From the NCBI GenBank assembly GCA_037576195.1, contig CM075104.1:874775-938774 (forward strand): a stretch of DNA of 64,000 nt, in the 5' to 3' direction. This document shows positions 1 to 64,000 of the stretch, piece by piece. A program made the translations under genes and the position numbers. The notes beneath the pieces were generated by a model. The model saw only the letters and a list, made by a program, of their open reading frames with translations. It did not search any database and was not told where the DNA came from. Position 1 is the stretch's first letter; each line of letters begins with the position of its first letter. This DNA is from Phytoseiulus persimilis. Taxonomy: Eukaryota; Arthropoda; Arachnida; Mesostigmata; Phytoseiidae.

Positions 1-2
1 TG

Positions 3-803
3 AAGAACTGCAAAGCATCTCCTGTTCCAATCGATGCCACTTCGAAATCTGCCTTTGAGGGGGAAGTCGATCTCAGTCTCCCATATCGAGAACTAGTGGG
101 GGGTTTGATGTTCGCTTCCGTGGTAAGCCGAGCAGAAATTTCGTACAGCGTGAACATGTTGGCTCGACACCTGGAGAGGCCTACCAAACATCTCTGGAAC
201 CTTGGTCTCAAAGTATTGAGGTATCTGTCTGGAACACGCTATTTCGGTCCGAAATACACTGGTGATGTCTCTGATGGCATAATCGCATACAGTGATTCTG
301 ACTGGAGTGGGTGCAAGGCAACCAGAGGATCCACGAGCAGCGCATTCATCCTATTCGGAGGCGCGTGCGTAGTTTGGTCCTCAAAGAGACAAAACTGCAT
401 TTCGCTGAGCTCCATGGAAAGCGAGATCATAGCCTGTAGCGAAATGGGAAAGTCCGTGGTCTGGTTGACCCGCCTTCTGGGAGAGGTCGGATACCCAGTG
501 GTACCAACTCTTCGGGTGGACAACACAGGTTGTTTGAATCTCTTCACCACCACACAGGTCTCCAGAAAAAGTAAGCATATCGAAATTCGCTACTTTTGGA
601 TGAGAGAAAAGATTGAGGCTGGGGAGTTTAAAATCGAGCATTGTGTAACTGATAAGAACATCGCAGACATAGGAACTAAAGCTCTGCCTGAAACTCACTT
701 TGTGGCACTGCGGAATCTTGCAGGCATCAAAAACCATGTGGAGTTTCAAAGCAATCTTGGTGCTTCAGCTCGTGGCAACGGTCACCAGCTTCTTCGAGTA
801 TAG
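3..803 (+). CDS. pol: Copia pol 3' end: RT thumb and RNase H (copy A)
   Basis: The C-terminal part of a copia polyprotein is open from base 3 to the stop at 801-803. It includes the end of the reverse transcriptase, the RNase H segment with a SDSDWSGC motif (about 294-317), the WSSKRQNCISLSSMESE block, and a copia-like terminus containing ADIGTKALPETH. RNase H degrades the RNA strand during reverse transcription in the particle. No frameshift or stop lies in the visible part, unlike copies B and C. The last 68 bases overlap the start of the env-like ORF in another frame. The N-terminal domains lie off the left edge. Confidence 0.9.
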   Translation, partial: KNCKASPVPIDATSKSAFEGEVDLSLPYRELVGGLMFASVVSRAEISYSVNMLARHLERPTKHLWNLGLKVLRYLSGTRYFGPKYTGDVSDGIIAYSDSDWSGCKATRGSTSSAFILFGGACVVWSSKRQNCISLSSMESEIIACSEMGKSVVWLTRLLGEVGYPVVPTLRVDNTGCLNLFTTTQVSRKSKHIEIRYFWMREKIEAGEFKIEHCVTDKNIADIGTKALPETHFVALRNLAGIKNHVEFQSNLGASARGNGHQLLRV

Positions 804-1242
804 TTCCTGCTGTTTGCCCCTCTGCATACGGTCCAACCAACCATGCATGATCTCAGAATTGAGTCCAGAACACTTCCCAGTTGATTGCATCCTCACGTTG
901 GACGGCTGCAGAGAAAAAGCGTCACCAACGGTCGCATGTTTGTTTCCCGACGGACAGGTGTTTGGAGGCCAAGACATCTGGGAAGCGTATTACAACTATA
1001 CACATCCGAATCCACAAAATCCTGTTCCAAACCCATCAACAAAGACGAACTTTCTCCTACTTTACGCGGTAATCCTCACGACGATCGTAGTGATCTATGG
1101 CGGTACTAGCTGTTCCCGATGCGTCATTCAAACATGGCGTCGGCTGCAGTACCAGCGTCTCAGCACAGAAGATCAGCCTTCTGCTGCTGGGGCTAACATG
1201 AACACCGGCTCGCCCTATGGCGCCACCACTCAAAACATCTAG
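736..1242 (+). CDS. Env-like type I membrane protein of the copia element (copy A)
   Basis: A 168-residue ORF in a different frame from pol, starting at ATG 736, 68 bases before the pol stop. The predicted protein has an N-terminal signal-peptide-like stretch (AILVLQLVATV), a short ectodomain of about 85 residues with several Cys (CCLPLC, PCM, DC, DGC), a Pro/Asn-rich stalk, one membrane span (about residues 102-119, LLLYAVILTTIVVIYGG) and a polar tail of about 50 residues. This gives a type I topology. Copy C is intact over the same 168 codons and copy B is frameshifted. The position just 3' of pol is where env sits in retroviruses, hence 'env-like', but I see no recognised fusion-protein fold, so an entry role is inference only. 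It converges with the mucin-like gene, with 74 bases between the two stops. Confidence 0.78.
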   Translation: MWSFKAILVLQLVATVTSFFEYSSCCLPLCIRSNQPCMISELSPEHFPVDCILTLDGCREKASPTVACLFPDGQVFGGQDIWEAYYNYTHPNPQNPVPNPSTKTNFLLLYAVILTTIVVIYGGTSCSRCVIQTWRRLQYQRLSTEDQPSAAGANMNTGSPYGATTQNI

Positions 1243-1269
1243 GATTCGCTCATTCACGGTGATCTCTCA

Positions 1270-1275
1270 AATAAA
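1270..1275 (+). promoter_or_regulatory. AATAAA poly(A) signal after the env-like ORF (copy A)
   Basis: A canonical AATAAA lies 28 bases after the env-like stop codon and is conserved in copy C (22,661). It could end a sense transcript before the antisense genes. Function is inferred from motif and position. Confidence 0.45.
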
Positions 1276-1316
1276 CGGAAAGCAACTTCTAGCCAAATAA
1301 GAACACTCTCACTTCC

Positions 1317-2927
1317 TCATGAATAATACTTGACAAAATTTTTACATTGTTGGCCAAACTTGTCATGCTCATCATCAATGGCAAATTCTACATGTCCAAC
1401 ATATAGACGTACTGTCATTGTGTTCCTGAGCGGAGTTGTTCTCCGGACGAAAATGCAGATCTTGTTAATCAGCGACTTACAAATTCGATTGTAACTCATG
1501 ATCGTGCACTGGTACCGATTGACGGGTGTGTACAGAATCATTGGTGGCGGCTCGGTGATAACAACGCCCGGTGTTGTACTGTCAACATCAGTGACAGCCG
1601 GATCGGTTGAGGAAGTGGAGAGAAAGGACTTGGAAGTTTCATCGGTGGTTGATGACGGTCCTTCTGTAGTTGATGTTTCCAACTTGTCTTCAACGGTTGT
1701 TGATGTTGTAACGTCGGGAGCCTCTGAGGTAGTCGATGATGAAGCTTTCTTGGCCTGACCAGTGGTTGTCGTTGAGCGAACCGTTGTGAGGTTTGTGACA
1801 ACCGGCTTGCGAGGGGTGGTCGATGTTGTGGTTCCGACCGGCCTCAGGGTGGTACGTTGAGTCGGACGTGTCGTAGTCGTGATTCTAGTGGACACGTTCA
1901 TACGCACCGGGTTTGCCTCGAGGACGACGAGATCATCCGAGGTCTCAATCATGGCCTCTGGGCCAGATTTGCTCTTCTGTTCATTGACAGCCCGAGATTC
2001 TGCGATAGTCACAACCGATAGTGGTCTGGCGGAAAAAGAACGCACAGACACTGAGAACGAATGGATGGTGGATGATGGAGAAATCAGACTTGTCCAGCTG
2101 GTCATTCTGAGGGAGGATTTAGATTAGTGAACTCTGTCCCTCAATGATGGAGATGATGACCGGAACAACGCTGTAGTCTGAAGGACCCATGTTGGCTGAA
2201 TCAAGGTCGGCATTATGATACTCCGACGAGAAAGCCTTGGGAAAACTGAAGGCGTGACCACTCTGCGCTCAGAAGAAAGCTCAGCAAATCCCGAAGGTGA
2301 AACATTGAAAATGCTAGATCTATAAACAGGTTCAGGGAACGGAGATCTAGTAGACAGAAGATGTCTTGACTTTGATGAATCCATCTCACGACGGAGAGAA
2401 GCCCCGAGAAGATCCCTCTGGTAGGCTAACTTCTGCTCCGTTGTGAAAGTCGTCAAGCTTGCGGAAGTTTTGAGAGTACGCGTAGGCGAGATCATGGTTG
2501 AGATCACAGAAGGAACAACTGGTTCCGATGCAGAGTTAGATGATGTGAGTTCTGAAGGGACCGGAATCACATGCAGCAGAAAAAGAGCGGAAGATACCTC
2601 AAGCCACGTGGTCGATGGCTCAAGGGAAATTGAAGAACTGTCCATCGAGCGAGATGTAGACAACGAGAAAGACTCAGATGAGCAACACGCACTTTGATGA
2701 TCCTCTGGGCAAAGTGTTTGGTAAAAAGCACTCTCTTCATCCACTGATGAAAAGTCCGGATGTCTCACGGAAGGGAGCACATACGACACAAAGACTCCCC
2801 AAACGAAATAAAGACTGAGAGCTAAACTCAGCAGAAAGAGGATGACCCCGGCCACTCGGCTGGCCAGCGACTTGAATTGAGACATCGAGTTCATCGCAGA
2901 TATATTGTGAAATGTGGAAATCCACAT
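1317..2927 (-). pseudogene. Antisense mucin-like type II membrane protein (copy A, one stop)
   Basis: This is a 537-codon reading frame on the strand opposite to pol, starting at ATG 2,927. It is broken only by one TAA at about 2,124, where copy C has TAC (Tyr). The protein has a short basic N-terminus, a strong membrane span (residues about 24-50, VILFLLSLALSLYFVWGVFV), a long Ser/Thr-rich region typical of O-glycosylated stalks (many TTTT and SSS runs), and a C-terminal module with four Cys (QC, IC, KIC, QQC). The positive charge before the span suggests N-in, C-out. No homologous family is recognised. It lies 223 bases after the coiled-coil gene on the same strand and may share its transcript or use its own promoter. 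Confidence 0.7.
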
Positions 2928-3150
2928 CGAGTCAGGTCTTGTATACCTACGAACTCGATGAGAAAGGGGTCCCTCTGTCAACACAACTTGGAGTGTTGTG
3001 AGAGTTGTTATTTAATCCGACACGGATAGAAAATATGCATTCGTGGTCGTTGGATTACTCTGAGAAGCTGATCGGAGTATCGATAACTCTCGAAAAGCAT
3101 AAACAAACTCCTGAGATTGAAAACAAATGGTTTCTGCGATGGTTCATGTC

Positions 3151-4868
3151 TCAAGCGCGGACGCACTTGGACGCCGTCCCAGAGGGACTGCATGCTGTGG
3201 ACTTTACTGGAACACTGCATCTCAGAAAATGCGTCACGGGCGCATTACCATCAACAACCAGGCAGGTTTCTTCGTACCGATGTTTACAGGCCCAAGCATC
3301 GTCATAACGCTCGCACTGGAAATACAGCGTAGAGATTCTTTTGCTGGATGGTGGCGCCGCATCGGGGATGAGACTGCGGTCGGTAACAGGTTCCGGATCG
3401 ATCGGATTCTGCGATGGATTCGGATTGATTCTTGCTACTGAATCTAGAGAGTGGAACATGAGAATGTTTCCAGTTCCAACTGTAACAAAGCAGCGAATTA
3501 GTCAGTACCGGAGAAGATTGTTGAAACTACCATGGGTCTGTAAGACCGTCTCTGATCAAGAGAATTTGTGAATGACGTACCTGTGATCAGGAGGAGAAGA
3601 AATCCGATGATCCATTTGCGTTTCTTCACTATCGTTCGAGCATCCTGACGAATGGAGCTCCAGCGAGCAGTTGGTACATTCGTGCTCTCCACGTGTTCAC
3701 ACGGAACCCGAGTCGATTCTTCGGTTTGGGCCTCAGTTGACTGCAGGTTTTCGGCCATGGCGAGTCTCACGGAGTTGAGGGAGGACCGCTGAGATCTCAC
3801 TGTAGTTGAGAGCCGGTCCACCTCGGCCTGTTGAGAACGCACGCTGGTCGCAAGGCATGAAACAGTCGAGCCTAGTGTGGTGACTGCAGACGTGAGATTC
3901 TTAACCTCCGTGTTCAGGATACACTGCATCGAAACGACGTCGGGAGTATCTTTTCCAAACTTCGTGACCGTGGCAGATTGCTGATCCTGACGAGTTCGGA
4001 TGTCCTTGTCTGCTTGCTCCAGGCTTCGATGTCGTTGATTGGTACGGTCAGCGAAATCTCGAAAGGCTGAATCCATCCGAATGAGATGAACTTCGAAGTC
4101 TTGTTGACTATCTTGAACATCCTTGATTTGTTTCTTCACGAATTCAGAAATCATCTTGGAGTTCTCTTCGGCTTGACTCATGGAACGGCTCAGTTTCAAT
4201 AACTCGGCCTGAATCTCGGGGGACGCGCTCGGTTGAGATGAACCGACAGACTGCAGATCAATCGAAAGCTTGCCCAGGTCGTCATTAAGAGTGGTTAGCT
4301 CTTTTCTGAGACTGGCTGTAACTTCATGCAAGTAACTGATCTGTTCAGTCGTGGCCATGCTGTTTGCAAAGGCGTCCTGCCGTTCGATCAAAGCATCTTG
4401 AGCTGCTGCGCTCTGGACACTGACTCGGAGCTGTTTTTGCGATTCCACTTGGAGCTCTTCTATCGAATGAAGAATTGGCTTAATTTGTTCGGTGGATGCT
4501 ACAGACTCCGCGAAGAGATCAAGCTGTACCAGGAGTCGCGAGAAGTTGTCAGCGTTCTGATTCGTCCGGCTCACCAGCTCGCGAATTACTGTTTGCATGT
4601 CGCGGGTCGACGAAAGCTGGTTCACGCGGGAAATCATGTCGTTCCGATACAGTTCAATGTTGGTTTCCATGCGAGCGACACGATCCATGACTAAACGACT
4701 TTGGCTTTCAACCCGTGAAATCCCAACGACATTGGAGACGACAAACGAGCTTTCTCGCATCAAAGGTCCTACCGGTTGGCCAGCGGACTCTGGGGATGGG
4801 GCTGCCTCTGTCGATGTCATTGGATGGTCTTCGGACACGTTCACCATAGAGAGCTGTTCTTCGGACAT
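3151..4868 (-). CDS. Antisense coiled-coil membrane protein, two exons (copy A)
   Basis: Exon 1 runs 4,868-3,581 and exon 2 runs 3,479-3,151 on the minus strand, giving 538 residues. Residues about 30-400 are rich in heptad-like Leu/Ile/Val with Gln/Glu/Ser and few Pro, as in a long coiled coil. A basic KKRKW then precedes a membrane span (IIGFLLLLIT) that exon 2 extends. Exon 2 adds about 108 residues with eight Cys (for example FQCERYDDAWACKHRYEETC). Basic residues before the span suggest a cytosolic coiled coil and an exposed Cys-rich end. Without splicing, the frame continues 27 codons past the splice site to a stop at 3,498, so an isoform without the Cys domain is possible. Copy C has the same structure with no stops. 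Family unknown. The ATG is the first in frame. Confidence 0.72.
3480..3580 (-). other. Spliceosomal intron in the antisense coiled-coil gene (copy A)
   Basis: On the minus strand the donor is ACAG|GTACGT at 3,580. The acceptor is TTTGTTACAG at 3,480, preceded by CTGAC/CTAAT branch-like motifs about 20 bases upstream. Length is 101 bases. Removal keeps frame (phase 1) and joins the membrane span to a Cys-rich reading frame that is open to a stop at 3,151. The same sites occur in copy C (24,863-24,963). Because the sites lie only on the antisense strand, they cannot serve the genomic retrotransposon RNA. Confidence 0.72.
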
Positions 4869-5114
4869 GATCACAAGCTGAATCTTCGGAACGTAGGACG
4901 AAGGTACCTCTCAGTTCGTAGACTGAGGAGGGAATGAACAGCACCGTCTATGCAACGGGTTGGAGACGATCTCAGTCTCTAGCCGCGTTCTCAAATGTCG
5001 TGCTTGAAGTTTCAAATGTTGTGCACGTCCGCCTCATGGAGCGGGGTAGGTATTGAGTTTCTCGTTCACTTCTTGAAGAAGAAGAATACTCTGCATCGAG
5101 AAATTGGCCCAGTG

Positions 5115-5585
5115 ATGCCAAGCGACGAATAATACTCAAAAGCAAATCCTACTAAACTTTGGTGGCAATGACCAAATTTGTCAGTATCATTGAGATAAAG
5201 AGGATAGGAAGTGAATTGTTCCCAGTGGAACAAATGCCCTTTTCAGACTGATTCCATCTAAGGGAGGATGATGAAATATAGCCATATTTCTGGGTAGCTG
5301 GAATTGGTCTGAACCAATGCGAGGTCCAGAAGACGAGGACATTCTGACCGGAACCCTTTTCTGTGAGATACTGACAATGCCATCCATGAAGGACCTTCCG
5401 GTCTTCATGGACTGGCTCTTCTTTCCACAGTGGTATATATAACCCCAATGAAGCAATGCTCAGGGAGCTACTCTATTCTAACACTGAATCCCTGTCTCTT
5501 CATTGTGTGCCGTGCTCTTCCCATACTCTACAGATACTTCTAGGTGAGGTGTCACCAACTGAGCTACGTGGACCTTATTCCAACA
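5115..5585 (+). repeat. 3' LTR of copia copy A
   Basis: About 470 bases are shared with the end of copy C (about 26,513-26,972), and the last part with the start of copy B (6,747-6,918). The LTR carries a TATATATAA box near 5,433, an AATAAA-like site just downstream (here AATGAA; AATAAA in B and C) and ends in CCAACA. The left boundary is uncertain because no complete 5' LTR is available; similarity between A and C continues through the whole accessory region, so it cannot mark the edge. The purine-rich GAAGAAGAAGAA near 5,083 is a candidate polypurine tract. Confidence 0.75.
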
Positions 5586-5843
5586 AGTCGTTGTCGCAAG
5601 TATCCTGCAGCCTCGTGACATGACATGTACCATAGCAAATATCGTGAGGGTCACAGCACGCGAGTGTATCGGCAGGGACCAGGGTGGTCTGGAGCCCCCC
5701 AGATCCACACCCGTTAGGTACGTTCTGGTAAAAGGAAGTCGATTTTAGAAGTTCGGGGAAACTAAACGCTAGGTTGTACCGTGAATCGCCCGGCTTCCGC
5801 GTATCGAGGTGTCGTAGGGGTATGCGCAAACACCACTGACGTG
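5586..5843 (-). pseudogene. Phospholipase A2-like exon, cut by the copia LTR
   Basis: The minus-strand frame contains GCGSGG followed by ACCDPHDICYGTC, which matches the Ca2+-loop and the catalytic CCxxHDxCYxxC signature of secreted phospholipase A2 (catalytic His-Asp pair, disulfide Cys). A plausible acceptor (CGTCAG) lies at about 5,844 and an in-frame stop lies just upstream, so this looks like an internal exon. The frame runs directly into the LTR end at 5,585, so the element interrupts the exon in its catalytic domain. The remaining exons are not seen. The family includes digestive, immune and venom enzymes, and nothing here decides which. It is probably host DNA. Confidence 0.6.
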
Positions 5844-5968
5844 ATGATCATGAAAAGTGGCTCGAGTGCAACAGATGAACGACCGTGACAGGTGAGATCC
5901 ATCACCTTCAAGCCGTCGTTGTAGCTCTATCATCTAAACAAGGTCCCTCGACGAAACACTTGAGCGCG
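5844..5968. other. Short unassigned spacer
   Basis: These 125 bases lie between the phospholipase-like exon and the displaced coiled-coil fragment. On the minus strand they would be intron or upstream sequence of the exon. Nothing else is recognised. Confidence 0.4.
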
Positions 5969-6746
5969 TAATGACGACCTGGGCAAGCTTTCGATTGATC
6001 TGCAGTCTGTCGGTTCATCTCAACCGAGCGCGTCCCCCGAGATTCAGGCCGAGTTATTGAAACTGAGCCGTTCCATGAGTCAAGCCGAAGAGAACTCCAA
6101 GATGATTTCTGAATTCGTGAAGAAACAAATCAAGGATGTTCAAGATAGTCAACAAGACTTCGAAGTTCGTCTCATTCGGATGGATTCAGCCTTTCGAGAT
6201 TTCGCTGACCGTACCAATCAACGACATCGAAGCCTGGAGCAAGCAGACAAGGACATCCGAACTCGTCAGGATCAGCAATCTGCCACGGTCACGAAGTTTG
6301 GAAAAAGATACTACCGACGTCGTATCGACGCAGTGTATCCTGAACACGGAGGTTAAGAATCTCACGTCTGCAGTCACCACACTAGGCTCGAGTGTTTCAT
6401 GCCTTGCGACCAGCGTGCGTTCTCAACAGGCCGAGGTGGACCGGCTCTCAACTACAGTGAGATCTCAGCGGTCCTCCCTCAACTCCGTGAGACTCGCCAT
6501 TGCCGAAAACCTGCAGTCAACTGAGGCCCAAACCGAAGAATCGACTCGGGTTCCGTGTGAACACGTGGAGAGCACGAATGTACCAACTGCTCGCTGGAGC
6601 TCCATTCGTCAGGATGCTCGAACGATAGTGAAGAAACGCAAATGGATCATCGGATTCCTTCTCCTCCTGATCACAGGTACGTCAGTCACAAATTCTCTTG
6701 ATCAGAGACGGTCTTACAGACCCATGGTAGTTTCAACAATCTTCAT
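5969..6746 (+). pseudogene. Inverted fragment of the coiled-coil gene
   Basis: This is a partial copy of the antisense coiled-coil gene, now on the plus strand. It covers the C-terminal half of the coil, the KKRK membrane span and most of the intron, and retains the GTACGT donor. It is therefore a DNA-level copy, not one from spliced RNA. An extra A near 6,302 shifts the frame. It starts abruptly at TAATGACGACC and fuses at about 6,746 to the middle of an LTR. The intact genes run minus to plus-strand elements, so this piece has been inverted. Confidence 0.8.
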
Positions 6747-6918
6747 GGTTCTTTCCACAGTGGTATATATAACCCCAATAAAGCAATGCTCAGGGAGCTA
6801 CTACTCTATTCTAACACTGAATCCCTGTCTCTTTATTGTGTGCCGTGCTCTTCCCATACTCTACAGATACTTCTAGGTGAGGTGTCACCAACTGAGCTAC
6901 GTGGACCTTATTCCAACA
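6747..6918 (+). repeat. Truncated 5' LTR of copia copy B
   Basis: The last 172 bases of the LTR: the TATATATAACC box, CCCCAATAAAGC, the conserved 3' part and the CCAACA end at 6,918. The upstream LTR part is missing, replaced by the inverted coiled-coil fragment. The TATA box remains, but upstream promoter sequence is lost. Confidence 0.8.
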
Positions 6919-6941
6919 TTCGTTATTGCGCACGAGTAATA
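6919..6941 (+). promoter_or_regulatory. Candidate primer-binding site (copy B)
   Basis: The bases immediately after the LTR (CGTTATTGCGCACGAG) resemble those at the same place in copia E (CGTTATCAGCACGATACTC at 48,484). The shared pattern CGTTAT..GCACGA next to an LTR ending in CA suggests a tRNA-primed start of minus-strand DNA synthesis. The matching tRNA was not identified. Confidence 0.4.
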
Positions 6942-7037
6942 GCGGACACCTTCATCTGGACAGTGTACTGTGAAGTGCGTGACTCTCAGAGTGTACAAGT
7001 GATCGTTCGGTGCATCGAGTGAAAGAAGTCCTCGTGA

Positions 7038-8150
7038 ATGATGAATCCATCTGAGAGTCAACGTGGTCAGGAAGATTCCACCAGCTCCCACGGCTTTAGT
7101 GATATAGGCGACGACATGCCCGAGCAATCAGCTAGACGAGTAGGCGAACAGCTGGAACAAGGCAAGGACGATGGGACAGATGATGAAGACGGTCTCAACA
7201 TGACTCCAAGGCATCGTCCCCGTGAACTGGTGCAGTTGAAGCTGGACGGCTCAAATTACACGGCTTGGAAAACACTGATTTATGCCGCATTGGATGCAGA
7301 TCCATATGCGCTCGATGTTGCTCTGGGAAATCTGGCACCGCCTCCTAAAACGAAGAACGACAAACAATCCAAAATCCAGAGGCAGAAGTTCGACGCTGGG
7401 AACCGTGCCGCCCGATGCACTCTCTTTGCATCGCTCCAAACTGCCCTCGCTGTTTCTCTGTTCTCCGGAAGATCCGACACCGTGGAAGCCCCAGAAATGT
7501 GGCGTGAGATAACCGGCAAGTTCACCCTTACAAATGGTGCTCTGAAACGGTTGGCTCTCACCAAGTTCCACAACTTCGTGTACCAGGCGAACAAGACAGC
7601 GGGGGACAACCTCTTCCGATTCAAGCAGATAGCGGCTCATGTTGCATCTCTTGGCGTCCAACTTCCTGATGATTTTTGAAGATAACGGTTCTTCTCGATA
7701 GTCTTCCCTCATCCTGGGAGGCCTTCAAGCAGGGTTTCAACGCGAGGGAGGATGCGTCTCAATCTCTGACACATCTGATGGCAGCTATCGAACTTGAGGC
7801 GATCAGAACAGGACGTTTCGACGCTAACGAGGTCACGGCCTTGTTCTCGAGACTCCGAACATCCCGTAACAAACAGCATCGTCAGAAGACTTTCAACAGG
7901 ACCAGTGTTAACCACACCGTCACTCGAACAACATAGAGAACCTGCTACCAGTGCGGGCGGACTGGACATCTCATGGCCCAGTGTCGCGTCCCAGTGCAGG
8001 GTGGGCACTCCGGCCGAAATCAACGACAGCACCATCATCGTCCTCAGCAACAACATCAGAATCACCAGAGACGCCCCGGAAGGCGACCTGGAAACCGGCA
8101 AAATCAACAACCCGCAACCGCCAACCACAGCGAAGTCCGTGCCATCGAGT
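7038..8150 (+). pseudogene. gag: Copia gag, copy B (frameshift and stop)
   Basis: The capsid precursor starts at ATG 7,038. It has an acidic N-terminus, then a copia-type Gag core (LKLDGSNYTAWK, MWREITGKFT, LALTKFHNF), and a CCHC zinc knuckle CYQCGRTGHLMAQC at about 7,940-7,980. The first frame ends at TGA 7,677, just after a run of five T; the continuation lies in the -1 frame. A TAG at 7,934 precedes the knuckle. Because the break is inside Gag and not at the gag/pol border, a one-base deletion in the T run is more likely than programmed slippage. Gag would package element RNA. Confidence 0.8.
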
Positions 8151-11100
8151 TCTACAATTGTGAGTTAGAGCAAGCAGAGACAAACAGCGTGACTCCAGAC
8201 AATGAGTTCACCGTGGACAGTGGAACGAATTTTCATATGATCAACTCCAAAGATCATTTGATCAACTACGTACCATATCCTCAGGCACGACAGGTCAGAC
8301 TTGGGGGTTCTAGGACTCTAAGCGCTCCTGGGTCCGGGACTGCCTGTGTGACCTTTGCGCAGAAGAATGGACAGCCCAAAACTGTTCTCCTGAAGGATGT
8401 ACTGTATGTTCCACGACTCCGTCGGAATCTCTTGTCAGTCTCGAAACTCACCGATGATAGTTTCGATATGCGGATCTGTCGGGATTCTATCCTCATGACA
8501 AAAGGGAAGATGACCATACGAGCGATTCGTAAAAATGGTCTCTACCTTCTGTACTCCACTGGAACGGCCGAAGGACTCAAAGCTGAGGGCAAAGAAGAGA
8601 AGAAGAAAAAGATCAGCCTAACAAAAGTGCACCGAACATTCGCCCACATATACGTAGGATGGCTCCAGTCAATGTTGGAGAGACGAGGCTATGAGGTGCT
8701 CAAGGATTTCACCAGCTGCGAGAGCTGTGTAAAAAGAAAAATGCATAGAGCGAGCTATCGATTAAAGCCGATGAGCTCCCGCGCCCCTCGGATCGAATAC
8801 ATCAGCAGTGATGTCTGTTTTGTGAGCACCATGTCCTACGGAGGACATCAAGCATTCCTCACATTGACTGACGACTACAGCCGCTTCCGTAAAACGTATT
8901 TCCTCCGGAACAAAGTGGAAGTCTACGATCGAGTAAAGGACTTCCTCAAATGGTTCAGGCTCAGAACCGGACAACAAGTGTATCATTTCCACTCGGACGG
9001 CGGGAGTGAGTTTGTCAACAGGAGATTGCAGTCACTCCTTACCTCAACAGGATGTGACTACTCCTACTCCCTCCCATACACACCGCAGCTCAACTCGATT
9101 AGTGAACGCCTGAATCGTACACTATTGAACCTCGCAAGAACCATGATTATCGACAGCCAGTTGAAGAAGGGGGTTTGGGGGGGGAAGCAATTTCATTTTC
9201 AACTTTCTGCCTGAATGTCACGAAATTCCTCGACCTCCTGGCAAGACCCCATTCGAAATCATCACTGGTCACAAGCCCTATCTGGGTAGAGTTCTGAGGT
9301 TCGGAACCCGCTGTTGGTTCTACAATATCAAGCCTGACAAAACGAAGCTGGATCAGAGAGCCATCGCAGGAGCAGTCGCTGGCATCGACGAAGACGGTCT
9401 CAGTTACCGTGTACTCGAACTTGGAACGACCAGGATTCATCGTATCCGAGATATCCTAGTGAAGGAACCAGCACCCCTGTTCGAGGAAGAAAATCAACTT
9501 CCCGATGAAACTTCACAGAATTCCCCATCAACGGATAGCAACGAGCCCCCAGCGAATGATGAAGAACCCTCTCCCAGCGACGCCGGCGGCCGAGACAGCG
9601 CCGATGACGACAGCAACGACTGGAGTGGAGAGAGAAATGTGGATGTCGAATTGGGGATCGGCCCGCATGATGTGCCCGGCGGTCCGACACCGCCTGCCGT
9701 AAGTTCGCGCGAACAGAGACACCAAGGAAAACTCCGGCAACGGCGAGTGAAAAATCCGAGGGACGCAAGTATGCCTTGAGAAGTAGAGAAACTCTCAAGA
9801 AGCCGGATAGGTACCAGGCAGGGTTAGCCTTCCTTGCCACTAGTAGCGCTACGAAGTCTAACAAGACAAGCGAAACATTAGGCAGTTCAGAACAAGAGGT
9901 AGACGTACCTTCATGCCTAGCTGATGTTAATCGCTCTAAGTACAAAAAGGATTGGCTCGCCGCAATGGCTTCGGAGCTAGAATCATTCAAGAGTAATGAG
10001 GTTTATCAGCTCGTAGATCCCGAGCCAGGACTGCATGTCCTTTCGAATCATTGGATCTTTTCCTTGAAGTTTAACAAGGATGGCCAGATAGTGAGAAGGA
10101 AAGCTCGACTTGTCCTTGGAGGGCACAGACAGAGAGCCGGGCTTGACTATGATACCCTGTTCTCGCCGGTTGCAAAGTACGAGACCATACGTACTGTCTG
10201 TCAATGTGCGCCCAAGGAAAGATTGTGGATTTGGCAAGCCGATGTATCCACTGCCTTCCTATCTGCCCCACTGGACCGTACTCTATACATGAAACAGCCA
10301 TCGGGAATGGAAGATGGAACTGGAAGAGTATGTAAGCTACTCAAAGCGATATACGGAGCGGTCCAAAGTCCCCTTTGCTTCAACAAGAAGCTGAATGACA
10401 CATTGCTAAACTTGAAATCCGTGAAACTCACGAGGAGCAACCTCGACCCATGCCTCTATTTCTCAAACAGACCAAACAGAGTTTTCATCTTGGTTTATGT
10501 CGATGATTGCCTGATCGCATCTGACAAAGAACAAACCAATGATGAGTTGGTCAAGGAACTCCAAGAGACGTTTGAACTCACCGCGAAGCCACTGGAATTC
10601 TTCTTGGGAATGAGGATTGAAATCTCCCCAGACCGAGGAACTATCCAGGTCAACCAGGCTCAATACATAGCAGCAATTGCTAGACCGTTTCAACATGAAG
10701 AACTGCAAAGCATCTCCTGTTCCAATCGATGCCACTTCGAAATCTGCCTTTGAGGGGGAAGTCGATCTCAGTCTCCCATATCGAGAACTAGTGGGGGGTT
10801 TTGATGTTCGCTTCCGTGGTGAGCCGAGCAGAAATTTCGTACAGCGTGAACATGTTGGCTCGACACCTGGAGAGGCCTACCAAACATCTCTGGAACGTTG
10901 GTCTCAAAGTATTGAGGTATCTGTCTGGAACACGCTATTTCGGTCCGAAATACACTGGTGATGTCTCTGATGGCATAATCGCATACAGTGATTCTGACTG
11001 GAGTGGGTGCAAGGCAACCAGAAGATCCACGAGCAGCGCATTCATCCTATTCGGAGGCGCGTGCGTAGTTTGGTCCTCAAAGAGACAAAACTGCATTTCG

Positions 11101-11500
11101 CTGAGCTCCATGGAAAGCGAGATCATAGCCTGTAGCGAAATGGGAAAGTCCGTGGTCTGGTTGACCCGCCTTCTGGGAGAGGTCGGATACCCAGTGGTAC
11201 CAACTCTTCGGGTGGACAACACAGGTTGTTTGAATCTTTCACACCACCACACAGGTCTCCAGAAAAAGTAAGCATATCGAAATTCGCTACTTTTGGATGA
11301 GAGAAAAGATTGAGGCTGGGGAGTTTGAAATCGAGCATTGTGTAACTGATAAGAACATCGCAGACATAGGAACTAAAGCTCTGCCTGAAACTCACTTTGT
11401 GGCGCTGCGGAATCTTGCAGGCATCAAAAACCATGTGGAGTTTCAAATCAATCTTGGTGCTTCAGCTCGTGGCAACGGTCACCAGCTTCTTCGAGTATAG
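8151..11500 (+). pseudogene. pol: Copia pol, copy B: PR-IN-RT-RNase H with frameshifts
   Basis: Domains in order are: aspartic protease (VDSGTNFHM, about 8,213); GAG-pre-integrase with a zinc-binding-like H..H..C..C block (VHRTFAHIY to SCESCVKRKMH); integrase core with DDE residues in SDVC, HSDGGSEF and SERLN (8,810-9,110); an acidic linker; reverse transcriptase (SNHWIFSLKF, QADVSTAFL, YVDDCLIAS at about 10,497); and RNase H ending ADIGTKALPETH before the stop at 11,498. The reading frame changes near 9,190, 9,715, 10,680, 10,790 and 11,240, so the copy is dead. PR-IN-RT-RH order is diagnostic for Ty1/copia. Confidence 0.88.
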
Positions 11501-11949
11501 TTCCTGCTGTTTGCCCCTCTGCATACGGTCCAACCAAACCATGCATGATCTCAGAATTGAGTCCGGAACACTTCCCAGTGGATTGCATCCTCACGTTGGA
11601 TGGCTGCAGAGAAAAAAAGCGTCACCAACGGTCGCATGTTTGTTTCCCGACGGACACGTGGGTTGGAGGCCAAGACATCTGGGAAGCGTAGTACAACAAC
11701 TATACACATCCGAATCCACCAAATCCTGTTCCAAACCCATCAACAAAGACGAACTTTCTCCTACTTTACGCGGTAATCCTCACGACGATCGTAGTGATCT
11801 ATGGCGGTACTACTAGCTGTTCCCGATGCGTCATTCAAACATGGCGTCGGCAGCAGTACCAGCGTCTCAGCAGAGAAGATCAACCTTCTGCTGCCGGGGC
11901 TAACATGAACACCGGCTCGCCCTATGGCGCCACCACTCAAAACATCTAG
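11433..11949 (+). pseudogene. Env-like ORF, copy B (frameshifted)
   Basis: Homologous to the env-like ORF at 736-1,242. The ATG at 11,433 and the signal-peptide region are conserved. An extra A near 11,539 shifts the frame, and further small insertions follow (AAAAAA near 11,613, extra bases near 11,660 and 11,696). The tail still ends in the same GATTQNI-coding stretch. Confidence 0.75.
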
Positions 11950-12023
11950 GATTCGCTCATTCACGGTGACCTCTCAAATAAACGGAAAGCAACTCCTAGC
12001 CAAATAAGAACACTCTCACTTCC

Positions 12024-12352
12024 TCATGAATAATACTTGACAAAATTTTTACATTGTTGGCCGAACTTGTCATGCTCATCATCAATGGCAAATTCTTCAT
12101 GTCCAACATATAGATGTACTGTCATTGTGTTCCTGAGCGGAGTTGTTCTCCGGACGAAAATGCAGATCTTGTTAATGAGCGATTTACAAATTCGATTGTA
12201 ACTCATGATCGTGCACTGGTACCGATTGCGGGTGTGTACAGAATCATTGGTGGCGGCTCGGTGATAACAACGCCCGGTGTTGTACTGTCAACATCAGTGA
12301 CAGCCGGATCGGTCGATGAAGAGGAGAGAAAGGACTTGGAGGATTCATCGAT
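12024..12352 (-). pseudogene. Antisense mucin-like gene, copy B (3' fragment)
   Basis: The C-terminal part of the mucin-like gene, with the four-Cys end, is cut at about 12,352, where the 45-bp minisatellite begins. A one-base deletion near 12,229 (relative to 1,522 and 22,912) breaks the frame. Comparison with copy C around 23,030 places the breakpoint to within a few bases. Confidence 0.75.
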
Positions 12353-12983
12353 TCCGGGGTCAATCTGAGCATTACTCCCCAACTCTGGAGGGGTGATTCC
12401 GAGACCAATCTGAGCATTACTTTCCAACTCTGGAGGGGTGATTCCGGGGTCAATCTGAGCATTACTTTCCAACTCTGGAGGGGTGATTCCGAGACCAATC
12501 TGAGCATTTCTTTCCAACTCTGGGGGGGTGATTCCGGGCTCAATCTGAGCATCACTTCCCAACTCTGGAGGGGTGATTCCGGGGTAAATTCGAGCATTAT
12601 TTCCCAACTCTGGAGGGGTGATTCCGGGGTAAATCTGAGCATTACTTTCCGACTCTGGAGGGGTGATTCCGGGGTCAATCTGAGCATTACTTTCCAACTC
12701 TGGAGAGGTGATTCCGGGGTCAATCTGAGCATCACTTTCCAACTCCGGAGCGGTGATTCCGAGACCAATCTGAGCATTACTTCCCAACTCTGGAGGGGTG
12801 ATTCCGGGGTCAATCTGAGCATTACTTTCCAACTTTGGAGGGGTGATTCCGAGACCAATCTGACCATACTTTTCAAAATCGGAATGCTGACCCAGTGGAG
12901 GGAGAGAAAAGTGCCTCGATGGCAGGGAGCGCCGTCCAAGCGCGCGCAGCGCGGCCGACTCCAGTCGGCCAAAGGCCGGCTGG
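12352..12983 (+). mobile_element. 5'-truncated Helitron-like minisatellite element
   Basis: About 11 copies of the 45-bp unit are followed by a unique 3' module (about 12,870-12,983). That module ends in a perfect 8-bp-stem hairpin (GGCCGACT at 12,953 with AGTCGGCC at 12,963), 9 bases, then CTGG followed by T. This matches the Helitron 3' signature (hairpin, then CTRR, insertion before T). The 5' end is missing and the array joins directly to the mucin-like gene of copy B. Confidence 0.6.
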
Positions 12984-12995
12984 TAATATATATAA

Positions 12996-15900
12996 TCGGC
13001 TTAGTCTGTCAGTTTGTCAGTTTGTAAGTTTGTCAGTTTGTCAGTTTGTCTGTCAGTTTGTCCGCACTTTTTCTGAAAGACATGAAGGTGATTCTGGGAC
13101 CAATCTGAACATATTCTCCCGAGTCTGGAGAGGTGATTCCGGTACGAGTCTGACTATACTTTTCAAAAGCTGGAGGGGTGATTCTAGAACCAATCTGACC
13201 ATACTTTTCAAAACGTGGGGGGGTGAATCCAGAACCAATCTGACCATACTTTTCAAAACGTGGAGGGGTGATTCTAGAACCAATCTGACCATAGTTTTCA
13301 AAACGTGGAGGGGTGATTCCGAGACCAATCTGACCATTACTTTCCAACTCCGGAGGGGTGATTCCGAGACCATTCTGAGCATTACTTCCCAACTCTGAAG
13401 GGGTGATTCCGAGACCAATCTGAGCATTACTTCCCAACTCTGGAGGGGTGATTCCGAGACCAATCTGAGCATTACTTTCCAACTCTGGAGGGGTGATTCC
13501 GAGACCAATCTGAGCATTACTTCCCAACTCTGGAGGGGTGATTCCGAGACCAATCTGAGCATTACTTCCCAACTCTGGAGGGGTGATTCCTGGGTCAATC
13601 TGAGCATTACTTTCCAACTCTGGAGGGGTGATTCCGAGACCAATCTGAGCATTACTTTCCAACTCTGGGGGGGTGATTCCGAGACCAATCTGAGCATTAC
13701 TTTCCAACTCTGGAGGGGTGATTCCGAGACCAATCTGAGCATTACTTTCCAACTCTGGAGGGGTGATTCCGAGACCAATCTGAGCATTACTTTCCAACTC
13801 CGGAGGGGTGATCCCGAGACCATTCTGAGCATTACTTCCCAACTCTGAAGGGGTGATTCCGAGACCAATCTGAGCATTACTTCCCAACTCTGGAGGGGTG
13901 ATTCCGAGACCAATCTGAGCATTACTTTCCAACTCTGGAGGGGTGATTCCGAGACCAATCTGAGCATTACTTCCTAACTCTGGAGGGGTGATTCCGAGAC
14001 CAATCTGAGCATTACTTCCCAACTCTGGAGGGGTGATTCCTGGGTCAATCTGAGCATTACTTCCCAACTCTGGAGGGGTGATTCCGAGACCAATCTGAGC
14101 ATTACTTTCCAACTCTGGAGGGGTGATTCCGAGACCAATCTGAGCATTACTTTCCAACTCTGGAGGGGTGATTCCGAGACCAATCTGAGCATTACTTTCC
14201 AACTCTGGAGGGGTGATTCCGAGACCAATCTGAGCATTACTTCCCAACTCTGGAGGGGTGATTCCGGGCTCAATCTGAGCATTACTTTCCAACTCTGGAG
14301 GGGTGATTCCGAGACCAATCTGAGCATTACTTCCCAACTCTGGAGGGGTGATTCCGAGACCAATCTGAGCATTACTTTCCAACTCTGGAGGGGTGATTCC
14401 GAGACCAATCTGAGCATTACTTTCCAACTCTGGAGGGGTGATTCCGAGACCAATCTGAGCATTACTTTCCAACTCTGGAGGGGTGATTCCGAGACCAATC
14501 TGAGCATTACTTCCCAACTCTGGAGGGGTGATTCCGGGCTCAATCTGAGCATTACTTTCCAACTCTGGAGGGGTGATTCCGAGACCAATCTGAGCATTAC
14601 TTCCCAACTCTGGAGGGGTGATTCCGAGACCAATCTGAGCATTACTTTCCAACTCTGGAGGGGTGATTCCGAGACCAATCTGAGCATTACTTCCCAACTC
14701 TGGAGGGGTGATTCCGAGACCAATCTGAGCATTACTTCTCAACTCTGGAGGGGTGATTCCGAGACCAATCTGAGCATTACTTCCCAACTCTGGAGGGGTG
14801 ATTCCGGGGTCAATCTGAGCATTACTTTCCAACTCTGGAGGGGTGATTCCGGGGTCAATCTGAGCATTACTTTCCAACTCTGGAGGGGTGATTCCGAGAC
14901 CAATCTGAGCATTACTTCTCAACTCTGGAGGGGTGATTCCGAGACCAATCTGAGCGTTACTTCCCAACTCTGGAGGGGTGATTCCGGGCTCAATCTGAGC
15001 ATTACTTTCCAACTCCGGAGGGGTGATTCCGAGACCAATCTGAGCATTACTTCCCAACTCTGGAGGGGTGATTCCGAGATCAATCTGAGCATTACTTCTC
15101 AACTCTGGAGGGGTGATTCCGAGACCAATCTGAGCATTACTTCCCAACTCTGGAGGGGTGATTCCGGGGTCAATCTGAGCATTACTTTCCAACTCTGTAG
15201 GGGTGATTCCGGGGTCAATCTGAGCATTACTTTCCAACTCTGGAGGGGTGATTCCGAGACCAATCTGAGCATTACTTCTCAACTCTGGAGGGGTGATTCC
15301 GAGACCAATCTGAGCGTTACTTCCCAACTCTGAAGGGGTGATTCCGGGCTCAATCTGAGCATTACTTTCCAGCTCCGGAGGGGTGATTCCGAGACCAATC
15401 TGAGCATTACTTCCCAACTCTGGAGGGGTGATTCCGAGACCAATCTGAGCATTACTTTCCAACTCTGGAGGGGTGATTCCGAGACCAATCTGGGCATTAC
15501 TTCCCAACTGTGGAGGGGTGATTCCGAGACCAATCTGAGCATTACTTCTCAACTCTGGAGGGGTGATTCCGAGACCAATCTGAGCATTACTTTCCAACTC
15601 TGGAGGGGTGATTCCGGGGTCAATCTGAGCATTACTTTCCAACTCTGGAGGGGTGATTCCGGGGTCAATCTGAGCATTACTTTCCAACTCTGGAGGGGTG
15701 GTTCCGAGACCAATCTGAGCATTACTTCCCAACTCTGGAGGGGTGATTCCGGGCTCAATCTGAGCATTACTTTCCAACTCTGGAGGGGTGATTCCGAGAC
15801 CAATCTGAGCATTACTTCCCAACTCTGGAGGGGTGATTTCGGGCTCAATCTGAGCATTACTTCTCAACTCTGGAGGGGTGATTCCTGGGTCAATCTGAGC

Positions 15901-18900
15901 ATTACTTTCCAACTCTGGAGGGGTTATTCCGGGGTCAATCTGAGCATTACTTCCCAACTCTGGAGGGGTGATTCCTGGGTCAATCTGAGCATTACTTTCC
16001 AACTCTGGAGGGGTGATTCCGAGACCAATCTGAGCATTACTTCCCAACTCTGGAGGGGTGATTCCGGGGTCAATCTGAGCATTACTTTCCAACTCTGGAG
16101 GGGTGATTCCGGGGTCAATCTGAGCATTACTTTCCAACTCTGGAGGGGTGATTCCGAGACCAATCTGAGCATTACTTTCCAACTCTGGAGGGGTGATTCC
16201 GAGACCAATCTGAGCATTACTTTCCAACTCTGGAGGGGTGATTCCGAGACCAATCTGAGCATTACTTTCCAACTCTGGAGGGGTGATTCCGAGACCAATC
16301 TGAGCATTACTTTCCAACTCTGGAGGGGTGATTCCGAGACCAATCTGAGCATTACTTCCCAACTCTGGAGGGGTGATTCCGGGCTCAATCTGAGCATTAC
16401 TTTCCAACTCTGGAGGGGTGATTCCGAGACCAATCTGAGCATTACTTCCCAACTCTGGAGGGGTGATTCCGAGACCAATCTGAGCATTACTTTCCAACTC
16501 TGGAGGGGTGATTCCGAGACCAATCTGAGCATTACTTTCCAACTCTGGAGGGGTGATTCCGAGACCAATCTGAGCATTACTTTCCAACTCTGGAGGGGTG
16601 ATTCCGAGACCAATCTGAGCATTACTTCCCAACTCTGGAGGGGTGATTCCGGGCTCAATCTGAGCATTACTTTCCAACTCTGGAGGGGTGATTCCGAGAC
16701 CAATCTGAGCATTACTTCCCAACTCTGGAGGGGTGATTCCGAGACCAATCTGAGCATTACTTTCCAACTCTGGAGGGGTGATTCCGAGACCAATCTGAGC
16801 ATTACTTCCCAACTCTGGAGGGGTGATTCCGAGACCAATCTGAGCATTACTTCTCAACTCTGGAGGGGTGATTCCGAGACCAATCTGAGCATTACTTCCC
16901 AACTCTGGAGGGGTGATTCCGGGGTCAATCTGAGCATTACTTTCCAACTCTGGAGGGGTGATTCCGAGACCAATCTGAGCGTTACTTCCCAACTCTGGAG
17001 GGGTGATTCCGGGCTCAATCTGAGCATTACTTTCCAACTCCGGAGGGGTGATTCCGAGACCAATCTGAGCATTACTTCCCAACTCTGGAGGGGTGATTCC
17101 GAGATCAATCTGAGCATTACTTCTCAACTCTGGAGGGGTGATTCCGAGACCAATCTGAGCATTACTTCCCAACTCTGGAGGGGTGATTCCGGGGTCAATC
17201 TGAGCATTACTTTCCAACTCTGGAGGGGTGATTCCGGGGTCAATCTGAGCATTACTTTCCAACTCTGGAGGGGTGATTCCGAGACCAATCTGAGCATTAC
17301 TTCTCAACTCTGGAGGGGTGATTCCGAGACCAATCTGAGCGTTACTTCCCAACTCTGGAGGGGTGATTCCGGGCTCAATCTGAGCATTACTTTCCAGCTC
17401 CGGAGGGGTGATTCCGAGACCAATCTGAGCATTACTTCCCAACTCTGGAGGGGTGATTCCGAGACCAATCTGAGCATTACTTTCCAACTCTGGAGGGGTG
17501 ATTCCGAGACCAATCTGAGCATTACTTCCCAACTGTGGAGGGGTGATTCCGAGACCAATCTGAGCATTACTTCTCAACTCTGGAGGGGTGATTCCGAGAC
17601 CAATCTGAGCATTACTTTCCAACTCTGGAGGGGCGATTCCGGGGTCAATCTGAGCATTGCTTTCCAACTCTGGAGGGGTGATTCCGGGGTCAATCTGAGC
17701 ATTACTTTCCAACCCTGGAGAGGTGGTTCCGGGGTCAATCTGAGCATTACTTCCCAACTCTGGAGGGGTGATTCCGGGCTCAATCTGAGCATTACTTTCC
17801 AACTCTGGAGGGGTGATTCCGAGACCAATCTGAGCATTACTTCCCAACTCTGGAGGGGTGATTTCGGGCTCAATCTGAGCATTACTTCTCAACTCTGGAG
17901 GGGTGATTCCGAGACCAATCTGAGCATTACTTTCCAACTCTGGAGGGGTGATTCCGGGGTCAATCTGAGCATTACTTCCCAACTCTGGAGGGGTGATTCC
18001 TGGGTCAATCTGAGCATTACTTTCCAACTCTGGAGGGGTGATTCCGAGACCAATCTGAGCATTACTTCCCAACTCTGGAGGGGTGATTCCTGGATCAATC
18101 TGAGCATTACTTTCCAACTCTGGAGGGGTGATTCCGAGACCAATCTGAGCATTACTTTCCAACTCTGGAGGGGTGATTCCGAGACCAATCTGAGCATTAC
18201 TTCCCTACTCTGGAGGGGTGATTCCTGGGTCAATCTGAGCATTACTTTCCAACTCTGGAGGGGTGATTCCGAGACCAATCTGAGCATTACTTTCCAACTC
18301 TGGAGGGGTGATTCCGGGGTCAATCTGAGCATTACTTCCCAACTCTGGAGGGGTGATTCCTGGGTCAATCTGAGCATTACTTTCCAACTCTGGAGGGGTG
18401 ATTCCGAGACCAATCTGAGCATTACTTCCCAACTCTGGAGGGGTGATTCCTGGGTCAATCTGAGCATTACTTTCCAACTCTGGAGGGGTGATTCCTGGGT
18501 CAATCTGAGCATTACTTTCCAACTCTGGAGGGGTGATTCCGAGACCAATCTGAGCATTACTTTCCAACTCTGGAGGGGTGATTCCGGGGTCAATCTGAGC
18601 ATTACTTCCCAACTCTGGAGGGGTGATTCCTGGGTCAATCTGAGCATTACTTTCCAACTCTGGAGGGGTGATTCCGAGACCAATCTGAGCATTACTTTCC
18701 AACTCTGGAGGGGTGATTCCGAGACCAATCTGAGCATTACTTCCCAACTCTGGAGGGGTGATTCCTGGGTCAATCTGAGCATTACTTTCCAACTCTGGAG
18801 GGGTGATTCCGAGACCAATCTGAGCATTACTTTCCAACTCTGGAGGGGTGATTCCGGGGTCAATCTGAGCATTACTTCCCAACTCTGGAGGGGTGATTCC

Positions 18901-19078
18901 TGGGTCAATCTGAGCATTACTTTCCAACTCTGGAGGGGTGATTCCGAGACCAATCTGACCATATATTTCAAAATCAGAATGCTGAACCAGTGAAGGGAGA
19001 GAAAAGTGCCTCGATGGCAGAGAGCGCCGTCCAACCGCGCGCAGCGCGGCCGACTCCAGTCGGCCGAAGGCCGGCTGG
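12996..19078 (+). mobile_element. Helitron-like non-autonomous element filled with a 45-bp minisatellite
   Basis: The element appears to start with TC after A (12,995) and to end with hairpin (19,048-19,065), 9 bases and CTGG before T (19,079), as in Helitrons, which end 5'-TC...CTRR-3' between A and T. A 5' module with about seven CAGTTTGT-like repeats (13,010-13,065) precedes roughly 130 units of 45 bp. No Rep/helicase gene is present, so it would be mobilised in trans. The 3' module is nearly identical to that at 12,870-12,983. The exact 5' edge is less certain than the 3' edge. Confidence 0.55.
13090..18960. repeat. 45-bp minisatellite array with higher-order structure
   Basis: About 130 tandem units contain aactctggaggggtgattcc plus a variable hexamer (GAGACC, GGGGTC, TGGGTC, GGGCTC) and a TTTCC/TTCCC/TTCTC variant. 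Because 45 is a multiple of 3, several frames stay open over kilobases. On the minus strand 13,033-18,162 is open for 1,709 codons with a 15-residue period (SNAQIGLGITPPEL type). I do not annotate this as a gene, since two other frames are also largely open and no start, signal peptide or splice evidence is seen. The first units (13,090-13,330) are more diverged and carry ACCATACTTTTCAAAA variants. Confidence 0.9.
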
Positions 19079-19359
19079 TGCCTGATAATTTCCTTCAGGG
19101 TTCTGCAAGGGCTGTCGGCGATTGCTATGTCGCCTGGTATGATGGATCCCAAGTTCATACTTCTCAACAGCTGTCGATTGTGGTCACCGAAACAAGCACG
19201 GAAGATTGCTACCTGTTTGGCTGGAGTTTGAGCATATATTTCTTCCACCAAAGCGTAGTCTGTGAAAGCCTCCTTGAAGTCATTCTAGGCCTCGCTGTTG
19301 TCTGATGCTTGAAGGGCTCGGAACGCTTCTGGTTGTCGAGTTTTCTTCTTTTCTGCCAT
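19079..19359 (-). pseudogene. gag: Gypsy-type Gag N-terminus, fragment
   Basis: From an ATG at 19,359 on the minus strand the frame reads about 93 codons with one TAG. The composition resembles the start of Ty3/gypsy Gag: a basic start, a Phe/Tyr helical core, and KQVAIFRACFGDHNRQLL, similar to the 'K..A.L....G' pattern of capsid helices. It is cut by the Helitron-like element at 19,079. Assignment is by pattern only. Confidence 0.4.
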
Positions 19360-19583
19360 TTTCCTGTGGTTGTGCTGCTTGTTCTTCTAATCACTGTTTT
19401 TTTCCTATTTTTCTTTTTTTTTTCTTCTGTCTCACTGCGCCATGTAAGGTGTTCTTTATAACCACACTTTTATCCTCGTGTGTGAGATGCACAACTGCCG
19501 GTTTATTTTCCTTTCTCTACCCTCTCACTCGCGCGTCGGCGTGAGGGCAAACCGCCGCACTCTTTTGAATATGATTCGTATCT
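19360..19583. other. T-rich flank of the Gag fragment, unassigned
   Basis: These 224 bases include a long T-rich run (about 19,397-19,430). They would be 5' leader or LTR of the gypsy-type fragment. Nothing is firmly recognised. Copia copy C starts abruptly at about 19,584. Confidence 0.4.
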
Positions 19584-22194
19584 ACTGACAACTACAGCCG
19601 CTTCCGTAAAACGTATTTCCTCCGGAACGAAGTGGAAGTCTACGATCGAGTGAAGGACTTCCTCAAATGGTTCAGGCTCAGAACCGGACAACAAGTGTAC
19701 CATTTCCACTCGGACGGCGGGAGTGAGTATGTCAACAGGAGATTGCAGTCACTCCTTACCTCAACAGGATGTGACCACTCCTACTCCCCCCCATACACAC
19801 CGCAGTTCAACTCGTACACTATTGAACCTTGCAAGAACAATGATTATCGACAGCCAGTTGAAGGAGGGAGTTTGGGGGGAAGCGATTTCGTCTTCAACTT
19901 TCTGCCTGGATGTCACGACATTCCTCGATCCTCCTGGCAAGACCCCATTCGAAATCATCACTGGTCACAAGCCCTATCTGGGTAGAGTCCTGAGGTTCGG
20001 AACCCGCTGTTGGTTCTACAATATCAAGCCTGACAAAACCAAGCTGGATCAGAGAGCCATCGCAGGAGCAGTCGTTGGCATCGACGAAGACGGTCTCAGT
20101 TACCTTGTACTCGAACTTGGAACGACCAGGATTCATCGTATTCGAGATATCCTAGTGAAGGAACCAGCACCCCTGTTCGAGGAAGAAAAACAACTTCCCG
20201 AAGAACCTTCACAGAATTCCCCATCAACGGATAGCAACGAGCCTCCAGCGAATGGTGAAGAACCCTCTCCCAGCGACGCCGGCGGCCGAGACAGCGCCGA
20301 TGACGACAGCAACGACTGGAGTGGAGAGAGAAATGTGGATGTCGAATTGGGGATCGGCCCGGATGATGTGCCCGGCGGTCCGACACCGCCTGCCGTAAGT
20401 TCGCGCGAACAGAGGACACCAAGGAAAACTCCGGCAACGGCGAGTGAAAAATCCGAGGGACTCAAGTATGCCTTGAGAAGTAGAGAAACTCTCAAGAAGC
20501 CGGATAGGTACCAGGCAGGGTTAGCCTTCCTTGCCACTAGTAGCGCTACAAAGTCTATCCAGACAAGCGAAACATTAGGCAGTTCAGAACAAGAGGTAGA
20601 CGTACCTTCATGCCTAGTTGATGTTAATCGCTCTAAGTACAAAAAGGATTGGCTCGCCGCAATGGCTTCGGAGCTGGAATCATTCAAGAGTAATGAAGTT
20701 TATCAGCTCGTAGATCCCGAGCCAGGACTGCTTGTCCTTTCGAATCATTGGATCTTTTAATTTAAGTTCAACAAGGATGGCCAGATAGTGAGAAGGAAAG
20801 CTCGACTTGTCCTTGGAAGACACAGACAGAGAGCCGGCCTTGACTATGATACCCTGTTCTCAACGGTTGCAAAATACGAGACCATTCGTACTGTCCTGTC
20901 AATGTGCGCCAAGGAAAGATTGTGGATTTGGCAAGCCGATGTATCCACTGCCTTCCTATCTGCCCCACTGGACCGTAGTCTTCACATGAAACAGCCATCG
21001 GGAATGGAAGATGGAACTGGAAGAGTATGAAAGCTCCTCAAAGCGATGTACGGAGCGGTCCAGAGTCCCCTTTGCTTCAACAAGAAGCTCAATGACACAT
21101 TGCTAAACTTGAAATCCGTGAAACTCACGCAACCTCGAGCAACCTCGACCCATGCCTCTATTTCTCATACAAACCCAACAGAGTTTTTATCTTGGTTTAT
21201 GTCGATGATTGCCTGATCGCATCCGACAAAGAACAAATCAATGATGAGTTGGTCAAGGAACTCCAAGAGACGTTTGAACTCAACACGAAGCCACTGTAAT
21301 TCTTCTTGGGAATGAGGATTGAAATCTCCCCAGACCGAGGAACTATCCAGGTCAACCAGGCTCAATACCTAGCAGAATTGCTAGACCGTTTCAACATGAA
21401 GAACTGCAAGGCATCTCCTGTTCCAATCGATGCCACTTCGAAATCTGCCTTCGAGGGGGAAAGTCGATCTCAGTCTCCCACATCGAGAACTTGTTTTGAT
21501 GTTCGCCTCCGTGGTGAGACGAGCAGAAATTTCGTACAGCGTGAACATATTGGCTCGACATCTGGAGAGGCCTACCAAACACCTCTGGAACGTTGGTCTA
21601 AAAGTATTGAGGTATCTGTCTGGAGCACGCTATTTCGGTCCGAAATACACTGGTGATGTCTCTGATGGCATAATCGCATACAGTGATTCTGACTGGAGTG
21701 GGTGCAAGGCAACCAGAAGATCCACGAGCAGCGCATTCATCCCATTCGGAGGCGCGTGCGTAGTTTGGTCCTCAAAGAGACAAAACTGAATTTCGCTGAG
21801 CTCCATGGAAAGCGAGATCATAGCCTGTAGCGAAATGGGAAAGTCCGTGGTCTGGTTGACCCGCCTTCTGGGAGAGGTCGGATACCCAGTGGTACCAACT
21901 CTTCGGGTGGACAACACAGGTTGTTTGAATCTCTTCACCACCACACAGGTCTCCAGAAAAGGTAAGCACATCGAAATTCGCTACTTTTGGATGAGAGAAA
22001 AGATTGAGGCTGGGGAGTTTGAAATCGAGCATTGTGTGACTGATAAGAACATCGCAGACATAGGAACTAAAGCTCTGCCTGAAACTCGCTTCGTGGCGCT
22101 GCGAAATCTTGCAGACATCAAAAAACATGTGGAGTTTCAAAGAAATCTTGGCTCTTCAGCTCGTGGCAACGGTCACCAGCTGCTTCGAGTATAG
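19584..22194 (+). pseudogene. pol: Copia pol, copy C (5' truncated, frameshifts and stops)
   Basis: Starts inside the integrase core (DNYSRFRKTYFL equivalent of 8,870). It keeps HSDGGSEY but lacks the segment with the third catalytic residue near 19,815. The linker and RT follow (YVDDCLIAS at about 21,200) and then RNase H. Stops or shifts occur near 20,758, 21,028, 21,130, 21,298, 21,470 and 21,787. The final part is open to the stop at 22,192 and overlaps the env-like ORF as in copy A. Confidence 0.85.
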
Positions 22195-22633
22195 TTCCTG
22201 CTGTTTGCCCCTCTGCATATGGTCCAACCAACCATGCATGATCTCAGAATTGAGTCCGGAACACTTCCCAGTGGATTGCATCCTCACGTTGGATGGCTGC
22301 AGAGAAAAAGCGTCACCAACGGTCGCATGTTTGGTTCCCGACGGACAGGTGTTTGGAGGCAAAGACATCTGGGAAGCGTATTACAACTATACACATCCGA
22401 ATCCACCAAATCCTGTTCCAAACCCATCAACAAAGACGAACTTCCTCCTACTTTACGCGGTAATCCTCACGACGATCGTAGTGATCTATGGCGGTACTAG
22501 CTGTTCCCGATGCGTCATTCAAACATGGCGTCGGCAGCAGTACCAGCGTCTCAGCAGAGAAGATCAACCTTCTGCTGCCGGGGCTAACATGAACACCGGA
22601 TCGCCCTATGGCGCCACCACTCAAAACATCTAG
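22127..22633 (+). CDS. Env-like type I membrane protein (copy C, intact)
   Basis: 168 codons from ATG 22,127, the same length as copy A and colinear with it. Signal peptide, Cys-bearing ectodomain, Pro/Asn stalk (NPPNPVPNPSTK), a membrane span and a tail ending GATTQNI are all kept. The pol reading frame beside it is badly broken, yet this ORF has no lesion. Against copy A most differences are conservative. It starts 68 bases before the pol stop. Confidence 0.78.
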   Translation: MWSFKEILALQLVATVTSCFEYSSCCLPLCIWSNQPCMISELSPEHFPVDCILTLDGCREKASPTVACLVPDGQVFGGKDIWEAYYNYTHPNPPNPVPNPSTKTNFLLLYAVILTTIVVIYGGTSCSRCVIQTWRRQQYQRLSREDQPSAAGANMNTGSPYGATTQNI

Positions 22634-22660
22634 GATTCGCTCATTCACGGTGATCTCTCA

Positions 22661-22666
22661 AATAAA
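22661..22666 (+). promoter_or_regulatory. AATAAA poly(A) signal after env-like ORF (copy C)
   Basis: Same site and spacing as in copy A (28 bases after the stop codon). Confidence 0.45.
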
Positions 22667-22707
22667 CGGAAAGCAACTCCTAGCCAAATAAGAACACTCT
22701 CACTTCC

Positions 22708-24318
22708 TCATGAATGATACTTGACAAAAATTTTACATTGTTGGCCGAACTTGTCATGCTCATCATCAATGGCAAATTCTTCATGTCCAACATATAGATG
22801 TACTGTCATTGTGTTCCTGAGTGGAGTTGTTCTCCGGACGAAAATGCAGACCTTGTTAATCAGCGACTTACAAATTCGATTGTAACTCATGATCGTGCAC
22901 TGGTACCGATTGACGGGTGTGTACAGAATCATTGGTGGTGGCTCGGTGACAACAACGCCCGGTGTTGTACTGTCAACATCAGTGACAGCCGGATCGGTCG
23001 ATGAAGAGGAGAGAAAGGACTCGGAGGATTCATCGTTGGTTGATGACGGTCCTTCTGTAGTTGATGTTTCCAACTTGTCTTCAACGGTTGTTGGTGTTGA
23101 AACGTCGGGAGCCTCTGAGGTAGTCGATGATGAAGCTTTCTTGGCCTGAGCAGTGGTTGTCGTTGAGCGAACCGTGGTGAGGGTTGTGACAACCGGCTTT
23201 CGAGAGGTGGTCGATGTTGTGGTTCCGACCGGCCTCAGGGTGGTACGTTGAGTCGGACGTGTCGTAGTCGTGATTCTAGTGGACACGTTCATACGCACCG
23301 GGTCTGCTTCGAGGACGACGAGATCATCCGAGGTCTCAATCATGGCCTCGCGGCCAGATTTGCTCTTCTGTGCATTGACAGCCCGAGATTCTGCGATAGT
23401 CACAACCGATAGTGGTCTGGCGGAAAAAGAACGCACAGACGCTGAGAACGAATGGATGGTGGATGATGGGTAAATCAGACTCGTCCAGCTGGTCGTTCTG
23501 AGGGAGGATTTAGAGTAGTGAACTCTGTCCCTCAATGATGGAGATGATGACCGGAACAACGCTGGAGTCTGAAGGACCCGTGTTGGCTGAATCAAGGTCG
23601 GCATTATGATACTCCGACGAGAAAGCCTTGGGAAAACTGAAGGCGTGACCACTCTGCGCTCAGAAGAAAGCTCAGCAAATCCCGAAGGTGAAACATTGAA
23701 AATGCTAGATCTATAAACAGGTTCAGGGAAGGGAGATCTAGTAGACAGAAGATGTCTTGACTTTGATGAATCCATCTCACGACGGAGAGGAGCCCCGAGA
23801 AGATACCTCTGGTAGGTTAGCTTCTGCTCCGTTGTGAAAGTCGTCAAGCTTGCGGAAGTTTTGAGAGTACGCGTACGCGAGATCATGGTTGAGATCACAG
23901 AAGGAACAGCTGGTTCCGATGCAGAGTTAGATGATGTGAGTTCCGAAGGGACCGGAATCACATGCAGCAGAGAAAGAGTGGAAGATACCTCAAGCCACGT
24001 GGTCGATGGCTCAAGGGAAATCGAAGAACTGTCCATCGAGCGAGATGTAGACAACGAGAAAGACTCAGATGAGCAACACGCACTTTGATGATTCTCTGGG
24101 CAAAGTTTTTGGTAGAAAGCACTCTCTTCATCCACTGATGAAAAGTTTGGATGTCTCACGGGAGGGAGCACATACGACACAAAGACTCCCCAAACGAGAT
24201 AAAGACTGAGAGCTAAACTCAGCAGGAAGAGGATGACCCCGGCCACTCGGCTGGCCAGCGACTTGAATTGAGACATCGAGTTAATCGCGAGTATATTGTG
24301 AAATGTGGAAATCCACAT
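22708..24318 (-). CDS. Antisense mucin-like type II membrane protein (copy C, intact)
   Basis: 536 residues from ATG 24,318 with no interruption. A further in-frame ATG (MSQFKS) precedes the membrane span at residues about 24-50. Residues about 60-460 are Ser/Thr/Pro-rich, with threonine runs such as STRITTTTRPTQRTT, as in mucin stalks. The last 75 residues hold four Cys (QCTIMSYNRIC, KVCIF, QQC) and could form a small exposed domain. Copy A matches colinearly, with one nonsense change. The product would sit in a membrane as a type II glycoprotein. No family match is recognised; adhesion or particle-surface roles are guesses. Confidence 0.75.
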   Translation of the reverse strand: MWISTFHNILAINSMSQFKSLASRVAGVILFLLSLALSLYLVWGVFVSYVLPPVRHPNFSSVDEESAFYQKLCPENHQSACCSSESFSLSTSRSMDSSSISLEPSTTWLEVSSTLSLLHVIPVPSELTSSNSASEPAVPSVISTMISRTRTLKTSASLTTFTTEQKLTYQRYLLGAPLRREMDSSKSRHLLSTRSPFPEPVYRSSIFNVSPSGFAELSSERRVVTPSVFPRLSRRSIIMPTLIQPTRVLQTPALFRSSSPSLRDRVHYSKSSLRTTSWTSLIYPSSTIHSFSASVRSFSARPLSVVTIAESRAVNAQKSKSGREAMIETSDDLVVLEADPVRMNVSTRITTTTRPTQRTTLRPVGTTTSTTSRKPVVTTLTTVRSTTTTAQAKKASSSTTSEAPDVSTPTTVEDKLETSTTEGPSSTNDESSESFLSSSSTDPAVTDVDSTTPGVVVTEPPPMILYTPVNRYQCTIMSYNRICKSLINKVCIFVRRTTPLRNTMTVHLYVGHEEFAIDDEHDKFGQQCKIFVKYHS

Positions 24319-24533
24319 CGAGTCAGGTCTTGTATACCTCCGAACTCGATGAGAAAGGGGTCCCCTCTGTCAACACAACTTGGAGTGTTGTTGTTTAATC
24401 CGACATGGATAGAAAATATGCATTCGTGGTCGTTGGATTACTCTGAGAAGCTGATCGGGGCATCGACAACACTCGAAAAGCATAAACAAACTCCTGAGAT
24501 TGAAAACAAGTGGTTTCTGAGATGGTTCATGTC

Positions 24534-26251
24534 TCAAGCGCGGACGCACTTGGACGCCGTCCCAGTGGGACTGCATGCTGTGGACTTTACTAAAACACTG
24601 CATCTCAGAAAATGCGTCACGGGCGCATTGCCATCAACAACCAGACAGGTTTCTTCGTACCGATGTTTACAGGCCCAACCATCGTCATGACGCTTGCATT
24701 GGAAATACAGCGTAGAGATTCTTTTGCTGGATGGTGGCGCCGCATCGGGGATGAAACTGCGGTCGGTTACAAGTTCCGGGTCAATCGGATTCTGCGATGG
24801 ATTCGGAATGATTCTTGCTCCTGAATCCAGAGAGTGGAACATGAGAATGTTTCCAGTTCCAACTGTAACAAAGCAGCGAATTAGTCAGTGCCGGAGAAGA
24901 TTGTTGAAACTACCATGGGTCTGTAAGACCGTCTCTGATCAAGAGAATTTGTGACTGACGTACCTGTGATCAGGAGGAGAAGAAATCCGATGATCCATTT
25001 GCGTTTCTTCACTATCGTTCGAGCATCCTGACGAATGGAGCTCCAGCGAGCAGTTGATACATTCGTGCTCTCCACGTGTTCACTCGGAACCCGAGTCGAT
25101 TCTTCGGTTTGGGCCTCAGTTGACTGCAGGTTTTCGGCAATGGCGAGTCTCACGGAGTTGAGGGAAGACCGCTGAGATCTCACTGTAGTTGAGAGCAGGT
25201 CCACCTCAGTCTGTTGAGAACGCACGCTGGTCGCAAGGCATGAAACATTCGAGCCTAGTGTGGTGACTGCAGACGTGAGATTCTTAATCTCCGTGTTCAG
25301 GATACACTGCATCGAAACGACGTGGGTAGTATCTTTTCCAAACTTCGTGACCGTCGCAGATTGCTGATCCTGACGAGTTCGGATGTCCTTGTCTGCTTGC
25401 TCCAGGCTTCGATGTCGTTGATTGGTACGGTCAGCGAAATCTCGAAAGGCTGAATCCATCCGAATGAGACGAACTTCGAAGTCTTGTTGACCATCTTGAA
25501 CATCCTTGATTTGTTTCTTCACGAATTCGGAAATCATCTTGGAGTTCTCTTCGGCTTGACTCATGGAACGGTTCAGTTTCAATAACTCGGCCTGAATCTC
25601 GGGGGACGCGCTCGGTTGAGATGAGCCGATAGACTGCAGGTCAATCGAAAGCTTGCCCAGGTCGTCATTAAGAGGGGTTAGCTCTTTTCTGAGACTGGCT
25701 GTAACTCCATGCAAGTAACTGATCTGTTCAGTCGTGGCCATGCTGTTTGCAAAGGCGTCCTGGCGTTCGATCAAAGGCTCTTGAGCTGCTGCGCTCTGGA
25801 CACTGACTCGGAGCTGTTTTTGCGATTCCACTTGGAGCTCTTCTATCGAATGACGAATTGGCTTAATTTGCTTGGTGGATGCTACAGACTTCGCGAAGAG
25901 ATCAAGCTGTACCAGGAGTCGCGAGAAGTTGTCAGCGTTCTGATTCGTCCGGTTCACCAGCTCGCGAATTACTGTTTGCATGTCGCGGGTCGACGAAAGC
26001 TGGTTCACGCGGGAGATCATGTCGTTCCGATACAGTTCGATGTTGGTTTCCATGCGAGCGACACGATCCATGACTGAACGACTTTGGCTTTCAACCCGTG
26101 AAATCCCAACGACATTGGAGACGACAAACGAGCCTTCTCGTATCAAAGGTCCCACCGGTTGGCCAGCGGACTCTGGGGATGGGGCTGCCTCTGTCGATGT
26201 CATTGGATGGTCTTCGGACACGTTCACCATGGAGAGCTGTTCTTCGGACAT
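24534..26251 (-). CDS. Antisense coiled-coil membrane protein, two exons (copy C, intact)
   Basis: Exon 1 is 26,251-24,964 and exon 2 is 24,862-24,534 on the minus strand, for 538 residues, the same as copy A. The long coiled-coil region, KKRKW, the membrane span across the exon junction, and a C-terminal domain with conserved Cys (QCKRHDDGWACKHRYEETC) are all present. Amino-acid differences from copy A are scattered and leave the frame, splice sites, membrane span and exon-2 cysteines unchanged. If the intron is kept, the frame stops soon after the span (24,881). The cassette is intact here although pol is dead. Confidence 0.75.
24863..24963 (-). other. Spliceosomal intron in the antisense coiled-coil gene (copy C)
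   Basis: Donor ACAG|GTACGT at 24,963 and acceptor TTTGTTACAG at 24,863 on the minus strand; 101 bases, phase 1, identical in position to copy A. Confidence 0.72.
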
Positions 26252-26509
26252 GATCACAAGCTGAATCTTCGGAACGTAGGACGAAGGTACCTATCAGTTC
26301 GTAGACTGAGAAGGGAATGAACAGCACCGTCTATGCAACGGGTTGGAGACGATCTCAGTCTCTAGCCGCGTTCTCAGATGTCGTGCTTGAAGTTTCAAAT
26401 GCTGTGCACGTCCACCTCATGGAGCGGGGTAGGTATTGAGTTTCTCGTTCGTTTCTTAAGGAAGAAAAATACTCGGCATCGAAAACTGTCCCAGTGATGC
26501 AGAGCGACA

Positions 26510-26972
26510 CATATTACTCAAAAGGAAATCCTACTAAAACTTTGGTGGCAAAGACCGAATTTGTCAGTATCATTGAGATATAGAGGATAGGAAGTGAATT
26601 GTTCCCAGTGGAACAAATGCCCTTTTCAGACTGATTCCATCTAAGGGAGGATGATGAAATATAGCCATATTTCTGGGTAGCTGGAATTGGTCTGAACCAA
26701 TGCGGGGGCCATAAAACGAGGACCGGAATTCTGACCGGAACCCTTTTCTGTGAGATACTGACAATGCCATCCATGAAGGACCTTTCGGTTTTCATGGACT
26801 GGCTCTTCTTTCCACAGTGGTATATATGACCCCAATAAAGCAATGCTCAGGGAGCTACTCTATTCTAACACCGAATCCCTGTCTCTTTATTGTGTGTCGT
26901 GCTCTTCCCATACTTTACAGATACTTCTAGGTGAGTTGCCACCAACTGAGCTACGTGGACCTTATTCCAACA
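26510..26972 (+). repeat. 3' LTR of copia copy C
   Basis: Colinear with 5,115-5,585: TATATATGACC box near 26,820, CCCCAATAAAGC, and CCAACA end at 26,972. It is inserted in a gypsy pol on the minus strand. The left edge is uncertain, as for copy A. Confidence 0.75.
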
Positions 26973-27790
26973 GTTGGGAAAAGTTCGATAGCCCTTAGCT
27001 TACTCTCTCCAGGCCGAACTCCTCTCGCTGAGATTCTGAAGCCCGCAATTTCCACGGTATCCATGAAGAACTTGCACACCTCAACCGGATCTTTGAGTGT
27101 GCTTCCTTCAGAACTCCCACGATTTTTCGTAGCTGCTCTAGGTGGTCATCGTACCTGTCGGCCGCACAGATCATATCATGGATGAAGGGAAACACCGTCT
27201 GATCTCCAATTACTTTCTGGAGTCTTGCCATTAGCTCTTGAAATACGGCTGGTCGTTTTGCTAGGCCCATCGTCGTAACAATGGGTTCATAGTGTCGGAA
27301 TTGGGAGATTTTTTCCTGATAGTCTGATCATTCAACCGGCGATAGTCAATAACCATACGCCAGGATGCATCTTTCTTACGAACTAGCAGTGCGGGACTGG
27401 CGTACGGAGATGTCGATTCGCGTATGATTCCTGCGTTGAGCATTTGTGTGATGATTTCTTTCAATGCGTCGCGCTCGATTCCCGCAAGACGAAACGGTCT
27501 CGACCATATCGGACCCCGACCTGTCATTTCTTCAATGGTCCATTCAGTCAAGTCGGTGCGACCTAGATCGTGCAATCCTGTAGCAATCACTTCCGCATAC
27601 TCGCTCAAGGTTCTCAGCAGAACATTCTGAATCCGTTGTGGAACTATATTCCCAAATTCCACATCATCTTTTCCGATGCTCGGTGGAACCCGAACTTGGC
27701 CGGCAGTCTGGGTTCTCAAGTTCCGAAATGCCGGTTGCCGTGCGAGGATATTGTCTTATTTGATTTTGCTCCCTCGAGCGACAACTGAAC
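26973..27790 (-). pseudogene. pol: Ty3/gypsy reverse transcriptase, defective
   Basis: The minus-strand frame from about 27,719 shows the gypsy RT N-terminus (GPIWSRPFRLAGIERDALKE, MLNAGIIRESTSPYASPALL, VRKKDASWRMVIDYRRLND). The frame then jumps, with a deletion, to FGLAKRPAVFQELM and FIHDMICAADRYDDHLEQL (27,270-26,995). The segment that should hold the first catalytic Asp is missing and the YxDD site has become IHDM, so the enzyme is dead. Copia C is inserted at 26,972/26,973. Confidence 0.8.
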
Positions 27791-28714
27791 CTTTCTTGTA
27801 CCGCTTGTCTTCGCGCTTGTTGTTAGTGGCCGGAATGAGGACTTCTTCACGGTCCACCTGACACAAGATACCGGCATTGCTCAGCTCATTCACTAACAAT
27901 GCGTCAACTTCCTGATCAACCAGATGCGCCTGAGCAAAATGAATCGTTCTTGCTGGTATGATGACTCGCCAGGAGCAGTTGAGGCTCCTTCCATCTCTGG
28001 TTCGGAATCGACCCCAATCCGCAGCACCTCCCAAGAAGTACAGTCTGGCGCAATGTGACCCTTGTGACCACATCAGTAACACGTCATTTCTGATCTATCT
28101 CTCTGCTGCTGCCTCCGATTATGCACGACTGATAACGTCGGTTGATTGGGCGTATTTCTCACGTCGCTTGAGAATCCCATGCTGCTCGTTCCGCTTGCAT
28201 TACTTGTTGCTGCAGAGCCCGTTTGTGGATCGGCTGCGCTCGGAGATTGTGAGACTTCAGTTCTCCTCATATCCGCCTGATTTCTTGGGGTATACATTCC
28301 TTCAATCACGTAGGATCTTCCGCCTGCGCTTGTCTCTCCGTCAAGCCTTCGAGTCGGATTACAGTCGATCGGCTCGTGTCCCTCCGCGCCGCAACGAAAA
28401 CAGGTCACACGCGCGGAAACCCATTCCGATGGCTGTCATTCGAGAATGGCCGCCTTCTCGACGAGCAGCACACTCCGCGTAAAATCTTCTGTCCAATGTC
28501 CGACCTGCCTAGCCAATCGAATCTGTTTCCACCAATCAGCCACAAGCCCTGAGTCACCGAATAAACACTCGATCGACGTGGAAGTGTAAACTGATCGTTC
28601 GACCAACCTGAGACTCTCTTTCTGTTCTCCGTCCGCGTTTCCGATGCTGTTATTGGTACTCCGAATTGCTTGCGCGATGATTTCAGCGATGGCCTTCATA
28701 TCCACGGGATTCAT
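27791..28714 (-). pseudogene. gag: Ty3/gypsy gag and protease region with zinc knuckles
   Basis: From ATG 28,714 a 92-codon frame with capsid-like composition ends near 28,436. A CCHC knuckle CFRCGAEGHEPIDC lies at about 28,370-28,405, and a second (CGHKGH..PDC) follows near 28,040-28,080 after a TGA. The protease region (about 27,760-28,040) is open but has no clear DTG motif by eye. Frameshifts and stops make it non-functional. It lies directly upstream of the gypsy RT on the same strand. Confidence 0.6.
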
Positions 28715-28974
28715 CTTCGTAAAATTCCACTTCGCTGGGATTGTAACAATTCAACCTTGCTCTTGCGACGTTACTCGAGTCGTCCGCAACCCTCTCCAAC
28801 CCCACTTCTGAATTTTGTCAGGAGTCCTGGGCTACTTAGGGGAAGAAGGCTCCCAAGAATGACGCGACTCCACGGTCCCACGACTGTATTCAACTGCTCG
28901 TCGACATTCTCTGTCTCAGTTTTCCTAGATGTGTCAGCCCGCGCTGCTCCATCTCTCCCTCTCAGGTGTGCACC
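28715..28974. other. Unassigned spacer between gypsy gag and MULE
   Basis: 260 bases, presumably the gypsy leader. No LTR end or primer site is recognised. Confidence 0.35.
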
Positions 28975-29052
28975 CATTACCGCGAAAACCCATCACCGCG
29001 ACAGAATATTGAACTCGCTCCAAGCTAGGGAAGCTTCTACGCTAGGCGTCGG
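28975..29052 (+). repeat. Left terminal inverted repeat of the MULE
   Basis: Pairs with 31,876-31,950 in inverse orientation with a few mismatches; the outermost CCGCGAAAACCC is also repeated at the right end. Confidence 0.65.
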
Positions 29053-29438
29053 GGTTATATGATCCATGTGCATCTGACGAACAGCCCGGGCTGCAACCAC
29101 GAACAGATTCTCAGAGAGGGATCCTTATTCCAAGTCAGCTACTCGATACCAAATCACGGAACCGAAACCTCAGCAACCGTTCTCTGTCCCCTCGTGGTGA
29201 CGCGGATCATTGATGAATGAAAGATAGGCAGCGGAGCTATTGCGGAACATGAGAGATTCTACCCAGACGTGATTCTGAGGGCTACCGATGAATCTCTTGC
29301 CTAATGCGAAGCTTCGATAAGTTTTATAGCGGGCAAGGAAACTCCTGGGAATACTTATGAAACATCGTCGAGAAGGAAAGGGTACGGGGAAATTTTATTC
29401 AGGAAAATCTTTGAAGCAGCATAAGGGTCGAGGGACAA

Positions 29439-30900
29439 TTATTTCCTGGCGAGCGTGTGAGCCAAGCGGCTGACGAGTACAGCAAGGGAGATTCTATCCG
29501 ACTCGTACTCATTCTTAGGACTCTCCAATCGCTCATTGAGGATACGATACTTCTTCCGCATCGCTGGCGGGCGTTTTCCCATGTTCAGAAGCATCCTTTG
29601 CAATTTGAATGAGTTCTCATCTTTCTCCAGATGAGCGATCAGCTCAAAGATGTTGACGTGGCTCATCTTTATCCTTTTGCTCAAGGCATTGTGCCAAGCC
29701 TCGACATGGTTCGTTGTCCTCATTCCTGCGTTGAAGTCCCTGTCAAGGAGCATGGATCGGGGTCTCAAGGTCAACGATTTCCAGAACTTCGCAACTCATT
29801 GATGTGATTTGATCCCATGAAGTACGAACCCATATTGATTCCACAGAGACCGGGGAAAAGTGTGATCATTCTCCAGCCATGTGCGAATAAAGTACTCCTT
29901 GAACTCATTCAGCTGTGTGTATGCTGGGTGGTTCATTCCCGGCGAGTCAGCATCCAACTCCAGCCAGGCGTCATCGATGGTCTCCAGGGGTATCAAGCTC
30001 AAGGCCATGACTGATCGTACGAACCTTCACGAATGAAACGATTTGCGGCTACATCAGCATGCGACGCAATCAGTCGGTTCCTTCTAAATCAAATATACCA
30101 TACTAGAGAAGTGGGAGCGGAATATTCACCTCTTCACGGAAATGTCGTTATCATAGGATGTCTTAAGGCCCAGACTTTGGACTTTCCGATAGACAGCCTG
30201 TGTGAAGTGAGAATTGCAACCTTTCACTTCCGAAAGGGGGAAGATCTCCTCGATAGCCCTCAGGACGCCGACCTCAAAATCGAGTTGGAATTCGGGTGGT
30301 TGGAAGCGGAGACTTAGAGCGGCCGTGTAATTTCGGAGCCGATCAAACATCCGTTTGTATGTTTCCTTTGTTTTATCTGGTAGGAGGAAATACACCAGAG
30401 GCATAACTTGGCCTCTGGAGCACGCATGGAGCGTGTACAGTTGGGTGAAAATTGCCGGAACGACTCGAAATGTGCCGTCCATGACGACATTGCGGGCTGA
30501 ACAAAGGATACGCATCGCTTCCTCGGTGCTGAAGCCAAGTATTCTGTCCGATGAACCGTCGTTGAACAGCAGGAAGCGCTCTCCGCCCTCGCTTGTCGCC
30601 CACACATTATCCAAGGTAACGTCGGCTCGGGTTGCAGGAAGCGTCGGCCTAACTTTGGCTCGCTGCCGTTGGAGGGAACTGCGGACGCTGTCGTATCCTT
30701 CCGGGGTCGCTCCAAGCTCATCCGCGTCGTACCTGCCTCGAAGGCTGGTATTGGCCAGAACTTCTTCATAGATCTCTTTGCAGGATTTGTCGGGTCGAGA
30801 AGATGCTGCGTTCTTCATTTCGAGTCGGGCCGTGCGACGAATCAGACTTCTGAAAATCCCCCAATACCATCGAGGTGCATACATGAATGCCGGCGATTTC
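29439..30900 (-). pseudogene. MULE transposase (decayed)
   Basis: The first frame (30,884-30,126) contains the MULE core: VVMDGTFRVVPAIFTQLYTL with the first catalytic Asp, VMPLVYFLLPDKTKETYKRM, FEVGVLRAIEEIFP, and CNSHFTQAVYRKVQSLGL (C..H motif). After several stops the C-terminal part continues at 30,008-29,796 (TFPRSLWNQYGFVLH) and 29,774-29,439 (MRTTNHVEAWHNALSKRI, with the TNN/E..H region typical of this group). The N-terminal FLYWCH-like finger is not clear. Transposases of this type cut and paste the element through its inverted repeats; this copy cannot make a full protein. Confidence 0.78.
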
Positions 30901-31000
30901 GTTGAACCGCTCCGCGATTCTCTGTGGGTAATTGTTCACGTGTTTCGCGCACCGGTGCGCCTGAACCTATCCCATGTGGAACTCAGCGGACGTCACCTCC

Positions 31001-31860
31001 TGTGACTGCGAATCACACCTGAGAGGGATGTCACTCAATCGTTGACATTCTGCTTGTATCCGAGAGAATACTTCGCATTGCTTGCGATGCATCATTCGAT
31101 ATAATTTATTCATGATTCAGAGATCCATGGTACAGTGGTTCTACGCTTAACAGGTGCACATCGGGACCAGACCATACTGATCCGATAAGGCGGAAAATAG
31201 AGAGAGCATAGCCCTGATACTGGATTCTCGCCAAACATGTATCTAGTATCATTCTAAGAACACGAGTGGATCTTTGGGCGCTTTGACTCTTGTTTCCGGG
31301 TTGCGATACCTAAAGGAACACGATGAAACTCTCCCTGAACATACGAGTCGATGGAGTATGTAACAGCGAGATTCCGTCCTTAGTATCCTAAAAACGAAGT
31401 CGAGGCAAACTGAAGTTGATGATCCGAAACCGGTAGAAAACCGGTTTCGTAGAAAACCTCCGGCATTTTCAGCGATTTTTCCGGTGTTCCCATTGAGTGA
31501 AGTCCGCTGCAGTCAGTCTCCAAGACTGTTGAAGTCTTGCTCCACAGTGGATTCTTCCACGACAACCTATCGTTAGCCAGCATTGCCGCAAGGAGGGGCG
31601 ACGGGTATGAAGGGGAGAGTACGACTATGGATGCCCTAGAGAGGAGTGGCGCAGCTCGCATGTGAAGTCTCAAAGAGATCCTTGAGGAAAGTTACCTGGA
31701 CGAGGCCACCACATAGAGAAATAAGAAATCGAGGGAACGTTGAATGGGAGTCCGTCGAAGAATCATACGAGACTTCTATTCCTCTTGATTGGAAACGGAG
31801 GACAGGATTATCGAATAGCCAGAGCAGCAACTCAATCTAGAGAGTGCACAGCAAGTGGCT
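31001..31860. other. MULE interior without recognised gene
   Basis: About 860 bases between the transposase and the right end. A small inverted motif (AACCGGTAGAAAACCGGTTT near 31,428) is visible. Reading frames are short and unlike known proteins; nothing else is supported. Confidence 0.4.
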
Positions 31861-31875
31861 TGATAGATTCCGACG

Positions 31876-31995
31876 CCTCGCATGGAAGCTTCCCTAGCTT
31901 GGAGCGAGCTCAAGATTCAGTCGCGGTGATGGGTTTCCACGGAAAGGGGTTTTCGCGATGATGGGTTTTCGCGGAAACGGGTTTTCGCGGTGATG
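31876..31995 (-). repeat. Right terminal inverted repeat of the MULE
   Basis: Inverse of 28,975-29,052, extended by three GGGTTT(T)CGCGG-type subrepeats between 31,926 and 31,995. Such subrepeats often differ in number between the two ends of a MULE. Confidence 0.65.
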
Positions 31996-32009
31996 TGCTG
32001 TAGCCCCCT

Positions 32010-32658
32010 CTCATTCCGGCGCGACATACATTTGAATCCACGATCAATCGCTCCAAATCACGAACAGCTGATCTCGGGAACTCCTAAAACACGGAAAGCT
32101 TCCGATGTTTTCCGGGTAGAAAACAACGCGAAGGCTTCCAGAAGTTCTGGAACAGGAAGAAATCGCGTGTTTACAGACACGCCAAACCAGACACCGGGAA
32201 CTCTCGCAGGCCGAGGGGCCGGATTTCGGGGCGTGAGTGCATCACGTGCTGCTACATTCGGCACCGGTTCGACATCGATTCCAATTACCACGGCCATAGA
32301 TGTGGTCAAGGGTACTGACCGCTACTTTGTGACACGCATCTCGTAAGAAACAACACCAGAAGACCTCCTGAAGTACGCGATGACGCTTTCATCGAAAGTG
32401 CTGAGTGGGACGAAACTGAGAACACGCTTGCAATTTCCGACTTTCTCATCCTTCGTGATCGAGACAGGGTCAGGGAAAGGCGAGGAACTGAGGGACCCGA
32501 GCAGCTGGCCAGTAGGAGTCGCCTTAAGAACATTCGGAGGCAAACCAAAGGATGACCAGATCGAGTGTACTGCTATCGCAGAGGCAAGTGACCAGGAGAA
32601 TTCTGAAGACAGAAGCGAAGTTACCATGATCGACCACTCAACTTTGGGGGGCTCTTAG
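32010..32658 (+). pseudogene. Non-LTR retrotransposon ORF1 (decayed)
   Basis: The translated frames hold a basic Ser/Thr/Gly-rich start and then a conserved module reading DRYFVTRIS, TPEDLLKYAM, FPTFSSFVIE and DPSSWPVGVALRTF. This resembles the ORF1 nucleic-acid-binding module that precedes EEP-endonuclease LINEs. An in-frame stop near 32,344 breaks it. The ORF1 product would coat element RNA. It sits directly before an endonuclease reading frame, as expected. Confidence 0.5.
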
Positions 32659-32789
32659 GTATCTCTGGCTCGAGAGTCAACCCAATCCCGACGAACAGAC
32701 GCGGACCGAACAAATCCAGAATCAATGCCAACACCGCAAACGATCAAGCAGAACGCGAGGGGAATGCTTCAAAGAATGAGGTATTCTCT

Positions 32790-35193
32790 CTCGTTGGTAT
32801 CTGGAACTGTGAGGGATTCCGGAGAAACACCGCAACTCTAACAAACGAGATGCTCTCGAAGTATGACTCATTCTTCTTTTCAGAATCCTGGGAAACGACC
32901 AGGGTTGAAGTACCAGGCTTTCACGTTGCCCAGTCCATCGCCAGGGCAGCTACCGGCCCAGGACGGCCGTTCGGTGGCGGGGTGATTCTGTTCAACCATT
33001 CGGAGACTGGAGCGCGTTGCGAATATGCCGAAGACAACACCGTGTTATTGATGACAAAGCACATGATCGTAATTGCAATGTATGTAAGCCCAGCGGAGGA
33101 CATCGACACTTTTGAAGATCGACTTTTGGACCTCAACGGTTGGAAGCTACATCGACGAAACCAAGACTGTACTCTCTCGCGGAGATCTCAATGCGCCTCT
33201 TGACAAACCGAAAAACAAACGAACGGAGATCCTCCACGAATTCCTCGACTCATGGCCCTCACGATCTGCTCTGACCCCGATCTTAATACGTTTATCGCCC
33301 AGCAGGGGAAATCGACGATTGACATCTTCGCAACGAATACTGAAGCCAACGTTAGGGGCTACCAGAGAAACCTACCGATCTTTGGCATGTCACACCATCT
33401 CCCGGTGACCATCAGCATCCCCGTCCGTCGGGCGGACGCGAGAAAAAGAGAAAACAGGCTAAACTACAAGATCGACCAGAAACGGTTGCTCGAACTGAGT
33501 TCTATCCGGACCTGCTCGTCCGAAGAGCAGTTCGGGACGAGGGCCAAAGATATCGCCCAGATGCTCCGGAACTCTGTGGTAGAACGGAAACCGAGGCGTT
33601 CTCAGCCGTGGTTTGATCGAGAGTGCCACCAGGCATTGACCAACCTGGAACTGGTGCTGAGAAAACAGAACATGGACCCGGATAGCCGTAGGCAAGTTCA
33701 AACTATTCGCTTGTGTTACAAACGATGCCACCGTGGAAATAAGGCAGAGTGCCGCAAGCAGAAAGAGAATGCACTCATACTCGAAGCACTCGAGAAACCA
33801 GACAAATGGCTATGTTCATCAATGAACTTCAAAGTACGCAACATCGACCGAGCAACTCTCACGCAACACTTCAAATCCCTTCTCGCATCAACCGATACCA
33901 CACCGAAGCACGTCCTAGCCCACAGCTGGGTGAGAACAGGAAGAACAGAAGAAGGAACAGTTCGGATTCAGACCCGGGATATCCACACTGATGGCTTGCG
34001 AAGGGATTATGTACGACATTGAGCGTTCGACGAGGCGGAAAAACTATCCCTTGTACGCGGTTTTTGTGGATTTCCGAATGGCCTTTGATGTTGCTTCTAG
34101 AACGAAAATCCTCGAAAAACTTATGTTGAATGGGGTAGGAGACCCAGTGCCTAAACTTCTGATGTCCATCCTCCAGAGAGGGGGGGTTGCACTAGAGACC
34201 GGAACTGCTACTTTGCCGCCTTTCGATCAGACTACCCGCGTAGCTCAAGGACATAACTTATCGCCTTCATTGTTCACAGTACTGATAGGGGATCTACCCG
34301 AATATATCAGAGAAAAACACGACCTTGTAAAATCAATTTGTTACGCGGATGACCTGATTTTGTACTCGAGATCCAGAATACAACTAGAGAGAGCATTGAG
34401 GTCACTGGAAACATACACAGCGGAAAATGAACTTACGATCAGCACGACGAAAACGAAAACCATGAAATTCGGAAGCGGTAGCCCACCCGCGGCTGGTGAC
34501 ATCTTCCGACTGGACGGCCAGGAAATCGAAAAAGTGAGACACTTCACCTATCTCGGAATCGACTTAAGTGAAAGAGGTCTGATCTTTGCTCGGCACATCA
34601 CCAACAGAATCAGGAAGGCCAAAGCCGCCTTTGTGTCCATCCCGAAACCATAGTCTTTTTCCCTGGAAACGGCGATTCGACTATTCGACATAAAGATAGC
34701 ACCCATCGCCTGTTACGGAATTCCGATCATATGGAACCATCTCGGCACGTCGCAGCTGAGGGAACTCGACAAACTGAAAGCTGCGTTCCTGAAACTGGCT
34801 CTTGGAATACATCGCTCCTCGAAAAATCGATTGACATACGTCCTAGCGGCAACTCCGCTCCTGACAGAAGATCAAAGGAAAATTCACGGGCTCCCAAAGA
34901 CGGACACCTTCAACGCGTACATTGAATCCTGGCATGACAAGATGACTAGGATCAACCCCGAGTTCTACGGCGTCCCCGCCATGAAGTCCGATACGTGGAA
35001 GGAACCAAAGTTTGAAACACGACATAGAATGACAAGAGGGGCGATTCATGGATATCATAAATGGATTTGTGGAAATGAGCGAGACCACGATACGAATGCT
35101 GGGTGCACTTGTAAATTATGTGGAAAACACTGCCCTGAATACCACCTGTACAGCTGTAGAAAGGGAAACGATTTCGACTGGAATACCATGTAG
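32790..35193 (+). pseudogene. Non-LTR retrotransposon ORF2: endonuclease and reverse transcriptase (decayed)
   Basis: An EEP endonuclease begins VGIWNCEGF and FSESWETTRVEVPGF (about 32,790-32,930) and continues with GDLNAPL (33,184). The RT has KNYPLYAVFVDFRMAFD (first Asp), VAQGHNLSPSLF, ICYADDLILYS (catalytic YADD, about 34,336) and ELTISTTKTKTMKFG. The C-terminal finger is CTCKLCGKHCPEYH (about 35,105). Frameshifts near 33,200 and 33,990-34,000, with a deletion of the RT N-terminus, and a stop near 34,651 make it dead. The finger type matches the LINEs at 50,098 and 59,150, so all three are probably one clade. Its 3' end is near 35,280. Confidence 0.8.
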
Positions 35194-35285
35194 AGCACTG
35201 TACATAGATCATATTTAACCCAAAACACGCTCAAAACAAACCTGGCAATAAACGTCTATTGCAACATTTGGATCCGACTCTAACA

Positions 35286-35365
35286 GGGTGTACTGTATGT
35301 TCCACGACTCCGTCGAAATCTCTTGTCGGTCTCAAAGCTCATTAACAATAGCTTCGATATGCGGT
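35286..35365 (+). pseudogene. 80-bp copia pol fragment
   Basis: Nearly identical to 8,398-8,475 of copy B, the end of the protease (LYVPRLRRNLLSVSKL region). It stands alone, so it is a small dispersed piece, probably from aberrant repair or abortive reverse transcription. Confidence 0.7.
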
Positions 35366-35685
35366 GTTGATAATGAGCAATATTCTGGATTACTCCGACC
35401 TTGGTTATGCAACTTGTTGCGATCATTTGTCTCTTCTTCTGGGCGAAAGGGTTGGATGCGCTTTATTGCTCACAATGTTTCTGTTTTTGTTTCTTGTCCA
35501 AACTATCCAACCGAGACTACTGAAAATCACCTACAGAAACAACCCTTTATAAGCCGCTGCTAGATAAAGCAAGAACACAGATTCTTCTGTCACTACCATT
35601 CCTGCGTCTTCACTTCCTGAAAACTCAACTCCGAACACCAGAGTGCCGTTGATCTCATTCAAGTCAAACGAGGTTCCTCTGACCC
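35366..35685. other. Unassigned 320-base stretch
   Basis: A 62-codon frame with a hydrophobic run (LLLTMFLFLFLVQTI, 35,464-35,508) is visible but has no support as a gene. An 8-bp hAT target copy (CTCTGACC) ends it. Confidence 0.4.
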
Positions 35686-35898
35686 AGTGGTTCTCAAACT
35701 CCACTGACTCATCGACCCCCTAGGCGACTCTGTTGAAGTTTATGGACTGCCGTCCCCCAAGGGGTCGACCGTCGAGCCTTGATTCGCCTACGTGGACGCC
35801 AAGAAGCATGGTCAAATCCACCCCGGCATCATCTCTGTAAACCGGAGATCGTCCATCGACCCCCTGGGGGTCGATATCGACCACTTTGAGAACCACTG
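35686..35898. mobile_element. hAT-type MITE, 213 bp
   Basis: Ends are CAGTGGTTCTCAAA and TTTGAGAACCACTG, the typical hAT terminal inverted repeat. It is flanked by 8-bp target copies CTCTGACC (35,678) and CTCTAACC (35,899), 7 of 8 identical. The inner part has imperfect inverted CATCGACCCCC segments. There is no coding capacity, so it depends on a transposase elsewhere. Confidence 0.88.
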
Positions 35899-35959
35899 CT
35901 CTAACCGAATACACTTCATCACTGCTAGAGATCGAGGCCAGATTCCTAACATTCGTTAT

Positions 35960-36423
35960 CAAGCACGATTCGACTCCACCAGAGGATCTTCGCTGAACGT
36001 CCTTAGAACCGACAACCCGAAGATCAAGTTCAACCCGGCTATGGTACTTCGCGAGGACGGCAAAAACTACCTCAAATGGAAGGTATGATGCAGGCAGGAA
36101 CCAACGCATATGAATTCATAACTGAGAGCATCGAACCATCAACTGACGATGTAACTCAGGAAGCCTACATCATCAGCAACCGAAATTCAAGAACCGTCCT
36201 CTATAACACCGTTCATCCGAACATCCTCCTCGAACTCTTCTACAGCGACTCCGCAACGATAGGTGCCGTTCTGATGTACAAGAATATAACCGAAAAATTG
36301 ACCAATAAAACAGGTGTTTATCGAGAGCAGGCCATGGAAGCCTGGTTGGCGTACACGTTTAACGAAAACCGTCCGGTAGAGGAGAGCATCTTGAAATACA
36401 CGCTGTCTGTTCTCTGGAAGTAA
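35960..36423 (+). pseudogene. gag: Copia-type gag fragment (separate lineage)
   Basis: The frame ends FNPAMVLREDGKNYLKWK and, after a one-base shift near 36,076, continues as a 115-codon frame (MMQAGTNAYEFITESIEP, TIGAVLMYKNITEKL, YREQAMEAWLAYTF). The L..DG.NY..WK start and the helical pattern match the N-terminal domain of copia Gag. It differs strongly from copies A-C and from copia E. Confidence 0.5.
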
Positions 36424-36830
36424 ACACACGCTTCCGAACCCGCTCTCGAGGAAGCGACAAAAAGAGGCAAAAAAAAAACGCCGCCCCACGAGCTGAGAAG
36501 TCTCAGGAATCGTATGAGTGATTGAAGGGCGAATCGAAGTGAAGTGTTACGCGTTTGGAAGACTCCGTCCAAGCTAAAACCAGATCACCGAAATGACTGA
36601 CCCCAGAGCATGTGCGGCCCGCACCGAATTCGTTGCTTCGATGGCGGCGGAAAACGGTTGCTGCCCACTCGGGAAACTGAGGGCGAGACTGGGAAAACTG
36701 GTCGAAGACCGAGGGACCTCCGAACAGGCTGCCATGGATCTGGTACGAGTCTTTCCCCTTCTTCCCAAAAGTGGCCCCGAAAACGCCTCAGATCAGAATA
36801 TCATCAAACCAAATATCGGAATCAGCCCTC
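36424..36830. other. Unassigned spacer before the ancient LTR
   Basis: About 400 bases. A plus-strand frame opens at 36,593 but runs into the LTR, so it is not treated as a gene. No homology is recognised. Confidence 0.4.
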
Positions 36831-37235
36831 TGTTGGAAATAACCCACCGGGGTCAGTCGGTGGACACGATCTGGAAGTACGCTGTGAGTCTGGAAGATCA
36901 CGGCACGGAATAATGAGACAGAGATTCGGTGTTAGAATCATGTAGCTCCCCGAGCAGTTCTTTATTCAGGGTTTATATATCAGTGTGGAAAGCTGCACCC
37001 GTCCGTGAAGACCGGAAGTCCTTCACGGACGCCGTTGTCAGTATCTCACAGAAAAGGGTTCCGGTCAGAATGTCCTCGTCTTCTGGACCCATCAGTGTTT
37101 CAGACTAATTACAGCTACCCAAAAATATGGCTGTATTTCAACGTCCTCCGTTAGATGGAAGAAGTCTGAATGAGCTTTTACCTTTCACTGATGAACACTT
37201 AGTTTCCCCTTTTCCTATCTAGACTTCACTGGCAT
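36831..37235 (-). repeat. Diverged LTR of the A/B/C copia family, minus strand
   Basis: The reverse complement aligns with the LTR of copy A. It has CCAACA at the end (36,831), a match to the segment GGGAGCTAC..GATTCTAACACCGAAT, AATAAAG, a TATATAAA-type box near 36,975, a stretch nearly identical to CTCACAGAAAAGGGTTCCGG in inverse sense, and CCATATTT...AGCTG. Divergence is clearly greater than between A and C. It marks the 3' end of an older minus-strand element. Confidence 0.75.
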
Positions 37236-40200
37236 GCAGTCCACAAAAATCAATTTTTGTTCATTAATTTCTATCTGGTTCTCATTTTATCTCCAACGCG
37301 GCTTCCGCGTGAGATATTGTATCTAATCGTTGGTCATATTAGATCACTCATTGCCGTATGATTCCGGAACAACGTTCGGAGTTGTCATCCTGGGAACTTT
37401 CTGACATCATGAAGTTCTCAAGGTGGATCCTCATGATCCTTTCCGAGGATCTCGATTGATTCTACTCGGTGACGGACCAGGATGTTCCCTCCGGCAATGT
37501 ATGTTAGGTCTTTCTTCATCGTCGATGAAGAGTTGTTCTGACTTAGGACAGAAATGTCCTCTCGAACGAATTCGTCGTGTTCCATTTCCGTCTCTGATGC
37601 GATGATGTGCTTGCAAGCGAACCTTACACATTCCCCTTTGGGCGCGTAACTTGGATCTTCGAATAGTCTTCCACAAACACCAAGAATGAGGTCTTTTGTT
37701 TCCGGGTAACCTCATCGCATCCGATAGAAAGGAAGACTTCGAAACGTAGTAATTTACCATGGCGCAGAGGAGATTGTCTCTTTTGGATCAATCCTCTTCC
37801 TCTCGAAACTGTGCCGGTCGCACCATCATGGTAAGCGGGGATCAATCGCGTCGTTGTTCACAAAACTGTCTAACCCTCAGCTTGAGAAGGTTATCTTCGT
37901 TCCTCTGGTATCCACCGCGGCGAATCATCGAATTGTGATTTCTGGGGATTCTCCACTTCCGTGACACGTGGAGTTAGGTTGCTTCACACAACTGGGAGAT
38001 CATCGAGTCACATGTTTTAGTGAGCTCTTACTGATCTTAAATACTGGCTTCTATCCTGTCTGGAATCGACTGAGTGAGGGTTCGATCGTAAGGTGACAAC
38101 CGAAACGTTGGTTTCTCTACTCCAGGCATACACTTTGTATTGCCACTGGATTCCATTACAATGCTTTGTCACGATCAGCCACTTCAGGCGTGAAACCGTG
38201 AAACTTCAGAACCGTGAGTTCAGAATTGATGTTTATGCATTGATTTTGTTCGATAGAATTCTGCCAAGTTCGATCTCTTGTTTGGATAGCAAACCAAGAG
38301 GCAACGTGAGTTCGTAGCTTTTAAATGAACTTAGACAGCTGGGATCGCGATGAATCAACCCTTGAAGTGTTCGTTGCAGAACACTCTGGTCAGCAAAGAT
38401 GCTTTGTTCATCTTTTATCTTGGGAGCTTTCACCGGTAACATCGGCGACAATATCAGGGATCAGATCAGTACAGATTAACACAGTCTTGAATAGACCTGT
38501 ACCGAGACGATAGTCCAAACTGAAACGTTAGCTCAACCATTTGGGCTTACGGTCATCCTGAAAATGAGTCTGGTGCTCATATTGTAACCGTTTTAGCACA
38601 TTCGTCCTCTGCACTTGAACATCTCCGATATCTGTGGGGCTGTCAACGATGTTTGATGAGTTCCAGACCAAGAACACCCCTCAAATCACAGTCTCGATAA
38701 GCTGGAGCTGGTTCTCACATGGATACCACGTTTCGGGTCTCGGTTGTTCAAGTCAGGATCAAGGACATGAGCATTCGAGGTTCTCGAGAGACAGCTCTGT
38801 ATTTGCTCTCTGCGAGAATGTCAAATATGGAACCACATTTCCATCGAAATGCTCTGCCTTGTTTTCAGTTTTGCTGATTTCGGAACTTTCCAATCACTCA
38901 GGTATTCAGATGAGCTTCTCACGTGAGACTTTCGAGATTACCTTCTAGTGAGATCGTTCCAGGTCGTTTTTCTCATTGGGATGAATCCAACACGATTCAT
39001 ACTTCCAACCTCTGACCTTCTCGGGAGTCTGGTGCTCTTGTCTGCTCCATCGAACAGATTTCACCGAGATCAAAACTGATTGGGTGTCATAAAAGACCCC
39101 TGATCTTCTGCAGGCACTTATCTGAGGAATATCCTTTTGAATCTTAGGATCAATTCATCCTCCCATGCTTCAGTAAGATCTACGTTAGTCAGTTCGCCTA
39201 TCAGTGAGGTGTGTGCGAAGCATTCTCTAAAGCATTCGCTTTGCCTCGGTGGATGTGTTCTCAGTTTAATCGAGAATCACTAGCATAATCGCTTCCACGC
39301 GAACTTTCGACCACAGAACTCTCCTCCCTCCATCTCAACTTCCGGTTGGATTTAACCCGCCATATTCATAAGCAGGGTCGAGGAAGCAAGGAATCCGAGA
39401 TTAATAATTCCATTACAATCGCCATTGGATCCTTGACCAGAATGCTATAGTAGCACCGAGAGAGTTCAGAAACCATCCTCTCTTTCGTCAGAGGTTTAAC
39501 GATTTCCTTTTCGATACTCGAAGCAAAGATTCATTGGGCATGATGTTTCAATCATGCCGGCATGTTCAGACAATCCTCTTTGTCTCATGTCATTGTGCAC
39601 TTGACTTCATCTTTGTTCTCGTATCTTGCGTCTTTACCAGTTCTCTGTTACTGGAAGACCTGAATGTGACCCTCTCACGATTTTCTGCGGGGTCAATGTT
39701 TATCATCAGTACATGCACCAAGTAGAGTCAATGAAAGAACAGCTGATCAGACCGTCAACTTGAATCCCTAAATGGTGAGGTGCTCAGGAACGCTCATTAC
39801 CTTTGTTCATGTCCTCAATGATTTCTCCGGACTGAATGCGTTCCTGCTAAGTCAACTCTCACAGCTTGTGAGTTACTCAATTGATACACCATTTTTATGA
39901 TGAACAAGAGTCATCTATACTGAGGGAAACTCCAAAACCGTTCCTTGACTGGAGTGAGTTATCCCTGCTTCAGGAGCCCACTCTCCTGTTTCACAAAGCA
40001 TAGGACCATTTGTTGACCGCACCATGCAATGTCTATCATGGATTTCATACTTCACATGATGACGTGTCAATCACGGCTTCTCTCGCGCTTTTCGTCGAGC
40101 GTGATTTTCTTTTGAGTCAATACCCAGTGTTGACAGAGTCAGTGGCTCATACGCATAGCCTTCGTACAGTGACCTGTTCATTCATCCACTAGGGCATGCA

Positions 40201-41268
40201 TTGCTCTGACAGGGACCTCGGAGGATTGTCCTCCCTCCGAGTCAACCTTGGTCAGAGTCTACCAACTTAAGCCGTAAGTAGCAGCAGCAGGAGAGCAGGG
40301 TATCATTGACTTCGGTTCCAAGCACGTGCAAAACATAATGCCGCAGCAGGAAATCCATAACAGACTCTCGGCAACATTAGAAGTCAAGCTCATCTTCTGC
40401 CATCTGGTTCCTTTCCCAAGACCATTTCTACAGGCTTGCTTTTGCTAATTTGAACAAAGCCGTCACTGTCAGTTCAGAACCAAAGAGATCTGACAGCGTG
40501 TCGTGGTCAGTGGTGACTCGAACTCCTTGCGAGCGAGTCTCTCCACGAAATCTCAACTCATCTTCCAAGTACTTTACTGGATTGGAAGTGCTCACACCTG
40601 TCATCGTTGTTACCAAGAGAGAAATTTTAGAGCGCGACTCTGGCGCCATCGTCAACCATTCCTGTAGGCATGAGTACTGATTCTTCTTTGAATCGAATCC
40701 ACTCTGACGAGCATTTTGTCTGAGTTCACGGCCTCATTTGATACTGAGTTCACTGGGTTGTTTGGAATCATGAGTTCCAGGGTTCTATCAACGCTGAAGA
40801 ATATCAGCGGTGGGACTGCTGGACAAGCACTTCAGAATGTATCAAAGTTTGCCCGGATGCTTTGGAGTCAGGGTCGTTAGTTACCCACTCCAGTTCAAGC
40901 TTAAACACTCAGTCTCCTTTCTCTACAGAGCTCCACGATGAGGCATGGCGTTATTGTTGACTACCAAGTCCTCTGTTGACAAAACAGCTTCCGAAACTAC
41001 TATCGGTGAATCAAGTACATACTGGTGCTTCGAGAACTCATAGTCCAACCGTAGTAACCAGCATCGAAAATCCTATCACTGCTCCGCTCACCACTGCTCC
41101 ATCCATGAGTCCACCCAATCTATTTTAGACAAGCGTCTGAGGAACAATTACAATTACTTTTGTACTTCCATTCAGCAACACATGGGCACAGAGTCGTGAG
41201 ATTCCCCAATGAACAGAAAATAACAAGTTGACCACAGAATCAGGGCACGACTTCAATAATTTCATCAC
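37236..41268. other. Decayed interior of the ancient copia copy, no intact gene
   Basis: About 4 kb dense in stop codons on both strands. By position (between an LTR and a pol remnant on the minus strand) it should correspond to the antisense gene region of copies A and C, which would lie here on the plus strand. Near 41,030-41,110 a plus-strand frame is rich in Ser, Thr and Pro (HSPTVVTSIENP, TAPLTTAPSMSPP), as the mucin-like stalk would be, but similarity cannot be established by eye. I see no coiled-coil remnant. Confidence 0.4.
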
Positions 41269-41502
41269 CTAAGACTGAATGAAGTTGCACTCGTACGGAA
41301 TGTTGAAGACCACTTGTCCATCAGAAATGGGGAAGAGGGGTGAGAATCTACCTTTCTCTACTATAGACTTTCCATGGAGAGCTAGCGAGTACTGGGAAGC
41401 CAGAGAAAGAAAGCTGGTTTCCGCCGGGCTGCTGGTAGCGTGACTGTCGCCTGTTTTGGAGCGAACAACTCTTGCAGTAAGAAGTGCTATGAGCAAACTC
41501 AA
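41269..41502 (-). pseudogene. Possible ancient env-like ORF remnant
   Basis: A 77-codon minus-strand frame with a hydrophobic start (SLLIALLTARVV) and, later, SLALHG and PLFPISDGQVVF. These fall at spacings similar to ILTLDG and CLFPDGQVFG in the env-like ORF of copy A (about 60 versus 70 residues from the start). It lies downstream of the RNase H remnant on the same strand, where the env-like ORF belongs. Cysteines are mostly lost and no membrane span follows in frame. Weak but positionally consistent. Confidence 0.35.
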
Positions 41503-42059
41503 GTTGCTTACAAGCTCTGCTCAGAGTTGGAGAAAGTTTGTTCCATGTATGGATAAGCTGGTGATTCTATGAGTGTAGCTGATATGCGATCCGTTTGTCA
41601 TCTTCGCCTAGACAGGTTCCATTCGACAGCAGGCATGCTATCTTTGTTGACGCTCTCTCTGTACAGGTGGTGCTAACTGAGGGACAATTTTCTGGGAAAT
41701 AAGTTCGGACTTATCTCGGAAATCCTGACGATAGTTTTTGTTTGATGAAAGATGGTGAACACTCAGAGCCTTATTGGAAAAGCGTGGCTGGTCTTGCAGC
41801 CAGCAGGTGGATGCTTACGTTTCTGTCTTGTATTATGATCCACAAGTCCTGCTAGTTTCTGTAAGCGAGCGTAGTGAGTTCCTGGCCACGGAATATTCTT
41901 ATCAATTGAATATCCTTCGATGTTGAATTCTTTACCCTCCATATTTTCGTAGGATTGAAATCGCCTGGACTCAATATGCTCTCTACAATTTGTTACCTGA
42001 ATCCTCGTGAACAGCTAAGGGTGTCCGTCATAGTCAACACAAAGCGTTAGCGTGACTAG
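41503..42059. other. Unassigned spacer within the ancient copy
   Basis: 557 bases between the env-like remnant and the RNase H remnant, longer than in copy A, so probably containing an insertion. Nothing is recognised. Confidence 0.35.
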
Positions 42060-43000
42060 TCAGCTAGTTTCACTGTGGGTAACGACTGCACTTTCCATGC
42101 TTCTGAGAGTTGCGCAACTCTGGAGCCGCGTTGACCAAATTGCGGCGACGCTGCCGAACGTTGTAAACGCGCCACTCAATCACTCTTCTCGTTCGTTTGC
42201 AATCAGCCCAATCTGTGTTGCAGTACGCGTCTGGTTCGACGAGTAGAGTCCCTCCCGAACTGGTACGCTTACTCCACGATCTACATGGTTTCATGAGTTC
42301 TGTCCGATGAAGAGCCTGTTCTCTGTTTCAATGACCCATTTCGGCCGGCTCGGAAAAACCGCGATAGAGTGAAACCGTGATGATCGAACCGGGAAGTAGC
42401 GGGAGAATACTGTATACTACAGATGACGTATAGGTTTCTCTGGACATCTTGAGAGAAAACCTACTACGTGACTGATCTTATTCTTGCCTGCGATCGGTGC
42501 CAACTTAAGAGACTCCAATACGCTGACAATACTTCAAAGTGAGATCAACACTTCCCCGAATGGCGGCCCGAACGTGACATCGATAGGAACCGGAAACACT
42601 TTTCGGATTGACATTCGGGAGCAATCGAAAGTCTCAGCTTTGAACTGGGTCTGATTGATCCGTATCCTCCCTCAGTCTGGAGAGATTTTTCAATCTCAAT
42701 CCTAAGACGAACTCGAACCACTTCGAGGTGAGTTCTTGAGTTTTTCAAACTGTGTCCTCAAGCCTTTGTCGTTGCTGAAGTTGATTGAACGATCATGCGT
42801 GGACATGAAACTCTCTGAGGGGAATCCGAGAAGAACAGACAAGGGTCCTGTACATTCCCTGTCGCTTCGGTAGTTTCGGACTCCCCCTGTGCAGGGCTGG
42901 AAGACTGTGCGACCATTCCTAACTGGACTCGCCGTGGAAGGTATGTCTGACGATCGCAGTACGGCTCTGTGGTCCACTTACTGGAGTTGGCGTTACTGAA
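42060..43000 (-). pseudogene. pol: Copia RT/RNase H remnant of the ancient copy
   Basis: On the minus strand, in shifting frames, I read DPCLFFSDSPQRV (compare DPCLYFSNRPNRV at 10,450), a segment with QTQF, ..FPVPIDVTFG (compare QAQY.. SPVPIDATSK), YCNTDWADCKRTRR (compare YSDSDWSGCKATRR) and IWSTRLQSCATLRSMESAV (compare VWSSKRQNCISLSSMESEI). The matches follow the same order and spacing as in copies A-C, so this is an old member of the family. Many frameshifts and stops. Confidence 0.7.
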
Positions 43001-43838
43001 CTATGTACGCGGCGCAATCACGTGGCCAGTGAACTTGGGAGTTGAGCCGAAGTTTCAAGAGGTCACGCAGACATCTGACAAAAATGTGCATCCTATTTTC
43101 CCAACATTCTCCATGTTGACCGCTTCGAGCGCGGAATGGAGGCGCATCTTAACATGGTGGCCCATAGTCCAAGAATGCGGATCGGTTCCAATGGTCGATA
43201 TGGATGTCTTCAAGTTCTTCGGCTCTATGGGGGAGTATAAATTCTCATGTGGTGATGATGGACAGCGACGCGTGAAACTTCACGTTGACTCTTTCTGGAG
43301 TCAGTCGATGTGTTATACTCGTGTCTGGCTGAGCTCCGGAAAAAAATCGGACTCATGGTGATCGTTCTCCAATTTCGGGATGACAGACATTGGAATCTTC
43401 AAGTGGTGGGTCGGCGCGGCATCTTTATTCGTGTCACAAATATTTAGGGATTCATTTGGTCAATGAACAAAAATCCAGGGTGGCGATCCTTCTGGATGTG
43501 ATCGTGAATCGATATGTGACCCGATGATGCTGTGAATTTGACGAGAGAAATCGATAGTTCTCCCATCGCCGAGAGACCGCAGCATCAATAAAATGAATGA
43601 TCACTTGACTCCTCAGAGTTAACGAGCTTCAGGATAGTTCAGGACTAAACTAGTTGAGTGTGACGTTCAGGCGTCGCGATGCCCAACAACGTCAGAAGAA
43701 AGCAGCTAGACACCTTGGTATCCATCTCAACCATTTCTTACTCTTGTAGCATCAAGGTCCGAGCTTGATCCAGGCCATACCTGAGAAACGTGCCTCGTAT
43801 TGTTCCGTACGAGGGTTTGTTAGAGCCCTTCTTACGGG
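43001..43838. other. Unassigned 840-base stretch
   Basis: A 130-codon plus-strand frame (42,969-43,361) partly overlaps the decayed pol on the other strand and is not supported. Earlier pol domains of the ancient copy may lie here but are not readable. Confidence 0.35.
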
Positions 43839-44135
43839 ATGACAAATTATGCTGATCATACGGTGCTCCATTGTGTGGCCTTGGCGGAGGTCCGAGGGGT
43901 GACAAGAGGGGAAACAGTCAGGGAGATGTTGGAATGGGGCGTGCAAGATCAGGAACAATTCACGGTGGTGATGAGGTTCTTTGAAGCCGCCATGAGGGAA
44001 GAGGTAAGACGAGAAGAAAGGCGGAGAGCACTGGTTCATTTTGGCACTCTCTGGTTAGTAAGGGACGCTCGCTCGCAAAGACGTCGGAACAACCCATTGG
44101 GACAGCTGGGAGGCAAGAAGGGAGGCTGGGGATGA
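43839..44135 (+). pseudogene. LINE ORF2 C-terminus fragment (R1-like)
   Basis: The frame YADHTVLHCVALAEVRG followed by a Glu/Arg-rich helix (FFEAAMREEVRREERRR) resembles the C-terminal CCHC (H..C) and tail of R1-clade LINEs (pattern 'DTAEHTLFxC...'). The upstream Cys pair is not readable. Short and isolated, so assignment is tentative. Confidence 0.4.
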
Positions 44136-45220
44136 CGTCGAAGATGGGTCGGCGGTTCGCCCGGGCTGGACCAGCGGAGGCGGTTGTGCCCCAGGCACGT
44201 GGCGCAGAATGGAACACGCCACGTTTGCCGTAGGGCACAGATGACACTTCGGGCAGACAGTATTGAAGGTAGCCTGGGGTAGGCCTTTCAAAGATCCGCA
44301 AATAACAGGACACAAGACTATTCTCTGTTGAGACTATAATATGACCGACACAGTGTAGAACAGTGGTCGCGAAACTATGTGCTGAGGAAGCCCTGGGGTG
44401 CCAATGGTCGAAAGTGTGACCATCTCGGGTATAGAATGTACATTGGTTCCGGTACCGGTACGTTCACTGCCGAATGACTGCCCTGAACGGCGCCAAATGA
44501 AGCTGCAATTTACGTATAACTGGTCATATTCTGACCCCAGTATGACATGCAGGTAGCAATACTGATGGGATGTCATCTCGGGAGAGCCCTCTCCCGAGCA
44601 AAGCCAGCTGCTGAATCACGGACAGCTGCCTGTGAGCTACTGTGGTTCGCAACTTGATAGTGAGTCGTCGTTACACACACCGGAAAACGTATTGGAGAAC
44701 TGTGAGAGGGAAGAGGCGGCGGTCTGAAAACAAGAGATTCCAGATTCAAATATAAAGTAGAAACGTTCGCAACGTTCACTCCTCACCAGTTCCCGTCAAA
44801 AAACATCCATAACTTGAGAGAGCGAGCTGCATGGCTGCCATCAGCTAGCTACACAGAAGTGGGCGCTAACCAGAACAAATATGCACCGAGATTCCGTGTT
44901 TGCCATCAGCGGTTTACGATCTAATGTGCGCGTGTCTTGAGAATCCGAATTCGCATGAATCTTGGTACGATCCGCTGAATTCTTGCGGATCTGGATCCGC
45001 TGGAAGGCCTAGCCTGGGGTAGAGTAATTGTAAGGAGCGGAGAAGTGATGCGAGCGCAGATCCGGCCATGGCTGGCGGACTTTTACCCGGAATGTAAAGG
45101 TTGGGGAGACACCAGGTTTGTAGTGTGTGCGCAACTCCAACAATACCGAGCGGCACCGTGACTCGGTCCGCATCACGCATTTTTCTTCCTCGTATACGCA
45201 AAAAAAAAGCTTCGAAAAAG
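44136..45220. other. Unassigned 1.1-kb stretch
   Basis: Frames of up to 117 codons overlap on both strands without recognisable motifs, introns or repeats. No gene is supported. Confidence 0.4.
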
Positions 45221-45385
45221 TATGGTCAGAGTGGTCCCGGGATCACTCCTCCAGGCTTGGAAAAGTATGTTCTGATTGGTCCCGGAATCATCCCTCCAGA
45301 CATGGGAAGTATGGTCGGACTGGTCCCGGAATCACCTTCATATATTCCAGAAGGAGTGCGGACAAACTGACAGACGAAGTCGTTT
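45221..45385 (-). repeat. Dispersed copy of the 45-bp minisatellite and its 5' module
   Basis: Three diverged units (GGTCCCGGAATCA type, inverse of the main array) are followed by GCGGACAAACTGACAGACGA, the inverse of the 5' module near 13,050. This is a truncated minus-strand member of the Helitron-like family, with its 5' end at about 45,385. It has only three units against about 130. Confidence 0.7.
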
Positions 45386-47139
45386 CATATATAGTGAGGA
45401 TATTTGCTCAAAAAGCAGGGATTGACTCGATCCAAGAACTCTGGACAGTCTGGTTCCGCTCCGGGCGTCGTTCGGAGGTCCCATGGAAGAATCTGCTTCC
45501 GGGGACGAAGCTGCATGAAGGATCCTTTCGTCACTTCGGTGACGTGTTGCTGTGGACGTCAAAAAACGGCTCTCCTCATTTGGAGAGAGAAATCGAAGGG
45601 AAGAGAATCTAGTAAGAACTTCCACTCCATTCAGGGAAGACTCGGCCAAAGGTCCCATTCTGATCGATGAATGAACTGGTACTGTGAATTTACCAGTCGG
45701 GAAGATTGAAACAGTTGCTGAACTTGAAATCTTCGCTTCCATGGATATATGAGCAAGGTGCCTCTCAGAGCCTGACTGTATTGAATCTCCCTCACTCTGA
45801 GGTTCAAGGTTGCCCCGAAGCGGTTCTGGAAATCTGCAACCGGTTCCGGGCTGCTCAGAACCGGTTCCGGATTTGCGGCCCTAACTCAGGTCTCTCTCCC
45901 AGCTCCTCGAGGCGGAACCAGGTTTCCGCCGCCGTCTTGACCCTGTCGGCCGGTTCAGATGGAAGGTATCCCTCGTAGAGCTAAGCCACCCTCGATGTCA
46001 CCGCGGGGTAGAAACACCGGGACGGTACATTCGGAGCAAAATTCCATTCTGGCCCCCGGCTTCAGACTAGGGCTCTCATTTCGGACTCGTCCTTGCGTAT
46101 GAGGGAGCAGACCGACCGCTTAGCCCCCAATCGTCCGGCCGACTGGCCCGCCGCGATTCCGTCAATGATCCCCTCTCGAGGAAGCCCGCAACTTTTCCAT
46201 TTGGGTGGGTTGAGCCAAGGACAAGAGGGCAGCAGTTCATCTAGAACGTCACACTCCTGGACGCATTCACCCCGATTTTCATGCCGTCGGAGCCGGTCGA
46301 GTCCCCAGGAAACATCCCCATCCCTCTTAGAGCTCAGGAGAACGCGATGATTTCCTGACCGAACTCGTTCCGAGGTCGTCAACGAACGACTTCTCCCGAT
46401 ATGTGTGTATCGTCGAATTCGGCAATGTTTTTGGCACCTAATATTGTCCAACTTATCGCGAGTGACTGATAGAGATATTTGAGGTAGTGATCAGTTGATC
46501 AGCGAACACCCCGGGCTACAACGGCAAGGATGGAACTCGGACAAGTTGGCACCATCATTCTTGCGTCACCGTCTCAGGGCTTCCGTGTGGGTGCCCTCAG
46601 TTCGGCACTGGAAGATTCGAACGGGCGAACGGAGGCACTGACAACATAGTGGATTCGGTATTGTAAATCACGAAGCGTCCAGGAGACGGGCATCGAACGG
46701 GATACGCTTCCAGCTGATTCGTCGACGGCACAGCGGGGTTTCTCGTTTGGAGCTTGTGAGTACATCTCTCGAGAAGAGCCGTCGCTCGGCTCATTCGTCA
46801 ATCCAGCTCGGTCCTGCAGTGGCCTCTGAAGCTGTTCCGGCATACGATCACAATAAGTTGGCTCGATGGCTCTTATCCGCGGTAACTTCGAAATTTTTAT
46901 TTCAGACTAGACCGTTTGCTCGCAGAGATCCGCCCGATCAGGTAGTTTGCGACAAGGCTCTATTTTGAAGACAGCCGTGTTGCGGAAATTTGATAAAATC
47001 GATTGTTCTGTTACTGTTTGACATGTGTCGTCACAGTCTCGAGATCTCGATTTTCGACGACTCGAACGGATCCGACGGGTAGAAAAGCCCGTATGTGCTC
47101 CGACGGAGTCACCATTATTGCTCATGCGCCGTCTACACC
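45386..47139. other. Unassigned 1.75-kb stretch upstream of the secreted-protein gene
   Basis: No transposon signature is recognised. Short direct repeats of ACCGGTTCCGG occur near 45,840-45,872. Overlapping frames up to 161 codons lack motifs. The last few hundred bases may hold the promoter of the gene at 47,140, but no clear TATA box is seen. Confidence 0.4.
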
Positions 47140-47803
47140 ATGCGCTCTTCCAGCATCCTCGCTCTATGCATCGTGGCCGCCAGCGCCAAGGCCTACACCT
47201 TCGACGGAAGTAGGTTTTTTTGCCTCTGAGTTTTGCTATCCGATTCGAGTGTCGTTGTGCTTCAATCTGGATTCATCCCTCATTACAAGTGAAGGAATGT
47301 GTCCAGGATGAGCTCAGAACCCGAGTCAACGCCATCGTCGACGAGGTGAACGATCGGCTCGATAAGATTTCCGCGGAAGGTGGCGACGCCGTGAGCAAGG
47401 CGAGATATCACCTCAAGGAGAAGTCGGATGCCTTCAAGAACGCTCTGGCAGAGCCGTGAGTTCAACTTCCTGTGACTTCGATACGACCTCTATCACTCAT
47501 CCGTAACCACTAAACGTTCCATTCAGTCTCAAGCAAGCTCGTGCCGACTACGATGAGTGCCTGCGGAACACCGATAGAGTCCTGGGACAGGTCAAGTGTT
47601 TTCTCGTCATGGGACACGATGTCATGACCGAAGTTATGCCGATCGTCTCCGAGAAGACGACCGATCTCGCCCTGGCCATCAACGAGATCGCTGGGGCGTT
47701 CCGCGACAACCGCAAGGTTGGTTCTGAAGATCTCCGCTCGAAAGCTCGCGATTTCGGCAAATGCATGTTCTCTGCTCTCAGAGAATGCATCTTCAGGAAA
47801 TGA
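47140..47803 (+). CDS. Small secreted helical protein, three exons (host gene)
   Basis: Exons are 47,140-47,209, 47,290-47,455 and 47,527-47,803, joined by introns of 80 and 71 bases with GTAGGT/ACAAG and GTGAGT/TTCAG borders. All frames join, giving 170 residues. A signal peptide covers about residues 1-18 (ILALCIVAASAKA). The mature part is predicted mostly helical, charged, with five Cys (KEC, DEC, VKC, GKC, REC) and no membrane span. An AATAAA follows 33 bases after the stop. Codon third positions are GC-rich (GCC, CTC, AAG), unlike the surrounding elements, as for an expressed host gene. I do not recognise the family; function unknown. Confidence 0.72.
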
Positions 47804-47835
47804 TCAGCCCCTTGACTCCGTTCCGCTCGCGTTCG

Positions 47836-47841
47836 AATAAA
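47836..47841 (+). promoter_or_regulatory. AATAAA poly(A) signal of the secreted-protein gene
   Basis: Canonical AATAAA 33 bases after the stop codon at 47,801-47,803. Confidence 0.6.
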
Positions 47842-48480
47842 ACTTGACCTGCACCCCTGCCTGTTTGATCGAATAATTTGTCTCTAGTTGAAGACACCAG
47901 CGATCGCGAACTGCTCTGTTACGGAGGATCGCGGGATGAACAGTCATCGCCGTGTTACCATCAGAGCCGTGCGCTGCGCCACGAATTCGCAAATCGAGAA
48001 TTCGAGAAAAAAAATCGCGAATCGTCGAATCGTCATACGCGAAAACTCTCTTGCTCAGAGGATTATCTGGGGATATTTGCGATTCCTTCCGTATCATTCG
48101 CTGTCTGACTTCAGAAACATTCGGGGCGGCTATTTCAGGAGACCGAAGCCGCTGAAACAGCGGTTGTAAGTTGTTGTAATATTTCGCTCAGACGGCCAAG
48201 CATACAGCAGCATCGGCTGACGAGCCGATGGCCATGGTACGGCGTCCCTGACGGAAGCACACGTTTATAGTAATCCTCACATGTAACCCTGATCCATAGG
48301 ATATTGAAGCAGCTTCCTTTACTCCAATGAAGTGTAGTCGTCGTACTCGTCGCGTATGCTACGCCGACGCTGTATCAGTTCTCAGTCCACTTTCTGACGA
48401 ACGGTGCATACGACTCTTCGAGTATTCGGAACCAGAGGCTCTCATCATTCAGATTAAGTTCAAAGTGCACGGAATCTTCG
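47842..48480. other. Unassigned stretch, possibly including the copia E 5' LTR
   Basis: About 640 bases. The last part should be the 5' LTR of copia E, which appears to end ...TTCGACA at 48,483, but without a second LTR its start cannot be set. Around 47,990-48,040 there is a run of CGCGAATCGTCGAATCG-type repeats. Confidence 0.35.
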
Positions 48481-48483
48481 ACA

Positions 48484-48503
48484 CGTTATCAGCACGATAC
48501 TCA
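48484..48503 (+). promoter_or_regulatory. Candidate primer-binding site of copia E
   Basis: CGTTATCAGCACGATACTC follows a CA dinucleotide. Similar bases (CGTTAT..GCACGA) follow the 5' LTR of copy B. The tRNA is not identified. Confidence 0.4.
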
Positions 48504-48564
48504 AGAGTACCTGTGAGTAGGTATAAGTGCAAATACTTCCTTTTGACATCGGTCCCACTTGGCC

Positions 48565-50097
48565 ATGGCAGACGACGACCACCAATACGATCTGGCGGTG
48601 CAGGACGACGAACTTGCTGCGCCTAAGAAGAACGACCTGGAGACCCGTTCATCCGACTCGAACCATACCAGGCTTGCCCCATGCCCAGTGACCCCAGGTC
48701 TGTTTGGTCAAAACTATTCGAGTTGGAAATCCTCAACGCCCCTCTTCCTACAACAAACCGTAGATGTTTGGGAACTCGTGAAAGGTGACTTGGTTGAAAC
48801 AATACCAATCGAACCAGCCACTGGACCCGATGGAGATCAAAAGAAAGTCAAGGTTCGGTATGACAGAGCGAATCGAAAAGCGAGACTTCAATTGTTCTCT
48901 TCGATCAAGGTTAAACTGATCGTCCAGATGTTTTGTGGACAGACTCAGGATTTCAGAGCAGCGGATATCTGGTCCCAGATCGCAAGCAAGTTCGGGGTCC
49001 GCGCCGCACGTCGGCAAGGTTGGGCAATCGCGAAATTGATGCAGTTCAAGTTCAACAAGAGCAAGACTGCTCACCAGGACCTGGATAGGTTCCGCGATCT
49101 CCAAGCTGAACTCACGGATCCCGGAATTGAGATCGATCAGAAGGTTCAGGTTGAACAACTGCTCAATGTTCTGTCTCATAGCTGGGAACCCCTTCGAATG
49201 GCTTTCTCAGCCCGACAAGAAGGCTTTAGGCATGTCTCCAGTCTGATGGGAATTATTAGGAACGAGGCAATTCGCCAAAGACCATCCAAGGAATTGGACT
49301 AGGCGACTCATATGCTTTCTCAGATGAGAGTTGGTCGCAGGTTTGCACCAAAACGTAGATTCCAAAATCGTGCTCGTCTAAGAAATGCTCCGAGTCATCA
49401 TTCACAAGGATCCAGCAGCAGTGGCTATGGTCAACAGACCCGTTCACGCCACCAAAGTAATAGACCAAACAGAAGACAAGTAAAGTGTTACAACTATGGT
49501 GCAACGGGACATCTCAAATCCCAGTGTACCCGTCCTCGGCGAGATCAAGGTTACCAAGGAGGAAGCCGACAGCAATGACCACATGCTCGAGCGAGCAGTG
49601 CCGTCGCACTCCTAGCTCACGTCAAATATGACACGAGCCAAACCTATGAATTTCTTGTAGACTCGGGTGTCTCGCACCATTGCAGTCGTTCAAGAAAGTG
49701 GTTCACTAGCTTCGACCAACACACCGACATGCAAGCCGTCACCTTAGCAAGCAACCAGAGATTGCATGTCACCGCTTCTGGCACAGCCGAGTTGACTGTC
49801 GGAAAGTCTAAGCAGCGAATGCCTTTAGAGCCTGAGAATGTTTTACTTGTCTCCTCAGTTCGAAAGAATCTCCTCTCTGTGAGTCAATTGACAGATGATG
49901 ATTTCGAAGTGACGTTCAAAAGGAATTACCTCATAATTCTGAGAAACGATATGAGGATCCCAGTAGCAAAAATAGAAGGCCTTTACAGATTGAGAATGGA
50001 CTCAGAGATCGGATTATCTCAAGATCAGGCAAGCGATCTAGAATCGGACTCCAAGACGCCCAAGTTCAGGAAGTTTATCGAGATCAAGAACAGTAAG
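48565..50097 (+). pseudogene. gag-pol: Copia E gag and protease (two stop codons, one frame)
   Basis: From ATG 48,565 in a strong context (GCCATGG), one frame runs to 50,097 with only two stops (TAG 49,300; TGA 49,576). It holds the Gag core (FGQNYSSWKSST, ADIWSQIASKFG, AKLMQFKFNKSKT), a zinc knuckle in which the second Cys is Tyr (CYNYGATGHLKSQC), an aspartic protease (FLVDSGVSHHCS) and its C-terminal part (VLLVSSVRKNLLSVSQL). The mutated knuckle and stops make it inactive, but decay is slight. At 50,098 a LINE 3' end is fused in frame. Confidence 0.8.
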
Positions 50098-50385
50098 AAG
50101 TCATCGGTCAGCCCGGCTTTCTACACCGCGCCTGCAATGACGACGACAAACTGGAAAGGGATCAGCTTCGGCAAAAGACACCAGCTGACCCGGGGCGCCG
50201 TCCATGGGTTCCATCACCTCGTCTGCCGGCATCAACATTTCCACGATGCGTCGCCAGAATGCATCTGTAGATACTGCGGCCAACGATGCACCCAGTACCA
50301 CATATACAAGTCAGAAGAACTCTGTGCCCGACGCCTCTCGCTTTAGGCTTCGAGTCACATGCTCGTACCTGTATATACAGGGTGG
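50098..50385 (+). pseudogene. 5'-truncated LINE 3' end inserted in copia E
   Basis: The copia frame continues without a break into a LINE ORF2 C-terminus: PAFYTAPAMTTTNWKG, RHQLTRGAVHGFHHLVCRH and the finger CICRYCGQRCTQYH, ending at 50,346. The same domain occurs at 35,000-35,160 and 61,250-61,440. 5' truncation is typical of LINE insertion. No clear target duplication was found. Confidence 0.8.
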
Positions 50386-50793
50386 TCATCGTAAGTCGGG
50401 AACTTTCTTACCCTCTCTTCTTTTGCTCATAACTCGGGATTCTGGAAAATCTTTTTGCGTTCGATAGCTGGAAGGATGGCGCGTCTTTTTCTCGTCGAAT
50501 TTCGTAAATCGGTAGAGAATTGAATTTTTTAAATCGGCCTAAGAATTACAATTTATTTTTTTCAACTTTTCTGAAAAAACTTATCTACAAACTTCTAATG
50601 TCAACCGATCGAATTCGAAAGTGCTAAAGTCGAGGCAGGATAGGATGCTGCTCAAACGCCCGGCAACTCCAGATTTCTAGCTCAGGATCTGTGAGAAGGA
50701 CGAAAGATCGTTTCACCCTCGACGTCAGGATCGACCACCTGACGAGATCGCGTACTCTTTGCATTTAGGCCCGTAGCTCCTCAGGGATGCCGA
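50386..50793. other. Unassigned insertion, possible DNA-transposon end
   Basis: Begins near TATATACAGGGTGGTCATCG, a form often seen at transposon ends in arthropod genomes, followed by AT-rich non-coding DNA. No matching inverted end was located, so this stays a suggestion. Confidence 0.3.
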
Positions 50794-50993
50794 ATTCCGA
50801 AATTCTTCCGATGGCAAAAAGTTCTTAGATTGGTCCAGACTACCCGACTATGGAGTTGCCGGGTCGATCCGACAACTCCGGATTTTCGGGGGAAAAAAAA
50901 GTTGTCGGATCGACCCGGCAACTCCATGGTCTCCATAGTCTAGGGTAGCCTGGACCAATCTAAGAACTTTTTGCCATCGGAAAAATTTCCGAA
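50794..50993. repeat. Near-perfect 200-bp palindrome (foldback element)
   Basis: The left arm contains TTCCGATGGCAAAAAGTTC, TTAGATTGGTCCAG and GTTGCCGGGTCGATCCGACAA; the right arm repeats these inversely (50,916-50,993) with few mismatches and a loop of about 20 bases around GATTTTCGGGGGAAAAA. It could form a long hairpin in DNA or RNA. It is probably a foldback MITE; no target duplication was identified. Confidence 0.8.
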
Positions 50994-51008
50994 GGCGATC
51001 CTTATGAC

Positions 51009-51169
51009 ATGAATCATGATATTCCGTCTGAAAGCCAGGTTATGAGCGCCATAGGCTCAGAAAAGACGATGAGTGCTCAGAAGCAGAGCCTTAGAAACCT
51101 GCATGAAAGATTCGCCCATGCTAACAGGCACTATGTGATCAAATATTTGTACCAGCAGGGCATCAAGTA
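51009..51169 (+). pseudogene. Copia E GAG-pre-integrase segment (left of the mariner-type element)
   Basis: The frame contains LRNLHERFAHANRHYVIKYL, the zinc-binding LH..F.H start of the copia pre-integrase domain, up to QQGIK at 51,169. It continues after the inserted element at 52,271 (GEGLVLGLSERCP, to about 52,320), so the two pieces were one gene before the insertion. Confidence 0.65.
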
Positions 51170-52268
51170 TTGGGTGGATGCAAAAGTTCTGGGCCCCTAA
51201 TTTCAATCGCTCATAACTCCGCTCCCGGGAGGCGCAGGAAGATGATAAAATATACGAAATGAGCGGAATTCAGTCAACTTTCAGATAGTATCAACCGCGA
51301 CATATTTTCAAGAGCACCGTGCTCACTGCATCGATTTCACTGAAAGGGTCGAAATTCGAGAAATCGCGATTTTGCAGTTCCGGCGAAACTAAAATTATGA
51401 CCCCCTGTTTTCTCCTCAAAACATGAAGTTCGACGAAAAATGAGCGGTTGAAAAGAAAATTGAGCATCTCGGTCACGGAAAAGCGGAGATAGCGGCTCCC
51501 TTCTTCTCTAGCGACGGGAGAGTCATTTCACTGCGACCCATTCACCGGTATATACTCGCCGGTTGTTATCGACGGATTCTCGTTGAGGAAGGCAACCAAG
51601 TCGTCGTCACTCAGCTCGACAGGTCGGCCTGATCGTGGCTCATCGTTCAGGTCCTGGTTGCTGTCTTGGAACTTGGCGAACCACCTCTTCACTGTGGAAA
51701 GAGACGAAGTGGCTTCACGGAACACGGGTTTCGATTGCTTCGTCTCGGCCGTTAAATTCCCCTTTAGGAACTCGTAGAGCATTGCGCTCCGGATCAGTTG
51801 ATCTCGGTTGGCCATCCCGGGGTGATGGCTCGAGTTTTTGAAATTTTCACGTACTTCCAGCGTATCCCATCCATGAGACCGTTCAACTGGCGGAAAAAGG
51901 GTCACCAGAAAAAACACAAAGATTGAATCTTCGGGAGCCGATATCTCCGCTTTGCCGTGGCCAAAATTCTCAATTTTTTTTTTGAAACCGCCTGTTTTTC
52001 GACGAACTCCATGTATCTAAAGAGAAACCAGGGGGTCATAATCTCAGTTTCGCCGGGACCGCAAAATCGCGATTTTTCGAATTTCGACCCTTTCAATAAA
52101 ATCGATCCTGTGAGCACGGTGCTTTCTGAAAAATGTCGCAGTTGACTCCATCTGAAAGCCGAATCTGAATTCCGCACATTTCGTATATTTTATTGTCTTT
52201 CTGCGCCTCCTGGGAGCGGAGTTATGAGCGATTGAAATCAGGGGCCCAGAACTTTTGCATCCACCCAA
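51170..52268 (-). mobile_element. Mariner-type element with ~320-bp inverted repeats, encoding only an HTH domain
   Basis: The 1,099-bp element starts TTGGGTGGATGCAAAAG and ends with its inverse, flanked by TA (51,168 and 52,269). Its inverted repeats extend for about 320 bases (51,170-51,490 against 51,935-52,268) with scattered mismatches. Between them lies a minus-strand ORF for a mariner-like DNA-binding domain. The TTGGGT end and TA target fit the mariner group. It interrupts copia E. Confidence 0.85.
51528..51815 (-). CDS. Stand-alone mariner-type HTH protein
   Basis: 95 codons from ATG 51,815. It resembles the N-terminal paired HTH of mariner transposases: LIRSAMLYEFLKGNLTAE, then STVKRWFAKFQD, then the linker motif LNDEPRSGRP and the start of the second HTH (LNENPSITTGE). 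Compare the full transposase at 52,829 (STVRKWFTRFKAE, LEDEPRSGRP). The DDD catalytic domain is absent and the element has no room for it. Such a product could bind the inverted repeats without cutting; that role is inference. Confidence 0.6.
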   Translation of the reverse strand: MANRDQLIRSAMLYEFLKGNLTAETKQSKPVFREATSSLSTVKRWFAKFQDSNQDLNDEPRSGRPVELSDDDLVAFLNENPSITTGEYIPVNGSQ

Positions 52269-52333
52269 TAGTAAAGCGTTGGCTGGAGAGGGCCTCGTGT
52301 TGGGTCTCTCCGAAAGGTGTCCTTGGCTGTTGG

Positions 52334-52647
52334 TTAGTCTGACGTTGTATCCGATTTGTGGGACGGTTGGATTCCATAGAGTTTGCTTAGCGTCCCAACA
52401 ATATCAGCTGGGGAGGTCGTTGCCAGTAGGTAAATGAACGACGAAGATTGCGCTCTGCAAAGGGTAGGAGCCGTTCCATCGTTCATGATGACAAGTCCAT
52501 TTCTTGCCGGCATTTCCTCAATTTCCCTACCTCTGGCGTCTGTGACCGAGCTTCCCCAGATGGTTGCGTCTGCGTTGAAATCTCCAGCCACAAATATACG
52601 GCCCCTGAGTCCACGAATAATCCCTTCTCCGTCTTGCAAGTATTCTA
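52334..52647 (-). pseudogene. R1-type LINE ORF2 endonuclease, part 2
   Basis: The minus-strand frame YLIEYLQDGEGII, RIFVAGDFNADATIWGSS (EEP catalytic GDFNA), RGREIEEMPARNGLVIMNDG, and ATTSPADI (third-motif region). This is an R1/jockey-type endonuclease. Its N-terminal part lies across the inserted mariner at 53,932-54,060. The RT is missing; the element is truncated at about 52,330 against copia E. Confidence 0.75.
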
Positions 52648-53931
52648 TTAGGTAAGTCAAAAAGTTCGTAGCGTTTTTGATCCGACATTTTTGAAATTCC
52701 CGCGCTCCGCACAAGAGCCGCCTACTACAGTGGTTGTTCGTTTACGTTCTTAGGCGGGCTCTAGAGTTCCTACCGGTGTATCGTTTCAGACTTTATCGTC
52801 GAGTTCGTAAAATCAGGAAGAATTTGCGATGGAGGACCAAAAGCAGCATTTTCGACACATAATGTTGTTCTGCTACCGCGAAGGCTTGAATGCAGCGAAG
52901 ACCACTCGAAGAATATCTGCAGTTTACGGGGAGAATGCTCTTCAAAGTTCTACGGTTAGAAAGTGGTTTACCCGTTTCAAGGCTGAAAACTTTAATCTTG
53001 AAGATGAGCCCAGATCAGGACGACCACAAGTTGTGGAACCCGATGAAATCATTAGCCTGGTAACTTCAAACCCCGGCCTGACCATCAAAGAAATTGAAGA
53101 CTCGACGGGAGTTTCTCATGGAACCGTTTGGAATCGCCTCCATCAAGCTGGCTTCTCAAACAAGAGGAATATCTGGCTGCCTCATGACCTCACCGATCGC
53201 CAGCTCGAAAGACGTGTGGATACAAGCCACACTCTTCTCCGGAAGAATGCCAATGAACCATTTCTGAAGAGACTGATAACCGGCGATGAAAAGTGGATAC
53301 TCTACAGGAACGCTACGCAAAGAAAAAGCTGGGTCCCCAAAGGTTCACGGGCCGCAGCCGTCCCCAAACCCGAAATTCATCAAAAAAAAGTGATGCTGAG
53401 CTGTTGGTGGGACTGCAAGGGCGTTGTGTTTTTCGAGCTGCTCCCGCCGGGTCAGACCATCACCACCGAAGTCTACTGCAGGCAGCTTGAGGATTTGAAG
53501 ACCGCAGTAGCAACAAAGCGCCCAGAATTGGCGAACAGATGGGGCGTCGTTTTTCAACATGATAATGCGAGACCCCACGTAAGTTTGCGCTCTCGGCAGA
53601 AATTGGCGGAGTTTGACTGGGATGTGCTGCCACACCCAGCTTATAGTCCCGACCTTGCACCGTCAGACTATCACTTGTTCCGGTCTCTTCAAAACTCTCT
53701 TGATGGAGAAATATTCGAATCTTTGGAGGGTATAAAAAATCACCTCAATCAGTTTTTTGGAAAGAAGGAAACCAAGTTCTGGGAGAAGGGAATCTTCGAT
53801 TTACCTGACCGATGGGCGAAGGTCATAGAACAAAACGGCCAATATATCATTCAATAAAAAGACTCTTGTGTACAGGAATTCGGCTCTTGAAAAATAGGTA
53901 AAAAACGCTACGAACTTTTTGACTTACCTAA
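52648..53931 (+). mobile_element. Intact mariner transposon, 1,284 bp
   Basis: Perfect 31-bp terminal inverted repeats (TTAGGTAAGTCAAAAAGTTC... at 52,648 and its inverse ending 53,931) and TA target copies (52,646-52,647 and 53,932-53,933) frame an uninterrupted transposase. It sits inside the endonuclease of the R1-type LINE. Perfect ends, intact ORF and clean target site suggest a recent insertion. Confidence 0.95.
52829..53857 (+). CDS. Mariner transposase, full length
   Basis: 342 residues from ATG 52,829, the normal mariner length (about 345). There are two N-terminal HTH motifs (residues about 8-52 and 84-108), the linker EPRSGRP, a WLPHDL box (116-121, for WVPHEL), and a catalytic triad in TGDEKW (D153), QHDNARPH (D245) and SPDLAPSDYHLF (D280). 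D245 to D280 has 34 residues between, so DD34D. It cuts at the inverted repeats and inserts at TA. No stop, frameshift or missing catalytic residue is visible, so it may be active. Confidence 0.95.
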   Translation: MEDQKQHFRHIMLFCYREGLNAAKTTRRISAVYGENALQSSTVRKWFTRFKAENFNLEDEPRSGRPQVVEPDEIISLVTSNPGLTIKEIEDSTGVSHGTVWNRLHQAGFSNKRNIWLPHDLTDRQLERRVDTSHTLLRKNANEPFLKRLITGDEKWILYRNATQRKSWVPKGSRAAAVPKPEIHQKKVMLSCWWDCKGVVFFELLPPGQTITTEVYCRQLEDLKTAVATKRPELANRWGVVFQHDNARPHVSLRSRQKLAEFDWDVLPHPAYSPDLAPSDYHLFRSLQNSLDGEIFESLEGIKNHLNQFFGKKETKFWEKGIFDLPDRWAKVIEQNGQYIIQ

Positions 53932-54060
53932 TATTATGAAACAGATGTTAATACCTTCCCATCCAACTCTGTCTTCTCGAATCGCAAACGCCGCTCCCGA
54001 GCGGTCTAGGTTGATCTGAAGAGTCTTCAACATCATCGTGGGTGCGTGGTTGGTACTGCA
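53932..54060 (-). pseudogene. R1-type LINE ORF2 N-terminus, part 1
   Basis: The minus-strand frame LKTLQINLDRSGAAFAIRED continues to the mariner insertion point. 'LQINLxR' is the usual start of R1/jockey ORF2 endonucleases. It joins the part at 52,334-52,647. Confidence 0.6.
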
Positions 54061-54133
54061 TTTCCTGCGATCATCGTCTTCCATCCTTGAGCACCTGCTG
54101 TGTGCTGGTTATTCTCTCGATGAGGTGATTCTG

Positions 54134-55000
54134 CTACTGGTGCTCCCCTCTGTTCCGACCGTTGTCCCATCTCGTACCTATCTTTGATGCTCTGTACCAC
54201 GTCCCGGTAGCTCGGGCATATTGACGATCAGGCTGAGTGACCGACGGCTTGACAGCTGGTGCATTTCGCCCCTCCTGTTCGGCAATCTTCTCCGACGTGT
54301 CGAGCTCCTCCGCATCTGTAGCATATCCTAGCCTTCGTCTACGGCACTGCGCGGGTGTTGGCCTCATGACCCGCTCCCTGACATCTGAAGCAAATCGGCT
54401 CTCCGACCCAGGGTCTGATATGGCAGAGTCGCCATCCGATCCATATCTTGCCGATTTTGATGATTCTTTCAAAGAATTCGAAGGTCGGAAAGAATTTCTT
54501 TCTGCGTCAACTCTTGATAGTCTGACCAAGGCTGTTCGATCCCCCCTGAGTCCCTCTCTGATCTTTTCAACTCGACTGTACTCAGGCTTCTTGCGTCCAA
54601 GGATCTTCCGGATTTCGCTGTCGATTTCTGCTTCATCGGTGATCAGATCCATCGGAGTAATCATCACCATAGCGTTCAGGAGCGGCCCTCGGAGTTTGGG
54701 GTTGAGGTTCTCCAGGATATACTTCGCTAACCTTTCTTGCCCTTCGCTCCTTCTTCCTCTGACTTGCAGACGTAATTCGCTGTACTCTTGACTCCGTTGA
54801 TTTCAATTCCCAGCTCATTCGAGTTGGCGCTGCCTCGCAGATTTTCGAGGACATCCGCGAAGCGCGCCCCATTGGCCTCTACGAGAACCGAGCCCTGATT
54901 GTGTCTTCGGGGATTCTTTTTAACTTCTCTGCTGACTTCCGTCCGGCTTCTGTCGTAGTCTTTGTGCACCTTGGTTGAGATTTCTAATCCCCACTTCACT
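54134..55000 (-). pseudogene. R1-type LINE ORF1 with zinc knuckles (frameshifted)
   Basis: The minus-strand frame shows SVLVEANGARFADVLENLRG and GIEINGVKST, then (shifted) TPMDLITDEAEIDSEIRKIL and LRGDRTALVRLSRVDAE, the standard ORF1 core of the R1/jockey group. In another frame near 54,250-54,400 the zinc knuckles CFRCQGAGHEA, CYRCGGARHVGEDC and CTSCQAVGHS appear. An Arg-rich N-terminal helix extends to about 55,200. ORF1 binds element RNA. Confidence 0.75.
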
Positions 55001-55199
55001 TGGTTGATTATCCAGCAGGATTCAGCGATCTTTCGGCACTCCTCCTAGTCCGCGTTGTTCGGCAGTCGGATGATAGCCTTTTCGCCTTCCTTGTGATGAG
55101 TATTTTGACTTTCTCGGCAATCTTATTTAGGATTTCGGATGTGTCCATCGAAGTCGCCTGTTTCTTTAATTTGCCCAAGATGAGCGTAATTTCGTCCGG

Positions 55200-56924
55200 T
55201 TCCGTCCACTAGTCCTGAGCAGAATCGGGGAAAGGAACGCCACGGTATTCGCTACTCCTCCTTCTTCCAAGCTGTGTATGTCTTTGACCGCAGGAAAGAA
55301 ATTCGAGAGCTGCTGGATGACACCCTTTGTTCTATCATCCTTGTCCTCACTGCTGTGGAGCAGGACTCTGCATCCTCTGCTTTTCACGATTCCGGGTCTT
55401 GAAGGCATGAAGCCTGTCTTGGCCACGGTTTTTCCATCAGATCCACGATCTGCGCAAAGTTAATCAGCTGCCTGAGTTCCCCCTTGATTTCTGCTGCCTT
55501 TTCTTCTTCGAGCTTTCTCGGCTTCGAGTTCTGCTTGGTCGCCTCCGTTTCTTGTCCCTTCTTGCATACTTCGCAGAACCGGCTCTCTCCGTGGGTGAGG
55601 TCTCCACTGACTCCGTCAGCTTGTCCTTTATCACTTCAAGAACCTCCCTTTCAAATCTGACTGCCGATTCAAAAATGTGGCAGACGGATCCCCATCGAGT
55701 GGCAACATCGCCTTTGAGACCCTTGGGGTCGAAGCTCGTCGCTCTTCCAATTTCCTCATCGCCGTCGACGAATCGGTCCTCTGCGTCGGCACACTGAAGA
55801 AATGGAAACTACTGTCACAAAACTCACTCTTTCGATCTCCTCTGCTTTTTTCACGAAGTCGAAGAACAACTCCTGCGTTCTCTCTCTCGCTAATCGGGCG
55901 ACGAGCTCTTTCTAATAGATGAGGTGTCGATAAATCTTCATCAGAGCGCACCGGTGCAGTCGAACTTTCTATCCGGCCTCAGTCTTGTGCCGTGAGTGCA
56001 CGGTGAATTCTGTGATCCGCGCAGCGAACGTGTGTGAAATATCCGAATGCACGTTTCATAATACTACCCGAGTCCGTTATCGCTGCGAACATGTAGTCCT
56101 TGTCCAATCCGAAGTCGTTGAGAGTGTTGAGAACCTCCTCGAGAATCGTAGTCCCGGTGTGCGGACTCGGAAAGTGGTCAGTCTTGAGGGGGACACACAT
56201 CAGTTGGAATCTTTCATCAAAGAAGTATGCGATCACGGCAATATAAGGGAAGTGACGTTATCGATCCGACGACGTATCGGTGGATACGTGGAATTTGGAC
56301 TCTTTGGGGAGTTTCTGGATAACTGTTTCCTTCAAGCTCTCTCATGCATCGTCCGGTGCTCCCCTCGAGGTTGTTGTAGGGACCGGAATTTCAGACACGT
56401 CGTAGACCATTCCCCTGCGCACAAAGAACCGCCCGAGTCCTGAGCCTTGTACGGACGAGAGTGGAAAGAAATACTCGCTCACCTGAAGGGCTGAATCTAG
56501 AGCGAGAGAGAATTTCTTCGCTCCAGCGTAGACACTCTGCGGGCCACTCCCGCTCCCTGACGAGGATTTCTTCCCAGCGTTCAGGAGGGTATTCGTTTTT
56601 TCGCGGGCTGAGAACATATCTGGATCGCAGGAACAAACACGAATCAAACTCTGTTTGAAATGGAGGTTTTCATCAGCAGTTTTCCATTAATTAGGACATA
56701 GGACAGGGACAAAGGATAGTTTCGAGCGTACCTGGATGTTGCTGACTGATATGGGTCAGCAGAGTTTCCGTCACAGTAGTGTCTGAATGGCTGCAAAGAT
56801 GGTTTCTGTGGTCGAAACATAACTTGCAAAATATTTTATTGGGCTCTGCTGAGGAGCCGGAAGGGAGCGTCAATCGACCAACCACCCGCCAAACCTGGAA
56901 TTGGATGTAGATGTGTGCTGGCAT
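55200..56924 (-). pseudogene. hAT transposase (decayed)
   Basis: In order on the minus strand: a BED zinc finger (FCKLCFDHRN, TLLTHISQQHPG; 56,835-56,720), a middle domain (SEYFFPLSSVQGSGLGRFFV; 56,480-56,420), the catalytic region FHVSTD, AAITDSGSIMKRAFGY and VRCADHRIHRAL (56,300-55,985), and GDVATRWGSVCHIFESAVRF (55,710-55,650, the TRW region). A more 3' part near 55,250-55,480 is plausible. Several frameshifts and stops. It lies head to tail with the R1 ORF1; the border is near 55,200. No inverted ends were found. Confidence 0.7.
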
Positions 56925-58524
56925 AGATCTTATGATCCCTCCGTATGTGTTTCAACTGCAGACTTCATCTGCCTGATGAAGCCTACTCGATATGACTCCA
57001 GCGGTCGACCCAATCCTCTCAGGGTCTCGGAGTCGCTGAAAGTAGCAAAGCTGTCTGAGTCAGATCGAGTTTCTTTTGAGAAGCTGTATGGGGCGATTCC
57101 GAGGTGCGAGAATTTCTCTTGGTACATTGGAATATTTCTCTGATTGATTCTGAATAAACGACTTCAATTGTACTTATCATGCATCCTCCTTTTTGTCGTG
57201 GTATCTCGTCCTGCATTTCTGCATACATTCTCCGCTTCGTAAGTTTTAAGAAATTATCATTCCTTTGCCCTATAAGATGGCTTGTATTTTCACCGTTAGT
57301 TTGCTGAGGTGTGTCTTGACGAACCAAAGAGGCTCAATACCTGTCTGAAATAAAACCTCGACTTTTGGCAAACGGGGATCTCAGAAATTGAACGTAGGTA
57401 TTACTTGACCTATCTTCGTCTCTGTCCAGTGGACAGGTCCTGGGTTCTAATTTGGTTTCCTTGCACACATAGATGCATTCCGTGAGCAGCGATGGTTTCG
57501 AAAGCTCGCAATTCACAATTGCGAAGCGACGTGCGTATGATACGCTTTACGATCCAAGCGGCCGACGTAGACTCAAAGGTCTCGAAGCGTTCGTTGTGTC
57601 GGAGTTGTCGCGCTTTCTGTTGTGTTCTACACTGCGATCCAAGGACTGGCATTTGCTCTCATGCGACATATGGACCCGGTTGACGATGACCTCCACAATG
57701 AAACCACCCATCCGCTCCAACCGGCCCTATACACCATCAAGGGTCCGGTGGTGACGACGGGGTTAGAGCCCCCGACCTTTTACAATATTTTTCATGATAC
57801 TGTAGCTGATTAGCTAGCTGACTGATGGACAACACGTGCAGCTCGGAGCAGGTTGTTCTAGCTGGTTTTTGCAGACCACTGTTTATTATCAGTTGGCGAC
57901 AATGCGTTCATCTGGAACGGCTCCGGACGCGACAATACCAAAATTGAAGGCCGGTCGGTTGAGGTGCACACCTCATACCTCATCTGCCGCCCATATCCAA
58001 AATTCAAAAGCTGCGTCGACGTATACCGAAACGTATGCGTCGTACGTCCAAAATTCAATTCTACTCTGAAAATTATAACTGCTGATTCTTTCAAAATTGA
58101 TCTCGACCCATTTCCACACACGGTCCTGATAACCGATACGTGTGCTGTTAGAAGAAAATTGTTGAGTTATGCATAAGAGGACGTGTTCTCGATTTTCTTG
58201 TTTGCGTTCTTAAGAATTATTTGAGATGCTATCTGATGTTCGGATGATATTGCAGATATGCTGGGGCTCTGGAGCGATCCAGCCGTTCGGATTTCCAAGT
58301 GGGTTTCGAGTTGCTGGTTAGAGATTGATTTCCTCGGCTAGACATTCTGTTAGTCGGCATGCGGGGTCAAGCTATTCCTGTTTAGCAGCTTTCCTTCTCT
58401 CGCATTCTCCCCTTGCTCTTTGGTCCGGGTCATCGCTTTAAAAAAGGCCTCCGACGTTTCGGGGTTCACAGCGCCTTCTCTAACGGTCGACCTCGCATCT
58501 TCCGAAGAACCCTCACACCGAAAC
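56925..58524. other. Unassigned 1.6-kb stretch
   Basis: Short frames on both strands, none with recognisable motifs. It may include the 5' flank of the hAT element. No tRNA, array or long inverted repeat is seen. Confidence 0.4.
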
Positions 58525-59130
58525 ATGTCAGCCATTCGTGCCGGAGTCTGCCCTGCATGTGGCCGTCAGGCCCCCCGGGACAAGGAGTCCAACCGAGGAA
58601 CCTGGGCCGACTTCGAGGGGGGTGGCTGTGACATGGCTGCCTGGACAGCGCTACCCGACGTGTGCTACTGCGACATTTCTGACTGCTGGTGTGAGCAACG
58701 GCATTCCCTGCTCAGGTTCCGTTTCCTTGGCAGGGACTTAGGGGGGTTCGCCTCGTGGATCTCAGTCGCATGGCCGAGGATCTGGACAAGGCCATCCAGC
58801 AGGCGCGTGTCCAGCTCGGGGCTGGAGGGTCTCTCCGCCCTCCCCGTCAGGCGCGGCCTGGATGAGTGTGAAGATCTTGTTCGCAGGATCTTCAACGATC
58901 GGGAGCGCCGGATACCGGCCTCCCTCATCATTGCCGAGTGGGAGGAGCGGACGCCCGAATATCGGGGCCGTCTGGAGGACCTGGCCGCCCTCCGAGACGT
59001 GGCCGGCGAGGTCAAGAATATCAGGGCACACCTGGCCAATCATCCCGCTCTCCGGCCGAACGACATGACGCTTGGCGGATTTTCCTATTGGTTTGAATCG
59101 GGATGTGAGGAAATCACTCCACTGTGCTAA
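58525..59130 (+). CDS. GC-rich unassigned ORF, 201 codons
   Basis: From ATG 58,525 the frame is open for 201 codons. It starts with a Cys-bearing segment (VCPACGRQAPRDK, GGGCDMAAW, VCYCDISDCWC) and ends in a helical acidic/basic part (DECEDLVRRIFNDRERR, EYRGRLEDLAALRDVAGEV). The region is clearly more GC-rich than its neighbours. The early CPxC and following Cys could bind zinc. No signal peptide. It stops 20 bases before a 5'-truncated LINE, which may have inserted next to or into it. Could be a gene exon, a viral or transposon ORF, or chance; I do not recognise it. Confidence 0.35.
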   Translation: MSAIRAGVCPACGRQAPRDKESNRGTWADFEGGGCDMAAWTALPDVCYCDISDCWCEQRHSLLRFRFLGRDLGGFASWISVAWPRIWTRPSSRRVSSSGLEGLSALPVRRGLDECEDLVRRIFNDRERRIPASLIIAEWEERTPEYRGRLEDLAALRDVAGEVKNIRAHLANHPALRPNDMTLGGFSYWFESGCEEITPLC

Positions 59131-59149
59131 TAAATGATTGAGCTGCACA

Positions 59150-61491
59150 ACTCCTCAGCCCCCCACGTACTACGCCGACGGAGGCGGTCCAGGAAGCGCG
59201 CCCCGGCGTGGGGGTTCATCAACAGTGGACATATACGCGTTCAACGGACCCCGCGAGCGGATCCAGTACTTGGGACAAGCTCACGATACACCCTTCATCG
59301 CCTTGAAGGAGCACGTCCCGGTCGAAGCCTCCGTCCGGATAGCACGAGCTCAAGTAAGAAACTGCCGGAAGAAGGAAGGACTATCGAAAAGGATCGACGT
59401 GAACCGAGTGCTGACACTTGTTCAAGAGCTTCACCCGAAACTTCTTTTCGAATCAAGTGTGGACGAAATCGCCAACGAGCTGACGCAATGTTTCACCGGA
59501 GCAGTGTGCCAAACGATGAAAAGGCAACGCCGATCGCCCATCTGGTTCGACCAAAGATGCCATGACGCTCGCAGGATGGTGATTTGAACACTGATCCTGT
59601 CCAGGACAAACCCCGTCATGGAAGATCTCTACTGTGCACACCGGAGAACGTATAGGGCGCTAATCGACATCACGAGGAAGATGCACGCGTGTACGGAGGA
59701 AGACAAAATGGTGCTCCAAGCTAAGTCTCCCCCCACATGGCCCTCAGAGCAGTGCCAGTGTATCGGAGCTGCCCCATCCCGGCAGAAATCATGCGAGACC
59801 ATTTCAAAAGTCTTCTCAGCTCCGCAAATACCATCCCGCAGTTCGTGCCAGAAACGTCTCCGTCCCCGGATCCCATTTGCGGAACATCGCTCGCCGTGGA
59901 ACTCGAAGCGCGCATCACCATCGAAGAAGTCCAAATAACCATCGAGCGATCGAAAGCAGGGAAAGCGTATGGGCCGGATCTGATCAGGAATGAACACCTG
60001 AAAGCCGCCGTACCTCTGATACCGCTATGGACTGACCTCTTCAACAAGTGCCTTGAACTTGGCTGCCTCCCGGAACAATGGTTGAGCTGTACTCTCGAAG
60101 TCATTCCTAAGGGTAAATGAAATCCCTCCTCGCCCTCGTCCTGGCGAGGAATTGCCAAGAAAAGCTGCCTCTACAAGATTCTGTCCTCGATACTGGCTCG
60201 GCGCTTGAACACATACCTCGAAGCTATCGGAGTTCTGCCTCCAGAGCAGCACGGATTTCGAAATGAACACTCCACGATGACGGCATGTGGCGAACTGATA
60301 TCGGAAATACGGCACTCCCTCGAAGAAAAGAAGAAGCCTCTCTACGCCATATTCGTCGATTACCGTGCCGCATTCGACTCCGCCCCCGGGTCGATACTGC
60401 TGCGGAAACTGGCATGCGTAGGAGTCGGAAAGCGTTTCCTGAGTCTCCTGTCATCCATACTGAGGGCAAATCCTATCGCTCTGGATGACGGAGTCTGTGA
60501 GCATGAGCCCTTCCGACAAACGACTGGGTACACTCAAGGCGACAACCTAAGCGCAATAATCTTCATAGTCCTCATGAGTGACCTCCCGTCGATGCTTGGA
60601 AATCATTCCTCATGCGTGAAAATTACCCAGTATGCCGATGACCTAGTCCTGTACTCGAGAATACTTCTAGAGCTGAAGAAAAGCGCAAACTCCCTGATGG
60701 AATACAGCGAGAACAACGGACTAGTGATCAGCACCGAGAAAACAAAGGCGATGAAGTTCAGAAATGGTGGGCGCCTTAGGAAAACGGACAAGCTACTCCT
60801 GGGAAGCACGCCAATTGAATTCGTGCCGCAGTTCACCTATCTGGGGGTTGAACTCACGACAAGTGGAACATCTTTCGGAGCTCACGTCGCAGAGCGTGTC
60901 CGAAAGAGCACATCGGCAATGTGCAACATCCCGTGCCCACAGAAATTAGCAATGACGACCGTCATCAGGCTGTTTGACATGAAAATCGCCCCGCTGGCTC
61001 CTTACGGAATCCAGATCATATGGGAGGATCTGACCGCCAGCCAACTATCAGCGCTGGACAAAGTTAAGCCAGCGTTCCTGAAACGGGCAATGGGACTACC
61101 CAGAAATCCCAGCAACCGGCTGGTCTTAACCATGGCTGGAACGCAACCTCTCGTGGAAGACCTCGTGAGTAGATTCCAACTGCCCCCGACAGAGGTACTG
61201 TCGAAGTTCAGGGAGATATTTAGCCAAAAAATGAGAGAGGTCCCGGCTGAATTCTATACCTCCCCGGCGATGATCACGAACGACTGGAAAATGCCCCTCT
61301 ATGACATGCGACACATCATAGCCCGATACTCAGTGCATGGATTCCACCATATCCTGTGCCAACGAAGTGACTTCCACTCTCCCGCATCCAGCTGTGTGTG
61401 TAAATACTGCGAAAAAGCTTGCACGCGCTACCACCAGAAGGATTTCCATGGAGCCCCATCCCTATCCGAGTTGGGCCGCGGAAGAGGATGA
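59150..61491 (+). pseudogene. Non-LTR retrotransposon ORF2, 5'-truncated
   Basis: Begins inside the endonuclease end (PTYYADGGGPGSAPRRGGSS, TVDIYAF), followed by a linker. The reverse transcriptase has ERSKAGKAYGPDLI, LPPEQHGFRNEHSTMTACGE, YAIFVDYRAAFDSAP (first Asp), YTQGDNLSAIIF, TQYADDLVLYS (catalytic YADD, about 60,631) and KTKAMKFRNG. The C-terminal finger is CVCKYCEKACTRYH near 61,400. Breaks are a stop at 59,585, frame changes to about 59,740, and a TGA at 60,118; from 59,737 the rest is otherwise one frame. It is the best preserved member of the LINE group also seen at 32,790 and 50,098. Confidence 0.85.
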
Positions 61492-61646
61492 CATTACCTA
61501 TTTAATTTATTGAGTTGTTATATATATATATATGTCGCAGATACCGAATCGGTGATACAAATGAAATTATAAATGATTAAGCGTATGATGATCTCATGCG
61601 TTATCTCTGGGTAAGTCTGGCAGGCATGTTATTCAATCATCTCATG
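61492..61646 (-). repeat. Probable 3' LTR start of copia D, next to the LINE end
   Basis: On the minus strand a polypurine-like AGAAAAAAAAAGGAAAC (about 61,652-61,668) is followed by TGAGATGATTG..., then a TATATATATATA run (61,518-61,533) and AATAAA (about 61,506). This is the layout of an LTR (TG start, TATA, poly(A) signal). The LINE ORF ends at 61,491, so this could instead be the LINE 3' UTR with a TA repeat; the two readings are not separable here. Confidence 0.35.
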
Positions 61647-61718
61647 TTTCCTTTTTTTTTCTATGTAAGCCTGACTCTCTACTTAGCACACCAGTCAGTC
61701 TGTTCTCGCCCCAGAAGT

Positions 61719-62250
61719 CTAATCTGAAGAGGGAGACTGCTGTCTCTCGATCCCGCTGCCGGAGGCTTTGTCAGTGCTTTGGACGGTTGCTCTATATCGC
61801 ATGTTGGGATCGTTTACTATAGAAGTGTCCACTGGCTCGTAAGATAAGCGAGCTCTGAACTTTAGCAGCTTAAGCATCATTATTCCCGAAAGCGTACTGA
61901 GTAACACTACTCCCTGGATGGCGGCCAAAAATTACGGTTCGACGTTTGTGGAACTGGTGGACATGGCTTGACTGTCGGCTTTGGTGGCGAAGTCCGATCA
62001 CGATAATCCGGCCACAGTTTGAGTCCTCCTGACAATGGAGAAGACTCTTCGATGCAAGGAGCATATTCAGTGGCGTTAAGTTCGCACAGTGCTTGTGGTG
62101 TGGAGAATGATGAGAATCTAACTTGATCAACATGCATGGTGAGTTTCGTGTTGTGCATCTGGCGTCGCAGTCTGTGTAGCTAAAATATTGATTAGAGGGG
62201 GTTATAAGTGTTGTTATTGCTACGAGTACCTGCTGCATTACTGACGCCAT
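61719..62250 (-). pseudogene. Env-like ORF of copia D (frameshifted)
   Basis: Its ATG (62,250) overlaps the pol stop (ATGGCGTCAGTAA), in another frame, as in copies A and C. The start is hydrophobic (QQVLVAITTLI), then DCDARCTTRNSPCM matches the Cys spacing of CCLPLCIRSNQPCM in copy A. In a second frame a Pro-rich stalk follows (PCPPVP), and in a third a membrane span (GVVLLSTLSGIMMLKLL, 61,907-61,857) and a tail of about 45 residues ending at 61,719. Two shifts break it. Order and topology equal the env-like protein of copies A-C, in a clearly different copia lineage. Confidence 0.55.
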
Positions 62251-64000
62251 ATCTCAAGTCCTGACTGCTCTCTCTGATTGAGGAATACTGATTTTACACA
62301 GGGCTTGGTCAAGTAGTCTGCTCTTTGATTGGCGCTTCCAACGTGCTCGATCCCAATTTCTCGATTCGAGTAGAGCTGTCGAATGTAATGAAATCTGAGT
62401 TCCATATGCTTGGCTCTACGATACTGTCTGGCATCCTTAAGTGATTGGATGGCTGCCATCGAATCTATCTGGATGATCGGCTCTTCTGGGATACCCAGTT
62501 CTCCCAGAAGGTTGCGAAGCCAGAGCGCTGACTTGATGCATCCTGTAGATGCCACGAACTCTGATTACATGGAGGAAAGCGAAATGTTCATTGTTTTGTG
62601 GAGCTACAAATAATTGGGCCCCCCTGTCTGAGTTTCAGACATCCTGAGGTAGACTTGCGATCCTCGATGGATCCAGCGAAGTCTGAGTCGCTGAAGTACA
62701 GCGTGCCTGGGGTGTCATCACTTCTGTACGTGATGCCCAGATCTGAGGTTGTCTCCAAATATCTCAGGACTCTCAAGCCAGCCTGGAAATGCTGAGGAGT
62801 TGATTTGTCCATATATCTTTATAGGTAGGATGTGACGAAAGAAATGTCAACTCTCGTACCGCAAGCCAAATATGGGAGAGCTCCTATCAGAGAACGATAT
62901 TCGGTATCGGAGCATTGACCGTTGGTCTCGATGGGATACATCGAACTGTAACATGGGGTGACTGCTCCTTTCGAATCTGACATACCGAATCTCTGTATCA
63001 ACTCGTCCACGAATTCATTCTGGTGAATGCGGACCGAGAAGTCGCTGCCTCTTTCGATCTGAAGACCTATATTATCTGAAGACCTATATTATCTGAAGAC
63101 CTGAAGTATCTGAGACCAGAAGTAGTGATCTCGAATTCTTTCCTGAGGGAAGTGATGAACTCCTCTGCCTGTCTTTCGGTCTTCCTTGCAAGTATGGCGT
63201 CATCGACCCATATGCATAAGAGCATGCGATGTTCTCCGTTCTTGAAGAAGATACAGCTGTTAGTCTTGCTCTATTGAAGTCCTCTGAACAGAACGATCTC
63301 CGTTAGCTTATCAAAGAAACTTCGGCTCGATTGCTTGAGACCATACATGCTTCTCAGTAGCTTCAATACCTTGTTGGCCTGTACTCCTCTTACGCCTTCA
63401 GGCACCTCAAGATAGAGGTCTTCCTCGAGTTCTGCTTGAAGAAAAGCTGCGCGTACACCAAACTGATTAGGGAAAAGTTTTTCCTGCGTTGCTAAACTGA
63501 GGATCGTTCTGATTCCTTCAGCTCGGGATACGGGGCTGTATATCCTGTTTGCAAAGAAGTCTATTCCTTTCTTCTGCGAATATCCCTTCGCAACTACTCC
63601 AGCTTTGTATCGTCCTGTGCCATTTGGGTTAGCCTTATACTTGAATACCCATTTCGAGCCGATGGCTTTACGTCCAGGCGGTAGTGTTGCGGGAGTCCAC
63701 ACCTTCATGTCAGTCATTGCTTTGAGTTCTTCAACGGCCTTCGTCCAGTGGACGCGATCGGAGCTTGCCATTGCTTCTTGATAAGTCATTGGCGTTTGGC
63801 TTTTCGGGTAAGCGGTGTCGGTTGCTGCACCTTCTCTTTTCGATATCCCGCTAAGATGATTGGAGTCAGCCACAATCTGCAGTTTTTCCGTACGTTTCTT
63901 GCTCGCCTCGGGATTGATGCGTAGGAAACCTTCTTCGTCGCTTTCGTAATCGCTTGAGGCGCTTTCGTACATGGGTGCTGCCGGCTTTGGTGAATTTATT
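62238..64000 (-). pseudogene. pol: Copia D pol: RT and RNase H (continues past the window)
   Basis: On the minus strand from the right edge: acidic linker, RT start (HWTKAVEELKAM, AIGSKWVFKYKANPNG, FGVRAAFLQAELEEDLYLEV), MYGLKQSSRSF, WVDDAILARKTERQ (catalytic, about 63,205), YRSLIGALPYLACGTRVDIS, then RNase H (YFSDSDFAGSIEDRKSTSG, RAKHMELRFHYIRQLY, ADYLTKPCVKSVF) to the stop at 62,238. Breaks occur near 63,270, 63,010-63,110 (with a small tandem duplication of GAAGACCTATATTATCT), 62,815 and 62,588-62,556. It is closer to the common 'KSTSG' type of copia than copies A-C. Confidence 0.85.

What the first reader, a model, noticed from the sequence alone, without database searches (positions are those of the whole stretch)
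736..5585. Copia retrotransposon family with an env-like gene plus an antisense two-gene membrane-protein cassette
Seen: copies A and C, and partly B, carry in the same order pol, a sense signal-peptide/TM ORF, and on the other strand a 536-codon mucin-like type II membrane protein and a 538-codon coiled-coil membrane protein, all before the 3' LTR. In copy C all three accessory genes are open although pol is broken. Known: animal copia elements normally have only gag-pol; env-like ORFs are known in plant Sireviruses, and antisense genes are known in some retroviruses (for example HBZ of HTLV-1). I know of no copia element with two antisense membrane-protein genes. Inference: the family may be an enveloped-virus-like lineage, or a mobile element carrying surface proteins for cell-to-cell transfer.
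Basis: partly seen in the sequence, partly recalled or inferred. Interest (0 to 1): 0.93.

Follow-up and report, generated by a model that had tools for sequence, protein, structure and literature searches.

The report
Copia elements with antisense membrane-protein genes
Many copia-type jumping genes in this genome carry, besides their usual machinery, a small surface-protein gene on the same strand and one or more surface-protein genes written backwards, several with an intron, and selection has kept them, which hints at an envelope-like or cell-surface role.

Summary
Copies A and C are Ty1/copia LTR elements; A's gag-pol is open (1,484 codons). Downstream lie a sense ORF (168 aa: signal peptide, Cys-rich ectodomain, TM) and two antisense genes. 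The mucin gene is open in C (536 codons), broken in A.

In this genome the sense gene follows 96 of the 150 scored RVT_2 hits on the same strand (0 on the opposite). Of 59 mucin C-domain hits, 53 lie just past a sense-gene hit on the opposite strand. Antisense Cys-domain genes were seen in 10 of 11 family groups sampled. A frame-consistent phase-1 intron just past the TM recurs in six gene groups. dN/dS is mostly below 1, significantly so in several families, though some close pairs exceed 1. The mucin C-domain models at pLDDT 92. The sense and coiled-coil proteins found no relative among 5.8 billion proteins; pol gave 1,968.

So these are real, old, selected antisense membrane-protein genes in a non-plant copia lineage, several of them predicted to be spliced. 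A surface or cell-to-cell-transfer role is the best guess, not shown. No RNA or protein evidence was available.

The parts
1..803 (+). copy A, 3' end of the gag-pol frame (frame starts upstream of the window at L011:3124)
736..1242 (+). copy A, sense ORF, 168 aa: signal peptide, Cys-rich ectodomain, TM; overlaps the pol end by 68 nt
1317..2927 (-). copy A, antisense mucin-like gene, broken into ORFs 2124-2927 and 1317-2105
3581..4868 (-). copy A, antisense coiled-coil gene, predicted exon 1 (coiled coil, then TM)
3480..3580 (-). copy A, predicted 101-nt phase-1 GT-AG intron (an acceptor 36 nt further on scores slightly higher in this copy)
3151..3479 (-). copy A, predicted exon 2: Cys-rich ectodomain and stop
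5260..5268 (+). copy A, polypurine tract
5269..5585 (+). copy A, 3' LTR (TG...CA)
9995..10693 (+). copy B, RVT_2 match
11433..11946 (+). copy B, broken sense ORF
12027..12227 (-). copy B, remnant of the mucin gene (C-domain)
21805..22194 (+). copy C, 3' end of broken pol
22127..22633 (+). copy C, sense ORF, 168 aa
22708..24318 (-). copy C, antisense mucin-like gene, 536 aa: N-terminal TM, Ser/Thr-rich stalk, C-terminal Cys domain
24964..26251 (-). copy C, coiled-coil gene, predicted exon 1
24863..24963 (-). copy C, predicted 101-nt phase-1 GT-AG intron
24534..24862 (-). copy C, predicted exon 2 (Cys-rich ectodomain and stop); the spliced protein would have 538 aa
26652..26972 (+). copy C, 3' LTR

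Best explanation
A diverse set of Ty1/copia LTR retrotransposons in this genome has a two-way gene layout. Sense strand: gag-pol, then a small type I membrane protein. Antisense strand, between pol and the 3' LTR: one to three membrane-protein genes that look like copies of one type II gene (cytoplasmic part, TM, phase-1 intron, stalk, Cys-rich ectodomain), here a mucin-like and a coiled-coil form. Shown by sequence: layout, conservation across families, excess of silent change, frame-consistent splice sites. Inferred: the antisense genes are transcribed separately, from near the 3' LTR, and spliced. The intron survives transposition because the copied RNA is the sense strand, in which it cannot be spliced. 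The proteins reach the cell surface or particle membrane. The sense protein and the mucin-like type II protein act as an attachment and membrane-contact pair, and the coiled-coil protein links membrane and particle or cell cortex, which helps the element pass between cells, for example from soma to germ line.
For: Layout in 53 of 59 mucin C-domain hits and 53 of 68 coiled-coil hits. Sense ORF after 96 of 150 scored RVT_2 hits, 0 on the opposite strand. Homology across divergent families. dN/dS below 1 in most comparisons, for example p 2e-4 (mucin, F4), 5e-5 (coiled coil, F4), 7e-10 and 5e-11 (gene 2 of the L037 family). Phase-1 intron just past the TM in six gene groups. Confident model of the mucin C-domain, pLDDT 92, and of the sense ectodomain, about 86-94 over residues 21-90. 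TM segments, Ser+Thr 27-31% in the mucin proteins, heptad-like periodicity. Precedents seen in passages: MDG1-group sORF2 cell-to-cell transfer (PMC11952523); HIV-1 ASP as an antisense membrane protein on virions (PMC10186651).
Against: No RNA or protein data, so transcription, splicing and surface location are not shown. No match to a known fusogen or receptor-binding protein: Pfam, PDB sequences, structure comparison inconclusive. Some close sense-ORF pairs have dN/dS above 1. Only 2 of 9 antisense genes have AATAAA or ATTAAA within 500 nt past the mucin stop. No good intron candidate in L029 or in the coiled-coil gene of L033. In copies A and F4_29 the coiled-coil TM falls below my hydropathy threshold. 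54 of 150 RVT_2 hits have no sense ORF within the tested distance.
Confidence: 0.5

Rival explanations
1. The antisense proteins are real membrane proteins but serve inside the host rather than for transfer: they change the host cell surface, block superinfection by related elements, or act as decoys against host defence.
For: Fast-changing mucin stalk and weaker constraint there (within-F1 mucin dN/dS 0.18-0.71); variable number of antisense genes per family, as for accessory genes. Function of the antisense membrane protein ASP of HIV-1 is still unknown (PMC10186651 passages).
Against: The sense membrane protein and the antisense genes are kept together over several divergent families, as parts of one device would be.
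Confidence: 0.27
2. The antisense region is mainly regulatory: antisense RNA, or its proteins, control the element's own expression, as proposed for plant Retand elements and shown for HBZ.
For: Closest plant precedent has antisense ORFs in the same pol-3'LTR position (PMC11963269 passages; PMC7264820 passages).
Against: The conserved features are TM segments and Cys-rich domains, not nucleic-acid-binding domains; change is biased to silent sites in the antisense frames.
Confidence: 0.1
3. The antisense genes are a host or viral gene captured once by an ancestral element, now passengers without a role in its life cycle.
For: They contain an intron, and one copy of the coiled-coil gene lies alone beside a GH32 gene with no sense ORF, mucin or pol found within 7 kb (L043).
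Against: Passengers would decay; silent-site bias and repeated retention in divergent families speak against it. The lone copy has a frame break and an in-frame stop and may itself be a relic of an element.
Confidence: 0.08
4. Chance long ORFs opposite to some other constraint.
For: Antisense ORFs can arise by chance opposite coding sequence; parts of the first-look regions are low in stops on both strands.
Against: The region is not opposite to pol; homology, cysteine pattern, intron position and silent-site bias are all in the antisense frames; the mucin C-domain is predicted to fold.
Confidence: 0.02

Closest known systems
Retand and related plant Ty3/gypsy elements (Grande, RIRE2) with antisense ORFs between pol and 3' LTR (PMC11963269 and PMC7264820, passages seen)
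   Same: Additional ORFs antisense to gag-pol in the same position, kept in most copies; unknown origin.
   Different: Those are Ty3/gypsy elements of plants whose antisense ORFs mostly carry the TRP28 domain with predicted DNA binding. Here: copia, membrane proteins with Cys-rich ectodomains, predicted introns, plus a sense membrane gene.
Retroviral antisense genes: HBZ of HTLV-1, ASP of HIV-1 (PMC10186651, passages seen)
   Same: Protein-coding genes antisense to gag-pol; ASP is a membrane protein found on the cell surface and the viral envelope.
   Different: ASP overlaps env in a recent lineage and its role is unknown; HBZ acts on transcription. Here several antisense genes occupy their own region and are old within the element group.
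MDG1-group Metaviridae with sORF2/FAST-like proteins (PMC11952523, passages seen)
   Same: LTR elements of animals with a small sense TM protein; a model for cell-to-cell transfer without Env.
   Different: sORF2 is 63-107 aa with an N-myristoylation motif in the search used there, sense only, in Metaviridae. Here 162-183 aa with a signal peptide and Cys-rich ectodomain of about 85 residues, and antisense partners, in copia.
Plant copia elements with env-like ORFs (Sirevirus type; name recalled; env-like sense ORFs discussed in PMC7264820 and PMC5408684 passages)
   Same: Copia with a sense ORF with TM features after pol.
   Different: No antisense membrane-protein genes reported in the passages seen.

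Membership tests
Ty1/copia (Pseudoviridae) | RVT_2 reverse transcriptase with integrase upstream of it, copia-type gag | tested here: met
   L011:3124-7575: Retrotran_gag_2 100-247, rve 586-681, RVT_2 985-1228, all over cut-off
Ty1/copia (Pseudoviridae) | LTRs TG...CA with polypurine tract | tested here: met
   317-bp LTR 5269-5585, aagggagga before it
Ty1/copia (Pseudoviridae) | tRNA primer-binding site and target-site duplication | not tested
   copy A shares its 5' LTR with the upstream copy, so a duplication was not looked for
sORF2/FAST-like proteins | N-myristoylation motif MGxxxS/T | tested here: not met
   0 of 16 aligned sense ORFs begin with MG; the paper itself notes variants without the motif
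sORF2/FAST-like proteins | 63-107 aa with an ectodomain of about 30 residues (values from the passages of PMC11952523) | tested here: not met
   162-183 aa; about 85 residues between signal peptide and TM in F1
Retroviral or errantiviral Env | match to a known fusion-glycoprotein family | tested here: inconclusive
Retand antisense ORFs | TRP28 (PF04195) domain | tested here: not met
   no Pfam family at E 0.1 in the 9 accessory proteins; none over cut-off
Retand antisense ORFs | Ty3/gypsy element | tested here: not met
   copia domain order
Retroviral antisense genes (HBZ, ASP) | antisense transcript from the 3' LTR | not testable with these tools
   no RNA data

The most novel reading that the evidence does not exclude
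A non-plant copia lineage with an ambisense genome plan: a retrovirus-like set of surface proteins split over both strands, with a sense type I protein and separately transcribed, spliced antisense type II proteins that act together in attachment and membrane contact, so that these elements are transmitted between cells as a virus would be.
Probability: 0.3. Interest if true: 0.95.

Novelty: new variant of a known kind. Interest (0 to 1): 0.84.

Why it matters
Copia elements of animals are generally regarded as gag-pol elements confined to the cell. Here most scored copia reverse-transcriptase hits of one genome are followed by a membrane-protein gene, and many carry selected antisense membrane-protein genes on top. 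If the genes are expressed, this is a second, unrelated way in which LTR elements could gain surface proteins, and it gives a clear reason why an intron-bearing gene can live in a retroelement: on the antisense strand it is not spliced out of the copied RNA. It makes testable whether copia elements move between cells.
Full report
What is there. The window lies at contig C4:874775-938774 of an unnamed 181-Mb genome. Copy A begins upstream of the window. Its gag-pol is a single open frame of 1,484 codons (L011:3124-7578) with copia gag, zinc knuckle, integrase and RVT_2. It ends at window 803. The 3' LTR is 5269-5585. The LTR before gag-pol is 96.9% identical to it and is directly preceded by the end of another copy of the same family, so the copies upstream stand in tandem and share LTRs. 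Between pol and the 3' LTR lie about 4.4 kb with three accessory genes: a sense ORF (736-1242), which overlaps the pol end by 68 nt, and, on the other strand, a mucin-like gene and a coiled-coil gene. In copy C all three are open and pol is broken; in copy A the mucin gene is broken. The pol frame runs 65-74 nt past the sense start in 8 of 11 loci looked at; in the other 3 that frame has an earlier stop.

The coiled-coil gene needs an intron. The open frame has 456 codons and ends soon after its TM. A second conserved piece with a Cys-rich ectodomain follows in another frame. My scan of donors and acceptors (own simple score) put a phase-1 intron just past the TM in families F1 (101 nt), F3 (86), F4 (78; L030 and L032), L034 (78), L035 (88 nt, tied with a 196-nt candidate of the same phase), and in the mucin gene of L033 (79). 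Against it: in copy A a 137-nt candidate scores a little higher than the 101-nt one; L029 and the coiled-coil gene of L033 have no good candidate.

How far it reaches. The copy C sense ORF finds 150 scored places (of 212 candidates) down to about 24-30% identity; queries from L033 and L035 give 152 and 134 matches. Of the 150 RVT_2 hits scored (of 443 candidates), 96 have a sense-ORF place on the same strand 0.2-2.2 kb downstream, most of them 690-830 bp away; 0 of 150 have one on the opposite strand. 54 have none, because they lack the gene, are truncated, or have a form too distant to detect. The mucin C-domain (77 aa) finds 59 places: 53 lie 79-245 bp past a sense-ORF place on the opposite strand, 0 within 3 kb on the same strand, 6 are unpaired. 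The coiled-coil ORF of F3 finds 68 places, 53 on the expected side and strand within 6 kb, 15 unpaired. I fetched DNA for 11 family groups (F1-F4, L033-L036, L037 with L040-L042, L038, L039). An antisense gene with the YxC...C...C(L/I/V) type of domain is present in 10 of 11: by homology or motif in F1-F4, L033, L034 and L036, by eye and alignment in L035 and L037, by one search hit in L038. L039, of which I held 3.85 kb, shows only a different antisense ORF of 187 aa.

The proteins. Sense ORF: 16 aligned members have 162-183 aa; four cysteines are invariant and two more nearly so. The model has mean pLDDT 73.6, with block means of 86-94 over residues 21-90. Mucin: hydrophobic segment near the N-terminus, Ser+Thr 27-31%, C-terminal Cys domain modelled at pLDDT 92.0, pTM 0.79. 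Coiled coil: heptad-range periodicity exceeds all 500 shuffles in three F1 copies; 1 of 500 shuffles reaches it for F3, and 7, 18 and 29 of 500 for three F4 copies. TM prediction by simple hydropathy fails my threshold in copy A, L029 and the sense ORF of L026. The mucin C-domains and the coiled-coil ectodomains align as profiles with probability 67% and E 5e-5 over 55 columns, which suggests, without proving, that both genes come from one ancestor; the same intron position in the L033 mucin gene fits. The type II topology is inferred.

Selection. Nei-Gojobori counts on intact ORFs: sense ORF between families dN/dS 0.17-0.33 where dS could be estimated (1.1-3.2, so near saturation); within families 0.26 to 1.92, several near or above 1 on few changes. 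Mucin within F1 0.18-0.71, F4 0.33; coiled coil within F1 0.54-0.88, F4 0.18-0.60; between families saturated. One-sided binomial tests on seven chosen pairs: sense 0.019 and 0.0039; mucin 0.011, 0.069 and 2e-4; coiled coil 0.061 and 5e-5 (not corrected for the choice of pairs). In the L037 family, whose 3-kb antisense stretch has three copies at 99-100% (the query included) and eleven more full-length copies at 89-96%, L037 against L040-L042: gene 1 dN/dS 0.06-0.25 (p 0.043 to 3.5e-4); gene 2 0.23-0.24 (p 7e-10, 5e-11; no counterpart scored in L042); gene 3 and its alternative frame 0.22-0.75. The ORFs in L040-L042 are shorter than in L037, so these copies are partly decayed.

What is known. 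In passages of PMC11963269 and PMC7264820, plant Ty3/gypsy elements carry antisense ORFs in the same position, mostly with a TRP28 domain and suggested regulatory roles. In passages of PMC10186651, HIV-1 ASP is an antisense membrane protein found on the cell surface and viral envelope, with unknown role, and HBZ of HTLV-1 is an antisense regulator. In passages of PMC11952523, MDG1-group elements use a small sense TM protein in cell-to-cell transfer. Passages of PMC5408684 (rotifer ORF3s), PMC3212995 (copia elements of Anopheles gambiae) and the abstract and passages of PMC12440569 show no such arrangement. The HBZ splicing pattern, the Sirevirus name and the view that animal copia elements are generally gag-pol only are recalled.

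Reading. Sequence shows an old, selected set of antisense membrane-protein genes in copia elements, several with a conserved predicted intron. That it works as a surface or transfer device is inference from topology, cysteine-rich ectodomains, mucin stalk and precedent. The antisense place has a simple advantage: its intron is not spliced from the sense RNA that is copied, and its expression can be separate from gag-pol.

Noticed in passing
window 12302-19158 (-): Array of about 45-bp tandem repeats with a 1,709-codon antisense ORF start-to-stop 13033-18162; similar 15-residue repeats appear beside L026 and L033.
   Followed up: no
window 5969-6744: Inverted, 97-100% complementary copy of part of the coiled-coil gene of copy A, directly before a truncated LTR and the gag start of copy B at 6749.
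   Followed up: partly
window 56912-57308, 57705-57761, 57946-59059: Remnants of the antisense region of the L037 copia family.
   Followed up: no
window 52829-53857 (+): 342-codon ORF of a mariner/Mos1-type transposase.
   Followed up: no
window 60205-61491 (+): ORF with an RVT_1 reverse transcriptase match.
   Followed up: no
window 48559-49302 (+): Copia-type gag ORF of another element.
   Followed up: no
L043:2495-3911 (C2:47.29 Mb): Lone copy of the coiled-coil gene with both exon regions, one frame break and one in-frame stop, near a GH32 glycosidase gene; no sense ORF, mucin or pol found within 7 kb. Relic of an element or a decayed host copy.
   Followed up: partly
L037:731-1409 and L039:683-1246 (-): A third antisense gene type, apparently related between these two families, without a Pfam match.
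   Followed up: no
L037 against L040, L041, antisense gene 2: Gene 2 differs far more (69-70% protein identity) than gene 1 beside it (98-99%), as if copies were mosaic.
   Followed up: no
L034:927-1811 (+): Sense 294-codon ORF with coiled-coil look after the sense membrane ORF in this family.
   Followed up: no
whole genome: No exact TTAGG x6 telomere repeat found.
   Followed up: no
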